IMG/VR virus record: IMGVR_UViG_3300030109_003574
Location: 5,382-55,715 of that record
Length of the DNA stretch: 50,334 bases
Source: a virus
Reading direction: 5' to 3' (one strand)
In this document: in pieces, positions 1 to 50,334 of the stretch
Position numbering within the stretch: the first letter of the stretch is position 1
How the letters are laid out: every line of letters starts with the position of its first letter
Program-made: the position numbers and the translations under genes
The notes under the pieces: generated by a model
What the model saw: only the letters and a program-made list of their open reading frames with translations
Told to the model about the DNA's origin: nothing
The model's database searches: none

Positions 1-1332
1 ACCCTTATTAAAGAAGCTGCTAGAAACACAGTAAGAGAAGCAGGTGACGGTACTACTACAGCTACTGTCCTTGCTGAATCTTTATTAAAAGAAGTAAATA
101 ACGATGATAACACATCGATTAGAAAAATAAAAGACGGGATTAAATCTGGTCTTGTAAAGGTAAATAATTACCTAGACAAAGTTTCTGTCAAGATCGAGGG
201 CGATATGCTGGAATCTGTTAGCTCAATAAGTTGTAATAATGATACGGAGCTAGGAAAGATTATAGCAGAAGCTTATACTAAAGTAGGTAAAGATGGTGTG
301 GTATTAATGGAAGAGTCACCAACTGAAGAGACATATGTTGAAGTTGTAGATGGTGTACAGATAGATTCAGGACTCACATCTCCACATTTTATTACTGATA
401 AGGACAAGCAAATATGTGAGCTTGATAACCCATTAGTATTAATAGTATCTTCAGAAATACCTAATATAAGAAGAATACAAACAATATTAGAGTATGTTAT
501 AAAAAACAAGCGCTCATTATTAATTGTAGCACCAGTTGATCAACAGGTTAAAGCAGCACTTCTTATGAACAAGGTAAAAGGTAATATTAAAGTCAATATA
601 GTTGATTTACCAGGCTTTGGTCCTACTAAACAAGATACATGTGAGGACTTTGCTTTTCTTACAGGTGCAACTGTAATTAACGAAGAGCTAGGTGATGATC
701 TTGACTTAATAACTATAGACTGCTTAGGTGAAGCTCATACAGCTGTTACTGATAGTAAAAACACTGTATTAACAATAGACGCTCCAGAAAAAGAACTAGA
801 AGAAAGAAAAAAGACTATACAAAAATTAATTGATAGTTCTAGTAAAAATCCGTTTTTACAAAAGAAACATAAACAAAGGCTAGCTATGTTATCTGGTTCT
901 GTAGGTATCATAAAAGTTGGTGCTAACTCTAAGGTTGAAATGAAAGAAAAGAAAGATAGAGTTGAAGATGCCATACACGCTACTAAAGCAGCTTTAAAAG
1001 AAGGTATAGTTCCAGGTGGTGGTATTGCACTGCTTAATGCTTCACAAAAATTAAAAGCTGAGTCTATAGGTGAAAAAATATTATTTAAAGCTATTACAGC
1101 ACCATATGCTACGATATTAGATAATGCAGGTTTAGTTACAAACGTGAACATTGTTGAAGGAACTGGTATTAACGTAGTAACTGGTAAAGTTGTTAATATG
1201 ATAGAGTCTGGTATTATAGACCCTGTACTTGTTACTAAGTCAGCACTTAAAAATGCCGTTTCTGTTGTGACTACTATAATATCCGCTGATTGTGTAATTT
1301 CAAATATGAGATACAATGAAAGCGATAAATAG
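1..1332 (+). CDS. groEL: Chaperonin GroEL (Hsp60), 5' end outside window
   Basis: ATP-dependent folding chamber subunit. The frame is open from base 1, giving 443 visible residues; by alignment from memory the first corresponds to about residue 72 of E. coli GroEL, so roughly 70 N-terminal residues, including the equatorial catalytic Asp52, lie outside. Seen: the nucleotide-binding GDGTTTATVLA at visible residues 15-25, an apical-domain stretch, VEDAIHATKAALKEGIVPGGG-like sequence that includes the Asp398 equivalent and the PGGG turn near the C-terminal third. The protein ends in a polar tail (NMRYNESDK) and lacks the GGM repeats of bacterial GroEL. It overlaps groES by 17 bases. In a phage it probably folds capsid or other virion proteins. 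Very confident in family. Confidence 0.97.
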   Translation, partial: TLIKEAARNTVREAGDGTTTATVLAESLLKEVNNDDNTSIRKIKDGIKSGLVKVNNYLDKVSVKIEGDMLESVSSISCNNDTELGKIIAEAYTKVGKDGVVLMEESPTEETYVEVVDGVQIDSGLTSPHFITDKDKQICELDNPLVLIVSSEIPNIRRIQTILEYVIKNKRSLLIVAPVDQQVKAALLMNKVKGNIKVNIVDLPGFGPTKQDTCEDFAFLTGATVINEELGDDLDLITIDCLGEAHTAVTDSKNTVLTIDAPEKELEERKKTIQKLIDSSSKNPFLQKKHKQRLAMLSGSVGIIKVGANSKVEMKEKKDRVEDAIHATKAALKEGIVPGGGIALLNASQKLKAESIGEKILFKAITAPYATILDNAGLVTNVNIVEGTGINVVTGKVVNMIESGIIDPVLVTKSALKNAVSVVTTIISADCVISNMRYNESDK

Positions 1333-1573
1333 ATATATAATAGTAAATAAAATAAAGACAGAGCCTAAAAAGGTTGCTGGGTTGATCATGACAGAAGAAA
1401 CTGATCAAGACAATAGATATTTAAAAGCAAAAATAATATCGTGTGGTAATTTAGTTGAAGGACTAAAAGATGGTGACACGATATATTACGATAAACACGC
1501 TGGACACGACATTTCTTTTAATGATGTACTTTATAGAGTTATTCAAGATAGAGATGTTGTTCTAGTAGATTAA
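1316..1573 (+). CDS. groES: Co-chaperonin GroES
   Basis: The 85-residue lid protein for the GroEL chamber, of normal or slightly short length (E. coli 97). Visible features are the N-terminal beta-strand (NRYIIVNKIKTEP), a mobile loop with the conserved hydrophobic GLIM at about residues 23-26 that docks on GroEL, the KDGDTIYYDKHAG barrel segment and a C-terminal LYRVIQDRDVVLVD strand. The ATG lies inside the last codons of groEL (17-base overlap), so translation is probably coupled. Bacteria almost always place groES first; here the order is reversed. The short mobile loop fits a phage version adapted to its own chaperonin. Confident. Confidence 0.93.
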   Translation: MKAINRYIIVNKIKTEPKKVAGLIMTEETDQDNRYLKAKIISCGNLVEGLKDGDTIYYDKHAGHDISFNDVLYRVIQDRDVVLVD

Positions 1574-1641
1574 CCTAAACCACTACCAAAAAACCTAAAC
1601 CTAACAAAAACAAATTATTAATTAATCAAAAAAAAAACAAA

Positions 1642-2397
1642 ATGGAAAAAAATTCTTGGTTATACTTTAACACAGAAGCTGATGACGATAATGTCGGTGC
1701 ATCAACTAACTGTTGTTTTCCAGCTAAAAATTTAGTTGGTATGACCCCTACTGCTGATGGTACTTTAACTCTTAATTTTAAGAGTATGAAGAATGTTAGT
1801 TCAGCCGCTACTGATACTGTAGCTTTAACTTTAGGTTCTGCAAACACGCACTTAGACGTTATGAAAACTATAACAAGAGCTATTAATAATACTAGACCAA
1901 CTTTTGATGGTTTTGTTACTGTAGCTGATGATTTAACAACTATTGTTGGTGGAGCAGCTGGTACCGCTACTACTGAATACGTAACGAGTGGATCTCAAGA
2001 AACTGGAACTATTTCGGCTTGTGGAACCATAGATATAGCCGTTGCTACTAACAGTTCTATTACAGCTACTGCTGATGGTACTGGTACAGGTACTGTTCCT
2101 GGTGGTGGTTTTTATACTACAGACTCAGCAAACGCTGATCATATTGTAATATTACCAGCTCCAGTTCCTGGAACAGTGGTTTATTTAAACTCAATTGGTG
2201 AGACAGGTCAAGCTTACGAGCTTAGAACTTCTGATCCTAGTACTATAACGTTAAATAACGTTGGTAGTTCTGCGGAAGAATCTGTTGTTGCAGCAACTGA
2301 CGTTTTAGTTGTAGCTATATGTTTATCTACTACTGCTTGGATAGTAAACGTTTACGATAGACTTGGTAATTTTGATCACGTACCTGTAGCAGACTAG
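1642..2397 (+). CDS. Predicted virion structural protein, paralogue of the next gene
   Basis: A 251-residue protein rich in Thr, Ala, Gly, Val and Asp with no signal peptide or membrane segment, a composition typical of beta-rich capsid decoration or tail proteins. Residues 1-100 share a pattern with the next gene: W-x-YF near the start, a DDD cluster, LVG-x-x-P-T-x-D, a beta strand ending in FK, VMK, and DGxxxxADD. After that comes a Gly/Ala/Thr-rich linker (about 105-150) and a C-terminal beta domain absent from the shorter paralogue. The leader before the ATG is poly-A with no Shine-Dalgarno. A fold or exact place in the virion cannot be assigned. Confidence 0.6.
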   Translation: MEKNSWLYFNTEADDDNVGASTNCCFPAKNLVGMTPTADGTLTLNFKSMKNVSSAATDTVALTLGSANTHLDVMKTITRAINNTRPTFDGFVTVADDLTTIVGGAAGTATTEYVTSGSQETGTISACGTIDIAVATNSSITATADGTGTGTVPGGGFYTTDSANADHIVILPAPVPGTVVYLNSIGETGQAYELRTSDPSTITLNNVGSSAEESVVAATDVLVVAICLSTTAWIVNVYDRLGNFDHVPVAD

Positions 2398-2429
2398 TAA
2401 TTAAAGTATAACAAATAAAAATTAAAAAA

Positions 2430-2798
2430 ATGAAAAGATATTGGTATTTTAGAAATCCTTCAGCTATAGGTGATGATGACGCTGTAACTGGAGATTCAAT
2501 AATGGTTCCTGTAGAAGATCTTGTTGGTTTTCAAGCACCTACTGACACAACTATTGACATATACTTTAAGCCACAATTAAGCGCGGCTGGAGGTGTGCCT
2601 GGAGCTATTATTAACGACTCGGTTAAATTAACTGTAGATACAGCTAAAAGAAAAGAAGTTATGAAAGCTTTAGCTGCAGCTACTAACCACGGTCCTCACT
2701 CTGACGGTATTACTGTTATTGCTGATGATGTAACTGGAACGTATTTAATCTCTGAGATTAGTGCTGTTGCTGGTGTTACTGTAGCTTCTCAAGTTTAA
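2430..2798 (+). CDS. Predicted small virion protein, short paralogue of the preceding gene
   Basis: A 122-residue protein that matches the N-terminal domain of the preceding gene along most of its length: W-YF, DDD, LVGFQAPTDTTIDIYFKP, DSVKLTVD, VMKALAAATNHGPHSDGITVIADDVTG. The C-terminal beta domain of the longer copy is missing. It is likely a domain-sized duplicate, perhaps occupying the same binding site in the virion as its neighbour. The start follows an A-rich leader. No catalytic motif is visible. The function is unknown; a structural role is inferred from composition and location. Confidence 0.55.
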   Translation: MKRYWYFRNPSAIGDDDAVTGDSIMVPVEDLVGFQAPTDTTIDIYFKPQLSAAGGVPGAIINDSVKLTVDTAKRKEVMKALAAATNHGPHSDGITVIADDVTGTYLISEISAVAGVTVASQV

Positions 2799-2801
2799 CA
2801 A

Positions 2802-3242
2802 TTGAGATTAACCGCGCAGGATCTGCGTGAAATGAATATCCTTAAGTATTACAGGCTCACACGAAAGTGGGTCTGTAAAACTTACGGGTTAAAAGATGCA
2901 GACTTAGAATTATTAATTTATTTAGATTGTAAAGGAAGATTTACACGAAAAGATTTTATGGATGGAGTTTACACTTATTCATGGGATAAAACAAGATGGG
3001 ACAGATTACGTAAAGATGGTTGGATAGATACTTGGAGACACAGAAATAGAACTACTATAATGTACTCTGTATTTAAAACGTCTTTTAAGTGTTCACAAAT
3101 GATAAGTAGAATTTACAGAATACTTCTAGGCGAAGAAGACATGCCTACATCAGAAAGAAGTATATTTTATAATAACAAATCATATACAGATAAAGTTTAC
3201 AATAAAGCTATAGATGATATGATAAAAGATAAAACAAGATGA
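2802..3242 (+). CDS. Winged-helix-like (MarR-type) protein
   Basis: A 146-residue basic protein, probably a winged-helix DNA-binding protein. Residues about 10-75 run as helix, helix, then a TRKDF segment, a helix with DKTRWDRLRKDGWI and a wing-like RHRNRTTIMYSV, which is the layout of MarR-family phage proteins; the call rests on pattern only. The given start is TTG at 2802, four bases after the previous stop; an in-frame ATG at 2832 (MNILKYY) is the alternative, but the preceding LTAQDLREM looks like part of the fold. The last four bases overlap the next ATG. Codons in the first 90 bases (GCG, CTG, CGT, CTC, GGG) are unlike the surrounding AT-rich genes. It may regulate late genes or sit in the virion. 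Confidence 0.6.
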   Translation: MRLTAQDLREMNILKYYRLTRKWVCKTYGLKDADLELLIYLDCKGRFTRKDFMDGVYTYSWDKTRWDRLRKDGWIDTWRHRNRTTIMYSVFKTSFKCSQMISRIYRILLGEEDMPTSERSIFYNNKSYTDKVYNKAIDDMIKDKTR

Positions 3243-3556
3243 AAAAAAGAAGCACATTCAAGTTGAGATCGGGTAATAAACCTGCCTTTAAATTAATGGG
3301 TAAAGAAAAAGATGAAAAAAATAAAGATGATTCTAAAGAATTTAAAATAGGCAACACTACATTTGTAGGTCCACACACAGAAAAAGAACTTGCAGATACT
3401 AAAAAGTTAGATAGAAGATTTAGAGGTGGTCCTAGAGGTAAAAAAATGTTTACATCAGAAGAATATCGAAACTTCAAAAAAGTAGCTGGTCGCGATGCTT
3501 ACGTGGGAGTGCGACCTTTTTACACTTCAGATGTTCCAGGATATGAACTTGACTAA
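3239..3556 (+). CDS. Small basic protein with FKLRSGNKP tag
   Basis: A 105-residue hydrophilic, Lys/Arg-rich protein of unknown function. Residues 7-15 read FKLRSGNKP, identical to residues 3-11 of the next gene although seven of the nine codons differ synonymously, so the peptide itself appears to be selected. The remainder is highly charged (residues 20-45), followed by a conserved-looking RRFRGGPRGKKMFTSEEYRNF segment. There is no signal peptide or membrane segment. The start overlaps the previous stop by four bases (ATGA), which suggests coupled translation. It belongs with other small basic proteins in this window that look like virion-packaged or head-associated factors; that role is inference. 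Confidence 0.6.
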   Translation: MKKRSTFKLRSGNKPAFKLMGKEKDEKNKDDSKEFKIGNTTFVGPHTEKELADTKKLDRRFRGGPRGKKMFTSEEYRNFKKVAGRDAYVGVRPFYTSDVPGYELD

Positions 3557-3570
3557 AAAATATAAATAAA

Positions 3571-3798
3571 ATGGCTTTTAAATTAAGATCAGGAAACAAA
3601 CCATCACCAGCTAAACTTTCTGGAGTGCATAAAGGTTTTGAAGAAGCTGCTGATAGAATGAACAAAAGAGTAAAAGACTCTAAAACAATAGCCGGTGGTT
3701 TTTTACATGCTATTGGTGCTTTACCTGCTAATATTGGCGAGGTAACAACTAGATATATTAAGAAAGGTGTTGATGCTATTAAAAAGAAAAAAAAGTAA
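3571..3798 (+). CDS. Small basic protein with FKLRSGNKP and SPAK tag
   Basis: A 75-residue Lys-rich protein beginning MAFKLRSGNKPSPAKLSG, which combines the tag of the preceding gene with an S-P-x-K motif that recurs in several small proteins of this phage. Residues 20-65 could form amphipathic helices (KGFEEAADRMNKRVKD, then a Gly/Ala-rich GGFLHAIGALPANIG segment), and the tail is KKKKK-like. The downstream gene begins immediately after the stop. It is not recognised as a known family. The tag and the basic tail suggest binding to DNA or to the capsid interior. Confidence 0.6.
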   Translation: MAFKLRSGNKPSPAKLSGVHKGFEEAADRMNKRVKDSKTIAGGFLHAIGALPANIGEVTTRYIKKGVDAIKKKKK

Positions 3799-4233
3799 AT
3801 GGGATTTAAACTAGGTTCTGAAAGAGGTAATTATGCTGTAAATGGCGAGATTAAATCAAAACTACGTTTTGGTAAAAAATCTGGCGGTGATGCTTCTGTG
3901 CCTGGCACTCCTGTTATTAGAGTTCCATTAGCTGAAGGAATATTAGGAGAAGCTAATATGGATGGTAGTATTTTTATTAGTGATAAAATAGAGCCTGGTA
4001 GTCGTGAAGAAAGAAGAATTTTAATACACGAGATGAGACACGCTACAGATATGAAAACCGGTAAACTTTTTTACGATGATGATCATATTATGTATAACGG
4101 TGAAAGGTTTGAAAGAAAAGATATAAACGGCGTTGATTCTATATTAGTAGATGGTGAGTGGAAAGAAGCTGGCAGTGAGGGCTTTCCGTGGGAAAACGAC
4201 GCAAATAATGGTAACGATGAAGGATATATTTAA
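3799..4233 (+). CDS. Predicted zinc metallopeptidase-like protein (HExxH), FKLG tag
   Basis: A 144-residue protein with an N-terminal MGFKLGS version of the shared tag and a zincin signature HEMRH within LIHEMRHATD at about residues 76-80, in which the two His would bind zinc and the Glu would be catalytic. The helix is preceded by an FISDKIEPGSREERRI strand/turn, as in minimal metallopeptidase folds. A third ligand cannot be fixed; D or H residues in YDDDHIMYNG are candidates. No signal peptide is seen, so it would act in the cytoplasm or virion, perhaps as a maturation or cargo protease. It lies directly upstream of, and overlaps by 17 bases, a holin-like gene, so a cell-wall target is also possible. 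Confidence 0.62.
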   Translation: MGFKLGSERGNYAVNGEIKSKLRFGKKSGGDASVPGTPVIRVPLAEGILGEANMDGSIFISDKIEPGSREERRILIHEMRHATDMKTGKLFYDDDHIMYNGERFERKDINGVDSILVDGEWKEAGSEGFPWENDANNGNDEGYI

Positions 4234-4435
4234 AGATAATAATGATTATAATGAAAAATCTGTTATAGGTTTTTTAGCATTTGCAGTAATGTGTGTGATT
4301 ATGCTAGTTGACGTTATAACAGGTTATTTTGGTAAAGATTTAGTAATTAATGAATTTATATACGACTCGTTTGTATTCGTTGTAATAGGTTGCTTCGGTA
4401 TAAGTGGATTAGAAAAATTCGCAAAAAAGAAATAA
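4217..4435 (+). CDS. Holin-like two-TM membrane protein
   Basis: A 72-residue protein with a charged N-terminus (MKDIFKDNNDYNEKS), two hydrophobic segments at about residues 16-36 and 49-65, a short FGKDLVINEF loop and a basic tail (EKFAKKK). That size and topology fit class II phage holins. I chose the ATG at 4217, inside the end of the metallopeptidase-like gene; the open frame extends upstream (ATGs at 4151 and 4208), but that sequence is basic and looks like out-of-frame read-through of the neighbour. A second holin-type gene follows. Membrane location is clear; the lysis role is inferred. Confidence 0.65.
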   Translation: MKDIFKDNNDYNEKSVIGFLAFAVMCVIMLVDVITGYFGKDLVINEFIYDSFVFVVIGCFGISGLEKFAKKK

Positions 4436-4436
4436 T

Positions 4437-4487
4437 ATGAAAATGTGTCCTAAATGTAGGAGATTTAAAAAGAATTGCAAATGTTAG
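4437..4487 (+). CDS. Cys-rich micro-ORF (16 residues)
   Basis: A very short frame, MKMCPKCRRFKKNCKC, starts one base after the stop of the holin-like gene and ends over the start of the next membrane protein (its ATG at 4481). It has four Cys in C-x2-C and C-x-C spacing with seven basic residues between and around them, which could bind one metal ion like a zinc knuckle. A GGAG-like stretch (TAGGAG at 4457-4462) lies inside it, about 20 bases before the next start. It may be a real peptide, a translational-coupling leader for the second holin, or chance; the packing and Cys pattern argue against pure chance. Confidence 0.35.
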   Translation: MKMCPKCRRFKKNCKC

Positions 4488-4867
4488 ATAAATTATTTGG
4501 AGGTGGCGCTGCTGACCTCGTTAAAAGTGTAGGTGGTGTTATAGATGGTTTACATACATCTGACGAAGAAAAACTCGCTGCAGAGTTAAAAGTAAAAGAG
4601 TTAGTATCACAATACGAAACTCAAATGGAAAAAGAAATAACTTCTAGATGGCAAGCAGACATGAAGTCAGATTCATGGTTATCTAAAAACATCAGACCAT
4701 TAGTTTTGGCATTTTTAGTAATATCAACTGTATTATTAATATTTATAGATGCAGGTGCTATTAACTTTGTGGTAGAACAAAAATGGACTGACTTATTACA
4801 ATTAGTATTAATAACCGTGATCGGTGCTTATTTTGGTGGTCGATCATTTGAAAAAGTAAAAAAATAA
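4481..4867 (+). CDS. Holin of the 3TM (GTA-holin) superfamily
   Basis: A 128-residue membrane protein matching the GTA_holin_3TM pattern: a Gly-rich N-terminus (LFGGG), a helical SDEEKLAAELKVKELV region, then MKSDSWLSKNIRPL immediately before hydrophobic segments at about 72-92 and 103-118, ending GGRSFEKVKK. The DSWLSK-RPL and FGGRS-EK motifs are the family's strongest marks. Such proteins form membrane lesions releasing endolysin; the matching M15 endolysin is far downstream at 46.8 kb. I prefer ATG 4481 over a TTG at 4475, which would add two residues. Confidence 0.82.
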   Translation: MLDKLFGGGAADLVKSVGGVIDGLHTSDEEKLAAELKVKELVSQYETQMEKEITSRWQADMKSDSWLSKNIRPLVLAFLVISTVLLIFIDAGAINFVVEQKWTDLLQLVLITVIGAYFGGRSFEKVKK

Positions 4868-4873
4868 AAAATT

Positions 4874-5245
4874 ATGGCATTTAAAGATCCAACAGATTAC
4901 GCTTTTGGTCAACTAGGTAGTATACACGTTGCCGGAACAGAAGCTATAACAATAATAGGTGGTAATGACACTGACGCTACTCCGGCTTCAAACGTAAATA
5001 GAATTACAAAAGTTTTTGTAGCAATAACATTTTTAGAAGATACAGTGTTTGATAGTGGTGCTACTGGTTTAGTTCCTGCTGAAGCACAAAACTTTCCTAG
5101 CTCAGATGGTAACAGTACAGATATTGACGCTGATGGTGGTGATGTTGTTGATAGTGAAACTTTTCCAAAAGGTGTAACTATATATGGTAGATGGACTGGT
5201 TTCAAACTAGCTTCAGGTAGAGTAATAGCTTACGTAGGTATATAA
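4874..5245 (+). CDS. Predicted virion surface or tail protein
   Basis: A 123-residue Gly/Asp/Thr-rich protein without signal peptide or membrane helices. The C-terminal part (FPKGVTIYGRWTGFKLASG-RVIAYVG) resembles small beta-sandwich structural proteins of marine phages that I recall only as uncharacterised. The stop and the next start share bases (TAATG at 5243-5247), so it is translationally coupled to the lectin-like gene and they probably act in the same structure. No enzymatic motif is seen. Confidence 0.55.
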   Translation: MAFKDPTDYAFGQLGSIHVAGTEAITIIGGNDTDATPASNVNRITKVFVAITFLEDTVFDSGATGLVPAEAQNFPSSDGNSTDIDADGGDVVDSETFPKGVTIYGRWTGFKLASGRVIAYVGI

Positions 5246-6039
5246 TGTTAGGACTAGGTAACGGTGTAACTTCTAGTCAATATGTAGATAGCTGGACGCC
5301 AGCAAGTTTATCAAATTTAACGTTGTGGTTAAAGGTTAATCAAAATATTACTGCGGATCAAGATAGTAGTGGTACTTCTATCACTCATAGTACAGCGGCT
5401 GGAAACATGGCAGATGAAGATAAAATTAATGCTTGGAACGCTTTTGGTTCTACTAGTATAAATGCAGTACAAACAACTTCTGCTGATAAACCTCTTTGGG
5501 AAACAGACGCGGCAGACGTTGGTAGTGTAAAATTCCATAATCAAATTAAATTTATGGATCTTTCTGCAAACGTTGTTTTAGATGCAAACACAGATTTTAC
5601 AATAGCTGTAAGATTTAAAGCTACTGATTTAAGTTCTGCTCGTGGTCTTATGGGTAGCGCATCTACTGAGTTTTTAAGATTAAATAACAATACTACTTTA
5701 AGGGCTAAAGTAAACAATACAAATAGAGACTTTGCTTTAGCAAGTGGAACTATAGCTACCGATGAGTACTTTACAATTATTATTGTTAGAAGTGATGGTT
5801 CTACAGGAAATTTAAACGTGTTTATTAGAGGAAACGAATCTCTAAACGGTACTACTACAGGAACACAAATGGGTAGTCAACTAACAGATGCCGGTGAAAT
5901 AACAATAAGTGACATAGGGGCATCTTTTGACGAAGGTACTAATTTTATAGGATTTTTTAAAGATGTACTTATATGGGATGGTACTGCTGCTAGCTCAGGA
6001 GATAGAAAAGAAATATTTGACTATATAGAAGGTCAATAA
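5245..6039 (+). CDS. Concanavalin A-like lectin/LamG-type virion protein
   Basis: A 264-residue protein with the pattern of a ConA-like jelly-roll: an early LWLKVNQNITADQDSSG strand, W-x-x-FGS, FTIAVRFKATDLSS, GLMGS, the ITISDIG segment and a terminal FIGFFKDVLIWDGTA...DRKEIFDYI. The last block is typical of LamG/pentraxin-like phage domains, in which the protein ends with a strand and helix naming the fibre or spike. It probably binds host-surface or environmental polysaccharide and sits on the head or tail. Coupled by TAATG to the preceding gene. No signal peptide, consistent with virion assembly rather than secretion. Confidence 0.72.
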   Translation: MLGLGNGVTSSQYVDSWTPASLSNLTLWLKVNQNITADQDSSGTSITHSTAAGNMADEDKINAWNAFGSTSINAVQTTSADKPLWETDAADVGSVKFHNQIKFMDLSANVVLDANTDFTIAVRFKATDLSSARGLMGSASTEFLRLNNNTTLRAKVNNTNRDFALASGTIATDEYFTIIIVRSDGSTGNLNVFIRGNESLNGTTTGTQMGSQLTDAGEITISDIGASFDEGTNFIGFFKDVLIWDGTAASSGDRKEIFDYIEGQ

Positions 6040-6065
6040 AATAAAATTAATTTAAATTAAATAAA

Positions 6066-6329
6066 ATGGCAAAAAAAGAAAAGGTTCTGGACCTTAAACC
6101 AGAACAATTAAAAAAAGTTCAAGAGTCTGTTAATAGTATGAATAGATCTCAACTAGAACTAGGTACTATGGAGTTGAGAAAGCATGATTTGTTACATGGT
6201 ATAGCAGGACTTAGAGACGAGTTAAAATTATTGCAAAAAGAATTTGAAAAAGAATATGGCACGTTTGATATAGATATTCAAACTGGAACAATTAATTATC
6301 CTAAAGAAAATGGCAAAGTTAATTCGTAA
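6066..6329 (+). CDS. Small coiled-coil protein
   Basis: An 87-residue highly charged protein. Residues 10-75 are predicted helical with heptad-like hydrophobics (LELGTMELRKHDLLHGIAGL, then a Leu/Lys/Glu-rich helix), finishing in a short FDIDIQTGTINYP strand. It is probably a phage chaperone, assembly or regulatory factor, but I do not recognise a characterised family. It overlaps the next gene by 20 bases in a run of small genes leading into the terminase genes. Confidence 0.55.
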   Translation: MAKKEKVLDLKPEQLKKVQESVNSMNRSQLELGTMELRKHDLLHGIAGLRDELKLLQKEFEKEYGTFDIDIQTGTINYPKENGKVNS

Positions 6330-6531
6330 AATATCAGTTGGTAAAGATTATAAAAATGACGCTATGCATTATGCTGTTGGTCAAGAAGTTTATGGAGGTC
6401 ATACTATTTGTGATATACTAGAAGAAGAAGACAAATATTCTGTTTATATTAAAAAAAACAAAGATGTATTGCCTTGGAAAGACTTTAATAAAAACATGGC
6501 TGTATCTGTAGAATATAATCTAGAATACTAA
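6310..6531 (+). CDS. Small conserved-looking hypothetical protein
   Basis: A 73-residue protein of mixed alpha/beta character with many Tyr and Asp/Glu residues and no motif I recognise. VGQEVYGGHTICDILEEEDKYSVYIKK looks like a small SH3-like or KOW-like beta barrel, which is a guess. It starts inside the preceding gene and ends in a TAATG overlap with the next gene, so it is embedded in a translationally coupled chain that runs into the terminase genes. Confidence 0.5.
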   Translation: MAKLIRKISVGKDYKNDAMHYAVGQEVYGGHTICDILEEEDKYSVYIKKNKDVLPWKDFNKNMAVSVEYNLEY

Positions 6532-7112
6532 TGAAAAGTGTTTACAACTTTGTTGTAAAACCAAAAGGAGGCAGATATAATAACACGAAAAAAATTAACG
6601 ATACAGAGTTAATAATTAACACTGATATATACAAGCATCAACACGTTAATAGAGAGGCAATAGTTATATCTGTACCTATGATTGGTAATACAAACATAAA
6701 ACCAGGTGATACAGTTATAGTACATCATAATGTTTTTAGGAGATGGAATGATGTTAAAGGTATAGAAAGAAATAGTAGAAGTTATTTTAACGAGTCTACA
6801 TATATTATAAACGTTGACCAAATATTTTTATATAAAAAAAATAAACACTGGGTATCACCAAAAGGTTATTGTTTTGTAAAACCCTTAAAATCTATAGATA
6901 AATTTAATATTGAAAAAGAAAAACCTTTACAAGGTATTGTTGAATACTCTGATGGTACTGTAGAAAAAAACACTCTTATAGGTTTTACACCAAATAGTGA
7001 ATATGAGTTTATAGTTGAAGGTCAAAAATTATATCGAGTTTTATCTAAATTTATTACAATTAAATATGAATATCAAGGAAACGAAGAAGCTTATAATCCA
7101 AGCTGGGCATAA
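6531..7112 (+). CDS. Possible tandem double GroES-like barrel protein
   Basis: A 193-residue beta-rich protein that reads like two GroES-type barrels in tandem. Residues about 5-105 parallel GroES: FVVKPK strand, a loop, ELIINTD, NREAIVISVP, then IKPGDTVIVHHNVFR (compare KDGDTIYYDKHAG in the phage GroES) and a closing DQIFLYK strand. Residues 112-193 repeat the idea with YCFVKPL, QGIVEY, and KLYRVLSKFITIKYEY (compare LYRVIQDRDVVLV). The match is by pattern, not alignment, so the family call is tentative. With groEL and groES upstream, it could be a second co-chaperonin or cap. Coupled by TAATG to the gene before it; its end overlaps the probable small terminase start by 47 bases. Confidence 0.5.
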   Translation: MKSVYNFVVKPKGGRYNNTKKINDTELIINTDIYKHQHVNREAIVISVPMIGNTNIKPGDTVIVHHNVFRRWNDVKGIERNSRSYFNESTYIINVDQIFLYKKNKHWVSPKGYCFVKPLKSIDKFNIEKEKPLQGIVEYSDGTVEKNTLIGFTPNSEYEFIVEGQKLYRVLSKFITIKYEYQGNEEAYNPSWA

Positions 7113-7344
7113 AGCAGTTGAGGAGTTAATCAACGTTGCAAAAGAAAAAATTATTACTAACACAGAAGACGATGTTAGTGCAGATAGATTAAAGAACGCT
7201 GCAGCTACTAAAAAGCTAGCTATATTTGATGCGTTTGAAATACTTAATAGAATTCAAGAAGAAGAAAATATGCTTGATGGTAAAGCACCTGAAGAAAAAA
7301 AGGATAAAGTATTCAAAGGATTCGCAGAAGGAAGATCTAAGTAA
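7066..7344 (+). CDS. Probable terminase small subunit or packaging accessory
   Basis: A 92-residue mostly helical charged protein directly before the large terminase and joined to it by a TAATG overlap. The open frame extends upstream to 7015, but ATG 7066 gives a protein starting MNIKETKKLIIQAG and avoids more overlap with the preceding gene. Helices at about 4-28 and 38-66 (DRLKNAAATKKLAIFDAFEI) with a Lys-rich tail fit small DNA-recognition terminases in size and position, although a helix-turn-helix is not obvious. The call rests largely on location. Confidence 0.5.
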   Translation: MNIKETKKLIIQAGHKAVEELINVAKEKIITNTEDDVSADRLKNAAATKKLAIFDAFEILNRIQEEENMLDGKAPEEKKDKVFKGFAEGRSK

Positions 7345-9557
7345 TGTATAAACAAAGTTTAGTTAAAACAATAGAACCTATTAAAAAAACGACTATTAGT
7401 CGTCTTAATAAATCTAAAAAATGGAAATATGGATACAATAAAGAACATGATATCGTGGTTATCTCTAAAACTGGTAAAATTGGACAAGTGGTGGAGATTC
7501 AAAATTTGCGAATTGGGCTGCCGGCTGAACCGAAATCAGTGTACATGCACCCCAAAGGTAAATGGCAAAAAATAGAGTACCCAAAAGAATTATCAAAACT
7601 TAAAAATATATTTGACTGGAGAGCTTATCCAGAAGACCAAAAAGAAAAATGGTTTGAATATATAGACGAAGAATTTAAACGTAGAGAAGAAGGTTTTTGG
7701 TTTATAAATAACAATAAACCAACTTATATAACAGGTACACATTATATGTACCTACAGTGGAGTAAAATAGATGTAGGTGCACCAGATTTTAGAGAAGCAA
7801 ATAGGTTATTCTATATATTTTGGGAGGCTTGCAAAGCTGATAAAAGATGTTATGGTATGTGCTACCTTAAAAACAGAAGATCTGGTTTTTCTTTTATGTC
7901 TTCAGCTGAAACAGTTAATTTAGCTACAATATCGAGTGATAGTAGATATGGTATACTTTCTAAAACAGGTGCTGATGCTAAAAAAATGTTTACTGACAAA
8001 GTTGTTCCAATTAGTATAAACTACCCTTTCTTTTTCAAACCAATACAAGATGGGATGGATCGTCCTAAGTCAGAGCTAGCATACAGGGTACCAGCTAGTA
8101 AATTTACCAGAAAAAAAATAACAGCAAACGAGCAACTAGAAGATATACAAGGATTAGATACTACTATTGACTGGAAAAACACAGGTGACAATAGTTATGA
8201 CGGTGAAAAATTAAATCTACTTGTTCATGATGAAAGTGGTAAATGGGAAAGACCCGATAATATATTAAATAACTGGCGAGTAACAAAAACATGTTTGCGA
8301 CTAGGTAGTAGAATAGTTGGTAAATGTATGATGGGCTCGACCTCAAACGCTTTAGACAAAGGTGGAGAAAACTTTAAAAAATTATATAACGCATCAGACG
8401 TCACAAAAAGAAATAGAAATGGTCAAACAAAGTCTGGTTTATACTCTTTGTTTATCCCAATGGAGTGGAACTACGAAGGATTTATTGATGAGTACGGAGT
8501 TCCAGTCTTTAATACTCCTAACACAGATGTGCTCGCACCAGATGGTGAATTAATAGACGTAGGCGTAATTGATAGTTGGCAAAATGAAGTTGATGGATTA
8601 AAAGGAGATTCTGACGCACTAAATGAATTTTACCGCCAGTTTCCAAGAACAACTGAACATGCTTTTAGAGACGAGGCAAAAGGAAGTATATTTAATCTTG
8701 TAAAAATATATGAGCAAATAGACTATAATGAAGAAATGTCTAGAACTCTTGGTATTACAACTGGTAATTTTCAATGGGTTAGCGGTATAAAAGACACACA
8801 AGTGATATTTTACCCAGATCCAAAGGGTAGGTTTAAAGTAAGTTGGGTTCCACCTCAACAATTACAAAATAGAGTGGTTGTTAAAAACGGAGTGAAATAT
8901 CCTGGTAATGAACACATGGGGGCATTTGGTTGTGACTCTTATGATATATCAGGAACTGTAGATGGAAAAGGATCTAAAGGAGCACTACACGGCTTAACCA
9001 GGTTTAGTATGGAGGACGCTCCTGCGAACAGCTTTTTTTTAGAATACTTATCAAGACCACCTACAGCTGAAATATTCTTTGAGGATGTTTTAATGGCTTT
9101 AGTTTTTTATGGCATGCCTATATTAGCGGAAAACAACAAGCCTAGACTTTTGTATTATTTAAGGCGTAGAGGTTATAGAGGTTATAGTATGAACAGACCT
9201 GATAAAGTTTGGAATAAATTATCTACAGCAGAAAAAGAAGTTGGTGGTATACCAAACTCAAGCGAAGATATTAAACAAGCACATGCAGCCGCTATTGAAA
9301 TGTATATTCAAGGTCATGTAGGCATGCAGCAAGATGGTACTTTTGGCAATTTATATTTTAATGAATTGTTAAATGACTGGAGTAGGTTTGATATTACAAA
9401 AAGAACAAAGTTTGATGCAACTATAAGTAGTGGTTTAGCTATTATGGCTAATAACAGACACCTATATGCGCCAAACGCAAAGGTTGAAAAACCAAAACTA
9501 AATATAAGTATTTCTAAATATAGAAACACTGGAACAAATTCACAAATAATTAAATAA
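7344..9557 (+). CDS. terL: Terminase large subunit (TerL)
   Basis: A 737-residue DNA-packaging motor of the T4 gp17 type: ATPase plus RNase H-like headful nuclease. Seen: a PTYITGTHYMYLQW adenine-binding region (about 125-140), a degenerate Walker A in KNRRSGFSF (about 174-182), Walker B LLVHDE with D296 and E297, a coupling motif GSTSN (about 333), then the nuclease with acidic residues D531 (FGCDSYD), the FFEDVL segment and D691 (FDATISSG). The length is normal to slightly long. It docks on the portal encoded immediately downstream. A patch at about 7490-7560 uses codons (CTG, CCG, CGA, GGG) unlike the rest of the gene. Highly confident. Confidence 0.93.
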   Translation: MYKQSLVKTIEPIKKTTISRLNKSKKWKYGYNKEHDIVVISKTGKIGQVVEIQNLRIGLPAEPKSVYMHPKGKWQKIEYPKELSKLKNIFDWRAYPEDQKEKWFEYIDEEFKRREEGFWFINNNKPTYITGTHYMYLQWSKIDVGAPDFREANRLFYIFWEACKADKRCYGMCYLKNRRSGFSFMSSAETVNLATISSDSRYGILSKTGADAKKMFTDKVVPISINYPFFFKPIQDGMDRPKSELAYRVPASKFTRKKITANEQLEDIQGLDTTIDWKNTGDNSYDGEKLNLLVHDESGKWERPDNILNNWRVTKTCLRLGSRIVGKCMMGSTSNALDKGGENFKKLYNASDVTKRNRNGQTKSGLYSLFIPMEWNYEGFIDEYGVPVFNTPNTDVLAPDGELIDVGVIDSWQNEVDGLKGDSDALNEFYRQFPRTTEHAFRDEAKGSIFNLVKIYEQIDYNEEMSRTLGITTGNFQWVSGIKDTQVIFYPDPKGRFKVSWVPPQQLQNRVVVKNGVKYPGNEHMGAFGCDSYDISGTVDGKGSKGALHGLTRFSMEDAPANSFFLEYLSRPPTAEIFFEDVLMALVFYGMPILAENNKPRLLYYLRRRGYRGYSMNRPDKVWNKLSTAEKEVGGIPNSSEDIKQAHAAAIEMYIQGHVGMQQDGTFGNLYFNELLNDWSRFDITKRTKFDATISSGLAIMANNRHLYAPNAKVEKPKLNISISKYRNTGTNSQIIK

Positions 9558-9561
9558 TAGT

Positions 9562-11982
9562 ATGGCATATTCTGGCACTAAAAATTATTTTCCAAGTCAA
9601 ACAGTAAGCGATGTTGAAAAGCTAAGCTATGATTATGGTTTAAAGGTAGGTAAGGCTATAGAGCAAGAGTGGTTTAATGAAACTAGAAGTCTTAATAGAT
9701 ACGGTGCAAATAAAAATGATTTTCACAACCTAAGACTATACGCTAGAGGCGAGCAATCAATACAAAAATATAAGGATGAGTTATCTATAAATGGTGATTT
9801 GTCCTATTTAAATTTAGACTGGAAGCCAGTACCTATTATATCTAAGTTTGTAGATATAGTTGTAAACGGTATTGCAGAAAGAACTTATGATATAAAAGCA
9901 TATTCACAAGATCCTTATGGTGTGGCTAAAAGAACTAAGTATATGGAAGATATACTTAAAGATATGAGGTTAAAACAATTTAATGACGTTGTTCAAGATC
10001 AACTAAATTTAAATGTTAGAAAAAGTGAAATAGAAGAACTTCCAGAAAGTAAAGAAGAATTAGAGCTTCATATGCAGCTTGGTTATAAACAATCAATAGA
10101 AATAGCAGAAGAACAGGCTTTAAACACTCTTTTTGAAGGTAATAAATATGAGCTTATTAAAAAACAGTTTTATTATGATCTTACTGTTTTAGGCATTGGC
10201 GCTGTTAAAACTGATTTTACTACATCAGAAGGAGCTACTATTAAATATGTAGACCCAGCTAATTTAGTTTACTCATATTCTGATTCGCCTTATTTTGACG
10301 ATATATATTATGTAGGTGAAGTTAAATCTATACCTGTTAACGAATTAGCAAAACAATTTCCTCACTTAGATGAAGCTGAACTTGAGGATATTATGAAAAA
10401 TAAAAGAATTAATAGGAAAAACTACAACGAAAGATATTCTTCTGACAAAGAAGACAATAACACTATTCAGGTTTTATATTTTAATTATAAAACTTATATG
10501 AATGAAGTTTATAAAGTAAAAGAAACTGCAACTGGCTCAGAAAGAATAATACCAAAAGACGATTCTTTTAACCCACCAGCTGATAAACAACGTGATTATA
10601 AAAGAGTATTAAGATCAATAGAGTGTTTGTATGACGGAGCTATGATACTTGGTACTAATAAGCTCCTTAAATGGGAAATGGCAAAGAACATGATGAGGCC
10701 AAAAAGTGATTTTACAAAAGTTAAGATGAATTATGCTATTGTAGCACCTAGGATGTATAACGGTAAAATAGAATCACTTGTTAGTAGAATAACTGGTTTT
10801 GCTGATATGATACAGCTAACACATTTAAAACTTCAACAGGTGTTGTCTAGAATGGTGCCTGATGGTGTTTATTTAGATGCAGATGGTTTAGCTGAAATAG
10901 ATTTAGGTAATGGTACTAATTATAATCCACAAGAAGCTTTAAACATGTTTTTCCAAACTGGTTCTGTAATCGGTAGGTCTTTTACTCAAGAAGGTGATAT
11001 GAATCCAGGTAAAGTGCCAATACAAGAGATAACTTCAGGATCTGGTGGTAATAAAATGCAAGCACTTATAGGTAACTATAACTATTACTTGCAAATGATA
11101 AGAGACGTAACTGGCTTGAATGAAGCTAGAGATGGTAGTATGCCAGATAAAAATGCTTTGGTTGGTGTACAAAAACTAGCGGCAGCAAATAGTAACACTG
11201 CAACAAGACATATATTACAAGCAGGTTTATATTTAACCGCGGAAGTTGCTGAGTCTTTATCTCTTCGTATTTCTGACATTATAGAATATTCACCAACAAA
11301 AGATGCTTTTATACAAGCTATTGGAGTTCACAATGTTTCTGTTTTAGAAGAACTTAAACAATTGCACCTTTATGACTTTGGTATTTTTATCAACTTACAG
11401 CCAGATGAAGAAGAAAAAATGATGCTGGAAAACAATATACAAATGGCAATACAACAGCAAATTATAGAATTAGCTGATGCTATTGATATTAGAGAAACAA
11501 AAAACATAAAGTTGGCAAACCAATTACTTAAGTTGCGTAGAAGTAAAAAGTTAAATAGAGATCAAGCTCTTCAAGAGCGTAATATACAAATGCAAGCGCA
11601 AGCTAATCAACAAGCATCTCAAGCGGCTGCACAACTAGAAGTTCAAAAAAATATGGCTTTAACAGAAAGTCAAGTTCAATTAGAACAAGTAAAAGCGCAG
11701 TTAGAATCTCAAAAAATGATGCAAGAAGTTGAAATGAAAAAACAATTAATGGGATTAGAGTTTCAGTTTAACATGCAGTTAAAAGGTCTAGAAGTGCAAG
11801 GCCAACAAATAAAAGAACAAGAAAAAGAAGATCGTAAAGACGAAAGAACAAGAATACAAGCCACACAACAATCAGAACTTATAAATCAAAGAAATACTGG
11901 TGGTATGCCTAGAAACTTTGAGTCTGGAGGTAACGATATATTAAATGGCCAGTTCAACTTAGGTAGTTACGATCCTAAATAA
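9562..11982 (+). CDS. Portal protein
   Basis: An 806-residue dodecameric DNA-channel protein, assigned by position between TerL and the scaffold and by its typical layout: an N-terminal charged region, FVDIVVNGIAERTYDIKAYS (wing/crown beta region), a central GIGAVKTDF...YVDPANLVYS segment characteristic of large podovirus/crAss-like portals, and an extended C-terminal helix/coiled coil from about residue 640 that becomes Gln-rich at 670-765. The Gln-rich tail could line a barrel reaching into the capsid. Length is at the large end for portals. It begins four bases after the TerL stop. Confidence 0.85.
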   Translation: MAYSGTKNYFPSQTVSDVEKLSYDYGLKVGKAIEQEWFNETRSLNRYGANKNDFHNLRLYARGEQSIQKYKDELSINGDLSYLNLDWKPVPIISKFVDIVVNGIAERTYDIKAYSQDPYGVAKRTKYMEDILKDMRLKQFNDVVQDQLNLNVRKSEIEELPESKEELELHMQLGYKQSIEIAEEQALNTLFEGNKYELIKKQFYYDLTVLGIGAVKTDFTTSEGATIKYVDPANLVYSYSDSPYFDDIYYVGEVKSIPVNELAKQFPHLDEAELEDIMKNKRINRKNYNERYSSDKEDNNTIQVLYFNYKTYMNEVYKVKETATGSERIIPKDDSFNPPADKQRDYKRVLRSIECLYDGAMILGTNKLLKWEMAKNMMRPKSDFTKVKMNYAIVAPRMYNGKIESLVSRITGFADMIQLTHLKLQQVLSRMVPDGVYLDADGLAEIDLGNGTNYNPQEALNMFFQTGSVIGRSFTQEGDMNPGKVPIQEITSGSGGNKMQALIGNYNYYLQMIRDVTGLNEARDGSMPDKNALVGVQKLAAANSNTATRHILQAGLYLTAEVAESLSLRISDIIEYSPTKDAFIQAIGVHNVSVLEELKQLHLYDFGIFINLQPDEEEKMMLENNIQMAIQQQIIELADAIDIRETKNIKLANQLLKLRRSKKLNRDQALQERNIQMQAQANQQASQAAAQLEVQKNMALTESQVQLEQVKAQLESQKMMQEVEMKKQLMGLEFQFNMQLKGLEVQGQQIKEQEKEDRKDERTRIQATQQSELINQRNTGGMPRNFESGGNDILNGQFNLGSYDPK

Positions 11983-12009
11983 ATTTATTAACTATTATTA
12001 TATTATATT

Positions 12010-13245
12010 ATGGCAAAAAAAGAAAAACCAGTGGTAGATAACGATACTGGTAAAATAAAAGTAAAAGCAAAAAAAGAAAATCAACCAACAGGTAACGAAA
12101 CAAAAGGAAATGTTACCGTAGTTAAAGCTAAAATGAAACAAGGCACAAAAGACTTGGAAACTATAACTAAAGTTGATTTAGATAAAATAAAAAAACCAGA
12201 AGAAAAAAACGAAACCAAAGAAACTAATACTGAAGAAGCTAAAGTTGTTGAGGTTGTTGAAGAGGTAAAAAATGAGGAAAAAGAAGAAGAAGTAAAACAA
12301 GAAAAAGAAACACCAGTATTAGAAGAAATAACAGAAGAAGAAACAGAAAAAGAGGTTATTGAAGAAATAGCTACTGAAGCAAAAGAAGCTATTGTAGAAA
12401 ACATGGAAACTGGAAAGCCTTTACCAGAAAATATTCAAAAGTTAGTAGACTTTATGGAAGAAACTGGTGGAGATATTCACGACTATGTTAAGCTTAATCA
12501 AGACTATAGCAAGCTGGATGATAGAGGTTTGTTATACGAATACTACAAGCAAACTAAACCTCATTTAAATTTAGAAGAAATAAACTTTCTTATGGAAGAT
12601 CAGTTTTCTTATAATGAAGAAGAAGACGAAGAAAGAGATATAAAAAGAAAAAAATTAGCGTTAAAAGAGCAAGTTGCCGACGCTAAACGCCACTTGGACG
12701 GGCAAAAGTCCAGATACTATAAAGATATTAAAGCTGGTTCAAAGCTAACGCCTGAACAACAAAAAGCTATTGATTTCTTTAATAGATATAACAAAGAATC
12801 AGAAGTTACTCAAAAAGCAGCTAAACAAAACTCTGAAATTTTTACACAAAAAACTGATAATGTTTTTAATGACAAGTTCAAAGGTTTTGAATATAATGTC
12901 GGTGATAAAAAATACAGATTTAATGTAAACAATGCTAACGAGGTTAAAGAAACTCAAAGCGATTTAAACAATTTTACCAAAAAGTTTTTGGACAAAAAAA
13001 TGGCTTTAAAAGATGCAATGGGTTATCATAAATCTCTATATACAGCAATGAATGCTGATGCTGTTGCAAAACACTTTTATGAACAAGGTAAAGCAGATGC
13101 TTTAAAAGAAAGCGTTGCTAAAGCTAAAAACGTTGATATGAATCCAAGGCAAAACCATGGTGTTGTTGAGGCGGGTGGTATTAAGGTAAGAGTGTTAGGT
13201 GAAGATTCTTCTGATTTTAAGTTTAAAATTAAAAATAGAAAATAA
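12010..13245 (+). CDS. Capsid scaffolding protein
   Basis: A 411-residue, extremely charged protein directly before the major capsid gene. The first 135 residues are low-complexity Lys/Glu (KEEKEEEVKQEKE-type), then helical segments around 150-270 and a basic C-terminal third ending KFKIKNRK. Disordered acidic N-terminus, coiled-coil middle and basic capsid-binding C-terminus are the hallmark of internal scaffolds. No protease motif is seen, so any prohead protease is elsewhere or absent. Gene order portal-scaffold-capsid supports the call. Confidence 0.75.
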   Translation: MAKKEKPVVDNDTGKIKVKAKKENQPTGNETKGNVTVVKAKMKQGTKDLETITKVDLDKIKKPEEKNETKETNTEEAKVVEVVEEVKNEEKEEEVKQEKETPVLEEITEEETEKEVIEEIATEAKEAIVENMETGKPLPENIQKLVDFMEETGGDIHDYVKLNQDYSKLDDRGLLYEYYKQTKPHLNLEEINFLMEDQFSYNEEEDEERDIKRKKLALKEQVADAKRHLDGQKSRYYKDIKAGSKLTPEQQKAIDFFNRYNKESEVTQKAAKQNSEIFTQKTDNVFNDKFKGFEYNVGDKKYRFNVNNANEVKETQSDLNNFTKKFLDKKMALKDAMGYHKSLYTAMNADAVAKHFYEQGKADALKESVAKAKNVDMNPRQNHGVVEAGGIKVRVLGEDSSDFKFKIKNRK

Positions 13246-13269
13246 ATAACAATTTAAAATTAAAAAATT

Positions 13270-14823
13270 ATGGCAATTACTGGAGGAGATAATTTAAACA
13301 AGGTGCCTTCGCCAACTAAAGCGACACTTGAATCAAATTATCTTGATTTAGCTGGAACAACCGGAGAAGGTTGGGCACAGCAATATTTACCAGACCTAAT
13401 GGAGAAAGAAGCAGAAGTATTCGGAAATAGAACTATTTCAGGTTTCTTATCACAAGTTGGGGCTGAAGAGGCTATGACTGCTGATCAAGTAGTATGGTCT
13501 GAACAAGGAAGATTACATCTTTCGTATGTAGGTCACATTGAAGACTTAGCACAACAAGATAACAATAGTAACCAACCTGGTGGTTCGATAACTATAGATA
13601 CTGACATTGATGGTAATGCTGTTGGTTCTTCTGCTATTGATCATGGTATTAGAGTAAATGATTTACTTTTAGTATCTACATCAGAATTTACTACGCAATG
13701 TTTAGTAACAGCTGTAGCTAACGCTGTAGTTTCTGTAGCGGTTTACAATTCTGGTGCTACTAACAAAACTCTTCAAGATTTAGGAGCTGCAAACGACGAT
13801 GTATGTACAGTACTTGTATTTGGTTCTGAATATGCAAAAGGTAGAAAATACTATGACAACAGTCCTTCTGGTGCTAACGCAGGAGATGCAGTTGACTTTC
13901 GTCAAGCTAATGAACCACAGTTCAAGTCTTTTAGCAACAAACCAATTATTTTAAAAGATTACTACTCAGTATCAGGTTCTGATACGGCTAGAATCGGTTG
14001 GGTTGAAATTGCTTCTGAAACTGGACAATCTGGTTACTTATGGTATTTAAAAGCAGAATCTGACACAAGAGCTCGTTTTGCTGATTATTTAGAAATGGCA
14101 ATGTTAGAGTCTGTTAAAGTTACAACAGCAAACTCTGAGGTTGATGAGTTCTTATCTGGTGCTGATATTGATGGTGCAGCTACAGGTGGTGGACCATTCG
14201 GTACTCAAGGTTTATTTGACGCTATTAAAGATAGAGGTAATGTTACTACTGGTGTTACTGGTGTTAACGCTGCTACTGATTTAGCTGAGTTTGATGCAAT
14301 ACTTGCTGAGTTTGATAAGCAAGGTGCTATTGAAGAAAACATGATGTTTGTAAACAGAGCTACTAGTTTAGCAATGGATGACATGTTAGCTTCTATGAAC
14401 TCTTACGGGGCTGGTGGTACTTCTTACGGAGTGTTTGATAACTCTGAAGACATGGCACTTAACCTAGGTTTCTCTGGTTTCAGAAGAGGTTCTTATGACT
14501 TCTACAAGTCTGATTTCAGATACTTAAACGACAAAGCTACTAGAGGTGGTATTAACGATAGAAACACTACTGACCCTATTAGAGGAGTCATAATACCAGC
14601 TGGTACATCTACTGTTTATGACCAAATGTTAGGTAAAAACCTTAAACGTCCTTTCTTACACGTTAGATATAGAGCTTCAGAAACTGATGATCGAAGAATG
14701 AAAACTTGGATTACTGGTTCTGTTGGAGCTGCTACATCTGCTTTAGACGCTATGGAAATACACTTCCTATCTGAAAGATGTTTAATTACTCAAGGTGCTA
14801 ATAACTTTATGTTAATGCAGTAA
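13270..14823 (+). CDS. Major capsid protein
   Basis: A 517-residue protein expected to have the HK97 fold, forming the head lattice. It starts with an N-terminal arm (AITGGDNLNKVPSPTKATLESNY), then an E-loop-like region with VFGNRTISGFLSQVGAEEA, a beta-rich insertion about residues 95-190, a WVEIASETGQSGYLWYLKAESDTRARFADYLEMAM spine-helix region, and a C-terminal domain with FLHVRYRAS and IHFLSERCLI. It follows portal and scaffold, has a poly-A/T leader with ATG at 13270 and is closed by a strong terminator, as expected of the most abundant product. Length is ordinary for large marine podoviruses. Confidence 0.85.
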   Translation: MAITGGDNLNKVPSPTKATLESNYLDLAGTTGEGWAQQYLPDLMEKEAEVFGNRTISGFLSQVGAEEAMTADQVVWSEQGRLHLSYVGHIEDLAQQDNNSNQPGGSITIDTDIDGNAVGSSAIDHGIRVNDLLLVSTSEFTTQCLVTAVANAVVSVAVYNSGATNKTLQDLGAANDDVCTVLVFGSEYAKGRKYYDNSPSGANAGDAVDFRQANEPQFKSFSNKPIILKDYYSVSGSDTARIGWVEIASETGQSGYLWYLKAESDTRARFADYLEMAMLESVKVTTANSEVDEFLSGADIDGAATGGGPFGTQGLFDAIKDRGNVTTGVTGVNAATDLAEFDAILAEFDKQGAIEENMMFVNRATSLAMDDMLASMNSYGAGGTSYGVFDNSEDMALNLGFSGFRRGSYDFYKSDFRYLNDKATRGGINDRNTTDPIRGVIIPAGTSTVYDQMLGKNLKRPFLHVRYRASETDDRRMKTWITGSVGAATSALDAMEIHFLSERCLITQGANNFMLMQ

Positions 14824-14838
14824 GCACTTATATTAAAA

Positions 14839-14868
14839 GTCGAGGCTTCGGCCTCGGCTTTATTTTAT
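14839..14868 (+). terminator. Rho-independent terminator after the capsid gene
   Basis: An 8-bp GC-rich stem (14839-14846 with 14851-14858, one G-U pair) closed by a UUCG tetraloop and followed by a T-rich run. It lies 15 bases after the capsid stop and probably ends or thins transcripts so that capsid mRNA outnumbers the tail genes. Confidence 0.85.
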
Positions 14869-14890
14869 TAATTTTATTATATATTATATT

Positions 14891-15706
14891 ATGGCAAAGA
14901 AAAAAATAGAGGTAGAAGAACCTCAAGTTGAAGCAGTTGAAGAAACTGCACCGGTTATAAGAGAAAGAAAAGTCCCATCAAAACCGGAGTGGGAAATTAA
15001 AGATAGAACATATTATTTAAAAGGAGGAAGAAAGCCTTTATCATATTCAATTAGATCGGCAAATGTATATTATTTTGACGAAGAAAAAGGTTACGAAAGA
15101 GAGTTAAAGTATTGTCAAAATCAAAGAACTCCATTTGTAGACGAAATGAAAGGTGATCAAAGATTAGAGCATATTATTTTTAGATCAGGTGCTTTGTTTG
15201 TTCCTAAAAATAAAACTGTTTTACAAAAACTTTTATCTCTTTACCACCCACACAAAGATAAACTATATTACGAGTGGCAGCCAGCAGCAAAAGCAGCTGA
15301 TCAAATAGACACTTTAAATTTACAGGTAGATGCTTTAGTAGCCGCTAGAAGTGTTGATATTGATATGGCAGAAGCTATCATGCGAGTAGAAGTTGGATCT
15401 AAGGTATCAAATTTAAGTTCTAAGGAGCTTAGACGTGATTTGCTAGTGTTTGCTAGAAACAATCCTAAACTGTTCTTAGAGCTTGCAGATGATGAAAACG
15501 TAATGTTAAGAAACTTTGGTATTAAAGCTGTAGAAACTGGAGTATTAAGACTTTCTTCAGACCAAAGATATTTTATGTGGGGTTCTAATGGTAGAAAATT
15601 AATGACTGTACCATTTGAAGAACATCCATACACTGCTTTAGCGCATTGGTTTAAAACTGATGAAGGTATGGAAATATATGCAAATATAGAAAAAAGATTA
15701 AACTAA
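14891..15706 (+). CDS. Predicted head-neck structural protein
   Basis: A 271-residue soluble protein. A disordered Lys/Glu N-terminus (1-30) leads to a beta-rich domain (DRTYYLKGGRKPLSYSIRSA) and a QRTPFVDE...LEHIIFRSGALFVPKNKTVLQKLLSLYHP stretch that I recall in uncharacterised T4-like and marine phage virion proteins. The C-terminal half is helical, with ELRRDLLVFARNNPKLFLELADD and a closing beta segment. Location between capsid and neck genes suggests a head completion or auxiliary role. No active-site motif is visible. Confidence 0.6.
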   Translation: MAKKKIEVEEPQVEAVEETAPVIRERKVPSKPEWEIKDRTYYLKGGRKPLSYSIRSANVYYFDEEKGYERELKYCQNQRTPFVDEMKGDQRLEHIIFRSGALFVPKNKTVLQKLLSLYHPHKDKLYYEWQPAAKAADQIDTLNLQVDALVAARSVDIDMAEAIMRVEVGSKVSNLSSKELRRDLLVFARNNPKLFLELADDENVMLRNFGIKAVETGVLRLSSDQRYFMWGSNGRKLMTVPFEEHPYTALAHWFKTDEGMEIYANIEKRLN

Positions 15707-15712
15707 TCAAAC

Positions 15713-15749
15713 TGTAGAGCGGTCGCCCTACGGGGCGATCGTAACTACA
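15713..15749 (+). terminator. Stem-loop with UACG tetraloop
   Basis: A 9-bp stem (15720-15728 with 15733-15741, one G-U pair) around a UACG loop, extended by an outer 5-bp stem (15713-15717 with 15745-15749). No convincing T-run follows, so it may be a weak terminator, an mRNA-stabilising end or a processing site rather than a full stop. It sits between a head-neck gene and a 52-codon gene. Confidence 0.6.
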
Positions 15750-15761
15750 AAATTAAATAAT

Positions 15762-15920
15762 ATGACATCAAAAGGATTAGGCGACTCTATAGAAAAATTT
15801 ACAAAAGCAACTGGAATGCATAGTTTGATAAAAAACACCGCAAAAGCACTTGGTAAAAAAGATTGTGGATGTGGTAAAAGAAAACAAAAACTAAACAAAC
15901 TATTTCCTTATAAAAAATAA
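15762..15920 (+). CDS. 52-residue basic protein with DCGCGKR motif
   Basis: A short gene of 52 codons that starts with TSKGLGDSIEKFTKATG, continues with a Lys-rich helix, and has a DCGCGKR motif (residues 34-40) before a KLNKLFPYKK tail. The pattern SKGLGD-IEKFTKATG ... DCGCxxRxxKLNKLFPY recurs in marine phage structural modules as far as I recall, always short and uncharacterised. The C-x-C could bind metal or form a disulfide. ATG follows an A/T leader, and the next gene starts eight bases after the stop. Probably a small virion or assembly protein. Confidence 0.7.
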   Translation: MTSKGLGDSIEKFTKATGMHSLIKNTAKALGKKDCGCGKRKQKLNKLFPYKK

Positions 15921-15928
15921 AAAATATT

Positions 15929-16669
15929 ATGGCAATAAGTATAGATGATGTTTATCAAAAAGTTTTAGCTATAGCTAATAAAGAACAAAGAGGTTATATA
16001 ACTCCACAAGAGTTTAACTTATTTGCCGATCATGCACAAAAAGAAATATTTGAACAATATTTTTATGATCTAAACCAATTTAACAGAATACCTGGAAACT
16101 CTATGGGTCATTCTGATATGAAAGATATAATAGAAAGCAAAATAAGTGCTTTTGAAGTATGGACAAATACTCCAAACACTATTGTTTTAAACAATGATGG
16201 CGATATAAATTTAGGACAATTTCCTTTATATAGAGTATTAGAAGTTATGGTTGACTATAAGAACAACGAGGGTTATAAAGTTGTTGAAGAAGTTACAGCT
16301 AAAGAATATAGAAAATACACTAATAGTCCATTAGCCAAAGAAAGTGTTAAAAGACCAGTTTACATACATGATGCGTCTGGTTTTGATAGAATAAAAATAA
16401 TTCCAGCACCAACAGATATAAACGATGCTGTTAAAATAAGTTATATAAAAAAACCATCACAACCTAAGTGGGGATATATAGTATCTCAAAATAGTAATAC
16501 AGCGCTTTGGTTTCCTGGCGATTCAACAGATTTTGAACTACATCCTTCTGAAGAAGCTGAATTAGTTTATAAAATATTAAAATTAGCTGGAGTATCAATG
16601 ATAAGAGAAGATATAATGAGAGCTGGCCAAGGTATGGAGTCAGTACAAATTCAACAAGAAAAACAATAA
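15929..16669 (+). CDS. Neck/connector protein (tail ring or adaptor)
   Basis: A 246-residue protein of the type found right after the capsid genes in podovirus-like marine and crAss-like genomes. It opens with helices (SIDDVYQKVLAIANKEQRGYITPQEFNLFADHAQKEIFEQYF), then a beta region with VKRPVYIHDASGFDRIKIIPAP, KISYIKKP and a helical end (EEAELVYKILKLAGVSM). The alternation of helix bundle and small beta domain is like the gp4/adaptor ring that joins portal to tail. No enzyme motif. Adjacent gene follows after four bases. Confidence 0.7.
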   Translation: MAISIDDVYQKVLAIANKEQRGYITPQEFNLFADHAQKEIFEQYFYDLNQFNRIPGNSMGHSDMKDIIESKISAFEVWTNTPNTIVLNNDGDINLGQFPLYRVLEVMVDYKNNEGYKVVEEVTAKEYRKYTNSPLAKESVKRPVYIHDASGFDRIKIIPAPTDINDAVKISYIKKPSQPKWGYIVSQNSNTALWFPGDSTDFELHPSEEAELVYKILKLAGVSMIREDIMRAGQGMESVQIQQEKQ

Positions 16670-16673
16670 ATAA

Positions 16674-18197
16674 ATGGGATTATTAGATAATACTACTCAG
16701 CAGTCATACTATCAAGGTAATAACCACGGTAGTTATCAATTTACATCACTAGATGATGTTATAACTCAGTTTCAAATTGCTTATGTTGGAGAAAGCAAAT
16801 TAATATCTAAAATAAAAAGAGCCGATATATCGTTTTTTGCTCAAAGAGCTTTACAAGAATTGTCATTTGATACATTTAAATCTTGTAAGTCTCAAGAAAT
16901 ATTATTGCCACCTAGCTTGCAAATGGTATTGCCTCATGATTACATTAACTATACAAAAATAAGCTGGACAGATAATTCTGGTATTAAACATCCTATATAT
17001 CCTACTAGCAAAACATCAAATCCTTTTAAAATACGTCAAAAAGAAGATAATTCTTATGACTTTATAATACCTTCTACAAATTTAGTTAACAATGGTGATT
17101 TTTCAAGTAGTATACCTAATCCAAGTGCTGTAGGTGAAGACTGGTTCAAAAACGGTCCTTATACAGGTAGTGCAACTGGAGTAACATCTACAGACAAAGT
17201 TCATGTTGTTAATGAACAACTAGTTTTTGAACACGGTGCAACCGCTCCTGATTTTAATACCCCTGCAGGCGCAACTAGTAGGGCTTATGCTTGTTGGCAA
17301 AAATTAAACGTAACTGATATAGACACTATAGATTTATCAGCTGTTGGTAAATCTGCAGCGTCAGCAACAGGAAAAGGCGTAGGAACTATAAGAGTAGGTA
17401 TTAGCAGTTTAACATATCCAAATTTTGACCCAAACAAAAGTAACCCTAATTTTCCTACAGCTCAAAACCCTTCTCTTAATAATACAGACGAAGTATTTGA
17501 TTTATATACTATTAATGGCACAAGGGCTTTATTAACTTTTAACGATGGTTTAGCCACAGCCTCAACACTTTCTTTAAGCAACATTGATGTTAGTAATGAA
17601 ACAGAAGTTTATGTTTTAGTAACTAGTTTTGTTGAAAGCTTTACTGATACATCTCTTAGTAATAGTCAAAACATAGTAGATGACGTAAGCGTTGTTTGTG
17701 ATGCTATTTCATCTACTTTAGTTGAAGGTGGAGAATCTACAACGTGGAGCAACTACAAATCTAACAAACCTTCAGAAAACAATACAACAGATTATAGAGA
17801 TTATCAAAACGATGTTTATTGGCCAAATTTTGGTGAAAGATATGGTTTAGATCCTCAACACTCTCAGGTTAATGGTTCTTTTTATATAGACTGCAATAGA
17901 GGTAAAATACATTTTAGCTCTAATTTAAGTGGAAAAACAATAGTATTAGATTACATAAGCGATAGTCTTGGTACAGATAAAGAAATGCAAGTTCATAAGC
18001 TAGCTGAAGAAGCTATGTATAAGTGTATAGCATACGCAATATTATCTACGCGTTCTAACACGCCAGAATATATTGTGCAAAGATTTAAAAAAGAAAAGTT
18101 TGCTGAAACTAGAAAAGCAAAACTAAGACTATCAAACATTAAATTAGAAGAAATAACTCAAATTTTAAGAGGTAAATCAAAACAAATAAAACACTAG
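16674..18197 (+). CDS. Tail ring/tubular protein with inserted beta domain
   Basis: A 507-residue protein whose outer parts match the tail-tubular/ring family: IAYVGESKLISKIKRADISFFAQRALQELSFDTFKS (about 35-70), LPPSLQMVLPHDYINYTKISW and, at the end, KLAEEAMYKCIAYAILSTR...RFKKEKFAETRKAKLRLSNI. Between about residues 138 and 345 lies an insertion that begins NLVNNGDFSSS, a pattern seen at the start of carbohydrate-binding jelly-roll modules, and continues with beta-rich Ser/Thr/Asn sequence. The insertion may project from the ring and bind glycans, which is inference. It is followed after three bases by the giant tail protein. Confidence 0.68.
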   Translation: MGLLDNTTQQSYYQGNNHGSYQFTSLDDVITQFQIAYVGESKLISKIKRADISFFAQRALQELSFDTFKSCKSQEILLPPSLQMVLPHDYINYTKISWTDNSGIKHPIYPTSKTSNPFKIRQKEDNSYDFIIPSTNLVNNGDFSSSIPNPSAVGEDWFKNGPYTGSATGVTSTDKVHVVNEQLVFEHGATAPDFNTPAGATSRAYACWQKLNVTDIDTIDLSAVGKSAASATGKGVGTIRVGISSLTYPNFDPNKSNPNFPTAQNPSLNNTDEVFDLYTINGTRALLTFNDGLATASTLSLSNIDVSNETEVYVLVTSFVESFTDTSLSNSQNIVDDVSVVCDAISSTLVEGGESTTWSNYKSNKPSENNTTDYRDYQNDVYWPNFGERYGLDPQHSQVNGSFYIDCNRGKIHFSSNLSGKTIVLDYISDSLGTDKEMQVHKLAEEAMYKCIAYAILSTRSNTPEYIVQRFKKEKFAETRKAKLRLSNIKLEEITQILRGKSKQIKH

Positions 18198-18200
18198 TAT

Positions 18201-21200
18201 ATGCCAGAAATAAAGCATAATTTTACCGGTGGTAAAATGAACAAAGATCTTGATGAAAGACTTGTTCCAAACGGAGAGTATAGACATGCTGAAAACGTAC
18301 AAGTGTCAACTTCAGATGATTCAGACGTTGGTACAGTACAGAATATTTTTAGCAACCGTAAAATAAGTGGTTATTTTCAAGATCAATTTTTAGGTAATGA
18401 TAAATCTTGCGTGGGTAGTATTGCTGACGAAAAAAACAATGCTGTTTATTGGTTTTTAACTGCTGGTGATGTAGCAGACATATCAAATGCTGTAATGAAT
18501 TATGATTTTACTTCAGGCAGTAGTTCTAATAATATGCCATATTTTGATATGTTAACTGAAGGTTCTTCTATAATGGAATATAAATCAGATAGCTCTCCAC
18601 AGGTGAGACCTGTTGTAGTAGAAGCTTCAAAAGTTATATTGCCTTTGCAAAATTATTTTCAACTATCTGTTGTGACCCAGCAGGGGATAGCATTAACAAC
18701 TTATCCAATATTTTTTGCTGGACAACAAGATTCTGTATTAGCAGGTATGAACTTAACAACAGTATATGTTTTACAAAATACTTGGTCTTCAGGAACAGTA
18801 CCTGTTGTAACAAATACTCTTGATTTTTCTTCTGGTTTTAATTATACGCCACTAGTAGGTGTTTCTCCTCCTGGTGGTCTTTTTAGTCCAAACCCACCTT
18901 ATGTTGTTGGTAATATTCAAAACGGAATTCAATTAAGTAATATGCCTGATACTTTATTAGCAGAAATTACTGCTGGCTCAATTTTAGCTTTTGAATTTTC
19001 ATTTAGTATTGACGCATATAAACTTCCTTTAAATTTTCAATCAAACAATATTATAACTGGAATAAACATTATTGACGATATGTTATTCTGGACTGATAAT
19101 TATAATGAACCTAAAAAAATAAATATAACTAGATGTAAACAAGGAACACCTTCTATAGGTAGCTCTTTTTACGGTTTTACTAGGCTAATAAATGAAAGAA
19201 CTAATATTACTGTTAATGATAATATACCATTAGAAGAAAAACACGTTACAGTTATTAGAAAACCACCTAGCAAAGCGCCAGTTTTAAATTTAAAAACAGG
19301 TAGAGATTACAGTGGCGTAAACAATCCTTTACCACAAGTGTATACAGGTGTAGTAACAGTAGGTTTAGACGCTTCTCCAAACCCTAATAATAATGACGAT
19401 ATACTTGACACTAGTAGTAGTTTCAATACTGATCCTTATGATTTTTCAGGTGTAAATATAGGCGATACTGTAGAACTAAGAATACAAGAAGACGTATATG
19501 GTAATGATTTAACAACTGGTGGTTTTGAACTTATTGAGTGGGCTGTTGGTAAAAAAGTTGTTTTAAAAGAGTATGAGGAGCTTTCAAGTACAACACCAGA
19601 GCCACCACCAATACCTATAACTGATTATAGAATTAAAGGTGAGATAATAGGTGCGCCAACTGGATTTACAGCTTCTGCTGGTAACCCAATAATTGTTGAA
19701 ATAGAAATAACAAACATAGACGGATTTCCGCCTGGTGCTGATCCTAATTTAGGATATAGAAAATATGCTATTGACTTATTTGATACATACGAAAAATTAT
19801 TTGAGTTTAAGTTTCCTAGGTTTGCTACTAGATATAAATATAGTGACGGAGAGTACTCTACTTATTCACCTTTTACGCAAGTAGCTTTTTTACCTGGTAC
19901 TTTTGATTATCATCCTAAAAAAGGTTATAATTTAGGTATGACAAATAGAATAACTCAAATTGACGTAGTTAATTTTAGATTAAATGATACTCCTTTAGAT
20001 GTTGTTGAAATAGACATATTATATAAAGAAGATGGCTCACCAAATGTATATGTTGTAGATACAATACAAAAAGACTCTGTTGATGATTACTGGGATGCAG
20101 ATTTATATACTATAACACACGAAACTATAAAAGCTACAATTCCATCAAATCAACTTTTAAGATCTTGGGATAACGTACCTAAAACAGCTTTAGCACAAGA
20201 AATTACCGGTAATAGAATTGTTTATGGTAATTACACACAAGGGTGGGATGTTTTTGATTTAGCTGGTAATCCTTATTCACCAAGTTTTAAGTGGCAAATA
20301 CTTGATAGTAGTTCTTTTTTAAGCTGGGACAACTATCAGACAGATGCTATAAAATCTATAAAGTCTTTAAGAGAATATCAGCTTGGTGTTGTTTTTATAG
20401 ATGAATATGGTAGAGAAACTCCTGTTATATCAAATCCTTCTGGAACTTTTGAAGTTGATTATTCAAGGGCTGCCGAAAACAATAGGTTAAGAGTAGGTTT
20501 TCAATCTGATCCACCTAGAAATCAAAAATATTATAAATTTTATATAAAACAAACTTCCGGAGAGTATTATAATTTAGCAATGGACCGTTGGTATGATGCT
20601 GAAGATGGTAACATTTGGTTGTCATTTCCTTCTTCTGATAGAAATAAAATTGATATAGATACTTTTTTAGTTTTAAAGAAAGCTGCTGAAACTAACGATC
20701 CCGTAGCTACTAAGTCAAGGTATAAAGTTTTAGCAATAGAAGATAATGCTCCTGATTTTGTAAGAACAAAAGTAACAAAATTAGTTAAAGCAAAACACAC
20801 AAACACCGCAAACTCTGTATTTTTACCAAACACTACTAATAATGCACCCGTTTCAGGTACAGATACTTTTGAAATGAATTATAATTTTTTTGGTAATTCT
20901 TCTGGCAGTAGATTACATGAGATAGATGATGGTGAGTTGTACTTTTCTTTGTCGTTACAAGGTTCTACTGTTGAAAGTAATAGATATAGAATAGCATCTA
21001 TAACTACTAATGCGTTTGATGGGTCAAGTGTTACTGATCCTAAATATTTTATTAAAACAGATAAGTTTTTAGAAGACGACGTAAATTTTGCAACAGATGA
21101 TCCTTCTGGTGCTTTTTCAACCGAAATACAAGACAATGTTAATATAAATATTTTTAAATATAAAGTTGAAAATTTACCTATATTTGATGGTAAGTTTTTT

Positions 21201-24200
21201 GTTAAAATATATATTGACGATACATTTAAAAATTACATATCACAAAGTACTACGCAAAGCGAAGAGTGGAGAAGAGTAGCTTCTAAGACTATATACTCTA
21301 TGAGATCTAACCACGACCAAACACACGGACCAAAACCAACAGGTCACGGTGAAGAGCCGGTTAGTGGTGCTAAATCTGCTTATAGTACAGCTTTTGGTAG
21401 ATTTGCTTGTTATTTTAGAAGATATGATTATGGTAATAAAGAAATGCCTACTATAGCTCCATCCGGAACTTTAAACTTAAGTACTTCTAAATACAGGTTT
21501 AACTCTCCTGGAAATAACAACACAAACTTTACCGCTAATAATCCAGCGCCTTGGTATTCAGAGTGGTATGAGTATACTGGTTGGGGAAACAGTATAGGTG
21601 GTACAAATGTTTATTATGATACTTATGATGATGCTAGTGCTTTAGATTATTTTCAAAGTAACAAACAAGCAGATCAGTTTGCCAAAAAAGATGAAGTTTG
21701 GTTTTTAGATATGTACAGACATGTAGATAAAGTAACAAACACAGCAAACTCAATAATATGGAATAATTATCCATCTTCTAATGCAAATCCATTTACAAGT
21801 GTTGGTAGCACAATGTCTGGTGGTAATACAGTACCGCCTCCTGTAGATGGAGGAGCTGCTAGTGGTGGTAATACTACTTGGCATCATTTTAGATTAACAT
21901 TAGGTCCTATATTAAATAAAGTTATTAAAAATAACGACGCTTGGGCCGCATCAGCACTTGACCAAAGTAATGATGAAGGTATATTAAACGCAACATTAGA
22001 TCCAGTTAATGGTTTAGTAAGTTCTAATTTTTTTGCTATTGGTACGGGTAACGTAAATTATCAAGATCCATCAACAACTAATTTTACAGATAGACTTAAC
22101 CCTGGTAATACTTGGAGATGGGCTGAAGATCCAAAGAAAACTCAATACAACCTTAACCAACAAGTTAATGAGTCAAACTTAATAAGATATAGATCTGACG
22201 GTGGTACTTCTGGTGCTGGAAATATATTAAGAAATGATAAAATATCTGATGAAAGATTTGGTGCTACGCAGCTTTCTGTTAACTTTAATAAACGATGGGC
22301 CTGGGTACAAGAGCATGACAACGTTTCTTCTAATGGATTAGATTGGATACCTGTTGATAGTGGTAATCAATCGGGCATAGGACCTATAACTGGTAACGGT
22401 ATAAAAACAATTTTAAGAACAGCTATTCCATCTAACTCAGAACACCCGTATGGAAACCACGATGAAATAGGAGAAGACAACGGAGATGTTACAACCACAG
22501 GAACTTGTACTGGTATAGATGAACATTATATTGTTGTTACTAATGATTCTTTTGAAACCGCAACAGATCAAAACGGTAATCCATGTAGAGTTATACCTGG
22601 TTTTATAATTACTAACTTTACAAACGCTAGTGGTGCTACAACTTCATTACTGGCTAATTCAACAACAGATCCTTTTTTAGTTGTTAGAGATGTTAGTGAT
22701 CCTTTTGTTTATAATTCTGTTTTTTGTAGAAGAATATATTTAACAGGTTATGTTGAAGCTTTAGATATTGCACACACTATAACTATTGATCCAGACACTG
22801 ATGTTACTTTTAAACAGGCAACTATGAATGGTTATAGTCCAAATTCTGCCGCAAGAATTAGTTTGCAAAAAAGCACAACTGGTTTAGGTGCTTTTACAAA
22901 TACTACTTTATCGGGAGTTTCGCTTGCTAACGTTGCGGCAGCAACAACAAATTTATTGTATGCGGTTGGATATACTATGGAATTTATACAGCCTTCTTAT
23001 GACAACGAAGTTTTACCTGAAAATCCAGCCATATGGGAAACGGAGCCAAAAGACACTCCAGAACTAGATGTTTATTATGAAGCAAGTGATTTAATACCTA
23101 TTGAGCTAACTGAAGATACAGATTCTGGGTTTTTACCATTAACAGACGAAACTACAGGTTCTTCTAGTTTAAACATAGGTACTTTTTTAAACTGTACAAT
23201 ACAAGCTGGCCCAAGTATAACTGGCTTTACAATACCTTCAAACACAGAAGTAATAGATGTTCAAGAAAATGTTTTAATACTATCTCAAACACCTATAGGT
23301 GTTGGTGGTAATGCAATAGCAATTGGTAGTTCTGATTATGTACATATAAAAAAGCCAGATGGTAGTATTTTTTCAACTCGTGTTGAATCTATAAGTAACA
23401 ACGAGTTAACTATAGACGCGTTTACTTGGCAGCATTATCATACTTTGAACTGGCACAATTGTTATTCTTTTGGTAACGGTGTTGAATCTGACAGAATTAG
23501 AGATAATTTTAATTTACCTTTTATATCTAACGGTGTAAGAGCATCTTCTACTTTAGATGAAAAAATAGAAAAAGAAAATAGAAGATATGGGTTAATATTT
23601 TCTGGCATATATAACGATGTTACTTCTTTAAATGAGTTAAATCAATTTATATCTGCTGAAAAAATAACAAAAGAAATAAATCCAATATACGGTAGTATTC
23701 AAAAGCTACACTCAAGGTCAACTGCAGATGGTGATTTAATTACTTTGTGTGAAGATAGAGTATTAAAAATACTAGCTACTAAAGACGCTATATTTAACGC
23801 AGATGGTAATCCTCAATTAACAGCTAATGTAAATGTACTTGGACAAACAATACCTTTTGTTGGCGAATACGGTATATCTCAAAATCCAGAATCATTTGCT
23901 TCTGAATCATATAGAGCTTATTTTACAGATAAACAAAGAGGCGCGGTTATGAGATTATCTAGAGATGGTTTAACTCCAATATCTGATCATGGCATGAAAG
24001 ACTGGTTTAGAGATAATTTAAAACTAGGTGAAAAACTTATTGGTAGTTATGATGATAAAAAAGATGAATACAATATAGCTATAAAAACACCTGAAGATAC
24101 TACTTTGCCAGAATATGTAGTTTCTTTTAGAGAAGATATGAGAGGTTGGGTTAGTTTTAAATCTTTTACTGAAATAGAAAGTGGAGTTAGTATGGCTAGC

Positions 24201-24614
24201 AATTATTACACTTTTAAAGATGGTAAAATATTTGAACACCATTATGAAAATAACGGGTTTAATACTTTTTATGGCAGACAACATCCTTCTAGTATACAAG
24301 TTTTGTTAAACGAAATGCCTGACACTGTAAAAAGTTTTAAAACTTTGTCTTACGAGGGCTCACAAGCTAAAATAACTCAAGACTTAGATGATAATCAATA
24401 TTTTAATCTACAAGCAGAACAAGGTTGGTTTTTACAAGATATAAATACTAACTTGCAAGTTGGTCAAAATGTAGAGTTTATAGAAAAAGAAAACAAATGG
24501 TTTAACTACATTAAAGGTGTTGAATCTGATGTTATAGAAGAAAAAGATTTTACATACCAAGGTATAGACGTAGTAAGTGTTTCTCAACTAAGAATAAATA
24601 ATAATTCAAATTAA
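18201..24614 (+). CDS. Giant tail stabilisation/muzzle-type protein
   Basis: A 2137-residue virion protein. The N-terminus KHNFTGGKMNKDLDERLVPNGEYRHAENVQ is the hallmark of the tail-stabilisation or muzzle proteins of marine podoviruses and crAss-like phages. It is beta-rich throughout, with long Ser/Asn/Thr-rich linkers, a central RLINERTNITVNDNIPLEEKHVTVIRKPP segment, and a C-terminal third containing DKQRGAVMRLSRDGLTPISDHGMKDWF (about residues 1910-1935), a pattern of tail-tip proteins that gate DNA. Family members are often half this length, so inserted domains around residues 900-1700 probably account for the excess. No signal peptide. It likely forms the tail tube end below the rings. 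Confidence 0.72.
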   Translation: MPEIKHNFTGGKMNKDLDERLVPNGEYRHAENVQVSTSDDSDVGTVQNIFSNRKISGYFQDQFLGNDKSCVGSIADEKNNAVYWFLTAGDVADISNAVMNYDFTSGSSSNNMPYFDMLTEGSSIMEYKSDSSPQVRPVVVEASKVILPLQNYFQLSVVTQQGIALTTYPIFFAGQQDSVLAGMNLTTVYVLQNTWSSGTVPVVTNTLDFSSGFNYTPLVGVSPPGGLFSPNPPYVVGNIQNGIQLSNMPDTLLAEITAGSILAFEFSFSIDAYKLPLNFQSNNIITGINIIDDMLFWTDNYNEPKKINITRCKQGTPSIGSSFYGFTRLINERTNITVNDNIPLEEKHVTVIRKPPSKAPVLNLKTGRDYSGVNNPLPQVYTGVVTVGLDASPNPNNNDDILDTSSSFNTDPYDFSGVNIGDTVELRIQEDVYGNDLTTGGFELIEWAVGKKVVLKEYEELSSTTPEPPPIPITDYRIKGEIIGAPTGFTASAGNPIIVEIEITNIDGFPPGADPNLGYRKYAIDLFDTYEKLFEFKFPRFATRYKYSDGEYSTYSPFTQVAFLPGTFDYHPKKGYNLGMTNRITQIDVVNFRLNDTPLDVVEIDILYKEDGSPNVYVVDTIQKDSVDDYWDADLYTITHETIKATIPSNQLLRSWDNVPKTALAQEITGNRIVYGNYTQGWDVFDLAGNPYSPSFKWQILDSSSFLSWDNYQTDAIKSIKSLREYQLGVVFIDEYGRETPVISNPSGTFEVDYSRAAENNRLRVGFQSDPPRNQKYYKFYIKQTSGEYYNLAMDRWYDAEDGNIWLSFPSSDRNKIDIDTFLVLKKAAETNDPVATKSRYKVLAIEDNAPDFVRTKVTKLVKAKHTNTANSVFLPNTTNNAPVSGTDTFEMNYNFFGNSSGSRLHEIDDGELYFSLSLQGSTVESNRYRIASITTNAFDGSSVTDPKYFIKTDKFLEDDVNFATDDPSGAFSTEIQDNVNINIFKYKVENLPIFDGKFFVKIYIDDTFKNYISQSTTQSEEWRRVASKTIYSMRSNHDQTHGPKPTGHGEEPVSGAKSAYSTAFGRFACYFRRYDYGNKEMPTIAPSGTLNLSTSKYRFNSPGNNNTNFTANNPAPWYSEWYEYTGWGNSIGGTNVYYDTYDDASALDYFQSNKQADQFAKKDEVWFLDMYRHVDKVTNTANSIIWNNYPSSNANPFTSVGSTMSGGNTVPPPVDGGAASGGNTTWHHFRLTLGPILNKVIKNNDAWAASALDQSNDEGILNATLDPVNGLVSSNFFAIGTGNVNYQDPSTTNFTDRLNPGNTWRWAEDPKKTQYNLNQQVNESNLIRYRSDGGTSGAGNILRNDKISDERFGATQLSVNFNKRWAWVQEHDNVSSNGLDWIPVDSGNQSGIGPITGNGIKTILRTAIPSNSEHPYGNHDEIGEDNGDVTTTGTCTGIDEHYIVVTNDSFETATDQNGNPCRVIPGFIITNFTNASGATTSLLANSTTDPFLVVRDVSDPFVYNSVFCRRIYLTGYVEALDIAHTITIDPDTDVTFKQATMNGYSPNSAARISLQKSTTGLGAFTNTTLSGVSLANVAAATTNLLYAVGYTMEFIQPSYDNEVLPENPAIWETEPKDTPELDVYYEASDLIPIELTEDTDSGFLPLTDETTGSSSLNIGTFLNCTIQAGPSITGFTIPSNTEVIDVQENVLILSQTPIGVGGNAIAIGSSDYVHIKKPDGSIFSTRVESISNNELTIDAFTWQHYHTLNWHNCYSFGNGVESDRIRDNFNLPFISNGVRASSTLDEKIEKENRRYGLIFSGIYNDVTSLNELNQFISAEKITKEINPIYGSIQKLHSRSTADGDLITLCEDRVLKILATKDAIFNADGNPQLTANVNVLGQTIPFVGEYGISQNPESFASESYRAYFTDKQRGAVMRLSRDGLTPISDHGMKDWFRDNLKLGEKLIGSYDDKKDEYNIAIKTPEDTTLPEYVVSFREDMRGWVSFKSFTEIESGVSMASNYYTFKDGKIFEHHYENNGFNTFYGRQHPSSIQVLLNEMPDTVKSFKTLSYEGSQAKITQDLDDNQYFNLQAEQGWFLQDINTNLQVGQNVEFIEKENKWFNYIKGVESDVIEEKDFTYQGIDVVSVSQLRINNNSN

Positions 24615-24621
24615 TCATAAA

Positions 24622-26187
24622 ATGGCAAACGGATACGGAAGTTCATCAAGTTCATCAAGCGCGTCTTATTCTCCTAGAACTACAACAAATATTAGTAGAC
24701 CACCAGCGCCTCCTGGCTTTCATTACATGCCAGATGGTAGTTTAATGTCAGATGCTGAACACAAAAAACTATATGGTGAAAAAATACAAAATAGATCAAG
24801 CAGGATTATAAGAAATTTTAAAATAGATACTAACGATATTATATCAACTGGAGAACAAAGATCTTTTTTAATAGTAGGTGATAGAGATGCTGTTTTTACT
24901 TTGTTTATTTTAAACAATCACGATAAATATTATAATTTTGATACTAACACGTTTGGTACTGCTCAAAGCTCTTTAGAAGGCATTATTAGTAGTAGTGGTG
25001 TTTACTCTGGCTCTATTGAATTTCCTGCTCTTCCAGATACTAATACAGATAGTTATACTTTTCATTTAATATCTAGTATAAAAGACAACACTAAACATGC
25101 AGATTATGTAGAGGTTAGGTTTCCTGACAACACTATAGATTTTAATTCTTCTTCAGGTTCTAGCTCGGCAGTGTTGTTAAAAAAAATATATCAACACGCG
25201 GATAAAACTTTAACATTAACAGCTATATCACCAAATAATCCAACACCGTTTCAGTCTGTATCATTAACTAATCATCAAGAAACTATACAAGGGCAAAAGT
25301 CTGGTTTAAAATCATCTTTTACAATAGTTGTAACAGCTCAAGCGCTTAGAAACTTTGTTATAAAAAGAAAAATTACAGAAAATCACTTTTTAGCTTACAC
25401 AGAAAGAACTATTGGTAGTGCTGGTGTTCCTATAGACGGAGAAGACGTTAGCGCTTCAACATATTATAGATGGCCAGTAACCAATATTCTTGGTTTAAAT
25501 AAAGGTATGTTAGCTATAGGTAATAACGTTACAGCTGGATCACAAATAGGTGATTATATAGAAGCTGTAGAAGAAACTATAATTACAAAAAGTGAAGGAT
25601 TAAAAAGCGTGCTTACTAGTGAAAAATCAAAAAGAGATGTTATAACAAATTTTGTGCCCGCAATAAAAGCGACAGGCACAGCTACAGTTACTAATGGCGT
25701 TGTAGTAAGCCAAGCTGGTGAAATAGTGTTTAACAAAAAACAAGCAGATGCTTTAAAAGATGACACTATAAAAATATATGGTTATGGTGTTGACAGTATT
25801 AATAGCCTTACTGGTTATGATGTTAAGTTTAGTAATTTAAAAGTAGAATTAACAGCACCAACAGCTACGACAACAGCGGCTGTTACAAACAGCACTAGCA
25901 TACCTATTTCAGAAAGAGCAGGAATAAGAGATCTTGTAAGCACTGTTACTGGTAATGGTATCAAAAAAAGCTCTGCTTTACCTGTAGTACAAAGTGGCGC
26001 AGGAGCGGTCAATGGTGCTGGCACTATAGTTGTCGACACAGCTCAAACTCTAGACAATGGAGTAACATTAACCTTTGGACAAGCAGGTAGAGTAGCTACA
26101 ATAACAGGTGATATTGAAATATTAAAACCTGGCAATGAAGATGTTACTTTACGTGTTGATTTAGAACAAATATTAACAGCAGTATAA
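24622..26187 (+). CDS. Tail-associated structural protein with Ser-rich N-terminus
   Basis: A 521-residue protein that begins with a Gly/Ser-rich disordered tract (SSSSSSASYSPR) and then PPGFHYMPDGSLMSDAEHKKLYG, a motif seen in marine phage tail proteins of unknown role. The rest is beta-rich with Thr/Val repeats, e.g. about residues 340-430, and ends in a beta-roll-like IEILKPGNEDVTLRVDLEQIL. The opening probably docks to a partner while the beta domains form a fibre or adaptor. It lies eight bases after the giant tail gene, with which it probably assembles. Confidence 0.6.
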   Translation: MANGYGSSSSSSSASYSPRTTTNISRPPAPPGFHYMPDGSLMSDAEHKKLYGEKIQNRSSRIIRNFKIDTNDIISTGEQRSFLIVGDRDAVFTLFILNNHDKYYNFDTNTFGTAQSSLEGIISSSGVYSGSIEFPALPDTNTDSYTFHLISSIKDNTKHADYVEVRFPDNTIDFNSSSGSSSAVLLKKIYQHADKTLTLTAISPNNPTPFQSVSLTNHQETIQGQKSGLKSSFTIVVTAQALRNFVIKRKITENHFLAYTERTIGSAGVPIDGEDVSASTYYRWPVTNILGLNKGMLAIGNNVTAGSQIGDYIEAVEETIITKSEGLKSVLTSEKSKRDVITNFVPAIKATGTATVTNGVVVSQAGEIVFNKKQADALKDDTIKIYGYGVDSINSLTGYDVKFSNLKVELTAPTATTTAAVTNSTSIPISERAGIRDLVSTVTGNGIKKSSALPVVQSGAGAVNGAGTIVVDTAQTLDNGVTLTFGQAGRVATITGDIEILKPGNEDVTLRVDLEQILTAV

Positions 26188-26196
26188 AAAAAAATT

Positions 26197-26916
26197 ATGG
26201 CTTATATACCTTTAGCAACAGAAGCTTTTATTAATAATTTAAATGATATAAACTTTTCAGTACAAGTAAGAGATTTATTATACTGTAACCCTATTAATTC
26301 TCAAAGTTTAGGTAATTTTACCGTATATAATACAACAAAATTAATAGGTGAAATTACAGAAATTAACCAAGGAACTTCTCATGTTTGTTCTATAACAGGA
26401 GTACAACATAGTTCTGGCGCTGCTGACGACGGTAGATATTTTTTCTTTGAAGTGCAAGATATGAATAATGTTTTAAGCCAAAACTATGTTAATGCAACTA
26501 TATATAATATATCTCATTATAGAAATAATCAGTTAATATACACTGGACCTGTTAAACTCTGGAACCAAACTAGTATTAATTCTGGAGGATCATCTCCGTC
26601 TGGTGGTTCTACAAAAGGTCATGGTAGATATGCACCATATTCTACTTCTGCACCAGGTGATTGGCAAGTTGGAGATGTTATTACAGTAGACGCTTCTATA
26701 GGTTTTAATTATACTTCTCAGGGTTTAACAAGTACTCAAGTAGAAAGCACTTTTGCATTATCACCTCAAAGTTTTATTACTTTTAAAAAGAGTTTGTCAG
26801 CAAATAGTAATAGTTTAAAAGGTTATTTTGCTTTGTGTAATTTTGTAAATAATGATTTTAGCAATAAAAACGAACTTTTCTCTGTTAACTCACAAATAGC
26901 CTTTAGTAGTAAATAA
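26197..26916 (+). CDS. Predicted tail structural protein
   Basis: A 239-residue beta-rich protein with Asn/Ser/Thr-rich strands, no signal peptide, and no motif I recognise. A Gly/Ser linker (SGGSSPSGGSTKGHGRYAPY, about 128-147) divides it into two domains. The C-terminal FITFKKSLSANSNSLKGYFALCNFVNNDF segment resembles a small beta sandwich. It lies between tail proteins and the cupin gene, so a tail-tip or fibre-adaptor role is plausible but unproven. Confidence 0.55.
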   Translation: MAYIPLATEAFINNLNDINFSVQVRDLLYCNPINSQSLGNFTVYNTTKLIGEITEINQGTSHVCSITGVQHSSGAADDGRYFFFEVQDMNNVLSQNYVNATIYNISHYRNNQLIYTGPVKLWNQTSINSGGSSPSGGSTKGHGRYAPYSTSAPGDWQVGDVITVDASIGFNYTSQGLTSTQVESTFALSPQSFITFKKSLSANSNSLKGYFALCNFVNNDFSNKNELFSVNSQIAFSSK

Positions 26917-26960
26917 AATGTAAAAACTGTGACTATATTAGGTATAAATTAAATTAAATT

Positions 26961-27452
26961 ATGCCTAAAAACGAATTACAAAAAATATTTGATGAATTAC
27001 CTGCTAAATCTTATAAAGAAAAAGTAAAACATATTGAAGATTATATAGTTAGCATTGCTGATGGAAAAAATATTGTTGGTGATAATACATGTTTAGTTTA
27101 TCCAGATTTTTGGGAATATAAACACTCTTTTGCTAACGGTATTTATATTAGAGAAATGAAAATGAAACAAGGGCAGTTAGGTTTTTCAGCAATACACAAA
27201 CATAGCTACGGTTTCTTTTTGTTATCAGGATTATTAGCGTCTTCAAAAGAACAAGGAATAGAAGAATTTGTGGCACCTTGTTATATAATATCTCCGCAAG
27301 GCGCTAAAAGAATAGTATATGCCGTTACAGACTGTACAATAGTTACAGTACATGCTAATCCAACTAATACACAAGATTTAAAAGAGTTAGAAAAGATAAA
27401 CGTAGTATTTAATTGGGATGAATACGACGAATATTTAAAAAATAAAAAATGA
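26961..27452 (+). CDS. Cupin-fold protein
   Basis: A 163-residue protein with a recognisable cupin core: YIREMKMKQGQLGFSAIHKHSYGFFLLSG, with His79 and His81 as the first metal-binding pair, a beta turn with EEFVAPCYIISPQGAKRIVY and a second-motif VTVHANP with His131. An N-terminal helical part (1-45) precedes it. Cupins bind a metal and small ligand or serve as structural barrels. Here the gene lies between tail and ejection genes, so it may be a virion component, but a metabolic role is possible. Substrate unknown. Leader AAATTAAATTAAATT before the ATG has no Shine-Dalgarno. Confidence 0.7.
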   Translation: MPKNELQKIFDELPAKSYKEKVKHIEDYIVSIADGKNIVGDNTCLVYPDFWEYKHSFANGIYIREMKMKQGQLGFSAIHKHSYGFFLLSGLLASSKEQGIEEFVAPCYIISPQGAKRIVYAVTDCTIVTVHANPTNTQDLKELEKINVVFNWDEYDEYLKNKK

Positions 27453-27477
27453 AAATATTAATTAAAATATATAAGAT

Positions 27478-28191
27478 ATGAGTTTTGGAGCAATAGGTGT
27501 GGCTGCTATTGGTGGTGTTATGGGTATGAAAGCCGCTGACAGGAATAGACAAGCTGCTAAAGAAATGGCTGATAAAGCTAGATTAGAAAGACAAAGGCAA
27601 CAAGAGGCTTTACAAATACAAAAAAATAAATTTAGGTCAACACGTATTGAAAATCCTTTTGCTAATATGCAGAATACTTATGAGGACTTAACAGTAAATC
27701 AACAGGCTTCTCAATTTCAAGCACAACAATTTGCTCAAAGTCAAGCTAATATAATGGGCCAACTAAGAGGCGCAGCTGGGACTAGTGGTATAGCTGGCTT
27801 AGCACAGACTTTAGCTAACCAAGGTGCTTTACAAACACAACGTATGTCAGCTAATATAGCACAACAAGAATCAGCTAATCAAAGGTTAAGAGCACAAGGT
27901 GCGGCTAATATTCAAACATACGAAAGACAAGGGCAGCAATATGTTCAACAAGGTATGTTAGATAGAGAGTCTACAATACTAGGTATGCAAATGGGTCAAA
28001 CTGCTGGTGCAAATCAAGCTTTTGCTCAAGCTCAAGCAAACCAAATGAGTGCTGATCTAGCACAGCAGCAAAATGTTGCTAATCTATTTGGTGCTACAGC
28101 TAGTGCTTTAGCTGCTAATCAAGAAGAAACAAGTGCAGCTATGGGTAAATTTGGTACATTTTTGAAAAACAAATTTCCTTTTATAGGATAG
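27478..28191 (+). CDS. Gln/Ala-rich internal virion (ejection) protein
   Basis: A 237-residue protein with an N-terminal Gly-rich hydrophobic segment (FGAIGVAAIGGVMGMKAA), then a long Gln/Ala-rich helical body (about 35-215) containing FRSTRIENPFANMQNTYEDLTVN and NIMGQLRGAAGTSGIAGLA, both typical of T7 gp14-like internal virion proteins of marine phages. It ends in FGTFLKNKFPF. A membrane-active N-terminus with an amphipathic body fits a protein released with the DNA to make a pore in the host envelope. It is the first of three consecutive genes of this class. Confidence 0.65.
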   Translation: MSFGAIGVAAIGGVMGMKAADRNRQAAKEMADKARLERQRQQEALQIQKNKFRSTRIENPFANMQNTYEDLTVNQQASQFQAQQFAQSQANIMGQLRGAAGTSGIAGLAQTLANQGALQTQRMSANIAQQESANQRLRAQGAANIQTYERQGQQYVQQGMLDRESTILGMQMGQTAGANQAFAQAQANQMSADLAQQQNVANLFGATASALAANQEETSAAMGKFGTFLKNKFPFIG

Positions 28192-28210
28192 TAAAATAAT
28201 ACAATAATAT

Positions 28211-30097
28211 ATGGCATCAGATAGTACATTAATAAAAGCAGCTTTTGCAGAGGCACAAGCTAAAGCATCTGGAGATGCTCCTGATTTAACAGGGGTTTAT
28301 ACAGCTAATAGAAATATAGTACAAGGATACAATAATTTAGTTATTAATGTCCTAGATATGTACAAAAAAAAGAAGCAAGTAGATCAAGATGATCTTGACT
28401 CACAGATGGAGATTTTTATAAACAAAGCAGAATTAGGCTTACAATCGCTGTATGATTTAGAAGAACCTATGCCAGATAGTTTTATAAATGAAATAGAAGA
28501 AGAGATATTTGAATTACAAGAGCAGTTTGAACTTGTTAATGCTATTGGTAAAGATGACACTAGAGAAAAAGAAAGATCAAGACGTGTTATAATGGGTAGG
28601 TTAAATAGAATTATATCGGGATCAACTAAAGTTAGAGGTAGTTTGCAAACACTTTTTGATAGATCAAAAGATATTAATACAAGAAGAGTTAATCCAGATA
28701 TATTACCACATGCTCTTAAAATTATTGATATAAAAAATTGGAACGATGAATCTAACTTATCATATAGTTTTGATGAAAACGGTCAAGTTTTATTTACAAC
28801 TGTAGACGAGAAAACAGGTGTTACTGTTACGTTAAGCATGGACGATTTAAATAAACATTTTCCTGCTAAAAATATAGAGTTTGAAACAACATTTTATAAT
28901 AATACTAAAACTCAACAAGAAAAAGGTATTCGTGATGCTCAAAATGGTACTTATGATTTTGATGTTGCGGCAAATAGATCTGATTATATATCTACTTTAG
29001 ATAATGAAAGATTTGACGATGTGGCTAATAGAAAGCTAGACAAGTTAGGTAATAAGTCGTTGTATGATGCGTTATTAGATGATATAGCAATACCTACAGC
29101 TGTATTAGATCAAATGTACGTTACTATTAACAATGAAAAAGTACCTTTAAGATCAATACCAGATTTTGCTGATTTAAACGTTGCCGACAGTACGGGAGTA
29201 GCTGACAATGTTTTAGATGCTAGTGATTTAACTAATTTTGCACAACAAATAGCAGCTTCTCAAGGTATTAGTCTTGAACAAGCTATGGATACAGAGCAGT
29301 TTAAAATGTTTGAAAATAACATGGACGCAATGCTAGATGCACTTACAAATTCTAAAAATCAAGCTTTTAATAAAGACGTTTCTTACAATTTACTTGCTGA
29401 TTATATGATTGGTTCTGAAGATGGTTCTAGACCTGGTATTCAACAGCAAATTTATGATTTAGCATATCAAAATATAACTGAAGAAAAAGCTAGAAATGAA
29501 GAAAATGATAGTTTAGAAGTAAATGGATTTACAACACCAAGAGGTCATAGAACAATGACACACATGGATTTAAAGTTTAGTCAATTCCAAAGAAACGATA
29601 AATATGTAGTTGATGAGTTTGCTAACCAATGGAGAAACCTTGGTAATAACATGTATTCTACAGTAATTCAAGTGCCAGATGGACAAGGAGGTTATACAAC
29701 TCAAACAGTAACTTTACAAAAAGGAGAACTAATGAGAAGTCAGTACTTTAACATGGGTGAATATTTAGATTATAAACATCCAAATGCTTATGTTACAGAA
29801 AAAGCTAAGCTATCTATAGATTTAAATACTGAAATGAGCTTTAACGATGGTGTTGCAGATATTAATAGGCCAGTAAAAGATTTTATAGGAAAACCAAAAA
29901 CATTTACTAAAGCTTTACAAGCAAGATATGTAGACGCTGCAGATAGAATAGTGTTTAAAAGCAGCACACCAGAAGTAATTTATATTAGAGCTGGAAATAA
30001 CCAAAATTACGCATTTAATATATCAACAGAAGAAGGTATGCAAAACTTACTAAATGCTATTATTAAAAATAATAAAATTTTTTATATAAAACCATAA
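28211..30097 (+). CDS. Internal virion/ejection protein (gp15-like position)
   Basis: A 628-residue soluble helical protein without signal peptide or transmembrane segments. It has an N-terminal helical domain with long charged helices (ESF-type segments near 75-105) and repeated Asp/Asn-rich linkers. The C-terminal part includes a FNDGVADINRPVKDFIG segment. No enzyme motif is seen. Its place between the gp14-like protein and the 2382-residue protein matches the gp14-gp15-gp16 series of T7-like phages, so it probably forms part of the ejected core. The assignment is positional. Confidence 0.55.
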   Translation: MASDSTLIKAAFAEAQAKASGDAPDLTGVYTANRNIVQGYNNLVINVLDMYKKKKQVDQDDLDSQMEIFINKAELGLQSLYDLEEPMPDSFINEIEEEIFELQEQFELVNAIGKDDTREKERSRRVIMGRLNRIISGSTKVRGSLQTLFDRSKDINTRRVNPDILPHALKIIDIKNWNDESNLSYSFDENGQVLFTTVDEKTGVTVTLSMDDLNKHFPAKNIEFETTFYNNTKTQQEKGIRDAQNGTYDFDVAANRSDYISTLDNERFDDVANRKLDKLGNKSLYDALLDDIAIPTAVLDQMYVTINNEKVPLRSIPDFADLNVADSTGVADNVLDASDLTNFAQQIAASQGISLEQAMDTEQFKMFENNMDAMLDALTNSKNQAFNKDVSYNLLADYMIGSEDGSRPGIQQQIYDLAYQNITEEKARNEENDSLEVNGFTTPRGHRTMTHMDLKFSQFQRNDKYVVDEFANQWRNLGNNMYSTVIQVPDGQGGYTTQTVTLQKGELMRSQYFNMGEYLDYKHPNAYVTEKAKLSIDLNTEMSFNDGVADINRPVKDFIGKPKTFTKALQARYVDAADRIVFKSSTPEVIYIRAGNNQNYAFNISTEEGMQNLLNAIIKNNKIFYIKP

Positions 30098-30105
30098 ATT
30101 AGAAT

Positions 30106-33100
30106 ATGAACGAATATTACAGCGTTGACGGTGTTACATATCGAATTACTTCTATTGAAGAAAAAAACAGACTTTTAAATAAGTTTCCAGATGCTATTTT
30201 AGTTAGTCGTGACCCTGTTGTGTCTAATGTTCCAAGTATTCCAGAAATTAAAGAGCTTAATTGGTTTGACGAGGTGTTTAAAGATTCTTGGTTTGGTAGA
30301 GGTAAACTGCAAGCTAGTACAACGGGTGAGTCTTTTAATTTATTAATGGAAGGCTCTCAAGTAACTTCAGAGTCTATAAATAATCTTATAGAAGCTACAA
30401 AATCTCAAAACTTAAACTATGTGCCTTCCCAAAGAATGAGGAAATTTCAAGAAAATTACCAAAAAAGAGGTGGTAGTTGGTGGGCTTTTGCTAAAGGTGT
30501 TTCAGAAGATCCTATGTTACTAGCAGAACTTTTTACTCAATCTTTAGGTACTCAAGTTGGTACTCTTTATGACTCTGAAGAAGCTCAAATAGCTACTGGA
30601 GCTGCATTTTTATCTACTTTTACAGGTAGTATGGCTTTGTCCAAAGGAGATTTAAGAGCAAAAGTTATTAAATCAGGTGGTCGTGGTTTGATGGTAGCAC
30701 AAGGTACACTTGTTTCGATAATGGAAAGCTCTTTAACGTTTTCGGAGTTAATACAAGAAGAGTTAAAAAAATCAAACGAAAACTGGACTGACGAAAATTT
30801 TGATGAATGGTTTACAGAAGAAAACATTAGAAATCTTTTAACTGGTTCACAAGGAAGTAGTATAAGATATAAGGCTATTGGAAGAGGTTTAACAATTGGT
30901 ACTATAGAAGCATTAACTACCGGTATTGCAGGAAAAGCAGTAACACGTACTTTAAGTAAACCAGGTAGAGCCACAAAAGTAAAAGCAATAGCAGCTGGAG
31001 CTGGTGTTGAAATGATTGGTGGTGGTACTGGTGAGGTAGCTGGTAGATTTGTAGCTGGTCAAGAAATGGATCCCGCTGAAATAGGTTTTGAAACTGTAAC
31101 TGGTTTAACTTCTACACCAATTTCTGTTTTGTATGGGCTAGGTACTTATAAAAAACCTGTGTATACGTTGAATAGTAATGAAGTTACGTTTGAAGAAATG
31201 AAAGACTTTATTGATAATGCAGATGATATTGATATTGCAAAAGCTAATATCAAAATGGAAAACGATATGACTGGCTTAAATGTAAAGGCTTATAAAAAAC
31301 AAAGTAGAGCTATTATAGAACAATCTATTGATGAAAAAATAACAGATAAAAAAGATAGAGAAACTTTAATAGAACTAGAAACAGAAAGACAACAGTTGTT
31401 ATCAGACAAAAAGAAAGAAGGAGCAGCACAATCAGTAGGAAATAAGCAAAACTTAGAGCGTGTGGAAAATGAAATATCAGCTATTATAGACAAATATGCT
31501 GGTGCTGTTGGTATTTTTAAAACAGAACAAGGGGCAGCTATATTACAAAGAAGAGGTGAAATAGCGTTAGATGAAACAATAAAATTTCTTGAAACTAATA
31601 AAAAGTTTGTTGGTAAAGATGTTGTTGTAGGTGAAGATATAAACGAAACTCAAAACGCATACAGAAAAGCAGCTGAAGAGTACAATAGAAAAAATCCTAA
31701 TGAAAAACAATATGATATAAACAAAGATATTACTAAATCAGATGGATTTGTTGTTGGCGATGTTATTGTTATTAATAAGCCTATAGCTGGTTTAACAGGT
31801 CAAATTAATGTTGGTGCGCATGAGCTTTTGCACGGTATTATAACAAAACATTTTAATTCTTTAGACACTAAAGGTAAAACAAAACTTATAACTGACTTTA
31901 GAAATACTATATCAAAAGAATCTGATGCTTATATATTAAAAGAATTAAGACGTAGAAAAAAAGCTGGCGAAACTGATTTAAATTTAAATACAACACAAGA
32001 GTGGTTAACTGTATATTCTGATGGTATAACTAAAGGTGAGATAACTTTTAACGAGAGTATTTCTGTAAAACTTAAAAACTTTTTACAAAATATATTTAGA
32101 AAATTTACATATAACAAAGAGTTTACAAGTGGTTTGGATACATATAACTTTATGCGTGGTTATCAAAAAAGCGTTGCCAAAGGTGGTGTTATAAGTAAAA
32201 GAGCCCAAAGAATTGCTGGGGGAGGCGCTGTCACTACAGAAGTTTTAGAGTCAAGATCAAAGGCCGCTGAAGCTGTTAATAAAATAGAACAACGTTTAAA
32301 AAACAAACTAAAGCAAGAAGGTAGAGATTATACTCAAGAAGAATTTAGAAAAAGTGATGAATTTAGAGATATATTTGATTCTGTAGTTGAGCCTGGTGGA
32401 GCTATAAACAATTACATTAAAAGTCTTGGCATGAGCCCAGAAAAGACTAAAAAAGTAATACAAAACGTTTCTGACAGGTTAATGAATTATAACCCGCAGG
32501 CAAAAAGAAAAACTGGCAGCAAAGAAGCTATAACTATTGGCGAGCAAATAATGTCTAGCACTATGTTTGGTAAGTTGGATGCTGCTAAAGAATTAGCTAC
32601 AAAAAGTAAAAAAGAAGGCAAAACAGTTAGAATAGACGCTGCAAAAAGAACTAAAGAAGGTGATACAACATTTGATATAGAAGACACAAGTACTCAAAAT
32701 GTTTTTTCAGAAACTGAAGATATATCTCTTGAAGCACAAGCTAGAGAAAAAGCAGATAAAGAAGCTGGCAAAACTAGAAAAACATCTAAACTTAGAAGAA
32801 AAATTGGTATAGAGACCGGAGGAAAAATATATAATTCAGTTTTAGACGCTGCTCGTCAAGCATTATTAAAAGCATATGAAGCGGGAACGTCAGTTAGAAA
32901 TATACAAAGAAAACTAAGAGATCAAGCTAGTGGTTATTTATTTAAAGAAATTAAAAACTTTTTAGGAACTAAAACATATGTTAGTAATTTAAGAAAGTTT
33001 GGTGAAGCTATTTTTGACTCTTTATTTACTGCTGATTTAGTGCAGTTAGAAAAAAACGTTCCTGATGATCAAAGAGTTTTTACTGAATTTGAAGAAAAAT

Positions 33101-36100
33101 TAACTAGAAAAGGTGATGTTGAAAAAGCTGTAAACGATGGTAGATTACCTCCAGAAGCAATAAATACTTATGATAGAGATAAGTCTGTTAACGTTTACAA
33201 AAAGAAAAAATATAATGAAGAAAAGTGGATGGCTTTCTTTGATATACCAACTATTAACCCGGTAACAGGTGCTAGATCTGGTAAAAGAGGAACTAGAAAA
33301 GATACTTTATCTAGACTATTATCTGGGTCACTTGCTTTTGATGCTATTCCACAGGTTGCTAGAGAACCAGAAGTTATAAAACGAAGAAAAGAGTTTGCTG
33401 AAATAAAAGGAGAATCTGATGCTATAAATAGCTTAGAACAATTAGCTGCTGAGATACATAGGCAAAAAGATATTGATTTTAGTTTTTCTGATTTATCACA
33501 GGCACAGAAAAACAAAACTGCTTTTTATTTTGAAGATGCTGCAAACAATTTATCTGGAATAGGACAACAGTTTGCAACAATAATAAGTGGATTATTAAAT
33601 GACGGTATTGATATACAAGAAGCTTATTTAGTTGCAAAAGAAAACACCGGTATTGATAGTGATGCTTTAGATATAATATTCAAACAAGGTAATTTTAACA
33701 AATCACATGTTGAAAATATAAAGTTTGGTATTAGTAAGTTTGGAGTAGCTAAAGTTAGAAAACTAGGGTACGATGCTTCTATAAAATATATTTCAAGACA
33801 ACTACAAGGAGTTAGAAGTTTAACAAAAAAAATAGAAATTATAAATGATTTTCTTGTAAATATAGGTAGATCAGCTAGAACAGCTGCTTTTATTGATAAA
33901 CTAACTAATATTACTAGTAATGAGTCTTTATTATTTGATTTTATTGACAAGCTTGGTGATGAACAAATTAGTAAAACATATAACTTGCAATCAGCACCTA
34001 TAAAAGGTAAAAGAATAGTATATACAGATCCTAGTACGAACACTGTGAAACCTGTGCCAATGTACGAAAATATTGAAAAAATAAAAAACAATGCTTATAA
34101 AAGTCAGGCAATAAGAGATAATATTAAAAAAGAGGCAAAGCTAGCTAGAGATTATATTGTTAAAATAATTAGCGACAAAACACTAAGTAAAGCAGAAAAA
34201 AAAGCTATAATAAAACTAATGGGTCAAGACCAAAGAGGAGCTTTAAGAAAATCTTTTAACCTAGGTATGTATATAGATCGTAATAAATTAGATTTAAATT
34301 CTGAGCAGACTATATTAGAACATGAATTAACTATTAGTGATACTACAAAAAAAATAAATGATGTTATTGATAATAACAAATCAATTGATGAATTAAGAAA
34401 AATTCTTGAAAGATCTCAAGTTCATATATTACCAAAACGTTTAGATAATATACTAACTAAAGAAGGTTTAAAGTATAAAGGTAGTTTTGAAAGATATCAA
34501 AATAAAAAGTTTAAAACAGAATTAAAAAAATTAATTGATAATGGTTCAATTAAAAACGTTCCAGTTGATATATTATTTAAAGAAAAAATAGATTTAAATA
34601 AAAAATCTAAAGCTGTATTACAATCTAGATCTGCTAATAAAGAAACAAAAGGTATTACTATTTTAGATTTTGATGATACTTTAGCTACAACAAAATCAAT
34701 GATTAAATTTGTTAGACCTGACGGTACTAAAGGAAAGTTAAACGCAGAGCAATATGCTAGTACTTACGAAGATTTATTAGGAAAAGGATATACATTTGAT
34801 TTTTCTGAATTTAATAAAGTTGTTGATGGTAAAAAAGCACCATTGTTTAATAAAGCTTTAAAGTTACAAAACAAATTTGGACCAGAAAATATGTTTGTTT
34901 TAACTGCTAGACCTCCTGAATCTGCTAAAGCAATATATAACTTTTTAAAATCTAACGGTCTTAATATACCGTTAAAAAATATCACAGGACTTGCGAACTC
35001 TACTGCAGAAGCAAAAGCACTTTGGGTTGCAGATAAAGCGTCTGAAGGTTATAATGATTTTTATTTTGCAGATGACGCTTTACAAAACGTACAAGCTGTA
35101 AAAAACATGTTAGATCAATTTGATGTTAAATCTAAAGTACAGCAAGCAAAAGTTCAGTTTAGTAACTCTATGGATAAAAGGTTTAATGATATATTAGAAG
35201 ATATAACAGGTATTGAATCTAAAAAAAGATTTGACACGGTAAAAGCTAGAAAGCGTGGAGAGAAAAAGGGTAGATTTAGATATTTTGTACCACCTTCACA
35301 CGAAGATTTTATAGGTTTATTATATAATTTTTTAGGCAAAGGTAAAAAAGGTGATGCAAATAGAAGTTTTTTTGAAGAAACATTAATTAGACCTTTAAAT
35401 AGAGCTTTTAGAGAAATAGACATGGTAAGACAAAGTGTTGCTAATGATTTTAAATCTTTAAATAAAAAACTTTTTCCTGATGTTAAGAAAATGCTTAATA
35501 AAGCAACACCTGATGGTGATTTTATATATGAAGATGCAATAAGAATTTATATATGGAGTAAACATGGTTATGAAATACCTGGTCTTTCTGCAATTGATCA
35601 AGAAAGACTAATTGATCTAGTATATGATAATGATGCTTTATACAATTATGCAGAAACACTAGATGCAATATCAAAGCAAGAAGCTTATGTACAACCTCAA
35701 GATGGTTGGGAAGGTGGAAATATAAGAACAGATTTAGACGAAGCTACTGGTAGAATAGGTAGAAAAAAACATTTAACTGAGTTTCTTGAAAACACAAGTA
35801 TAATTTTTTCAAAAGAAAATTTAAATAAAATAGAAGCTGGATTTGGTAAAGAAATGAGAGATTCTATAGAAGATATGCTTTATAGAATAGAGACTGGTAT
35901 AAATAGACCAAAAGGATCTAATGGAACTGTTAATAAATTTATGAACTTTTTAAATGGTTCTGTTGGTAGTGTTATGTTTTTTAATATGAGATCTGCTTTA
36001 CTACAGCAAATGTCTATTGTTAACTATATAAACTTTGCTGATAATAATATTTTTGCAGCAGCTAAAGCGTTCGCAAATCAAAAACAATTTTGGAAAGACT

Positions 36101-37254
36101 TTGATTTTATATTTAATTCTGATATGTTAAAACAAAGACGTGGTGGTTTAAGAACTGATATAAATGCATCAGAACTTACTGAAACTCTTGGTAAATCTAG
36201 ATATCCAATAAGGGTAGTTATAAATAAATTATTACAACTTGGTTTTAAACCAACACAAATTGGTGATAGTATTGCTATATCAATTGGTGGCGCTAGTTAT
36301 TATAGAAATAGAATTAACACTTATTTAAAACAAGGTTTAACATTAGAAGAAGCTGAAACAAAAGCTTTTACTGATTTACAAGATACAACACAATCTACGC
36401 AGCAGTCTTCTAGGCCAGATATGGTTTCAAAACAACAGGCTTCTTGGATAGGTAAAGTTATATTAAATTTTCAAAATGTTACATCACAGTACAATAGAAT
36501 AGTTAAAAAAGCAGCTTCAGACATATATAATGGAAGAATAACAAAACCTAACAGTACTTTGTTACAGAGTAACATTTCTAACGCAGCAAGAATAACTTAT
36601 TATTTTGGTATACAAAACCTTATATTTTACACATTACAAAACGCTTTATTTGCAATGTTATTTGATGATGAAACAGAAGAAGAAAATGAGTTGTTTTTAA
36701 AGAAAAAAGATAGAGTAATTAATGGTACTATTGATAGTGTGTTAAGAGGTTCTGGTATTACAGGCGCTATTTTATCTACTTTAAAAAATACATATATAGC
36801 TTATCAAAGACAGAGAGATGTTAATTATAATCCAGATGAAAGTGCTGTTTTAATGGAAGCTTTAAACTTTTCACCTGTAGTAGGTATTAAGGCTAGAAAA
36901 GTTACAAATGCAGAAAAAACTCTTAATTATAACAAAAAAGTTATGGAAGAAATGGAAACTTTTGATATTGATAATCCAATGTATTCTGCATATACAAACT
37001 ACATAGAAGCTTTTACAAATTTACCTTTAAATAGATTATACAACAAAACTCAAAACTTAAGACAAGCATTTAATAACGAGCATGAAACTTGGCAAAGAAT
37101 GATGATGTTTTTTGGTTGGAGTCAATATAATCTTAACATACAAAATGAAAAAGTAGAAAATATAAAAGAAGAAATAAAAACTAAGAAAAAGATTAAAAAA
37201 ACAAGAAATAGAAAATTAACTCCTAGTGAACTTTATGAATTACAAAGAAGGTAA
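30106..37254 (+). CDS. Giant ejection/polyvalent protein with HExxH and HAD domains
   Basis: A 2382-residue virion protein. Residues 1-360 hold a helical region with a Gly/Ala-rich hydrophobic hairpin (about 285-345) that could insert in membranes. A metallopeptidase-like motif H572-E-L-L-H576 follows. A HAD phosphatase domain spans about 1515-1680 with D1521/D1523 in DFDDT (motif I), T1600 in LTARPP (motif II) and D1656-D1657 in FADD (motif IV). The C-terminal 700 residues are helical, including MFFNMRSALLQQ and a hydrophobic SNAARITYYFGIQNLIFYTLQNALFA-like segment near 2160-2190. The layout resembles T7 gp16-type ejection proteins and the multi-enzyme polyvalent proteins of phages. Probably injected with DNA, digesting or modifying host targets. 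Family confident, enzyme targets unknown. Confidence 0.75.
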   Translation: MNEYYSVDGVTYRITSIEEKNRLLNKFPDAILVSRDPVVSNVPSIPEIKELNWFDEVFKDSWFGRGKLQASTTGESFNLLMEGSQVTSESINNLIEATKSQNLNYVPSQRMRKFQENYQKRGGSWWAFAKGVSEDPMLLAELFTQSLGTQVGTLYDSEEAQIATGAAFLSTFTGSMALSKGDLRAKVIKSGGRGLMVAQGTLVSIMESSLTFSELIQEELKKSNENWTDENFDEWFTEENIRNLLTGSQGSSIRYKAIGRGLTIGTIEALTTGIAGKAVTRTLSKPGRATKVKAIAAGAGVEMIGGGTGEVAGRFVAGQEMDPAEIGFETVTGLTSTPISVLYGLGTYKKPVYTLNSNEVTFEEMKDFIDNADDIDIAKANIKMENDMTGLNVKAYKKQSRAIIEQSIDEKITDKKDRETLIELETERQQLLSDKKKEGAAQSVGNKQNLERVENEISAIIDKYAGAVGIFKTEQGAAILQRRGEIALDETIKFLETNKKFVGKDVVVGEDINETQNAYRKAAEEYNRKNPNEKQYDINKDITKSDGFVVGDVIVINKPIAGLTGQINVGAHELLHGIITKHFNSLDTKGKTKLITDFRNTISKESDAYILKELRRRKKAGETDLNLNTTQEWLTVYSDGITKGEITFNESISVKLKNFLQNIFRKFTYNKEFTSGLDTYNFMRGYQKSVAKGGVISKRAQRIAGGGAVTTEVLESRSKAAEAVNKIEQRLKNKLKQEGRDYTQEEFRKSDEFRDIFDSVVEPGGAINNYIKSLGMSPEKTKKVIQNVSDRLMNYNPQAKRKTGSKEAITIGEQIMSSTMFGKLDAAKELATKSKKEGKTVRIDAAKRTKEGDTTFDIEDTSTQNVFSETEDISLEAQAREKADKEAGKTRKTSKLRRKIGIETGGKIYNSVLDAARQALLKAYEAGTSVRNIQRKLRDQASGYLFKEIKNFLGTKTYVSNLRKFGEAIFDSLFTADLVQLEKNVPDDQRVFTEFEEKLTRKGDVEKAVNDGRLPPEAINTYDRDKSVNVYKKKKYNEEKWMAFFDIPTINPVTGARSGKRGTRKDTLSRLLSGSLAFDAIPQVAREPEVIKRRKEFAEIKGESDAINSLEQLAAEIHRQKDIDFSFSDLSQAQKNKTAFYFEDAANNLSGIGQQFATIISGLLNDGIDIQEAYLVAKENTGIDSDALDIIFKQGNFNKSHVENIKFGISKFGVAKVRKLGYDASIKYISRQLQGVRSLTKKIEIINDFLVNIGRSARTAAFIDKLTNITSNESLLFDFIDKLGDEQISKTYNLQSAPIKGKRIVYTDPSTNTVKPVPMYENIEKIKNNAYKSQAIRDNIKKEAKLARDYIVKIISDKTLSKAEKKAIIKLMGQDQRGALRKSFNLGMYIDRNKLDLNSEQTILEHELTISDTTKKINDVIDNNKSIDELRKILERSQVHILPKRLDNILTKEGLKYKGSFERYQNKKFKTELKKLIDNGSIKNVPVDILFKEKIDLNKKSKAVLQSRSANKETKGITILDFDDTLATTKSMIKFVRPDGTKGKLNAEQYASTYEDLLGKGYTFDFSEFNKVVDGKKAPLFNKALKLQNKFGPENMFVLTARPPESAKAIYNFLKSNGLNIPLKNITGLANSTAEAKALWVADKASEGYNDFYFADDALQNVQAVKNMLDQFDVKSKVQQAKVQFSNSMDKRFNDILEDITGIESKKRFDTVKARKRGEKKGRFRYFVPPSHEDFIGLLYNFLGKGKKGDANRSFFEETLIRPLNRAFREIDMVRQSVANDFKSLNKKLFPDVKKMLNKATPDGDFIYEDAIRIYIWSKHGYEIPGLSAIDQERLIDLVYDNDALYNYAETLDAISKQEAYVQPQDGWEGGNIRTDLDEATGRIGRKKHLTEFLENTSIIFSKENLNKIEAGFGKEMRDSIEDMLYRIETGINRPKGSNGTVNKFMNFLNGSVGSVMFFNMRSALLQQMSIVNYINFADNNIFAAAKAFANQKQFWKDFDFIFNSDMLKQRRGGLRTDINASELTETLGKSRYPIRVVINKLLQLGFKPTQIGDSIAISIGGASYYRNRINTYLKQGLTLEEAETKAFTDLQDTTQSTQQSSRPDMVSKQQASWIGKVILNFQNVTSQYNRIVKKAASDIYNGRITKPNSTLLQSNISNAARITYYFGIQNLIFYTLQNALFAMLFDDETEEENELFLKKKDRVINGTIDSVLRGSGITGAILSTLKNTYIAYQRQRDVNYNPDESAVLMEALNFSPVVGIKARKVTNAEKTLNYNKKVMEEMETFDIDNPMYSAYTNYIEAFTNLPLNRLYNKTQNLRQAFNNEHETWQRMMMFFGWSQYNLNIQNEKVENIKEEIKTKKKIKKTRNRKLTPSELYELQRR

Positions 37255-37284
37255 AGATTTAAAAAAATACGTAACTATATAACA

Positions 37285-38331
37285 ATGGTGAAAAAACTAA
37301 TAATATTACTACTACTGCTACCTAGCTTAGTAGTTTGTCAAACATTTAAAAAAGAAGACATTGAAGACTTATTAAAGTTTTCTACATTTTATGCTGCAGT
37401 AAACGGCGGTACATCATTATCTGATGTTGATGTGTTTTCTGTAGACAATGGTTTATCTACACAAACAATATCAACTCCTTATGATTATAATTTTACCATA
37501 GGACTTCGTAAAATAGCTAGGTTTGGATATGAGAATAAAGCAAATACTTTTTATGACGGCACGGAATCTAATTACAGTGATGCGGCTACTGTAGGTAAAG
37601 TTAGAGGAGTTGAATATTTGTTTGAAATAGATTATAAAAGACAAGAAGGTGTAGACTATATGGACCAGCATCATTTTATTAGATTTAGTTCTGACGATGG
37701 TTGTCCAGATGAGTTATGTGTAAACTTTTTTGCTGATGTTAAGTATTTTGAAGCTTCAGAGCGTTATAGACATCGTAAAAACGCTAATTTATCTTGGAAC
37801 ATAGGTTTAGCACATAGACTTGCAGAGCCTTACGGTTATAATGCTTTAGATGAATGGATGCTAGATAATGGTAATATTCATTACACTTATTTAGCTTTGC
37901 AAGAAGGATATAATGTAGATGTGTATAGCAGCGAATACTATAGTCCTACTGGTGAACTTGTTGCTACTAGTGCTGAGGTTTGGGAAGCCGTAGTTATACC
38001 ACAGGTACTAGCTGATTACACGCAAAAGAAAAGAAATGAACTAAAGAAAACAATACAACACTCTTTAGTGATGGGCTTTGATTACTATAAATATAATAAA
38101 AATACATGGCTACATGCTTGGGGTAGTTTAATGCCATATCACTATGATGATGGTAGCGAGTTTAGTTACCACAATTATGTTGATGGCCAATGGTATGATT
38201 ATTCTGGTGGATTAATTTATGGTATAAAAGTAAACAAGCAGTTAGGTTATTTTATAGAAGGTAAATATAATAAGTACTGGAACAGAGAATGGTACGATTT
38301 TAAATTAGGTTTAAACTATACAATTTTTTAA
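37285..38331 (+). CDS. Exported outer-membrane beta-barrel candidate
   Basis: A 348-residue protein with an N-terminal Sec signal (KKLIILLLLLPSLVVCQ), likely cleaved before Gln as in many Bacteroidetes proteins; the Cys just before it leaves a lipoprotein variant possible. The mature part is a series of alternating amphipathic strands rich in Tyr, Asp and Asn (GLRKIARFGYENKAN, LSWNIGLAHRL, SLVMGFDYYKYNKN, LGYFIEGKYNKYWN) and ends in a strand with terminal Phe (LGLNYTIF), the outer-membrane barrel signature. It is not required for a virion; more likely it changes the host envelope (superinfection exclusion, uptake or lysis). I do not know a characterised homologue. Confidence 0.65.
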   Translation: MVKKLIILLLLLPSLVVCQTFKKEDIEDLLKFSTFYAAVNGGTSLSDVDVFSVDNGLSTQTISTPYDYNFTIGLRKIARFGYENKANTFYDGTESNYSDAATVGKVRGVEYLFEIDYKRQEGVDYMDQHHFIRFSSDDGCPDELCVNFFADVKYFEASERYRHRKNANLSWNIGLAHRLAEPYGYNALDEWMLDNGNIHYTYLALQEGYNVDVYSSEYYSPTGELVATSAEVWEAVVIPQVLADYTQKKRNELKKTIQHSLVMGFDYYKYNKNTWLHAWGSLMPYHYDDGSEFSYHNYVDGQWYDYSGGLIYGIKVNKQLGYFIEGKYNKYWNREWYDFKLGLNYTIF

Positions 38332-38332
38332 T

Positions 38333-38722
38333 ATGGCATTTAAAATGAAAGGTTGGAGCGGATGGTCTCCATTAAAACAAAAACCAAAACCTAGAAAAGG
38401 TGATGTTTATGTAGGCCCAAAACCAACTATAATAAAAGATGGTAAAGAGGTGCCAAATCCAAACTATGTTAAAGGTGATGAGTTTAAAATGTCTGATAAA
38501 CCTATGTTTGAAGGACAACAACCTTCAACACATTTAATGGCTTACGGTGAGTCTGATGGTAAGTTTGTAGCATACCCAACTTTATTTCAAGATGACAGTG
38601 GTATGTGGTATGAGCCAGATGACGCATTTAAAGAAGCTAATAAAAAAGAAGAAATATATAAATTTGATACAGAAAAAGAGGCCTCTGATTTTGCGGCTGG
38701 TAGTTGGAAAAATAAAAAATAA
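38333..38722 (+). CDS. Tagged small protein (MAFKMKG...SPLK) with phage cargo-like domain
   Basis: A 129-residue protein beginning MAFKMKGWSGWSPLKQ, a variant of the FKLRSG / S-P-x-K tag. The C-terminal half is STHLMAYGESDGKFVAYPTLFQ...WYEPDDAFKEANKKEEIYKFDTEKEASDFA, similar to a small domain of phage internal proteins in which a text-like YPT(L/V) strand is followed by DAxxxxxxxGE...FDTxEEAxxYA. That similarity is from memory and needs a profile search. It starts one base after the barrel gene. It may be a virion cargo adaptor bearing the tag. Confidence 0.6.
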   Translation: MAFKMKGWSGWSPLKQKPKPRKGDVYVGPKPTIIKDGKEVPNPNYVKGDEFKMSDKPMFEGQQPSTHLMAYGESDGKFVAYPTLFQDDSGMWYEPDDAFKEANKKEEIYKFDTEKEASDFAAGSWKNKK

Positions 38723-38724
38723 AA

Positions 38725-39036
38725 ATGGCTAAAGAATTAAATGAAGATACAGCGTTTAAGCTAAGTATTAAAACTATAATAGGTGCTGGCTTTGCAATAG
38801 CAACACTAGCTGGTATGTGGTTTACATTACAAGCAGATATTGCAGACGCAAAGGAATTACCTGCTAATGAGTGGAATCCTGAGTGGATAGAAAAACTACC
38901 ACCAGATGAAGTCACACGTATGGAGTTTCAAATGAAAGATGAAATGATACGTAACACTATTATGACTACACAGGAAGACGTTAAAGAAATAAAAGAGTCA
39001 TTAGAAAAAATAGAAGACAAGCTTTATGACAGATAA
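38725..39036 (+). CDS. Single-TM, coiled-coil membrane protein (spanin-like topology)
   Basis: A 103-residue protein with a charged N-terminus, one transmembrane segment at about 17-35 (IKTIIGAGFAIATLAGMWF) and a C-terminal coiled coil (about 68-102: MKDEMIRNTIMTTQEDVKEI and beyond). N-in, C-periplasmic topology and a helical outer part fit an inner-membrane spanin or a lysis accessory, but no outer spanin lipoprotein is recognised beside it. Could equally be a membrane anchor for the exported proteins around it. It overlaps the next gene by 11 bases. Confidence 0.55.
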   Translation: MAKELNEDTAFKLSIKTIIGAGFAIATLAGMWFTLQADIADAKELPANEWNPEWIEKLPPDEVTRMEFQMKDEMIRNTIMTTQEDVKEIKESLEKIEDKLYDR

Positions 39037-39385
39037 TATTAACTGGCCAACACGAGTTATGTACATGTTAATAATTATTATCATGTTATCTTGTAGTATT
39101 TGTTTTGGCCAAATAAAAGTAGTGCAGTTTAATGCTGGTTGGAACAAAGCCAACGACGTGCCTTGGGTAATGAGTTTAAAAGACTGTAAAACTAAAGCTT
39201 ATACTGATATAGCTGCTAATCCTAATGAAGCTAAAAAATATAAAATATCATCTGTACCTACTATAATAATATTTAAAGATGGTGAAGAAGTTGCAAGGTT
39301 TCAAGCTGATCTTAGCTTTACATTATCAGCAACAAAAGAAGAAGTACAAGAAGAAATAAGTAACCAGATAATGAGTGATTTTTAA
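39026..39385 (+). CDS. Secreted thioredoxin-fold protein lacking CxxC
   Basis: A 119-residue protein with a signal-like hydrophobic segment (MYMLIIIIMLSCSICFG, residues 12-28) likely cleaved before Gln29, then a thioredoxin core: KVVQFNAGWNKANDVPW where WCGPC would be expected, a conserved-looking LKDC at 51-54, TDIAANPNEAKKYKISSVPTIIIFKDGEEV with the cis-Pro78, and a helical end. The redox pair is missing, so it cannot be an ordinary oxidoreductase; a single-Cys isomerase or a binding role in the periplasm is possible. A start at Met12 or Met14 would give a better signal peptide. Overlaps its neighbours, so it is part of one operon. Confidence 0.72.
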   Translation: MTDNINWPTRVMYMLIIIIMLSCSICFGQIKVVQFNAGWNKANDVPWVMSLKDCKTKAYTDIAANPNEAKKYKISSVPTIIIFKDGEEVARFQADLSFTLSATKEEVQEEISNQIMSDF

Positions 39386-39386
39386 T

Positions 39387-39773
39387 ATGGCATATATACA
39401 AAAAAATAATCCTTTTCCTGTAACAAGTTGTGGTAGACGTAGAACGTTTATGAATGACAATGCTTTAAAAATGTTAAACAAGCCAGGTGAAGATCGCACT
39501 AAACAAAGCCCGTTTGAAAAAAGTAATGAACCTAGAAAAACTACAAAAGGTAAAGGTCGTAACTTTAGGACTGTTGAAGAGGGTGCTGGGATGACTTCTA
39601 AAGGAGTTGCTGAATATAGACGTAAAAACCCCGGAAGTAAGCTTAAAACAGCTGTAACAGGAGATGTTAAACCGGGTAGTAAAGCTGCAAAAAGAAGAAA
39701 ATCGTTCTGCGCTAGATCAAAAGGTTGGACCGGTGAAAGAGGTAAAGCTGCTAGACGTAGATGGAAGTGTTAA
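39387..39773 (+). CDS. Small Lys/Arg-rich protein
   Basis: A 128-residue very basic protein. It begins AYIQKNNPFPVTSCGRRR, contains QSPFEK and a long basic stretch (KGKGRNFRTVEEGAGMTSKG), and ends with KPGSKAAKRRKSFCARSKGW...RRRWKC. This last part, GSKLKTAV(T)G-VKPGSKAAKRRKSFCARS, is a pattern I recall as common in marine phage small proteins of unknown function. Four Cys are spread through it, so metal binding or disulfides are possible. I prefer ATG 39387 over the upstream GTG at 39375. Probably nucleic-acid binding. Confidence 0.62.
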   Translation: MAYIQKNNPFPVTSCGRRRTFMNDNALKMLNKPGEDRTKQSPFEKSNEPRKTTKGKGRNFRTVEEGAGMTSKGVAEYRRKNPGSKLKTAVTGDVKPGSKAAKRRKSFCARSKGWTGERGKAARRRWKC

Positions 39774-39790
39774 TTTAAAAAAAAATAAAT

Positions 39791-40027
39791 ATGAGATCAA
39801 GAACATCACCTTTAAGAGCTTATGTTTCAGACGCACAACGTAAGGCTGTGCATGCTAGCAAAGCGGAGAAATCATCTCCTGCTAAAGGCAAGATAAGTCC
39901 TAGTTGTAAAGCTGCTGCTAAACGTAAATTTAAAGTTTGGCCTAGTGCTTATGGTTCTGGTTGGGGTGTAAGATGCACTAAAGCTGGTGGACCTGGTAAT
40001 ATGGGTAAAGGTAAAAAGAAAAAATAA
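39791..40027 (+). CDS. Small basic protein with SPLR, SPAK and SPSCK motifs
   Basis: A 78-residue Lys/Arg-rich protein beginning RSRTSPLRAYVSDAQRKA, with SSPAKGK and ISPSCK motifs and a core CKAAAKRKFKVWPSAYGSGW followed by RCTKAGG and a Lys-rich tail. KVWPSAYxSG ... C recurs in uncharacterised small phage proteins (a DUF5872-like domain, from memory). The stop and next start overlap in TAATG. With its neighbours it makes a block of small basic proteins that could coat or condense virion DNA. Confidence 0.65.
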   Translation: MRSRTSPLRAYVSDAQRKAVHASKAEKSSPAKGKISPSCKAAAKRKFKVWPSAYGSGWGVRCTKAGGPGNMGKGKKKK

Positions 40028-40569
40028 TGTTTAAAAATTTCGACATAAATCCTTTTAAAAAAATAAAACCTCCAGGTGATAATACTTTTGACACCATGCA
40101 GGAAATTAAAGCTTTAAATAGAATACCTATAAAAAAAGATTTTGTTAAAAAATTTGACGATCAAGAAAAAGCTTTTAAAGAAACAGCTGAAAGAGAAGGT
40201 ATAAAAGATTATGATAGTAGTATAGCTAAAAAATTAATTGATAGCTCTGCGCCAGTTATAATGAAATTAAAAATGCATTTTAACAGGCCAAGGCCAAAAG
40301 TTTTAGCTAAAAAAATGAATATAAAAATGAAGGATATAGAAATGAAGTCTATGAAAACACCATCATATCCTTCAGGTCATTCTGCGCAAGGTGTATTAAT
40401 TGGATTAACATATAGCAAAAAATACCCTAAATCAAGTAAAGCTTTTATGGCTACAGCAAAAAATATATCTGACAGTAGAAACGTTGCACACGCTCATTAT
40501 AAAAGTGATAGCGATATGGGTAAACTTTTAGGTACGGAATTATATAAACACATAAAAAACAAAATTTAA
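40027..40569 (+). CDS. PAP2-superfamily phosphatase
   Basis: A 180-residue protein with all three PAP2/vanadium-haloperoxidase phosphatase motifs: K80-x6-R87-P88, P115-S116-G117-H118, and S150-R151-x5-H157-x3-D161. His118, His157 and Asp161 form the usual catalytic set for dephosphorylating lipid phosphates or small phosphoesters. Unlike most family members it has no transmembrane helices and no signal peptide, so it is probably cytoplasmic or carried in the virion; the substrate is unknown. It lies inside a block of small Lys-rich proteins and is coupled by TAATG to the gene before it. Confidence 0.85.
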   Translation: MFKNFDINPFKKIKPPGDNTFDTMQEIKALNRIPIKKDFVKKFDDQEKAFKETAEREGIKDYDSSIAKKLIDSSAPVIMKLKMHFNRPRPKVLAKKMNIKMKDIEMKSMKTPSYPSGHSAQGVLIGLTYSKKYPKSSKAFMATAKNISDSRNVAHAHYKSDSDMGKLLGTELYKHIKNKI

Positions 40570-40570
40570 A

Positions 40571-40876
40571 ATGAAAAAAGCAATGAAAATGAAAAAGCCT
40601 TCGGCAACTAAAATGAAAAAAGCTCCAGCTAAATTTAACGCAAAATTAAAAGCAGCTAGTAAAGCTGGTAAACTAAGCGGTAAGTTTAAAGCAGCTGTTG
40701 ATGCAGCACCTGTTAAAATGAAAAAAATGAAAGAATCAGCTATGACTATGAAAAAAGCTGCAATGAAGCTTAAAAAAGAATCAGCTATGAAGCTTAAAAA
40801 ATCAGGTATGATGCTTAAAAAATCAGCAATGATGATGAAAAAAGCTGCTGGTATGAAGATGATGAAGAAGAAGTAA
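40571..40876 (+). CDS. Lys/Met/Ala-rich histone-like protein
   Basis: A 101-residue low-complexity protein: by hand count 35 Lys and 18 Met, with Ala and Ser making most of the rest and only a few acidic residues. The N-terminal third is KAMKMKKPSATKMKKAPAKF, then a KFNAKLKAASKAGKLSGKF segment that is more ordinary, and the C-terminal half is built from imperfect repeats of the form SAMKLKKSGMMLKK. It resembles histone-tail-like or DNA-condensing peptides; the high Met content is odd. Starts one base after the PAP2 gene; overlaps the next by TAATG. Probably DNA binding. Confidence 0.65.
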   Translation: MKKAMKMKKPSATKMKKAPAKFNAKLKAASKAGKLSGKFKAAVDAAPVKMKKMKESAMTMKKAAMKLKKESAMKLKKSGMMLKKSAMMMKKAAGMKMMKKK

Positions 40877-41244
40877 TGTACGATATTAAGTCTAAGTTTA
40901 TTAAAAATAGTCCACTTCCTTGTTGGCAAGGTTATGAACGTGTGCCTGGTACCAAACAAGGTGCTAAAGGTAGTTGTCGTAAATCATCACCTACAAAAAA
41001 ACAAAAAGGTGGTGGTACTAGAAAAACTTGTTTGCCTAAAGCGAAGATAGACGCTATGAGTAAAAGTGAAAGACAAAGACTTGTTAGTGCAAAACAAAAA
41101 GCTGGTAAAGCTGGTAAATATAGAAGATCATCTAAAACAAATGTAAAAGGCGCTCGTAAAAAAGGAGCTACATTACGTGATTGGTTTCAGAAAGAAGATT
41201 GGAGACAAGTAAATAATCCAAGCAAAAAATGCGGAGAAAAATGA
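40876..41244 (+). CDS. Small basic Cys-containing protein with SPLP and SPTK
   Basis: A 122-residue Lys/Arg-rich protein. Residues 10-35 read KNSPLPCWQGYERVPGTKQG and GSCRK, then SSPTKK and a segment TCLPKAKIDAMSKSERQRL...KGKYRRSSKTNVKGARKKGATLRDWF. The second half recurs, from memory, in small marine phage proteins of unknown function with a terminal KKCGE. Four to five Cys, evenly spread, could bind zinc. Its TGA overlaps the ATG of the next gene (ATGA). Confidence 0.63.
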   Translation: MYDIKSKFIKNSPLPCWQGYERVPGTKQGAKGSCRKSSPTKKQKGGGTRKTCLPKAKIDAMSKSERQRLVSAKQKAGKAGKYRRSSKTNVKGARKKGATLRDWFQKEDWRQVNNPSKKCGEK

Positions 41245-43703
41245 AAAAATTATTATTAATATTATTATTACCAATATTTAGTTTTGCACAAAACTGTGCG
41301 CCAACATTAGTATCTACAGATACTTGCATGTATGGTTATGCTAGAACTTGGGTAGAGTGGCAACCACTAGATAGTGGGTGTGTTATAGCTAATATTCATA
41401 GAGGTACACCTTATAACACTTATAGCTGGGCATGGGGTAATCAAAATCAAACTAATTATTCTTTTTATAATAACTATAGCCCAGGTGATCCTTTTGCTAG
41501 CTCAGAAGGCTTTTGGATGGTTTTAGAAATGGCCGACGGTACTTTTACAGACACTATATACGCTAGTGAGTTTACATGTATTGAAGGTTGTATGGATCCA
41601 TTATATGACAATTATAACCCACTAGCTAATATACCTGACGTTTGCTTGGCAATACCTCCACCACAAGATGATTGTTTAGATACCACAAAAACCTCTATAA
41701 CTATTGAATTTATACCAGATACATATGCAGGTGAAACATCTATGCGTATATTAAACCAAAATGACAGTACCTTGTTTTTCTTACCACAAGGTTACTTTTA
41801 TAATGTAGGTACTGGTAATATGTATACTGAAACAATATGTGTACCTATAGATGATACGGTAAGATTTATGATATATGACTCGTATGGTGACGGTATATGT
41901 GGTAGTTGTTTTGGTGGCGTTGATGGTTATGCTTTAGTTACAGACGAGTGTGGTGATACTATATATAGTTTAACACCAGGTGATAATTTAAACTTTGGAC
42001 ACGGAGATACTTCAGATGTTTTTATAATGAAAGATTGTAGCTGGATACCTGTTGTTGGTTGTCCTAACCCAGCTTATTTAGAGTTTAATCCAGCTGCTGA
42101 CATAATAAATCCAGCTCTATGTGTTACGCCAAGAGTTGTTGGTTGTATGGATACAACAATGTTTGATTTTGATCCTAGCGCTAACACTCCTTTAATGGAA
42201 GATAGCTGTGATTATGAATTACACTTAACAGATGGTGGTGGAGATGGTTGGAGTGGTGCTTACGTTGTTTTAAATCAACTAGGTAATACATATGGTCCAT
42301 ACACTAATATAAACTCATCTGTAGAAATAATAAATTTAAATTTAAAATCAAACTATCCTGTGTTTATTAGAGCTTACTCACAAACGAGTTCTGATGCTAC
42401 GATAGATCAAATAGGTTTTAAATTAATAAATCCAGAAGGCAATATAATATCTTCAGGTGGTACAAATCCATGGAACGACAGAATAATGTTATTTCCAGAT
42501 AATTATGTAGCGTTACCAAGCTGTCCTACTATATGTGATCCTTATGTTTATGGCTGTATGGATAATATAGCATACAACTATAACGACACAGCAAATACAG
42601 ATGATGGTAGTTGTTACTATGCGCCTGGCTGTACAGATCCACAATATCTAGAATATTATACTCAAGGTTTTACTGCTGATTATAACAATGGAGATTGTCA
42701 AACAGAAGCGGTTTGGGGTTGTACTGATTCATTAGCTTTTAACTACGATATAGCAGCTAATCTTGATAATGGTGGTTGTATACCTGTTGTTTTAGGTTGT
42801 ATGAATGAATTAGCATTTAATTTTAATCCAAATGCAAATACACCAGATACTTGTATACCTGTAATAGAAGGCTGTACTTCACCTATAGCTTTAAACTATG
42901 ATTCATTAGCTAATACAGATGATGGTAGTTGTATAGGTGTTGTATATGGTTGTATGGATCCAAACGCTTTTAATTACGATCCTTTAGCTAACGTAGATGA
43001 TAGCTCTTGTGTAGATATTATTTATGGCTGTACAGATGCTACTATGTTTAATTATAATCCATTAGCAAACATAGATAATGGAAATTGTATACCGTTTGTT
43101 TATGGATGTACAGACTCAATAATGTTTAATTATGATCCTACAGCAAATACAGACAACGGTTCTTGTATACCTTTTGTATATGGTTGCACGGATCCTTCTA
43201 TGCTTAATTATAACCCGGAAGCAAACACGGAGGATTTTAGTTGTATTCCTTATATTTATGGGTGTATGGATAGTGCTGCTCTTAACTTTGATCCACTTGC
43301 TAACACGGATAACGGTTCGTGTATCGAAGTGGTTGTGGGTTGCATGGATCCAAACGCGTATAACTACGAATCAATTGCTAATGTTAATGATACTTTATCT
43401 TGTTTATATAGTGCTGGTTGTATTACTGGTCCAGGTAATCCTTATTGGTTAAACGATCCTTGTTATGCTTGGGTAATATCAGTAGATCCATACTGTTGTG
43501 AAAATGCTTGGGATACTATATGTCAATTAACATATAATTATTGTATAGGTACTTGGGCAGGCCCTATATTAACTAGAACAACAGAAAAAGAATTAATAAT
43601 GGTTACTGATATATTAGGTAGACCAACAAAAGAAACTAAAAATAAAACATTGTTCTACATATACTCAGATGGTAGTGTAGAGAAAAAATTAATAAAAGAA
43701 TAA
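41241..43703 (+). CDS. Secreted GC(T/M)D-repeat protein with T9SS-like C-terminus
   Basis: An 820-residue protein, with ATG 41241 chosen over ATG 41229 since it gives the signal peptide KKLLLILLLPIFSFAQ and overlaps the previous stop by the usual ATGA. After an N-terminal beta domain there are single GCMDP-type repeats, two D-x-x-GDG(W/I) domains (about 180-260 and 330-410), eleven repeats of about 25 residues (42549-43412), a Cys-rich DPYCCENAWDTICQLTYNYC domain (about 750-770) and a C-terminal VTDILGRPTKETKNKTLFYI segment with YSDGSVEKKLIKE. The last block resembles type IX secretion sorting domains of Flavobacteriia, which would carry it to the surface. Likely host-derived; possible roles are adhesion, superinfection exclusion or glycan binding. 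Confidence 0.75.
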   Translation: MKKLLLILLLPIFSFAQNCAPTLVSTDTCMYGYARTWVEWQPLDSGCVIANIHRGTPYNTYSWAWGNQNQTNYSFYNNYSPGDPFASSEGFWMVLEMADGTFTDTIYASEFTCIEGCMDPLYDNYNPLANIPDVCLAIPPPQDDCLDTTKTSITIEFIPDTYAGETSMRILNQNDSTLFFLPQGYFYNVGTGNMYTETICVPIDDTVRFMIYDSYGDGICGSCFGGVDGYALVTDECGDTIYSLTPGDNLNFGHGDTSDVFIMKDCSWIPVVGCPNPAYLEFNPAADIINPALCVTPRVVGCMDTTMFDFDPSANTPLMEDSCDYELHLTDGGGDGWSGAYVVLNQLGNTYGPYTNINSSVEIINLNLKSNYPVFIRAYSQTSSDATIDQIGFKLINPEGNIISSGGTNPWNDRIMLFPDNYVALPSCPTICDPYVYGCMDNIAYNYNDTANTDDGSCYYAPGCTDPQYLEYYTQGFTADYNNGDCQTEAVWGCTDSLAFNYDIAANLDNGGCIPVVLGCMNELAFNFNPNANTPDTCIPVIEGCTSPIALNYDSLANTDDGSCIGVVYGCMDPNAFNYDPLANVDDSSCVDIIYGCTDATMFNYNPLANIDNGNCIPFVYGCTDSIMFNYDPTANTDNGSCIPFVYGCTDPSMLNYNPEANTEDFSCIPYIYGCMDSAALNFDPLANTDNGSCIEVVVGCMDPNAYNYESIANVNDTLSCLYSAGCITGPGNPYWLNDPCYAWVISVDPYCCENAWDTICQLTYNYCIGTWAGPILTRTTEKELIMVTDILGRPTKETKNKTLFYIYSDGSVEKKLIKE
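42549..43412 (+). repeat. Eleven tandem GC(T/M)D...NY(N/D)P-LAN repeats
   Basis: Coding repeats of about 72-90 bases (25 residues), each beginning with Gly-Cys, followed by (M/T)D or similar, a NY(D/N)P or FNY segment, a LAN(T/V)D core and ending GSC or DSC, so two Cys per unit about 20 residues apart. Three more isolated units lie upstream in the same gene (near 41586, 42058 and 42138). The second unit (PGCTDPQ) is the longest. Synonymous codons have diverged between units, and units from about 43180 to 43370 use more G/C-ending codons than the rest. Confidence 0.85.
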
Positions 43704-43706
43704 AAT

Positions 43707-44096
43707 ATGGCAACATTAACACCAACTTTAACGCTAACAAGTACTGACGCTACTTCTGATCAATTAGCTTTTTCAGTTACAGATAGTTTATCAGTTACTG
43801 CACCTCATATAGGTTTAGCAAAAATTTCTGTATCAACTACAGGAGCAAACAATATTATACAACCAGCTACAGATGGTCAAACTTACTATGTATATGTAAG
43901 GCATACTGGTGTTGACGCTAGTGGATCAGATGTTACCACAACATGTAATATAGAATTAACAGGAGACGTAATTATCGGTAAGTTAGCAGCCGGAGAATTT
44001 ATGTTTATGCCTGTTGGAGGACACTCATTAGGAGTGCAGCTACAAGCTTCTTCGGGAACTATAGTAGCAGAATACGCTTATTTCACAAAAGCATAA
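43707..44096 (+). CDS. Virion decoration-type protein, paralogue 1 of 3
   Basis: A 129-residue beta-rich Thr/Ser/Ala protein. It opens TLTPTLTLTSTDATSDQLAF, contains YYVYVRHTGVDASG, and near the end GKLAAGEFMFMPVGG and AEYAYF. The same frame occurs in the two following genes (VYIRNTG, IGRLYGGDWM, EYAVF), so the three are duplicates. No signal peptide or membrane segment. It is probably a head- or tail-surface protein. The start follows the repeat protein by three bases. Confidence 0.6.
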   Translation: MATLTPTLTLTSTDATSDQLAFSVTDSLSVTAPHIGLAKISVSTTGANNIIQPATDGQTYYVYVRHTGVDASGSDVTTTCNIELTGDVIIGKLAAGEFMFMPVGGHSLGVQLQASSGTIVAEYAYFTKA

Positions 44097-44124
44097 AATT
44101 AATTAATTAAAAAATAAAACAATT

Positions 44125-44556
44125 ATGGCAACAACAACGTGTACACTGACATTATCGTCAGACATGCTAAGTAGTCCGATAAATATAAGCGCTTCTACTA
44201 CAATAACGAAGGCTGATCTTACTACTGGCTTAGAATTAATAGAAATGGGTAGAGGTACTATCGCTGAAACTGATGGTTCTAAAACCGCAGAATTTGGTTT
44301 ACCAACAGCTTTAGGTAACGATAAAGCGGCTAAATGCTTTTTTGTAAATAAAGCAACAGATCCTACTTTTTATATAGATATAGACATACATGATACTAAT
44401 ATAGGTAGATTATATGCAGGTGATTGGATGTTTATACCTTGGAGTATGACAGATGTAGCGGCTGAATTTGTAATAGAAGCAGAACCAGCTGGAGCAGTAT
44501 GTCCTTACGAATTTGCTTTATTCCAAGAACCTCAAACATTAGTAGCTCACTCATAA
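44125..44556 (+). CDS. Virion decoration-type protein, paralogue 2 of 3
   Basis: A 143-residue protein with an opening CTLTLSSDMLSSPINISASTTITKAD, followed by CFFVNKATDPTFYIDI, then IGRLYAGDWMFIPW and a final YEFALF. These blocks line up with its two neighbours, most closely with the third. It has extra length around residues 30-70 and Cys residues the other copies lack. Probably shares their place in the virion; separate expression level or surface property is possible. A/T leader without Shine-Dalgarno. Confidence 0.6.
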   Translation: MATTTCTLTLSSDMLSSPINISASTTITKADLTTGLELIEMGRGTIAETDGSKTAEFGLPTALGNDKAAKCFFVNKATDPTFYIDIDIHDTNIGRLYAGDWMFIPWSMTDVAAEFVIEAEPAGAVCPYEFALFQEPQTLVAHS

Positions 44557-44575
44557 TAAATAAATAATAAATAAT

Positions 44576-44998
44576 ATGGCAACAACAGCAACAATTAACA
44601 TAACAAGTGATATAACAGACTCAATAAGTTTTAGTATAAGTGAAACTATGACTATGACTAAAGCTGATGGCACTATAGATTTAGAAGAAACAACTGGTCT
44701 CGCACAAAGAACTTTTTCTGGTAACACTACACAGGTAGTATTAGTAGATGTTTCCGCTGAAAGTGTAACAGCTAGTGGAGCTAATAAAGTTTACATTAGA
44801 AATACTGGTACAGATAAAACTCAACATTTTAAAATAACTTTAGCAGATACTACAGATGATACTGAAGAAATAGGTAGATTATATGGTGGTGATTGGATGT
44901 TATTTCCTTGGTTAGCAACAGATGCTAACGAAGATATAATGGTTCAACCTAGTAGTTCTGAAAAAATGACTATTGAATACGCAGTATTTCACCAGTAA
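44576..44998 (+). CDS. Virion decoration-type protein, paralogue 3 of 3
   Basis: A 140-residue protein beginning TTATINITSDITDSISFSIS, then MTMTKAD, KVYIRNTGTDKTQHFKI, IGRLYGGDWMLFPW and MTIEYAVFHQ. The last two blocks match paralogue 2 nearly position by position. It completes a tandem triplication. The following gene begins three bases after its stop and may be a more distant structural partner. No enzymatic motif. Confidence 0.6.
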   Translation: MATTATINITSDITDSISFSISETMTMTKADGTIDLEETTGLAQRTFSGNTTQVVLVDVSAESVTASGANKVYIRNTGTDKTQHFKITLADTTDDTEEIGRLYGGDWMLFPWLATDANEDIMVQPSSSEKMTIEYAVFHQ

Positions 44999-45001
44999 AA
45001 T

Positions 45002-45313
45002 ATGGCTACTTTATTTCATAATATAAGTGGTGAACTAACTAAAGAGCTATTAGCGGCTGGTGATGGTATAAGAGTATCTCAAATATCTATTACTAATACT
45101 AATGATGACGCAAAATTCTGTTCTTTAGATTTATATATAGAAAAAAAGTTATTAGGTAAATTTCATCTTGTAAAAAATGTAAAATTAGCCACAGGTACTA
45201 CTTTTATATATGATTCTATAAGGTTTAGCAATGCAGAAGGTGAGTTTGGTTTATTTATAAAGCTAACTAAATCAGCTTCTGAAACACCAACTGTAGACGT
45301 AATAATATCTTAA
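45002..45313 (+). CDS. Small virion protein
   Basis: A 103-residue beta-rich protein with alternating hydrophobic strands (VSQISITNTNDDAKFCSLDLYI, LGKFHLVKNVKLATGTTFIYD, FGLFIKLTK). It has the IxxTN ... V/LDLYI ... GTTxxY pattern of small adaptor proteins before phage tail-fibre genes, remembered but not assigned to a family. It sits between the paralogue triplet and the fibre-like gene, and may link fibres to the virion. Two bases separate it from the next ATG. Confidence 0.55.
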   Translation: MATLFHNISGELTKELLAAGDGIRVSQISITNTNDDAKFCSLDLYIEKKLLGKFHLVKNVKLATGTTFIYDSIRFSNAEGEFGLFIKLTKSASETPTVDVIIS

Positions 45314-45314
45314 C

Positions 45315-46745
45315 ATGAAACATATAGGACAAAATGTATTTGAATTACCAACTTCATTTCGTAATGATATTTTTGGTCTTTGCGATAACTTTCGTATAAC
45401 TTGTGATGACGTTAGGTTTTATTCAGAATCATTAAAAGATCCTTTATTTCAAGTTAGAAACGAAAGAAATGACGCTAATGGACCTAGATTTAGATTATCT
45501 AAAATTAGAACATCAGGCTTTCAACCATTATTATCTGGAATAACAACTGATGCTACGGCTTTAGCTGGACAAGATAATGATGTTTGTGGTACTTTTGAAT
45601 TTATGAGTAGTGATAGTAATGCAGATACTCAGATCTACGCTCAAATACAAGGAACTATACATGATGCTACAATTAGTCAACAGTCTGGTAAATTATCTCT
45701 TGGCGTAGCTAGTCACGATGGTGGTGTAGAAAATGGTTTAGTTTTAACTGGTGGTAGTGTTGATACAGAAGTTGATGTTACTGTAGGTAATGGTACTTCT
45801 TCTGTAACAACTATAGCTGGAACACTAACAATGGGTAGCACTGCTTTTGTAAACAATAGCGGTGTAGTTCAGGTAGCAACACAAGGAACTATTGATCATG
45901 ATTCTCTTGCGAACTTTGTAGCTAATGAACATATTGATTGGACTTCTAATGTTGAAAGTACAACAATACACGCTGATAATATACCTACGTTAAATCAAAA
46001 TACAACTGGGTCTGCCGCTACACTTACAAACGCAAGAGATTTTAGAACAAATTTAGGTAGCACTAGTGCAGTTAGTTTTGATGGTTCGGCAAATGTAAGT
46101 CCAGGGGTTAGTGGTACTTTAGCGGTTGGTAATGGTGGTACAGGTAATACTGATGGTAACGCAACAGGATTAACGGCTTCTACTTCTAACTCTATTGGTG
46201 TTGGGAGTATTGAATTAGGTCATGTTTCTGATACCACAATAGCAAGAAGTGCTTCAGGTATAATAACGGTAGAAGGTAAAGAAGTTAGGACTGTTGATAG
46301 ACAAATACAAGCTGTATATACTTCTTTTCAAGCAGATGATATAGATACAAAACACTATTTAGCTTTTAATGACGGTGATTCTGAAAATACTTCTGCTGCT
46401 CATGTAGATATGCCGATAATAGCACCTGTTGCAGGGAAACTACTAAGCGTTAGTATAAGACAAAGTAGAAATACAAGTTCACATGTTTATACTTTAAGAT
46501 TAGAGACACAAGCTACTGGTGTTACTTTTAGTACTGGCCCTACTATAGTTGGAACACAATCAGGTAATTCACCTAGTAATACAAGTATAGTAACATATGA
46601 TTTTACATCTAGTTTAGACAGCGGTGATAATATTATAGACGCTGGAGATGTTGTACATATTTCAATAGAAAGCAACTCATCACCTGGTGGAAGTACTAAA
46701 TATTATTTTACTTGTTTGTTTGAGTGGGATTATAGTAGCATATAA
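45315..46745 (+). CDS. Tail fibre or spike-like protein
   Basis: A 476-residue protein with an N-terminal helical/beta anchor (about 1-60), a beta-rich Thr/Ser/Asn shaft with repeated short strands (VTVGNGTSSVTTIAGTLTM, DHDSLANFVANEHIDWTSNV, NNGGTGNTDG-type glycine knobs near 265-285, ISDTTIARSASGIITVEGKEV), and a C-terminal jelly-roll-like head (about 330-476) with VAGKLLSVSIRQSRNTSSHVYTL. The DHDSL-NFVxNEHIDW and DTTIARS-xGxITVEG patterns are typical of phage fibres. It probably binds the host; receptor unknown. The endolysin gene follows 12 bases downstream. Confidence 0.72.
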   Translation: MKHIGQNVFELPTSFRNDIFGLCDNFRITCDDVRFYSESLKDPLFQVRNERNDANGPRFRLSKIRTSGFQPLLSGITTDATALAGQDNDVCGTFEFMSSDSNADTQIYAQIQGTIHDATISQQSGKLSLGVASHDGGVENGLVLTGGSVDTEVDVTVGNGTSSVTTIAGTLTMGSTAFVNNSGVVQVATQGTIDHDSLANFVANEHIDWTSNVESTTIHADNIPTLNQNTTGSAATLTNARDFRTNLGSTSAVSFDGSANVSPGVSGTLAVGNGGTGNTDGNATGLTASTSNSIGVGSIELGHVSDTTIARSASGIITVEGKEVRTVDRQIQAVYTSFQADDIDTKHYLAFNDGDSENTSAAHVDMPIIAPVAGKLLSVSIRQSRNTSSHVYTLRLETQATGVTFSTGPTIVGTQSGNSPSNTSIVTYDFTSSLDSGDNIIDAGDVVHISIESNSSPGGSTKYYFTCLFEWDYSSI

Positions 46746-46757
46746 AAATAAAATAAA

Positions 46758-47213
46758 ATGATAAGTAAACATATAAGTTATAAAGAAGGCGTGTATAGCA
46801 ACACTGCAATACGCCGAGGAATAGATAATACTCCAAATGATGATCAACTTCATTTTATGGAGATAATAGCAGAAGAGGTGTTTGAGCCACTAAGAAAGTG
46901 GGTTGGTGGACCTATAAAAATTAATAGCTTTTTTAGATCGCCAGAATTAAACACAGCTATAGGAGGTTCTAGAACATCACAACATTGTAAAGGCCAAGCT
47001 ATGGATATAGATGACACATTTGGTCGCGCTAGCAATGCAGAGATGTATCACTGGATTAAAGATAATTTAGATTTTGATCAGATGATATGGGAATTTGGTG
47101 ATGATGATAACCCTAACTGGGTACACGTTAGTTATGTTTCACCAGAAAAAAATAGAAACAGATGTTTAAAAGCTTATAAAGAAAACGGTAAAACTAAATA
47201 TATGGTTATATGA
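46758..47213 (+). CDS. Endolysin, M15 family peptidase (VanY/Peptidase_M15_3-like)
   Basis: A 151-residue murein peptidase. Motifs: R60-S-P in FFRSPELNTAIGG, S74-x-H76-x2-G79-x-A81-x-D83 (zinc ligands His76 and Asp83) and W121-V-H123-V-S125 (third ligand His123). That is the complete M15 set, cutting peptide cross-links (D-Ala or L-Ala-D-Glu bonds). No signal peptide, so it needs a holin; two holin-like genes lie at 4.2-4.9 kb. Length fits single-domain phage endolysins. It overlaps the next gene by ATGA. Confidence 0.88.
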   Translation: MISKHISYKEGVYSNTAIRRGIDNTPNDDQLHFMEIIAEEVFEPLRKWVGGPIKINSFFRSPELNTAIGGSRTSQHCKGQAMDIDDTFGRASNAEMYHWIKDNLDFDQMIWEFGDDDNPNWVHVSYVSPEKNRNRCLKAYKENGKTKYMVI

Positions 47214-47434
47214 GAGCAAAACGAAGGTGTATGCACGGTAAAAGATTAAGGCGATCGCCTATGAAACAAAAAATTGCAAGAATTAGTGATGAACAAATAA
47301 AGCCTAAAACAGGTCAAGTAACTACTGGAGGTATTGGTTTACTTGTTAAAGGTGCTAAAAAAGTATTTGAAGGTTATGGTAAAACAAACCCTGATATAGT
47401 AAAAAGCGCTAGACAAATGCCTGGTAAAATTTAA
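47210..47434 (+). CDS. Small basic protein with SPMK motif
   Basis: A 74-residue basic protein beginning RAKRRCMHGKRLRRSPMKQK, with the S-P-x-K motif of several other small genes here, then QVTTGGIGLLVKGAKKVFEGYG and an amphipathic end. It is the last plus-strand gene before the bidirectional terminator and is coupled by ATGA to the endolysin. A lysis link is possible, but the motif ties it to the tagged basic proteins. It is not assigned to any family. Confidence 0.6.
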   Translation: MRAKRRCMHGKRLRRSPMKQKIARISDEQIKPKTGQVTTGGIGLLVKGAKKVFEGYGKTNPDIVKSARQMPGKI

Positions 47435-47440
47435 AAAAAA

Positions 47441-47458
47441 GGGAGCTAAAAAGCTCCC
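47441..47458 (+). terminator. Bidirectional intrinsic terminator
   Basis: A perfect 7-bp stem (47441-47447 with 47452-47458) around an AAAA loop, with eight A on its left and a T-rich run on its right, so it can act in both directions. It separates the convergent plus-strand late region from the minus-strand operon ending with the H1-like gene. Confidence 0.9.
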
Positions 47459-47469
47459 TTTCTTAATTA

Positions 47470-47664
47470 TTAGAATTGTCTGTTCTTTTGATCTTGAACT
47501 TCAACTCTAACTTCTTGAGCTAGAGACTTTACAGCCTGCATAGCTTTTCTTACCCGCGTTCCTGCGGAATTATTTCCTTCAACAAATTTAGTAACATCGG
47601 TTTGACAATCATTAACCGAGTCTTGTAATTCGTCGAATAATGTATTTAATTTATTAAAACTCAT
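47470..47664 (-). CDS. Histone H1-like DNA-binding protein (Hc1-type)
   Basis: A 64-residue helical protein with FNKLNTLFDELQDSVNDCQT, then VEGNNSAGTRVRKAMQAVKS at about 29-47 and a polar tail. G-N-x-x-AG-x-R-x-RK-x-x-x-x-x-K is the mark of the short histone H1-like proteins (Hc1 family) of Bacteroidetes and their phages. It should bind DNA non-specifically; in a phage it could package genome or take over the nucleoid. Expressed last in the minus-strand operon. The leader TTAAATTAAATTAAAT is a repeated AT motif without Shine-Dalgarno. Confidence 0.65.
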   Translation of the reverse strand: MSFNKLNTLFDELQDSVNDCQTDVTKFVEGNNSAGTRVRKAMQAVKSLAQEVRVEVQDQKNRQF

Positions 47665-47681
47665 ATTTAATTTAATTTAAT

Positions 47682-47927
47682 TTAAAATTTACATTTACCA
47701 TTATCACAACACATAAAGAAGTATACAACAAATAGCAAAGCTATAAGTCCTACAAATCCAGCGTTACCAAGAGCGTTTATTAGTGCTATTAAATTTGCTA
47801 TAAAATCCATACCGAATAAAACACTACCTGTTAATAATGACCATAAAATAGTAACAGGAATTATAGCCATCATAATACATACTAAGCCTCCTAAAAATCC
47901 TGTCATATAGTTAATTACTTTTTCCAT
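47682..47927 (-). CDS. Small two-TM membrane protein with Cys-rich tail
   Basis: An 81-residue membrane protein with hydrophobic helices at about 8-38 and 55-72 joined by FGMDFIANLIALI, and a C-terminal MCCDNGKCKF, in which three Cys near the membrane could bind metal or be acylated. It is the third gene of the minus-strand operon, between the outer-membrane barrel and the H1-like protein. It could be an additional holin-like or envelope protein; no family recognised. Confidence 0.55.
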   Translation of the reverse strand: MEKVINYMTGFLGGLVCIMMAIIPVTILWSLLTGSVLFGMDFIANLIALINALGNAGFVGLIALLFVVYFFMCCDNGKCKF

Positions 47928-47951
47928 TTTTATTTTTGTTTTAGTTAATAA

Positions 47952-48377
47952 TTAAAATTTATAAGTTAAACCTAAGTTAAGTTTACCTTCTCTTTCACCA
48001 GCTTCATCTTCTTTCAAAGACAAAGTATAGTTAGGACAAAAGCATAAGCCTTTCCATAAATGTAAAGAATAACCTACACCTAACTCTAATTTATCCATTA
48101 ACTTTTCTTCAGCTTCAGCTTCTGTATCATAGTTGTATACACATGTAGCCCAGATACCGTGATGTAAATCATATCTAGCTAACAATTCATATTTCTTCTC
48201 ACCATCCATAGTAAGTCCAACCATAAGCTTTTCGTTAACATCATAACCTACACCTAGTTTTTCTGTTATAGTCCAAGCTGAATCAGCGTTTTCGCTAATA
48301 GTTGTTATTACAGAAAACTGAGCAGAAGCTACTAACGTACTGAAAGCTAAAGCCATTGTTAAAAATAATTTGTTCAT
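47952..48377 (-). CDS. Small outer-membrane beta-barrel protein
   Basis: A 141-residue exported protein with signal peptide NKLFLTMALAFSTLVASAQ, cleaved before Phe or at AQ as typical in Bacteroidetes, and a mature part of alternating amphipathic strands (GVGYDVNEKLMVGLTM, YELLARYDLHHGIWATCVYN, LELGVGYSLHLW, KLNLGLTYKF) ending in Phe. Length suggests an eight-stranded barrel. Loops hold acidic clusters (EAEAEEKL). It is cotranscribed with RNR. Like the other barrel at 37.3 kb, it is probably a host-envelope modifier. Confidence 0.7.
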   Translation of the reverse strand: MNKLFLTMALAFSTLVASAQFSVITTISENADSAWTITEKLGVGYDVNEKLMVGLTMDGEKKYELLARYDLHHGIWATCVYNYDTEAEAEEKLMDKLELGVGYSLHLWKGLCFCPNYTLSLKEDEAGEREGKLNLGLTYKF

Positions 48378-48391
48378 AATAATTGTTTTAG

Positions 48392-50266
48392 TTATAAGCC
48401 TGTTATTTCACAAGATCCACCGGCACAGGCCAACTCACCTGATAGATCTGTTTCGTCAGTCATTTCCACTATATTAGATAAATTAATATGTTCTAAATTC
48501 CTGACTCTTTTTTCAAACTCTTTTTTAGTTATATCTTCAAAAGGAGCTTGAGTATATGTACCACCATCATAAGGTAATACAGAGAGACCATTGTAACAGT
48601 CTCTGTTTTCCCACATCCATTTACCAGCTTTATCCCACTCATCTGATTTTAAACTAATAGTTGCAGACACATTATGTGTGTTACTACCTTTTCTGTGACC
48701 AGGTTTAACCCACTCTGTTGCAATTTTTTTAATTCGTTTTAATAAGTCAAAAGCAGATTCAGTTCTTAATATAGAACCTTTTGGTGCTGATTGTGGTATT
48801 TCTATAACCGCTGTATCGTGCGGTCTAAAGTATTCATCGGCTACTAAGTCAGGGTTATGTATTTTTAAATATTTATATATAGATTCATTTTTACCTACAC
48901 GTAATCTACGTATATAATAATCGTTATGCCAAGCATGTATACCAGAACTAGTACCTAATACTAATGATGTAGTACCTGCTGGTTTAACACAAGTTGTTCT
49001 TGCCGCTTTGTTTATTCCTATTAGCTTTGCTACTCTTGTATTTTCTCTTTTCACTATACTTGCAGCTGCCTTCATATCCATTTGGAGCACAGCGGCACTC
49101 CCTATTCCTGTCATTGACACACCTATAAGAGCGTCTTTCTCTGTTGTTTCTTGCCATATTTCTCTTAGATAGTGGAATTCCGTATAACCTGCTTGAAGCG
49201 TGCCAATAAAAGCTGCGGCCTTAACACGAGCATTAAGATCTTCTTGGCTTGTGATATCACTTACATTAACTTCGCACAAGTTACAGAACTGATACGGGCG
49301 TAAAGCTATTTCACAACAAGGATTAGTTCCCCAGTCTTTATCGTGATTAAAATATATGCCCGGCTCACCAGCTCCGGATAATTCAATACGTTTCCACAAA
49401 TCTAAGAAAAATTCTTTTGTTATTTTATGTCTCATTAATACAGCAGAGTTATTAGCTCTACCTCGTTGTGGATCTTTTTCCCACCATTGGCCTGATTTAC
49501 ACGATATCATTTCTTCGTCGTATGCTGAAAATAATGATATTAAAGCAGCACGTCTAATACCGCCAGCAAGTACAGCATCAGCAATATGACACACAATATC
49601 GTGTACTTCGAGTGTTGATAATTTACTACCATCTTCTTTTGCTTCTAATATACCTTTTATTTTTACTAAACATTCTCTTAATGGTTGTGGCCCTGGAGCT
49701 TTACCGCCTGAGGTCACAAGTCTTGCGCCCTTTGGTCTAATATCAGAATAATCAAACTTTATCTTAGATGATCTCTTAGAGCCTAAATAGGACTTGATTA
49801 AAACCTTAATTGAATCTGACCAACCCTCAATACTATCTCCAATAACAAACCTACGTGTTCTACCTTGAAAAGGTTTTGTTATGTGAGGTAGTTTATCTAT
49901 ATGATGCTTCTGAACGCTATAACCAACGCCACAACCAGATAGCAAAAGAAACATACATTCAGAAAAGCTATCAACGTGATCGATAGGTAAGTAACTACAG
50001 TTGTATAATCTATTTGGACTGATTTCAATCGGCTTGCCACTGAACTGAAGGCTTCGCATACTTGGTAAAACTTTTTTATCATAGACGTATTTATAATTTA
50101 ATTGTATTTGATCTGTTAATTCTGGATACCTCTTTTGGTGCATCTCTTTATTTCTTGTGACTAACTCTTCCCACGTTTCTCTTCTATTTAATTCAGGAAT
50201 AAACTTAGCGTACTTCATGTGAACAGTTAAATCAGATAATATTTTTTTGTTTAAGTCGCTAGTCAT
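48392..50266 (-). CDS. nrdJ: Class II (adenosylcobalamin-dependent) ribonucleotide reductase, monomeric
   Basis: A 624-residue enzyme reducing ribonucleotides (triphosphates in the monomeric type) to deoxyribonucleotides. The active site matches Lactobacillus RTPR: Cys90 (LYNCSYL), N315-P-C317-C-E319 (radical Cys317 and acid Glu319), Cys328 (QFCNLCEVN, eleven residues after the radical Cys as in RTPR), and the C-terminal shuttle pair C614/C619 (ACAGGSC). About 115 residues shorter than RTPR (739), mostly between Cys90 and Cys317, where the allosteric insert lies. Depends on vitamin B12, so the host needs or imports cobalamin. Oxygen-independent. The ATG overlaps an upstream gene by four bases. 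Confidence 0.93.
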   Translation of the reverse strand: MTSDLNKKILSDLTVHMKYAKFIPELNRRETWEELVTRNKEMHQKRYPELTDQIQLNYKYVYDKKVLPSMRSLQFSGKPIEISPNRLYNCSYLPIDHVDSFSECMFLLLSGCGVGYSVQKHHIDKLPHITKPFQGRTRRFVIGDSIEGWSDSIKVLIKSYLGSKRSSKIKFDYSDIRPKGARLVTSGGKAPGPQPLRECLVKIKGILEAKEDGSKLSTLEVHDIVCHIADAVLAGGIRRAALISLFSAYDEEMISCKSGQWWEKDPQRGRANNSAVLMRHKITKEFFLDLWKRIELSGAGEPGIYFNHDKDWGTNPCCEIALRPYQFCNLCEVNVSDITSQEDLNARVKAAAFIGTLQAGYTEFHYLREIWQETTEKDALIGVSMTGIGSAAVLQMDMKAAASIVKRENTRVAKLIGINKAARTTCVKPAGTTSLVLGTSSGIHAWHNDYYIRRLRVGKNESIYKYLKIHNPDLVADEYFRPHDTAVIEIPQSAPKGSILRTESAFDLLKRIKKIATEWVKPGHRKGSNTHNVSATISLKSDEWDKAGKWMWENRDCYNGLSVLPYDGGTYTQAPFEDITKKEFEKRVRNLEHINLSNIVEMTDETDLSGELACAGGSCEITGL

Positions 50267-50334
50267 TTATTTTTTTTATTTTTAATTATTAATTCTATTA
50301 CCTTATCACATTCCTTTTGGTTTTGAGGTTTATA
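50263..50334 (-). CDS. C-terminal end of an unknown gene upstream of RNR
   Basis: On the minus strand an open frame enters the window at 50334 and ends at a TGA (50265-50263) that overlaps the RNR ATG as ATGA. The visible 23 residues are KPQNQKECDKVIELIIKNKK-like: polar and Lys-rich, too short for a function. The ATGA coupling used elsewhere in this genome makes it likely to be a real gene of the same operon. Confidence 0.45.
   Translation of the reverse strand, partial: YKPQNQKECDKVIELIIKNKKNK

Follow-up and report, generated by a model that had tools for sequence, protein, structure and literature searches.

A short N-terminal peptide shared by unrelated late proteins in part of a marine phage lineage: a possible docking tag for the prohead

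The DNA analyzed here (the window, 50,334 bases) spans bases 5382-55715 of virus record IMGVR_UViG_3300030109_003574, which has a total of 56,057 bases. The nearest relatives with annotation include Manatee Spring podovirus (MW202828; TerL 63%) as well as phages infecting Flavobacterium (elemo), Cellulophaga, Maribacter, and Tenacibaculum. Because of these relatives, we infer that the host is probably a member of the marine Flavobacteriia. Four genes in the window encode proteins with a short, similar peptide near the N-terminus, hereafter the tag (Table 1). Two more tagged genes are located just upstream of the window at record positions 2870 and 3354 (MAFKMNRP... and MAFKMKGNP...), and the whole 56-kb record contains six. 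In the region made up of window 1-1573 and record 2870-4298, the phage's GroEL and GroES genes are found between two groups of tagged genes.

Table 1. Tagged genes, their tags, and the putative scaffold gene in the window.
Feature	Position	Strand	Basis or remark
Tagged small late gene, 105 aa, no relatives known for the body	3239..3556	+	
Tag FKLRSGNKP, residues 7-15 of the 3239 protein	3257..3283	+	sequence
Second tag copy FKLMG, 3239 protein	3287..3301	+	sequence
Tagged small late gene, 75 aa	3571..3798	+	homologues: either tag, one body
Tag FKLRSGNKP, residues 3-11 of the 3571 protein	3577..3603	+	sequence
Tagged HExxH metallopeptidase-like gene, 144 aa	3799..4233	+	
Tag FKLGS, 3799 protein	3805..3819	+	sequence
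Putative scaffold/internal head protein, between portal and major capsid protein genes	12010..13245	+	
Tag-like C-terminal FKFKIKNRK of the putative scaffold, flexible tail	13216..13242	+	
Tagged late gene, 129 aa	38333..38722	+	body residues 65-126 also in Schitoviridae phages
Tag FKMKG, then SPLKQ, 38333 protein	38339..38353	+	sequence

An earlier note on this DNA reported that the 3239 and 3571 proteins share the nine residues FKLRSGNKP, and that seven of the nine codons differ at the third base. Both observations are confirmed, and every change is synonymous. The codon pairs (3239/3571) are TTC/TTT, AAG/AAA, TTG/TTA, AGA=AGA, TCG/TCA, GGT/GGA, AAT/AAC, AAA=AAA, and CCT/CCA. The additional copies it listed at the starts of the 3799 and 38333 genes are present as well. 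Its statement that the remainder of the two proteins is unrelated holds for the bodies after the tag, which do not match, but the likeness extends slightly past the nine residues (KPA-FKLMG in one protein and KPSPAKLSG in the other; BLASTP E 1e-4). The second copy in the 3239 protein directly follows the first. Neither the 3239 nor the 3571 body belongs to a family that we could find in PHROGs or Pfam. The domain in the 38333 body matches small hypothetical proteins of no assigned function in the unrelated Schitoviridae phages Littlefix and 98PfluR60PP.

The N-termini were compared across this genome and 10 long relatives, 743 genes in all. Nine of the 10 relatives were selected because they hold the tag, thus the count per genome is not that of a random sample. 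The contrast between N-termini and the rest of the proteins is unaffected by this choice. The pattern FK[LM][KRGSN] is found at 54 N-termini in the 11 genomes, compared to 0.8 expected from how often it occurs in the rest of the proteins, and to 2.65 expected from shuffled N-termini (maximum of 7 in 300 shuffles). When 4-mers were counted without any prior pattern, FKMK was the most common at N-termini (27/235 protein families, vs. one family elsewhere), and the next unrelated 4-mers occur in about five families. Approximately five of the 54 tagged N-termini are likely due to chance, a number compatible with the expected 2.65. They comprise the 38725 family, which accounts for two genomes, proteins of 3789 and 165 aa, and one early-strand gene. 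Residue 3 is the usual start of the tag; in 15/54 cases the tag starts at residues 4-14. All but one of the 54 tagged genes are on the TerL (late) strand (p = 2e-9).

The tag is also found well beyond these genomes. We scanned IMG/VR with a DNA pattern encoding an N-terminal MAFKMKG and used a scrambled pattern of equal degeneracy (MAKFKMG) as the control. At least 120 stretches matched the MAFKMKG pattern and five matched the scrambled one. The 154 matches that were read are located at ORF starts and represent 144 distinct proteins, which are mostly small, lysine-rich, and dissimilar to one another; the tag sits on many unrelated bodies. The earlier note's reading of the peptide as a signal would have been refuted had related genomes lacked the motif in their small proteins. 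This search was run, and the motif is there. This phage's TerL (≥72% identity) is present in 48 of 50 tagged contigs tested. In the reverse direction, contigs chosen by TerL alone that have at least 4 kb upstream carry the tag there in 19/27 cases. Chance or local duplication as the source of the tag is rejected by the shuffles, the scrambled-pattern control, and the synonymous saturation.

Other groups do not appear to use the tag. A MAFKMKG scan covering 257 Gb of genome sequence from bacteria and archaea resulted in 27 matches, which look either like chance hits in short, random ORFs or like ordinary proteins, including one recurring MAFKMKGRVGDSPI protein. A general bacterial motif is therefore rejected. 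A tblastn of cultured phages with a 20-aa tag query returned nothing; a query this short has little power. ORF scans of the Manatee, phi38:1, and Panino stretches found no plausible gene with an FK[LM][KRGSN] tag, and in the elemo stretch the only tag-like N-terminus is on the protein in the scaffold position. The close relative G002 lacks a strict tag; its peptidase has MGFKLPK and nothing closer was found. We found no mention of MAFKMK, FKMKG, or FKLRSG in the literature searched. By these computations, the tag is specific to part of one marine phage lineage.

The synonymous divergence had been taken in the earlier note as a sign that the peptide itself is constrained as a signal. This is strongly supported by four things: unrelated bodies across the lineage share the tag, codon usage in it is ordinary, its nonsynonymous/synonymous ratio is low, and it is swapped on one body. 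In the 144 tags, Phe is encoded by TTT at a frequency of 0.89 (genome usage 0.88), the two Lys by AAA at 0.90 and 0.84 (genome usage 0.83), and Gly is encoded by each of its four codons. Within the HExxH family, [FY][KR][LMIQ] is kept near the start in 75/75 members. Among 22 close members, the nonsynonymous/synonymous ratio is 0.53 for codons 2-6, 6.2 for codons 7-12, 4.6 for the linker, and 1.31 for the enzyme body. A low ratio at the tag with a high one just after it indicates selection on the peptide. These 22 members were chosen for an FKL start, thus conservation of the tag is more fairly judged by the 75/75 count, with the linker values serving as a contrast. The same data bear on a nucleotide-level feature, e.g., a translation-initiation cassette or a start-codon recombination hot spot that hitch-hikes between genes. 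The start of most tags at residue 3, the A-rich start regions, and the exchange of bodies behind the tag would all suit such a feature. We nevertheless give it next to no credence. The tag codons vary synonymously at genome usage, tags also start at residues 4-14, the ratio rises from 0.53 at the tag to about 5-6 beside it, and substitutions within the tag are conservative (F/Y, K/R). As the sole explanation, a start-codon nucleotide signal is contradicted by the codon usage and the variable tag position; the tag may still have been spread by recombination.

The exchange of tags is best seen in the 3571 homologues, in which one body follows either the FKLRSGNKP tag or FKMKG/FRMKG..SPxM. In this phage and in L003 the body carries FKLRSGNKPSPAK; three other relatives have KFKKSSGF[KR]MKGYTYPGT on it instead. 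Members of the 40876 family start with MAFKMKG in some genomes and have different starts in others, and the standard tag has been lost from the 38333 body in L004. A relative in another genome was found for 15/39 tagged proteins (a count that leaves out the HExxH protein) vs. 252/311 untagged late proteins (p = 8e-8). Lysine and disorder-promoting residues are more frequent in the tagged bodies. Judged by sequence, the tagged bodies are accessory and cargo-like. The tag is thus real by computation, lineage-specific, carried on late genes, and exchanged between bodies. A separate element, SP[LMAFVIYNH], is found within 25 residues after the tag in about 31% of tagged proteins, compared to 7% of untagged late proteins, and often reads SPLK, SPAK, or SPMK. 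It is possible that this element is a second half of the tag motif.

The HExxH protein (3799) is part of the lineage core, as it is present in 10/11 genomes. In its AlphaFold model, residues 1-30 have a pLDDT below 50 and residues 31-138 form a folded domain; the tag and linker are thus predicted to be a disordered flexible arm. The HExxH motif is located within a helix (residues 69-87), with H77 nearly invariant and E78 and H81 invariant. A profile search matched MJ1213 (E 0.012). The top Foldseek matches of the model are selecase and abylysin (E ≥0.14 in the PDB), and there are also weak matches to viral models with SprT-like names (near 1e-3) and to one polyvalent-protein domain. The sequence and the model point to a resemblance to selecase-type minimal metallopeptidases that is below significance, and the activity and substrate are undetermined. 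The HExxH motif and a comparable size are shared with selecase and the minigluzincins; unlike them, the 3799 protein carries the phage tag, and its third zinc ligand is unidentified. Most tags in this family are FKLG and lack the second lysine.

A metallopeptidase-like protein that is nearly universal in the lineage and is itself tagged raises another alternative, in which the tag would be a propeptide cleaved during maturation by a phage protease, e.g., the HExxH protein. There is precedent, as gp21 removes the capsid-targeting sequences (CTS) of T4 proteins (PMC9026906). We give cleavage only a slim chance. The nonsynonymous/synonymous ratio of the linker is about 5 with no conserved residues at the would-be scissile bond, SPx follows the tag in only about 31%, and no prohead protease of a known type was found among the window ORFs. 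Without a cleavage site or a prohead protease, this reading is unsupported. Of the signal roles named in the earlier note, docking or sorting fits the data, while cleavage lacks support, the residues after the tag not being conserved.

A peptide of similar chemistry is found at the C-terminus of the protein encoded at 12010. We call this protein a putative scaffold because of its composition, a model that is mostly helical, and the gene order, in which it lies between the portal gene and the capsid protein gene (13270-14823). The N-terminus is acidic and disordered, the core helical, and the tail flexible, a predicted architecture of the kind expected of a scaffold or an internal head protein. 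A Foldseek search with the model gave no significant match. Among its homologues, 66/69 have [FLIV][KR][FILVM][KR] within the final 16 residues, and K404 and K406 are nearly invariant. Only 13 of the 743 proteins have [FL][KR][FILVM][KR] at the C-terminus. Ten of these are in the putative scaffold family, the only family whose C-terminus matches the tag. The elemo homologue, a structural protein by annotation, starts with MFKMKLEG, and homologues in the G003/G004 branch start with QEG[DE]FK[LM]. The location of the protein in the scaffold position was not settled by the Baltic Flavobacterium phage paper or the phi38:1 proteomics paper. The C-terminal peptide is also present in the tag-free relatives phi38:1, Manatee, and Panino; thus, it predates the tag and is no proof of a shared partner. 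The likeness is also short (F-K-hydrophobic-K) and was recognized only after the fact, and the second lysine is missing from most tags of the HExxH family.

The P22 scaffold without its last 11 residues no longer binds coat protein (PMC9965877). Both the P22 and the 12010 proteins have a short basic C-terminal stretch, which in P22 is essential for coat binding (PMC9965877). The P22 terminus is a helix-turn-helix, whereas the end of the 12010 protein is predicted to be a short strand and has no coat-binding data. Here, unlike in P22, the chemistry is also placed on the N-termini of other proteins.

We propose that the tag is an N-terminal short linear docking peptide with the core [F/Y]-[K/R]-[L/M], usually in the form M-A-F-K-M-K-G or M-x-F-K-L-[K/R/G]. 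Part of this lineage carries it on a changing set of small late proteins, about 2-9 in each genome, among them the core metallopeptidase-like protein. Since the tag is lineage-specific and belongs to the late module, we infer that it would bind a partner that is phage-encoded and produced late in infection. The likeliest partner would be the prohead, via the coat protein or the scaffold-coat interface. The tagged proteins would then be loaded as head cargo and, like the internal proteins of T4, would probably enter the next host by ejection. The chemically similar FKFKIKNRK end suggests that the tag may copy the coat-docking end of the scaffold. The scaffold likeness together with the P22 and T4 precedents make a prohead docking and cargo-loading tag the best model; packaging is inferred, there being no virion proteomics of a tagged phage, and we put the chances of this role at about even.

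The T4 internal proteins are loaded via an N-terminal 10-residue peptide, and their bodies diverge (PMC9026906). As in T4, the tag is a short N-terminal peptide on divergent small basic phage proteins whose bodies vary among relatives (PMC9026906). The criterion used for T4 internal proteins, a peptide common to the N-termini of several divergent small proteins, holds here too. Unlike T4, the genome is podovirus-like, neither a gp21-type protease nor a cleavage site was found for the tag, and packaging remains an inference; we claim no sequence likeness to the CTS. Encapsulins offer another comparison, in which a short terminal peptide on unrelated cargo is bound by an HK97-type shell, but the encapsulin system is not a phage virion.

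Late-strand restriction and lineage specificity would fit any conserved late phage protein, and the tag could instead dock to the portal, ejection proteins, a holin/lysis complex, or the phage GroEL. Three tagged genes adjoin a holin gene (4475-4867) and are downstream of GroEL/GroES. The remaining tagged genes (38333; record 2870 and 3354) are distant from the lysis genes, and the putative scaffold alone has a matching terminal peptide. Docking to one of these other late partners is unlikely in our view, though it should not be dismissed. GroEL itself is also encoded by the tag-free relatives G002, elemo, Manatee, and Panino; the tag therefore does not track GroEL, and a GroEL client tag is rejected. 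A host component (nucleoid, membrane, ribosome, or protease adaptor) is the other option. Short basic, hydrophobic peptides frequently bind nucleic acid or membranes, and a tag limited to one phage lineage may mean one host group. This seems to us decidedly unlikely, since the tagged genes are late and not early, the tag is absent from the scanned stretches of related Flavobacteriia phages, and cellular genomes make no use of it.

If the prohead is the partner, the tag would be a short peptide for cargo loading into a phage head, and an address label for those small proteins of this marine phage group that travel in the virion. By itself, it would mark out dozens of uncharacterized families as candidate injected proteins (counter-defence, takeover). 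More tentatively, FK-hydrophobic-K may be a portable cargo code, with scaffold-coat docking chemistry copied onto the N-termini of dozens of accessory proteins, a proposal that we would sooner doubt than assert. Any new gene that acquired the tag would then have its product loaded into the head and carried to the next host. The phages would have a natural and evolvable means of protein delivery, independent of that of T4.

Several other genes in the window are of interest. A small membrane-like protein (4151-4435) adjoins the holin, which has 3TM, and has a weak, below-threshold match to the T6SS protein TssN (Pfam E 1e-4). A 2382-aa protein (30106-37254) contains a polynucleotide-kinase-like (HAD) segment (PHROG 415, residues 1508-1690), varies from 1546 to 3789 aa in relatives, and is likely an internal/ejected polyvalent protein. 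A B12-dependent ribonucleoside-triphosphate reductase (48392-50266) is encoded on the opposite (-) strand. A run of small, very basic proteins is found at 39375-41244 (DUF6321 at 39390, a Lys/Met-rich protein at 40571, and the 40876 family). Their relatives in other genomes are often MAFKMKG-tagged, and we consider them candidate DNA-binding virion proteins. An 824-aa protein (41229-43703) contains many GCxDxxAxNYxPxANxDDGSC repeats, and its C-terminus, DILGRPTKETKN..FYIYSDGSVEKKLIKE, resembles a type IX secretion tail of Bacteroidota. One copy of this repeat is found in tagged 260-aa proteins of relatives (L241:8437-9219).

Follow-up and report, generated by a model that had tools for sequence, protein, structure and literature searches.

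A giant virion-type phage protein combining a zincin-like metallopeptidase region with a conserved HAD phosphatase domain

The giant gene, its locus and its relatives

What might a protein of 2382 residues do that is encoded at the end of a phage structural block and appears to carry both a protease and a phosphatase? The gene lies at 30106..37254 (+ strand) of the window, by which we mean the whole stretch of 50,334 nucleotides analysed here, from an IMG/VR virus record of 56,057 bases. It is an ATG-initiated ORF without an internal stop; we call its product P0001. The first-pass annotation described an ejection protein with HELLH at residues 572-576 and the HAD residues D1521/D1523, T1600 and D1656/D1657, and a script check of P0001 found the ORF and every one of these residues where they had been placed (HELLH at 572, DFDDT at 1521, LTARP at 1599, FADDA at 1654). 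A Pfam scan of the whole of P0001 gave no match, and tblastn against named phages at 1e-5 found no close relative; at E 10 there was a single short match, in MW202828. P0001 has no hydrophobic segment that would suit a membrane channel, the highest mean over 19 residues being 1.26.

The window phage is a marine podovirus of the Bacteroidetes type and kin of the Elemovirus and Cellulophaga phages. Its terminase large subunit (7344..9557, +, identified by profile match and by a search of phage records) matches 87 of 50,697 phage records, namely those of 68 Flavobacterium, 15 Cellulophaga, two Tenacibaculum and one Maribacter phages plus the unassigned MW202828, with an identity of 63% to MW202828 and below 60% to all others. 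The structural block runs from the terminase through the portal protein (9562..11982, +, profile match), virion proteins, a muzzle-like virion protein of 2137 residues (18201..24614, +, crAss_MUZ_C match), fibre and small proteins and a 628-residue protein to the giant gene, which is the last of the block. The label "ejection protein" would follow from this position and from the annotated structural proteins of relatives.

Three side observations concern the rest of the record. A run of ten Ns directly before the window (L065:5372-5381, record G000) interrupts groEL, and the groEL ORF in the window (205-1332) spans only profile positions 144-537 of 540; because of the N run and the partial profile coverage, the truncation seems to reflect a scaffold gap and not a gene loss. 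Upstream of groEL (L065:2241-5145) lies a row of small lysine-rich proteins, several with similar starts. A ribonucleotide reductase (phrog_367) is encoded at the window end (48392-50266, - strand).

Giants also occur downstream of the muzzle-like gene in Elemovirus, phi38:1, phi13:2 and Gundel_1, where they are deposited as "structural protein", and in MW202828. HExxH is present in Elemovirus gp21 (elemoA; 3694 residues), the MW202828 giant (3859 residues) and Gundel_1 gp74 (Gundel_74; 2482 residues), and is missing from phi38:1 gp101 and phi13:2 gp127. The termini of Gundel_74 and of the MW202828 giant are partly homologous to P0001: an alignment of the family's HAD and C-terminal regions matches residues 2115-2333 of Gundel_74 at E 3.5e-11 in a five-sequence search, and BLASTP of P0001 against the MW202828 giant gives 35% identity over 80 residues. 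The N-terminal region of P0001 (residues 64-482, 30295..31551, +) matches phrog_32588, as does the MW202828 giant. A guess from similar length that phrog_32588 represents phi38:1 gp101 was discarded, since phi38:1 gives no match and MW202828 does. Unlike P0001, the giants of Elemovirus, MW202828 and Gundel_1 have no detectable HAD motif, and motif I was found in none of the five cultured or named syntenic giants; the HAD domain is therefore dispensable in the wider group. The MW202828 giant (L067) has two HEFGH motifs, at residues 1615 and 2500.

Relatives of P0001 were collected in four samples, which overlap and over-represent near relatives. A search of IMG/VR with P0001 gave 63 loci and a search of MAG contigs with the HAD alignment gave eight; the third sample consists of the 80 best among at least 587 related stretches that the C-terminal alignment found in IMG/VR; and from a search with a wider HAD alignment (the fourth sample; 568 of 599) the best 80 were again taken. 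Given the at least 587 related C-terminal stretches, the family is common. The first three samples, when pooled, hold 151 ORFs with the C-terminal region, counting the window's copy. Leaving out the window there are 130 distinct pooled ORFs, in two of which the HAD region is cut off, hence n=128 for the motif counts given below.

Of 152 loci, about 140-150 can be aligned over the HAD domain and the C-terminal half and about 90 over the zincin region, while residues 901-1440, within a variable region (residues 762-1490, 32389..34575, +), align in only 11-36. Column identity, averaged over one set of 23 sequences, is 80% for the HAD domain and 61% for the next 470 residues, compared with a mean of 17% across the mostly N-terminal stretches of alignments A4 and A5. 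These differences in coverage and identity indicate that the C-terminal half is constant and the N-terminal half a mosaic. The HAD domain and the C-terminal region occur together wherever neighbouring DNA is present; the ORFs with one of them alone (L064, L135, L216 and L218) reach the end of the retrieved DNA.

The metallopeptidase-like region and the polyvalent proteins

The zincin-like metallopeptidase region (residues 452-761, 31459..32388, +) was modelled by AF2 with a mean pLDDT of 82.5. Its HELLH (31819..31833, +), located by motif search and alignment, corresponds to an HExxH kept in 111 of the 116 ORFs of at least 2000 residues. The exceptions are L110, L111, L113, L120 and L133, of which L111, L113 and L133 retain a weak match to the zincin profile. 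Among the 63 IMG/VR relatives 61 have the motif, and in both others (L006 and L048) the ORF runs past the start of the locus. The L053 protein has a second HExxH (HEAFH) close to its N-terminus, at residue 59.

A candidate third zinc ligand, E632 (31999..32001, +), is an invariant position beyond those named in the first-pass annotation. In alignments A4 and A5, which were not anchored on the motif, the two histidines and the glutamate of HExxH and the downstream Glu are invariant in 45 relatives against the mean identity of 17%, the Glu lying 62-65 residues further on (60 in P0001). Since HE..H defined the cut of alignment A3, part of its H/E/H invariance is built in; A1, A4 and A5, all unanchored, agree with it. 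In the model, H572, E573, H576 and E632 are carried by helices 118-133 and 181-191, the arrangement of a polyvalent-type zincin, with an HEXXH helix and a Glu on the next helix. Catalytic competence of the zincin is thus predicted with considerable confidence.

A lethal-factor/ArdC-like fold is among the top rows of the structural comparison for this region. The model superposes on the protease region of lethal factor at Z 5.5 (rmsd 4.5, 161 residues aligned), with PPEP at Z 4.7 (rmsd 4.3, 147 aligned) and with ArdC at Z 2.7 (rmsd 4.6, 111 aligned); Foldseek against the PDB returned nothing for the zincin model at E ≤ 0.001. Lethal factor is also the match reported by Iyer et al. for the zincin associated with the N4 RNA polymerase, in the part of that paper covered here (PMC5512222).

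The C-terminal helical region (residues 1724-2350, 35275..37155, +) has structural matches to phage polyvalent proteins. With the combined HAD and C-terminal model, 43 BFVD structures were matched at E ≤ 0.001, the first four of them sequence relatives (32-67% identity) and most others phage proteins at 9-16% identity, several bearing the names "large polyvalent protein associated", "PolyVal ADP-Ribosyltransferase" or MuF. The TM-scores relative to the query are middling, for the most part about 0.3-0.5, from a model of mean pLDDT 64.4 that is weak in places, and Foldseek against the PDB gave nothing for it at E ≤ 0.001. LPD14 was matched weakly (E 0.0054) in one of 17.

The likeness to polyvalent proteins that the first-pass annotation had proposed is borne out by the late structural position of the gene, the lethal-factor/ArdC-like zincin fold, the BFVD names and an insert resembling ART-PolyVal in one relative, below the Pfam cut-off. 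A zincin and a HAD domain stand in one large ORF, encoded amid virion and packaging genes. We therefore predict, as a probable assignment, that P0001 is a polyvalent virion protein.

The HAD domain and the kinase nested within it

The HAD phosphatase domain occupies residues 1508-1704 (34627..35217, +). It contains motif I, DFDDT (D1521, D1523 and T1525; 34666..34680), motif II, LTAR (T1600 and R1602; 34900..34911), motif III, K1637 (35014..35016), and motif IV, D1656-D1657 (35071..35076), all on the + strand and placed by alignment, which is the full superfamily set of DxDxT, T, K and DD. Together with N1661 these nine residues are invariant in 26 diverse sequences, and K1637 is a further invariant position that the first-pass annotation had not named. 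Motifs I, II and IV are present in 127 of the 128 distinct relatives, the exception, L082, being degenerate with the motifs lost. The first-pass annotation had made its catalytic assignments depend on conservation in orthologues, and for the HAD residues as for HExxH they stand.

All 63 of the IMG/VR relatives from the P0001 search read DFDDT or DLDDT at motif I. In the second sample 24 of 75 read DFDET, with both Asp kept; an apparent loss of motif I in these was an artefact of the search pattern. Likewise, motif IV seemed to be missing from L030 and L053, and the motif region from L021, as an artefact: inserts had made the cut length too short. From the conserved catalytic set, we regard a competent HAD enzyme as very probable.

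The first-pass annotation had suggested nucleic-acid ends or nucleotides of host defence signalling as substrates; several results favour the former, and we found no evidence for the latter. By itself the HAD domain reaches DUF2608 at the Pfam cut-off. Its PHROG match is phrog_415, annotated "polynucleotide kinase" (E 3.3e-6), and covers almost the full domain (residues 5-179 of 198); the phosphatase half of T4 PseT matches the same PHROG at 3e-24. Of the four other family HAD domains scanned, two match phrog_415 weakly (L079 at 0.00064, L076 at 0.005) and two, L093 and L115, give no match. Compared directly, the HAD domain and T4 PseT show weak similarity, with probabilities of 4% and 10% by hhalign, motif I alone being aligned, and E 0.02 by hmmsearch against the single sequence; a search of PDB sequences with the HAD profile found no HAD.

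The Rossmann-like HAD fold is present in the model, a modest-confidence one with pLDDT blocks mostly at 55-79 over the HAD part, and HAD phosphatases occur throughout the list of fold matches, many other HADs scoring about equally. The best row is Nir2 LNS2 (Z 8.0, rmsd 2.8, 87 aligned), tied at the top with the T4 Pnkp 3'-phosphatase (Z 7.9, rmsd 2.9, 120 aligned), Pnkp1 (Z 7.5, rmsd 3.5, 127 aligned) and the unrelated transporter KimA (Z 7.7, rmsd 3.2, 108 aligned); all rows of this VIA comparison lie at Z ≤ 8, a range that a common arrangement can reach.

A P-loop kinase of about 200 residues is nested inside the HAD domain in nine of 150 HAD-bearing ORFs (L030, L053, L079, L080, L106, L108, L114, L156 and L160), and in all nine it enters at one exact site between motifs I and II. 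A matching P-loop pattern was seen in three further ORFs, from the fourth sample. The nested kinase matches AAA_33 and Zeta_toxin, and all three of the nine ORFs that were scanned with PHROGs match phrog_505, which in the PHROG scan is the family of T4 PseT itself. Its profile finds PezT first in the PDB; T4 Pnk and Pnkp1 are also listed, as are 4gp6/4mde, entered as "Metallophosphoesterase", which we take to be C. thermocellum Pnkp. The window protein has no fused kinase domain of the Pnkp type.

Other inserts were seen near the domain. An ART-PolyVal-like stretch (L021:14690-15145, and L095 from the same contig) occupies the kinase site and scores 20.1 bits, the cut-off being 31.2. Behind motif IV, some 439 residues are found at L117:7555-8871 (same contig as L043) and L108:7555-8871, and a module of ~140 residues at L081:3925-4338 and L140:8362-8799, the L140 copy matching phrog_16075. 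In the L082 ORF a stretch that looks similar to this module (residues ~1700-1850) precedes the HAD domain, from which motifs I and IV have been lost.

Could the kinase be zeta-toxin-like, acting on cell-wall sugars and unlinked to the HAD domain, which would then lose its Pnkp connection? The Zeta_toxin match is strong (E 2.6e-14), PezT is the leading structure, one BFVD relative is named UDP-N-acetylglucosamine kinase, and zeta-like kinases are listed among polyvalent-protein domains in the part of PMC5512222 covered here. Against this, the single insertion site inside the HAD domain in nine ORFs, the phrog_505 matches (7.5e-13 to 6.6e-8) and the match of the HAD domain to phrog_415, which is independent of the kinase, make such a kinase unlikely, though it is the best of the alternatives.

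Less likely still is a polyvalent virion protein whose HAD domain acts on small molecules such as nucleoside monophosphates or the nucleotide products of defence signalling. Many HAD phosphatases act on nucleotides, class C acid phosphatases appear in the fold list at Z ~6, and injected signal-degrading enzymes have been proposed for phages in the part of PMC7824862 covered here; the best profile match, however, is a polynucleotide kinase/phosphatase PHROG, and it is a kinase of the T4 PseT/AAA_33/zeta class that some relatives have nested in the same domain. For the HAD domain we tentatively predict a Pnkp-like substrate, the 3'-phosphate ends of nucleic acids, at somewhat under an even chance.

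A possible function and its known counterparts

Our best explanation as a whole, a virion-packaged polyvalent protein that unites a zincin and an end-healing, Pnkp-like phosphatase, is offered with reserve, as the leading candidate but not yet a favourite over all others combined. The steps we infer for it, from packaging and ejection through self-cleavage to the phosphatase activity and its substrate, would run as follows. As a late product, the giant protein would be packaged into the head or tail and would enter the host together with the DNA. The zincin might then cut its own polypeptide or host proteins, freeing or activating enzymes, as the literature on polyvalent proteins suggests. The HAD domain, presumably an active Mg-dependent phosphatase, would most likely strip 3'-phosphates from broken RNA or DNA in the manner of the phosphatase half of T4 Pnkp, and in some relatives it would be coupled to the nested P-loop kinase, which could phosphorylate 5' ends. 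The probable purpose would be to heal, during the first minutes and before phage gene expression, breaks that host nucleases make, be it by anticodon nucleases or by restriction.

Of ligases, none was found in the window's record. Among 25 records searched, PF01068 was matched over the cut-off in four, RtcB (PF01139) was not found, and RNA_ligase PF09414 occurred in two, G006 and G018, where it overlapped the PF01068 match.

That the giant is chiefly an assembly or ejection-channel protein, with a protease that matures the virion and a HAD domain fixed as an accessory in assembly or DNA packaging, would suit the C- and N-terminal regions shared with giants that lack HAD, the constant pairing of HAD and C-terminal region, and the zincin-like peptidases proposed for phage virion maturation (PMC7824862, in the part covered here), but is improbable given the near-absolute constraint on the catalytic HAD residues and the mosaic kinase and ART-like inserts, which suit effectors better.

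The packaged end-healing protein has several partial counterparts. In crAss001, according to the part of PMC10172136 covered here, large cargo proteins, including RNA polymerase-related ones, are packed in the head and tail behind the muzzle and ejected; the window phage likewise has a muzzle-like protein, with the crAss_MUZ_C match, and the likeness of P0001 to that cargo is one of description. The polyvalent proteins, as the covered part of PMC5512222 describes them, resemble P0001 in being giant and multidomain, in their HEXXH zincin with a downstream Glu, in their late-gene position, in an ART-like module (found in a relative of P0001) and in a C-terminal fold named polyvalent. They differ in that no HAD, polynucleotide phosphatase or HAD-nested kinase is listed among their domains in that part; the words phosphatase and haloacid are absent from the main text.

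PNK-HAD phosphatases are known from phage RNA repair, usually behind an N-terminal kinase, as stated in the covered part of a survey of jumbo phages (PMC7824862). In the open-licence papers searched we found neither a virion-borne PNK-HAD version nor, well known as polyvalent proteins are, one in which an end-processing HAD phosphatase is the most conserved module.

The nearest enzymes are T4 PseT (Pnkp) and Pnkp1 of the Pnkp1-Rnl-Hen1 complex, which like P0001 contain a HAD phosphatase. T4 PseT has its P-loop kinase in the same polypeptide, as do some relatives of P0001, and the PHROG profiles phrog_505 and phrog_415 are common to both. In T4 PseT, however, the kinase is N-terminal to the HAD domain, whereas in the relatives of P0001 it lies inside it and in the window protein it is lacking; the HAD domain of P0001 sits in a giant virion-type protein, unlike that of T4 PseT, and pairwise similarity is weak. 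It is a doubtful but attractive prospect that a common marine phage group injects a ready-made enzyme for healing nucleic-acid ends (a phosphatase, which in some members has the kinase nested within it) that its own built-in protease sets free; tRNA or DNA breaks inflicted by host defence would then be repaired as soon as the phage enters, without waiting for its genes to be expressed. T4 PseT and Rnl1 are a known late counter-measure against anticodon nuclease. If the Pnkp reading of P0001 is true, a counter-measure of this type would shift to the moment of injection, a prediction that is directly testable.
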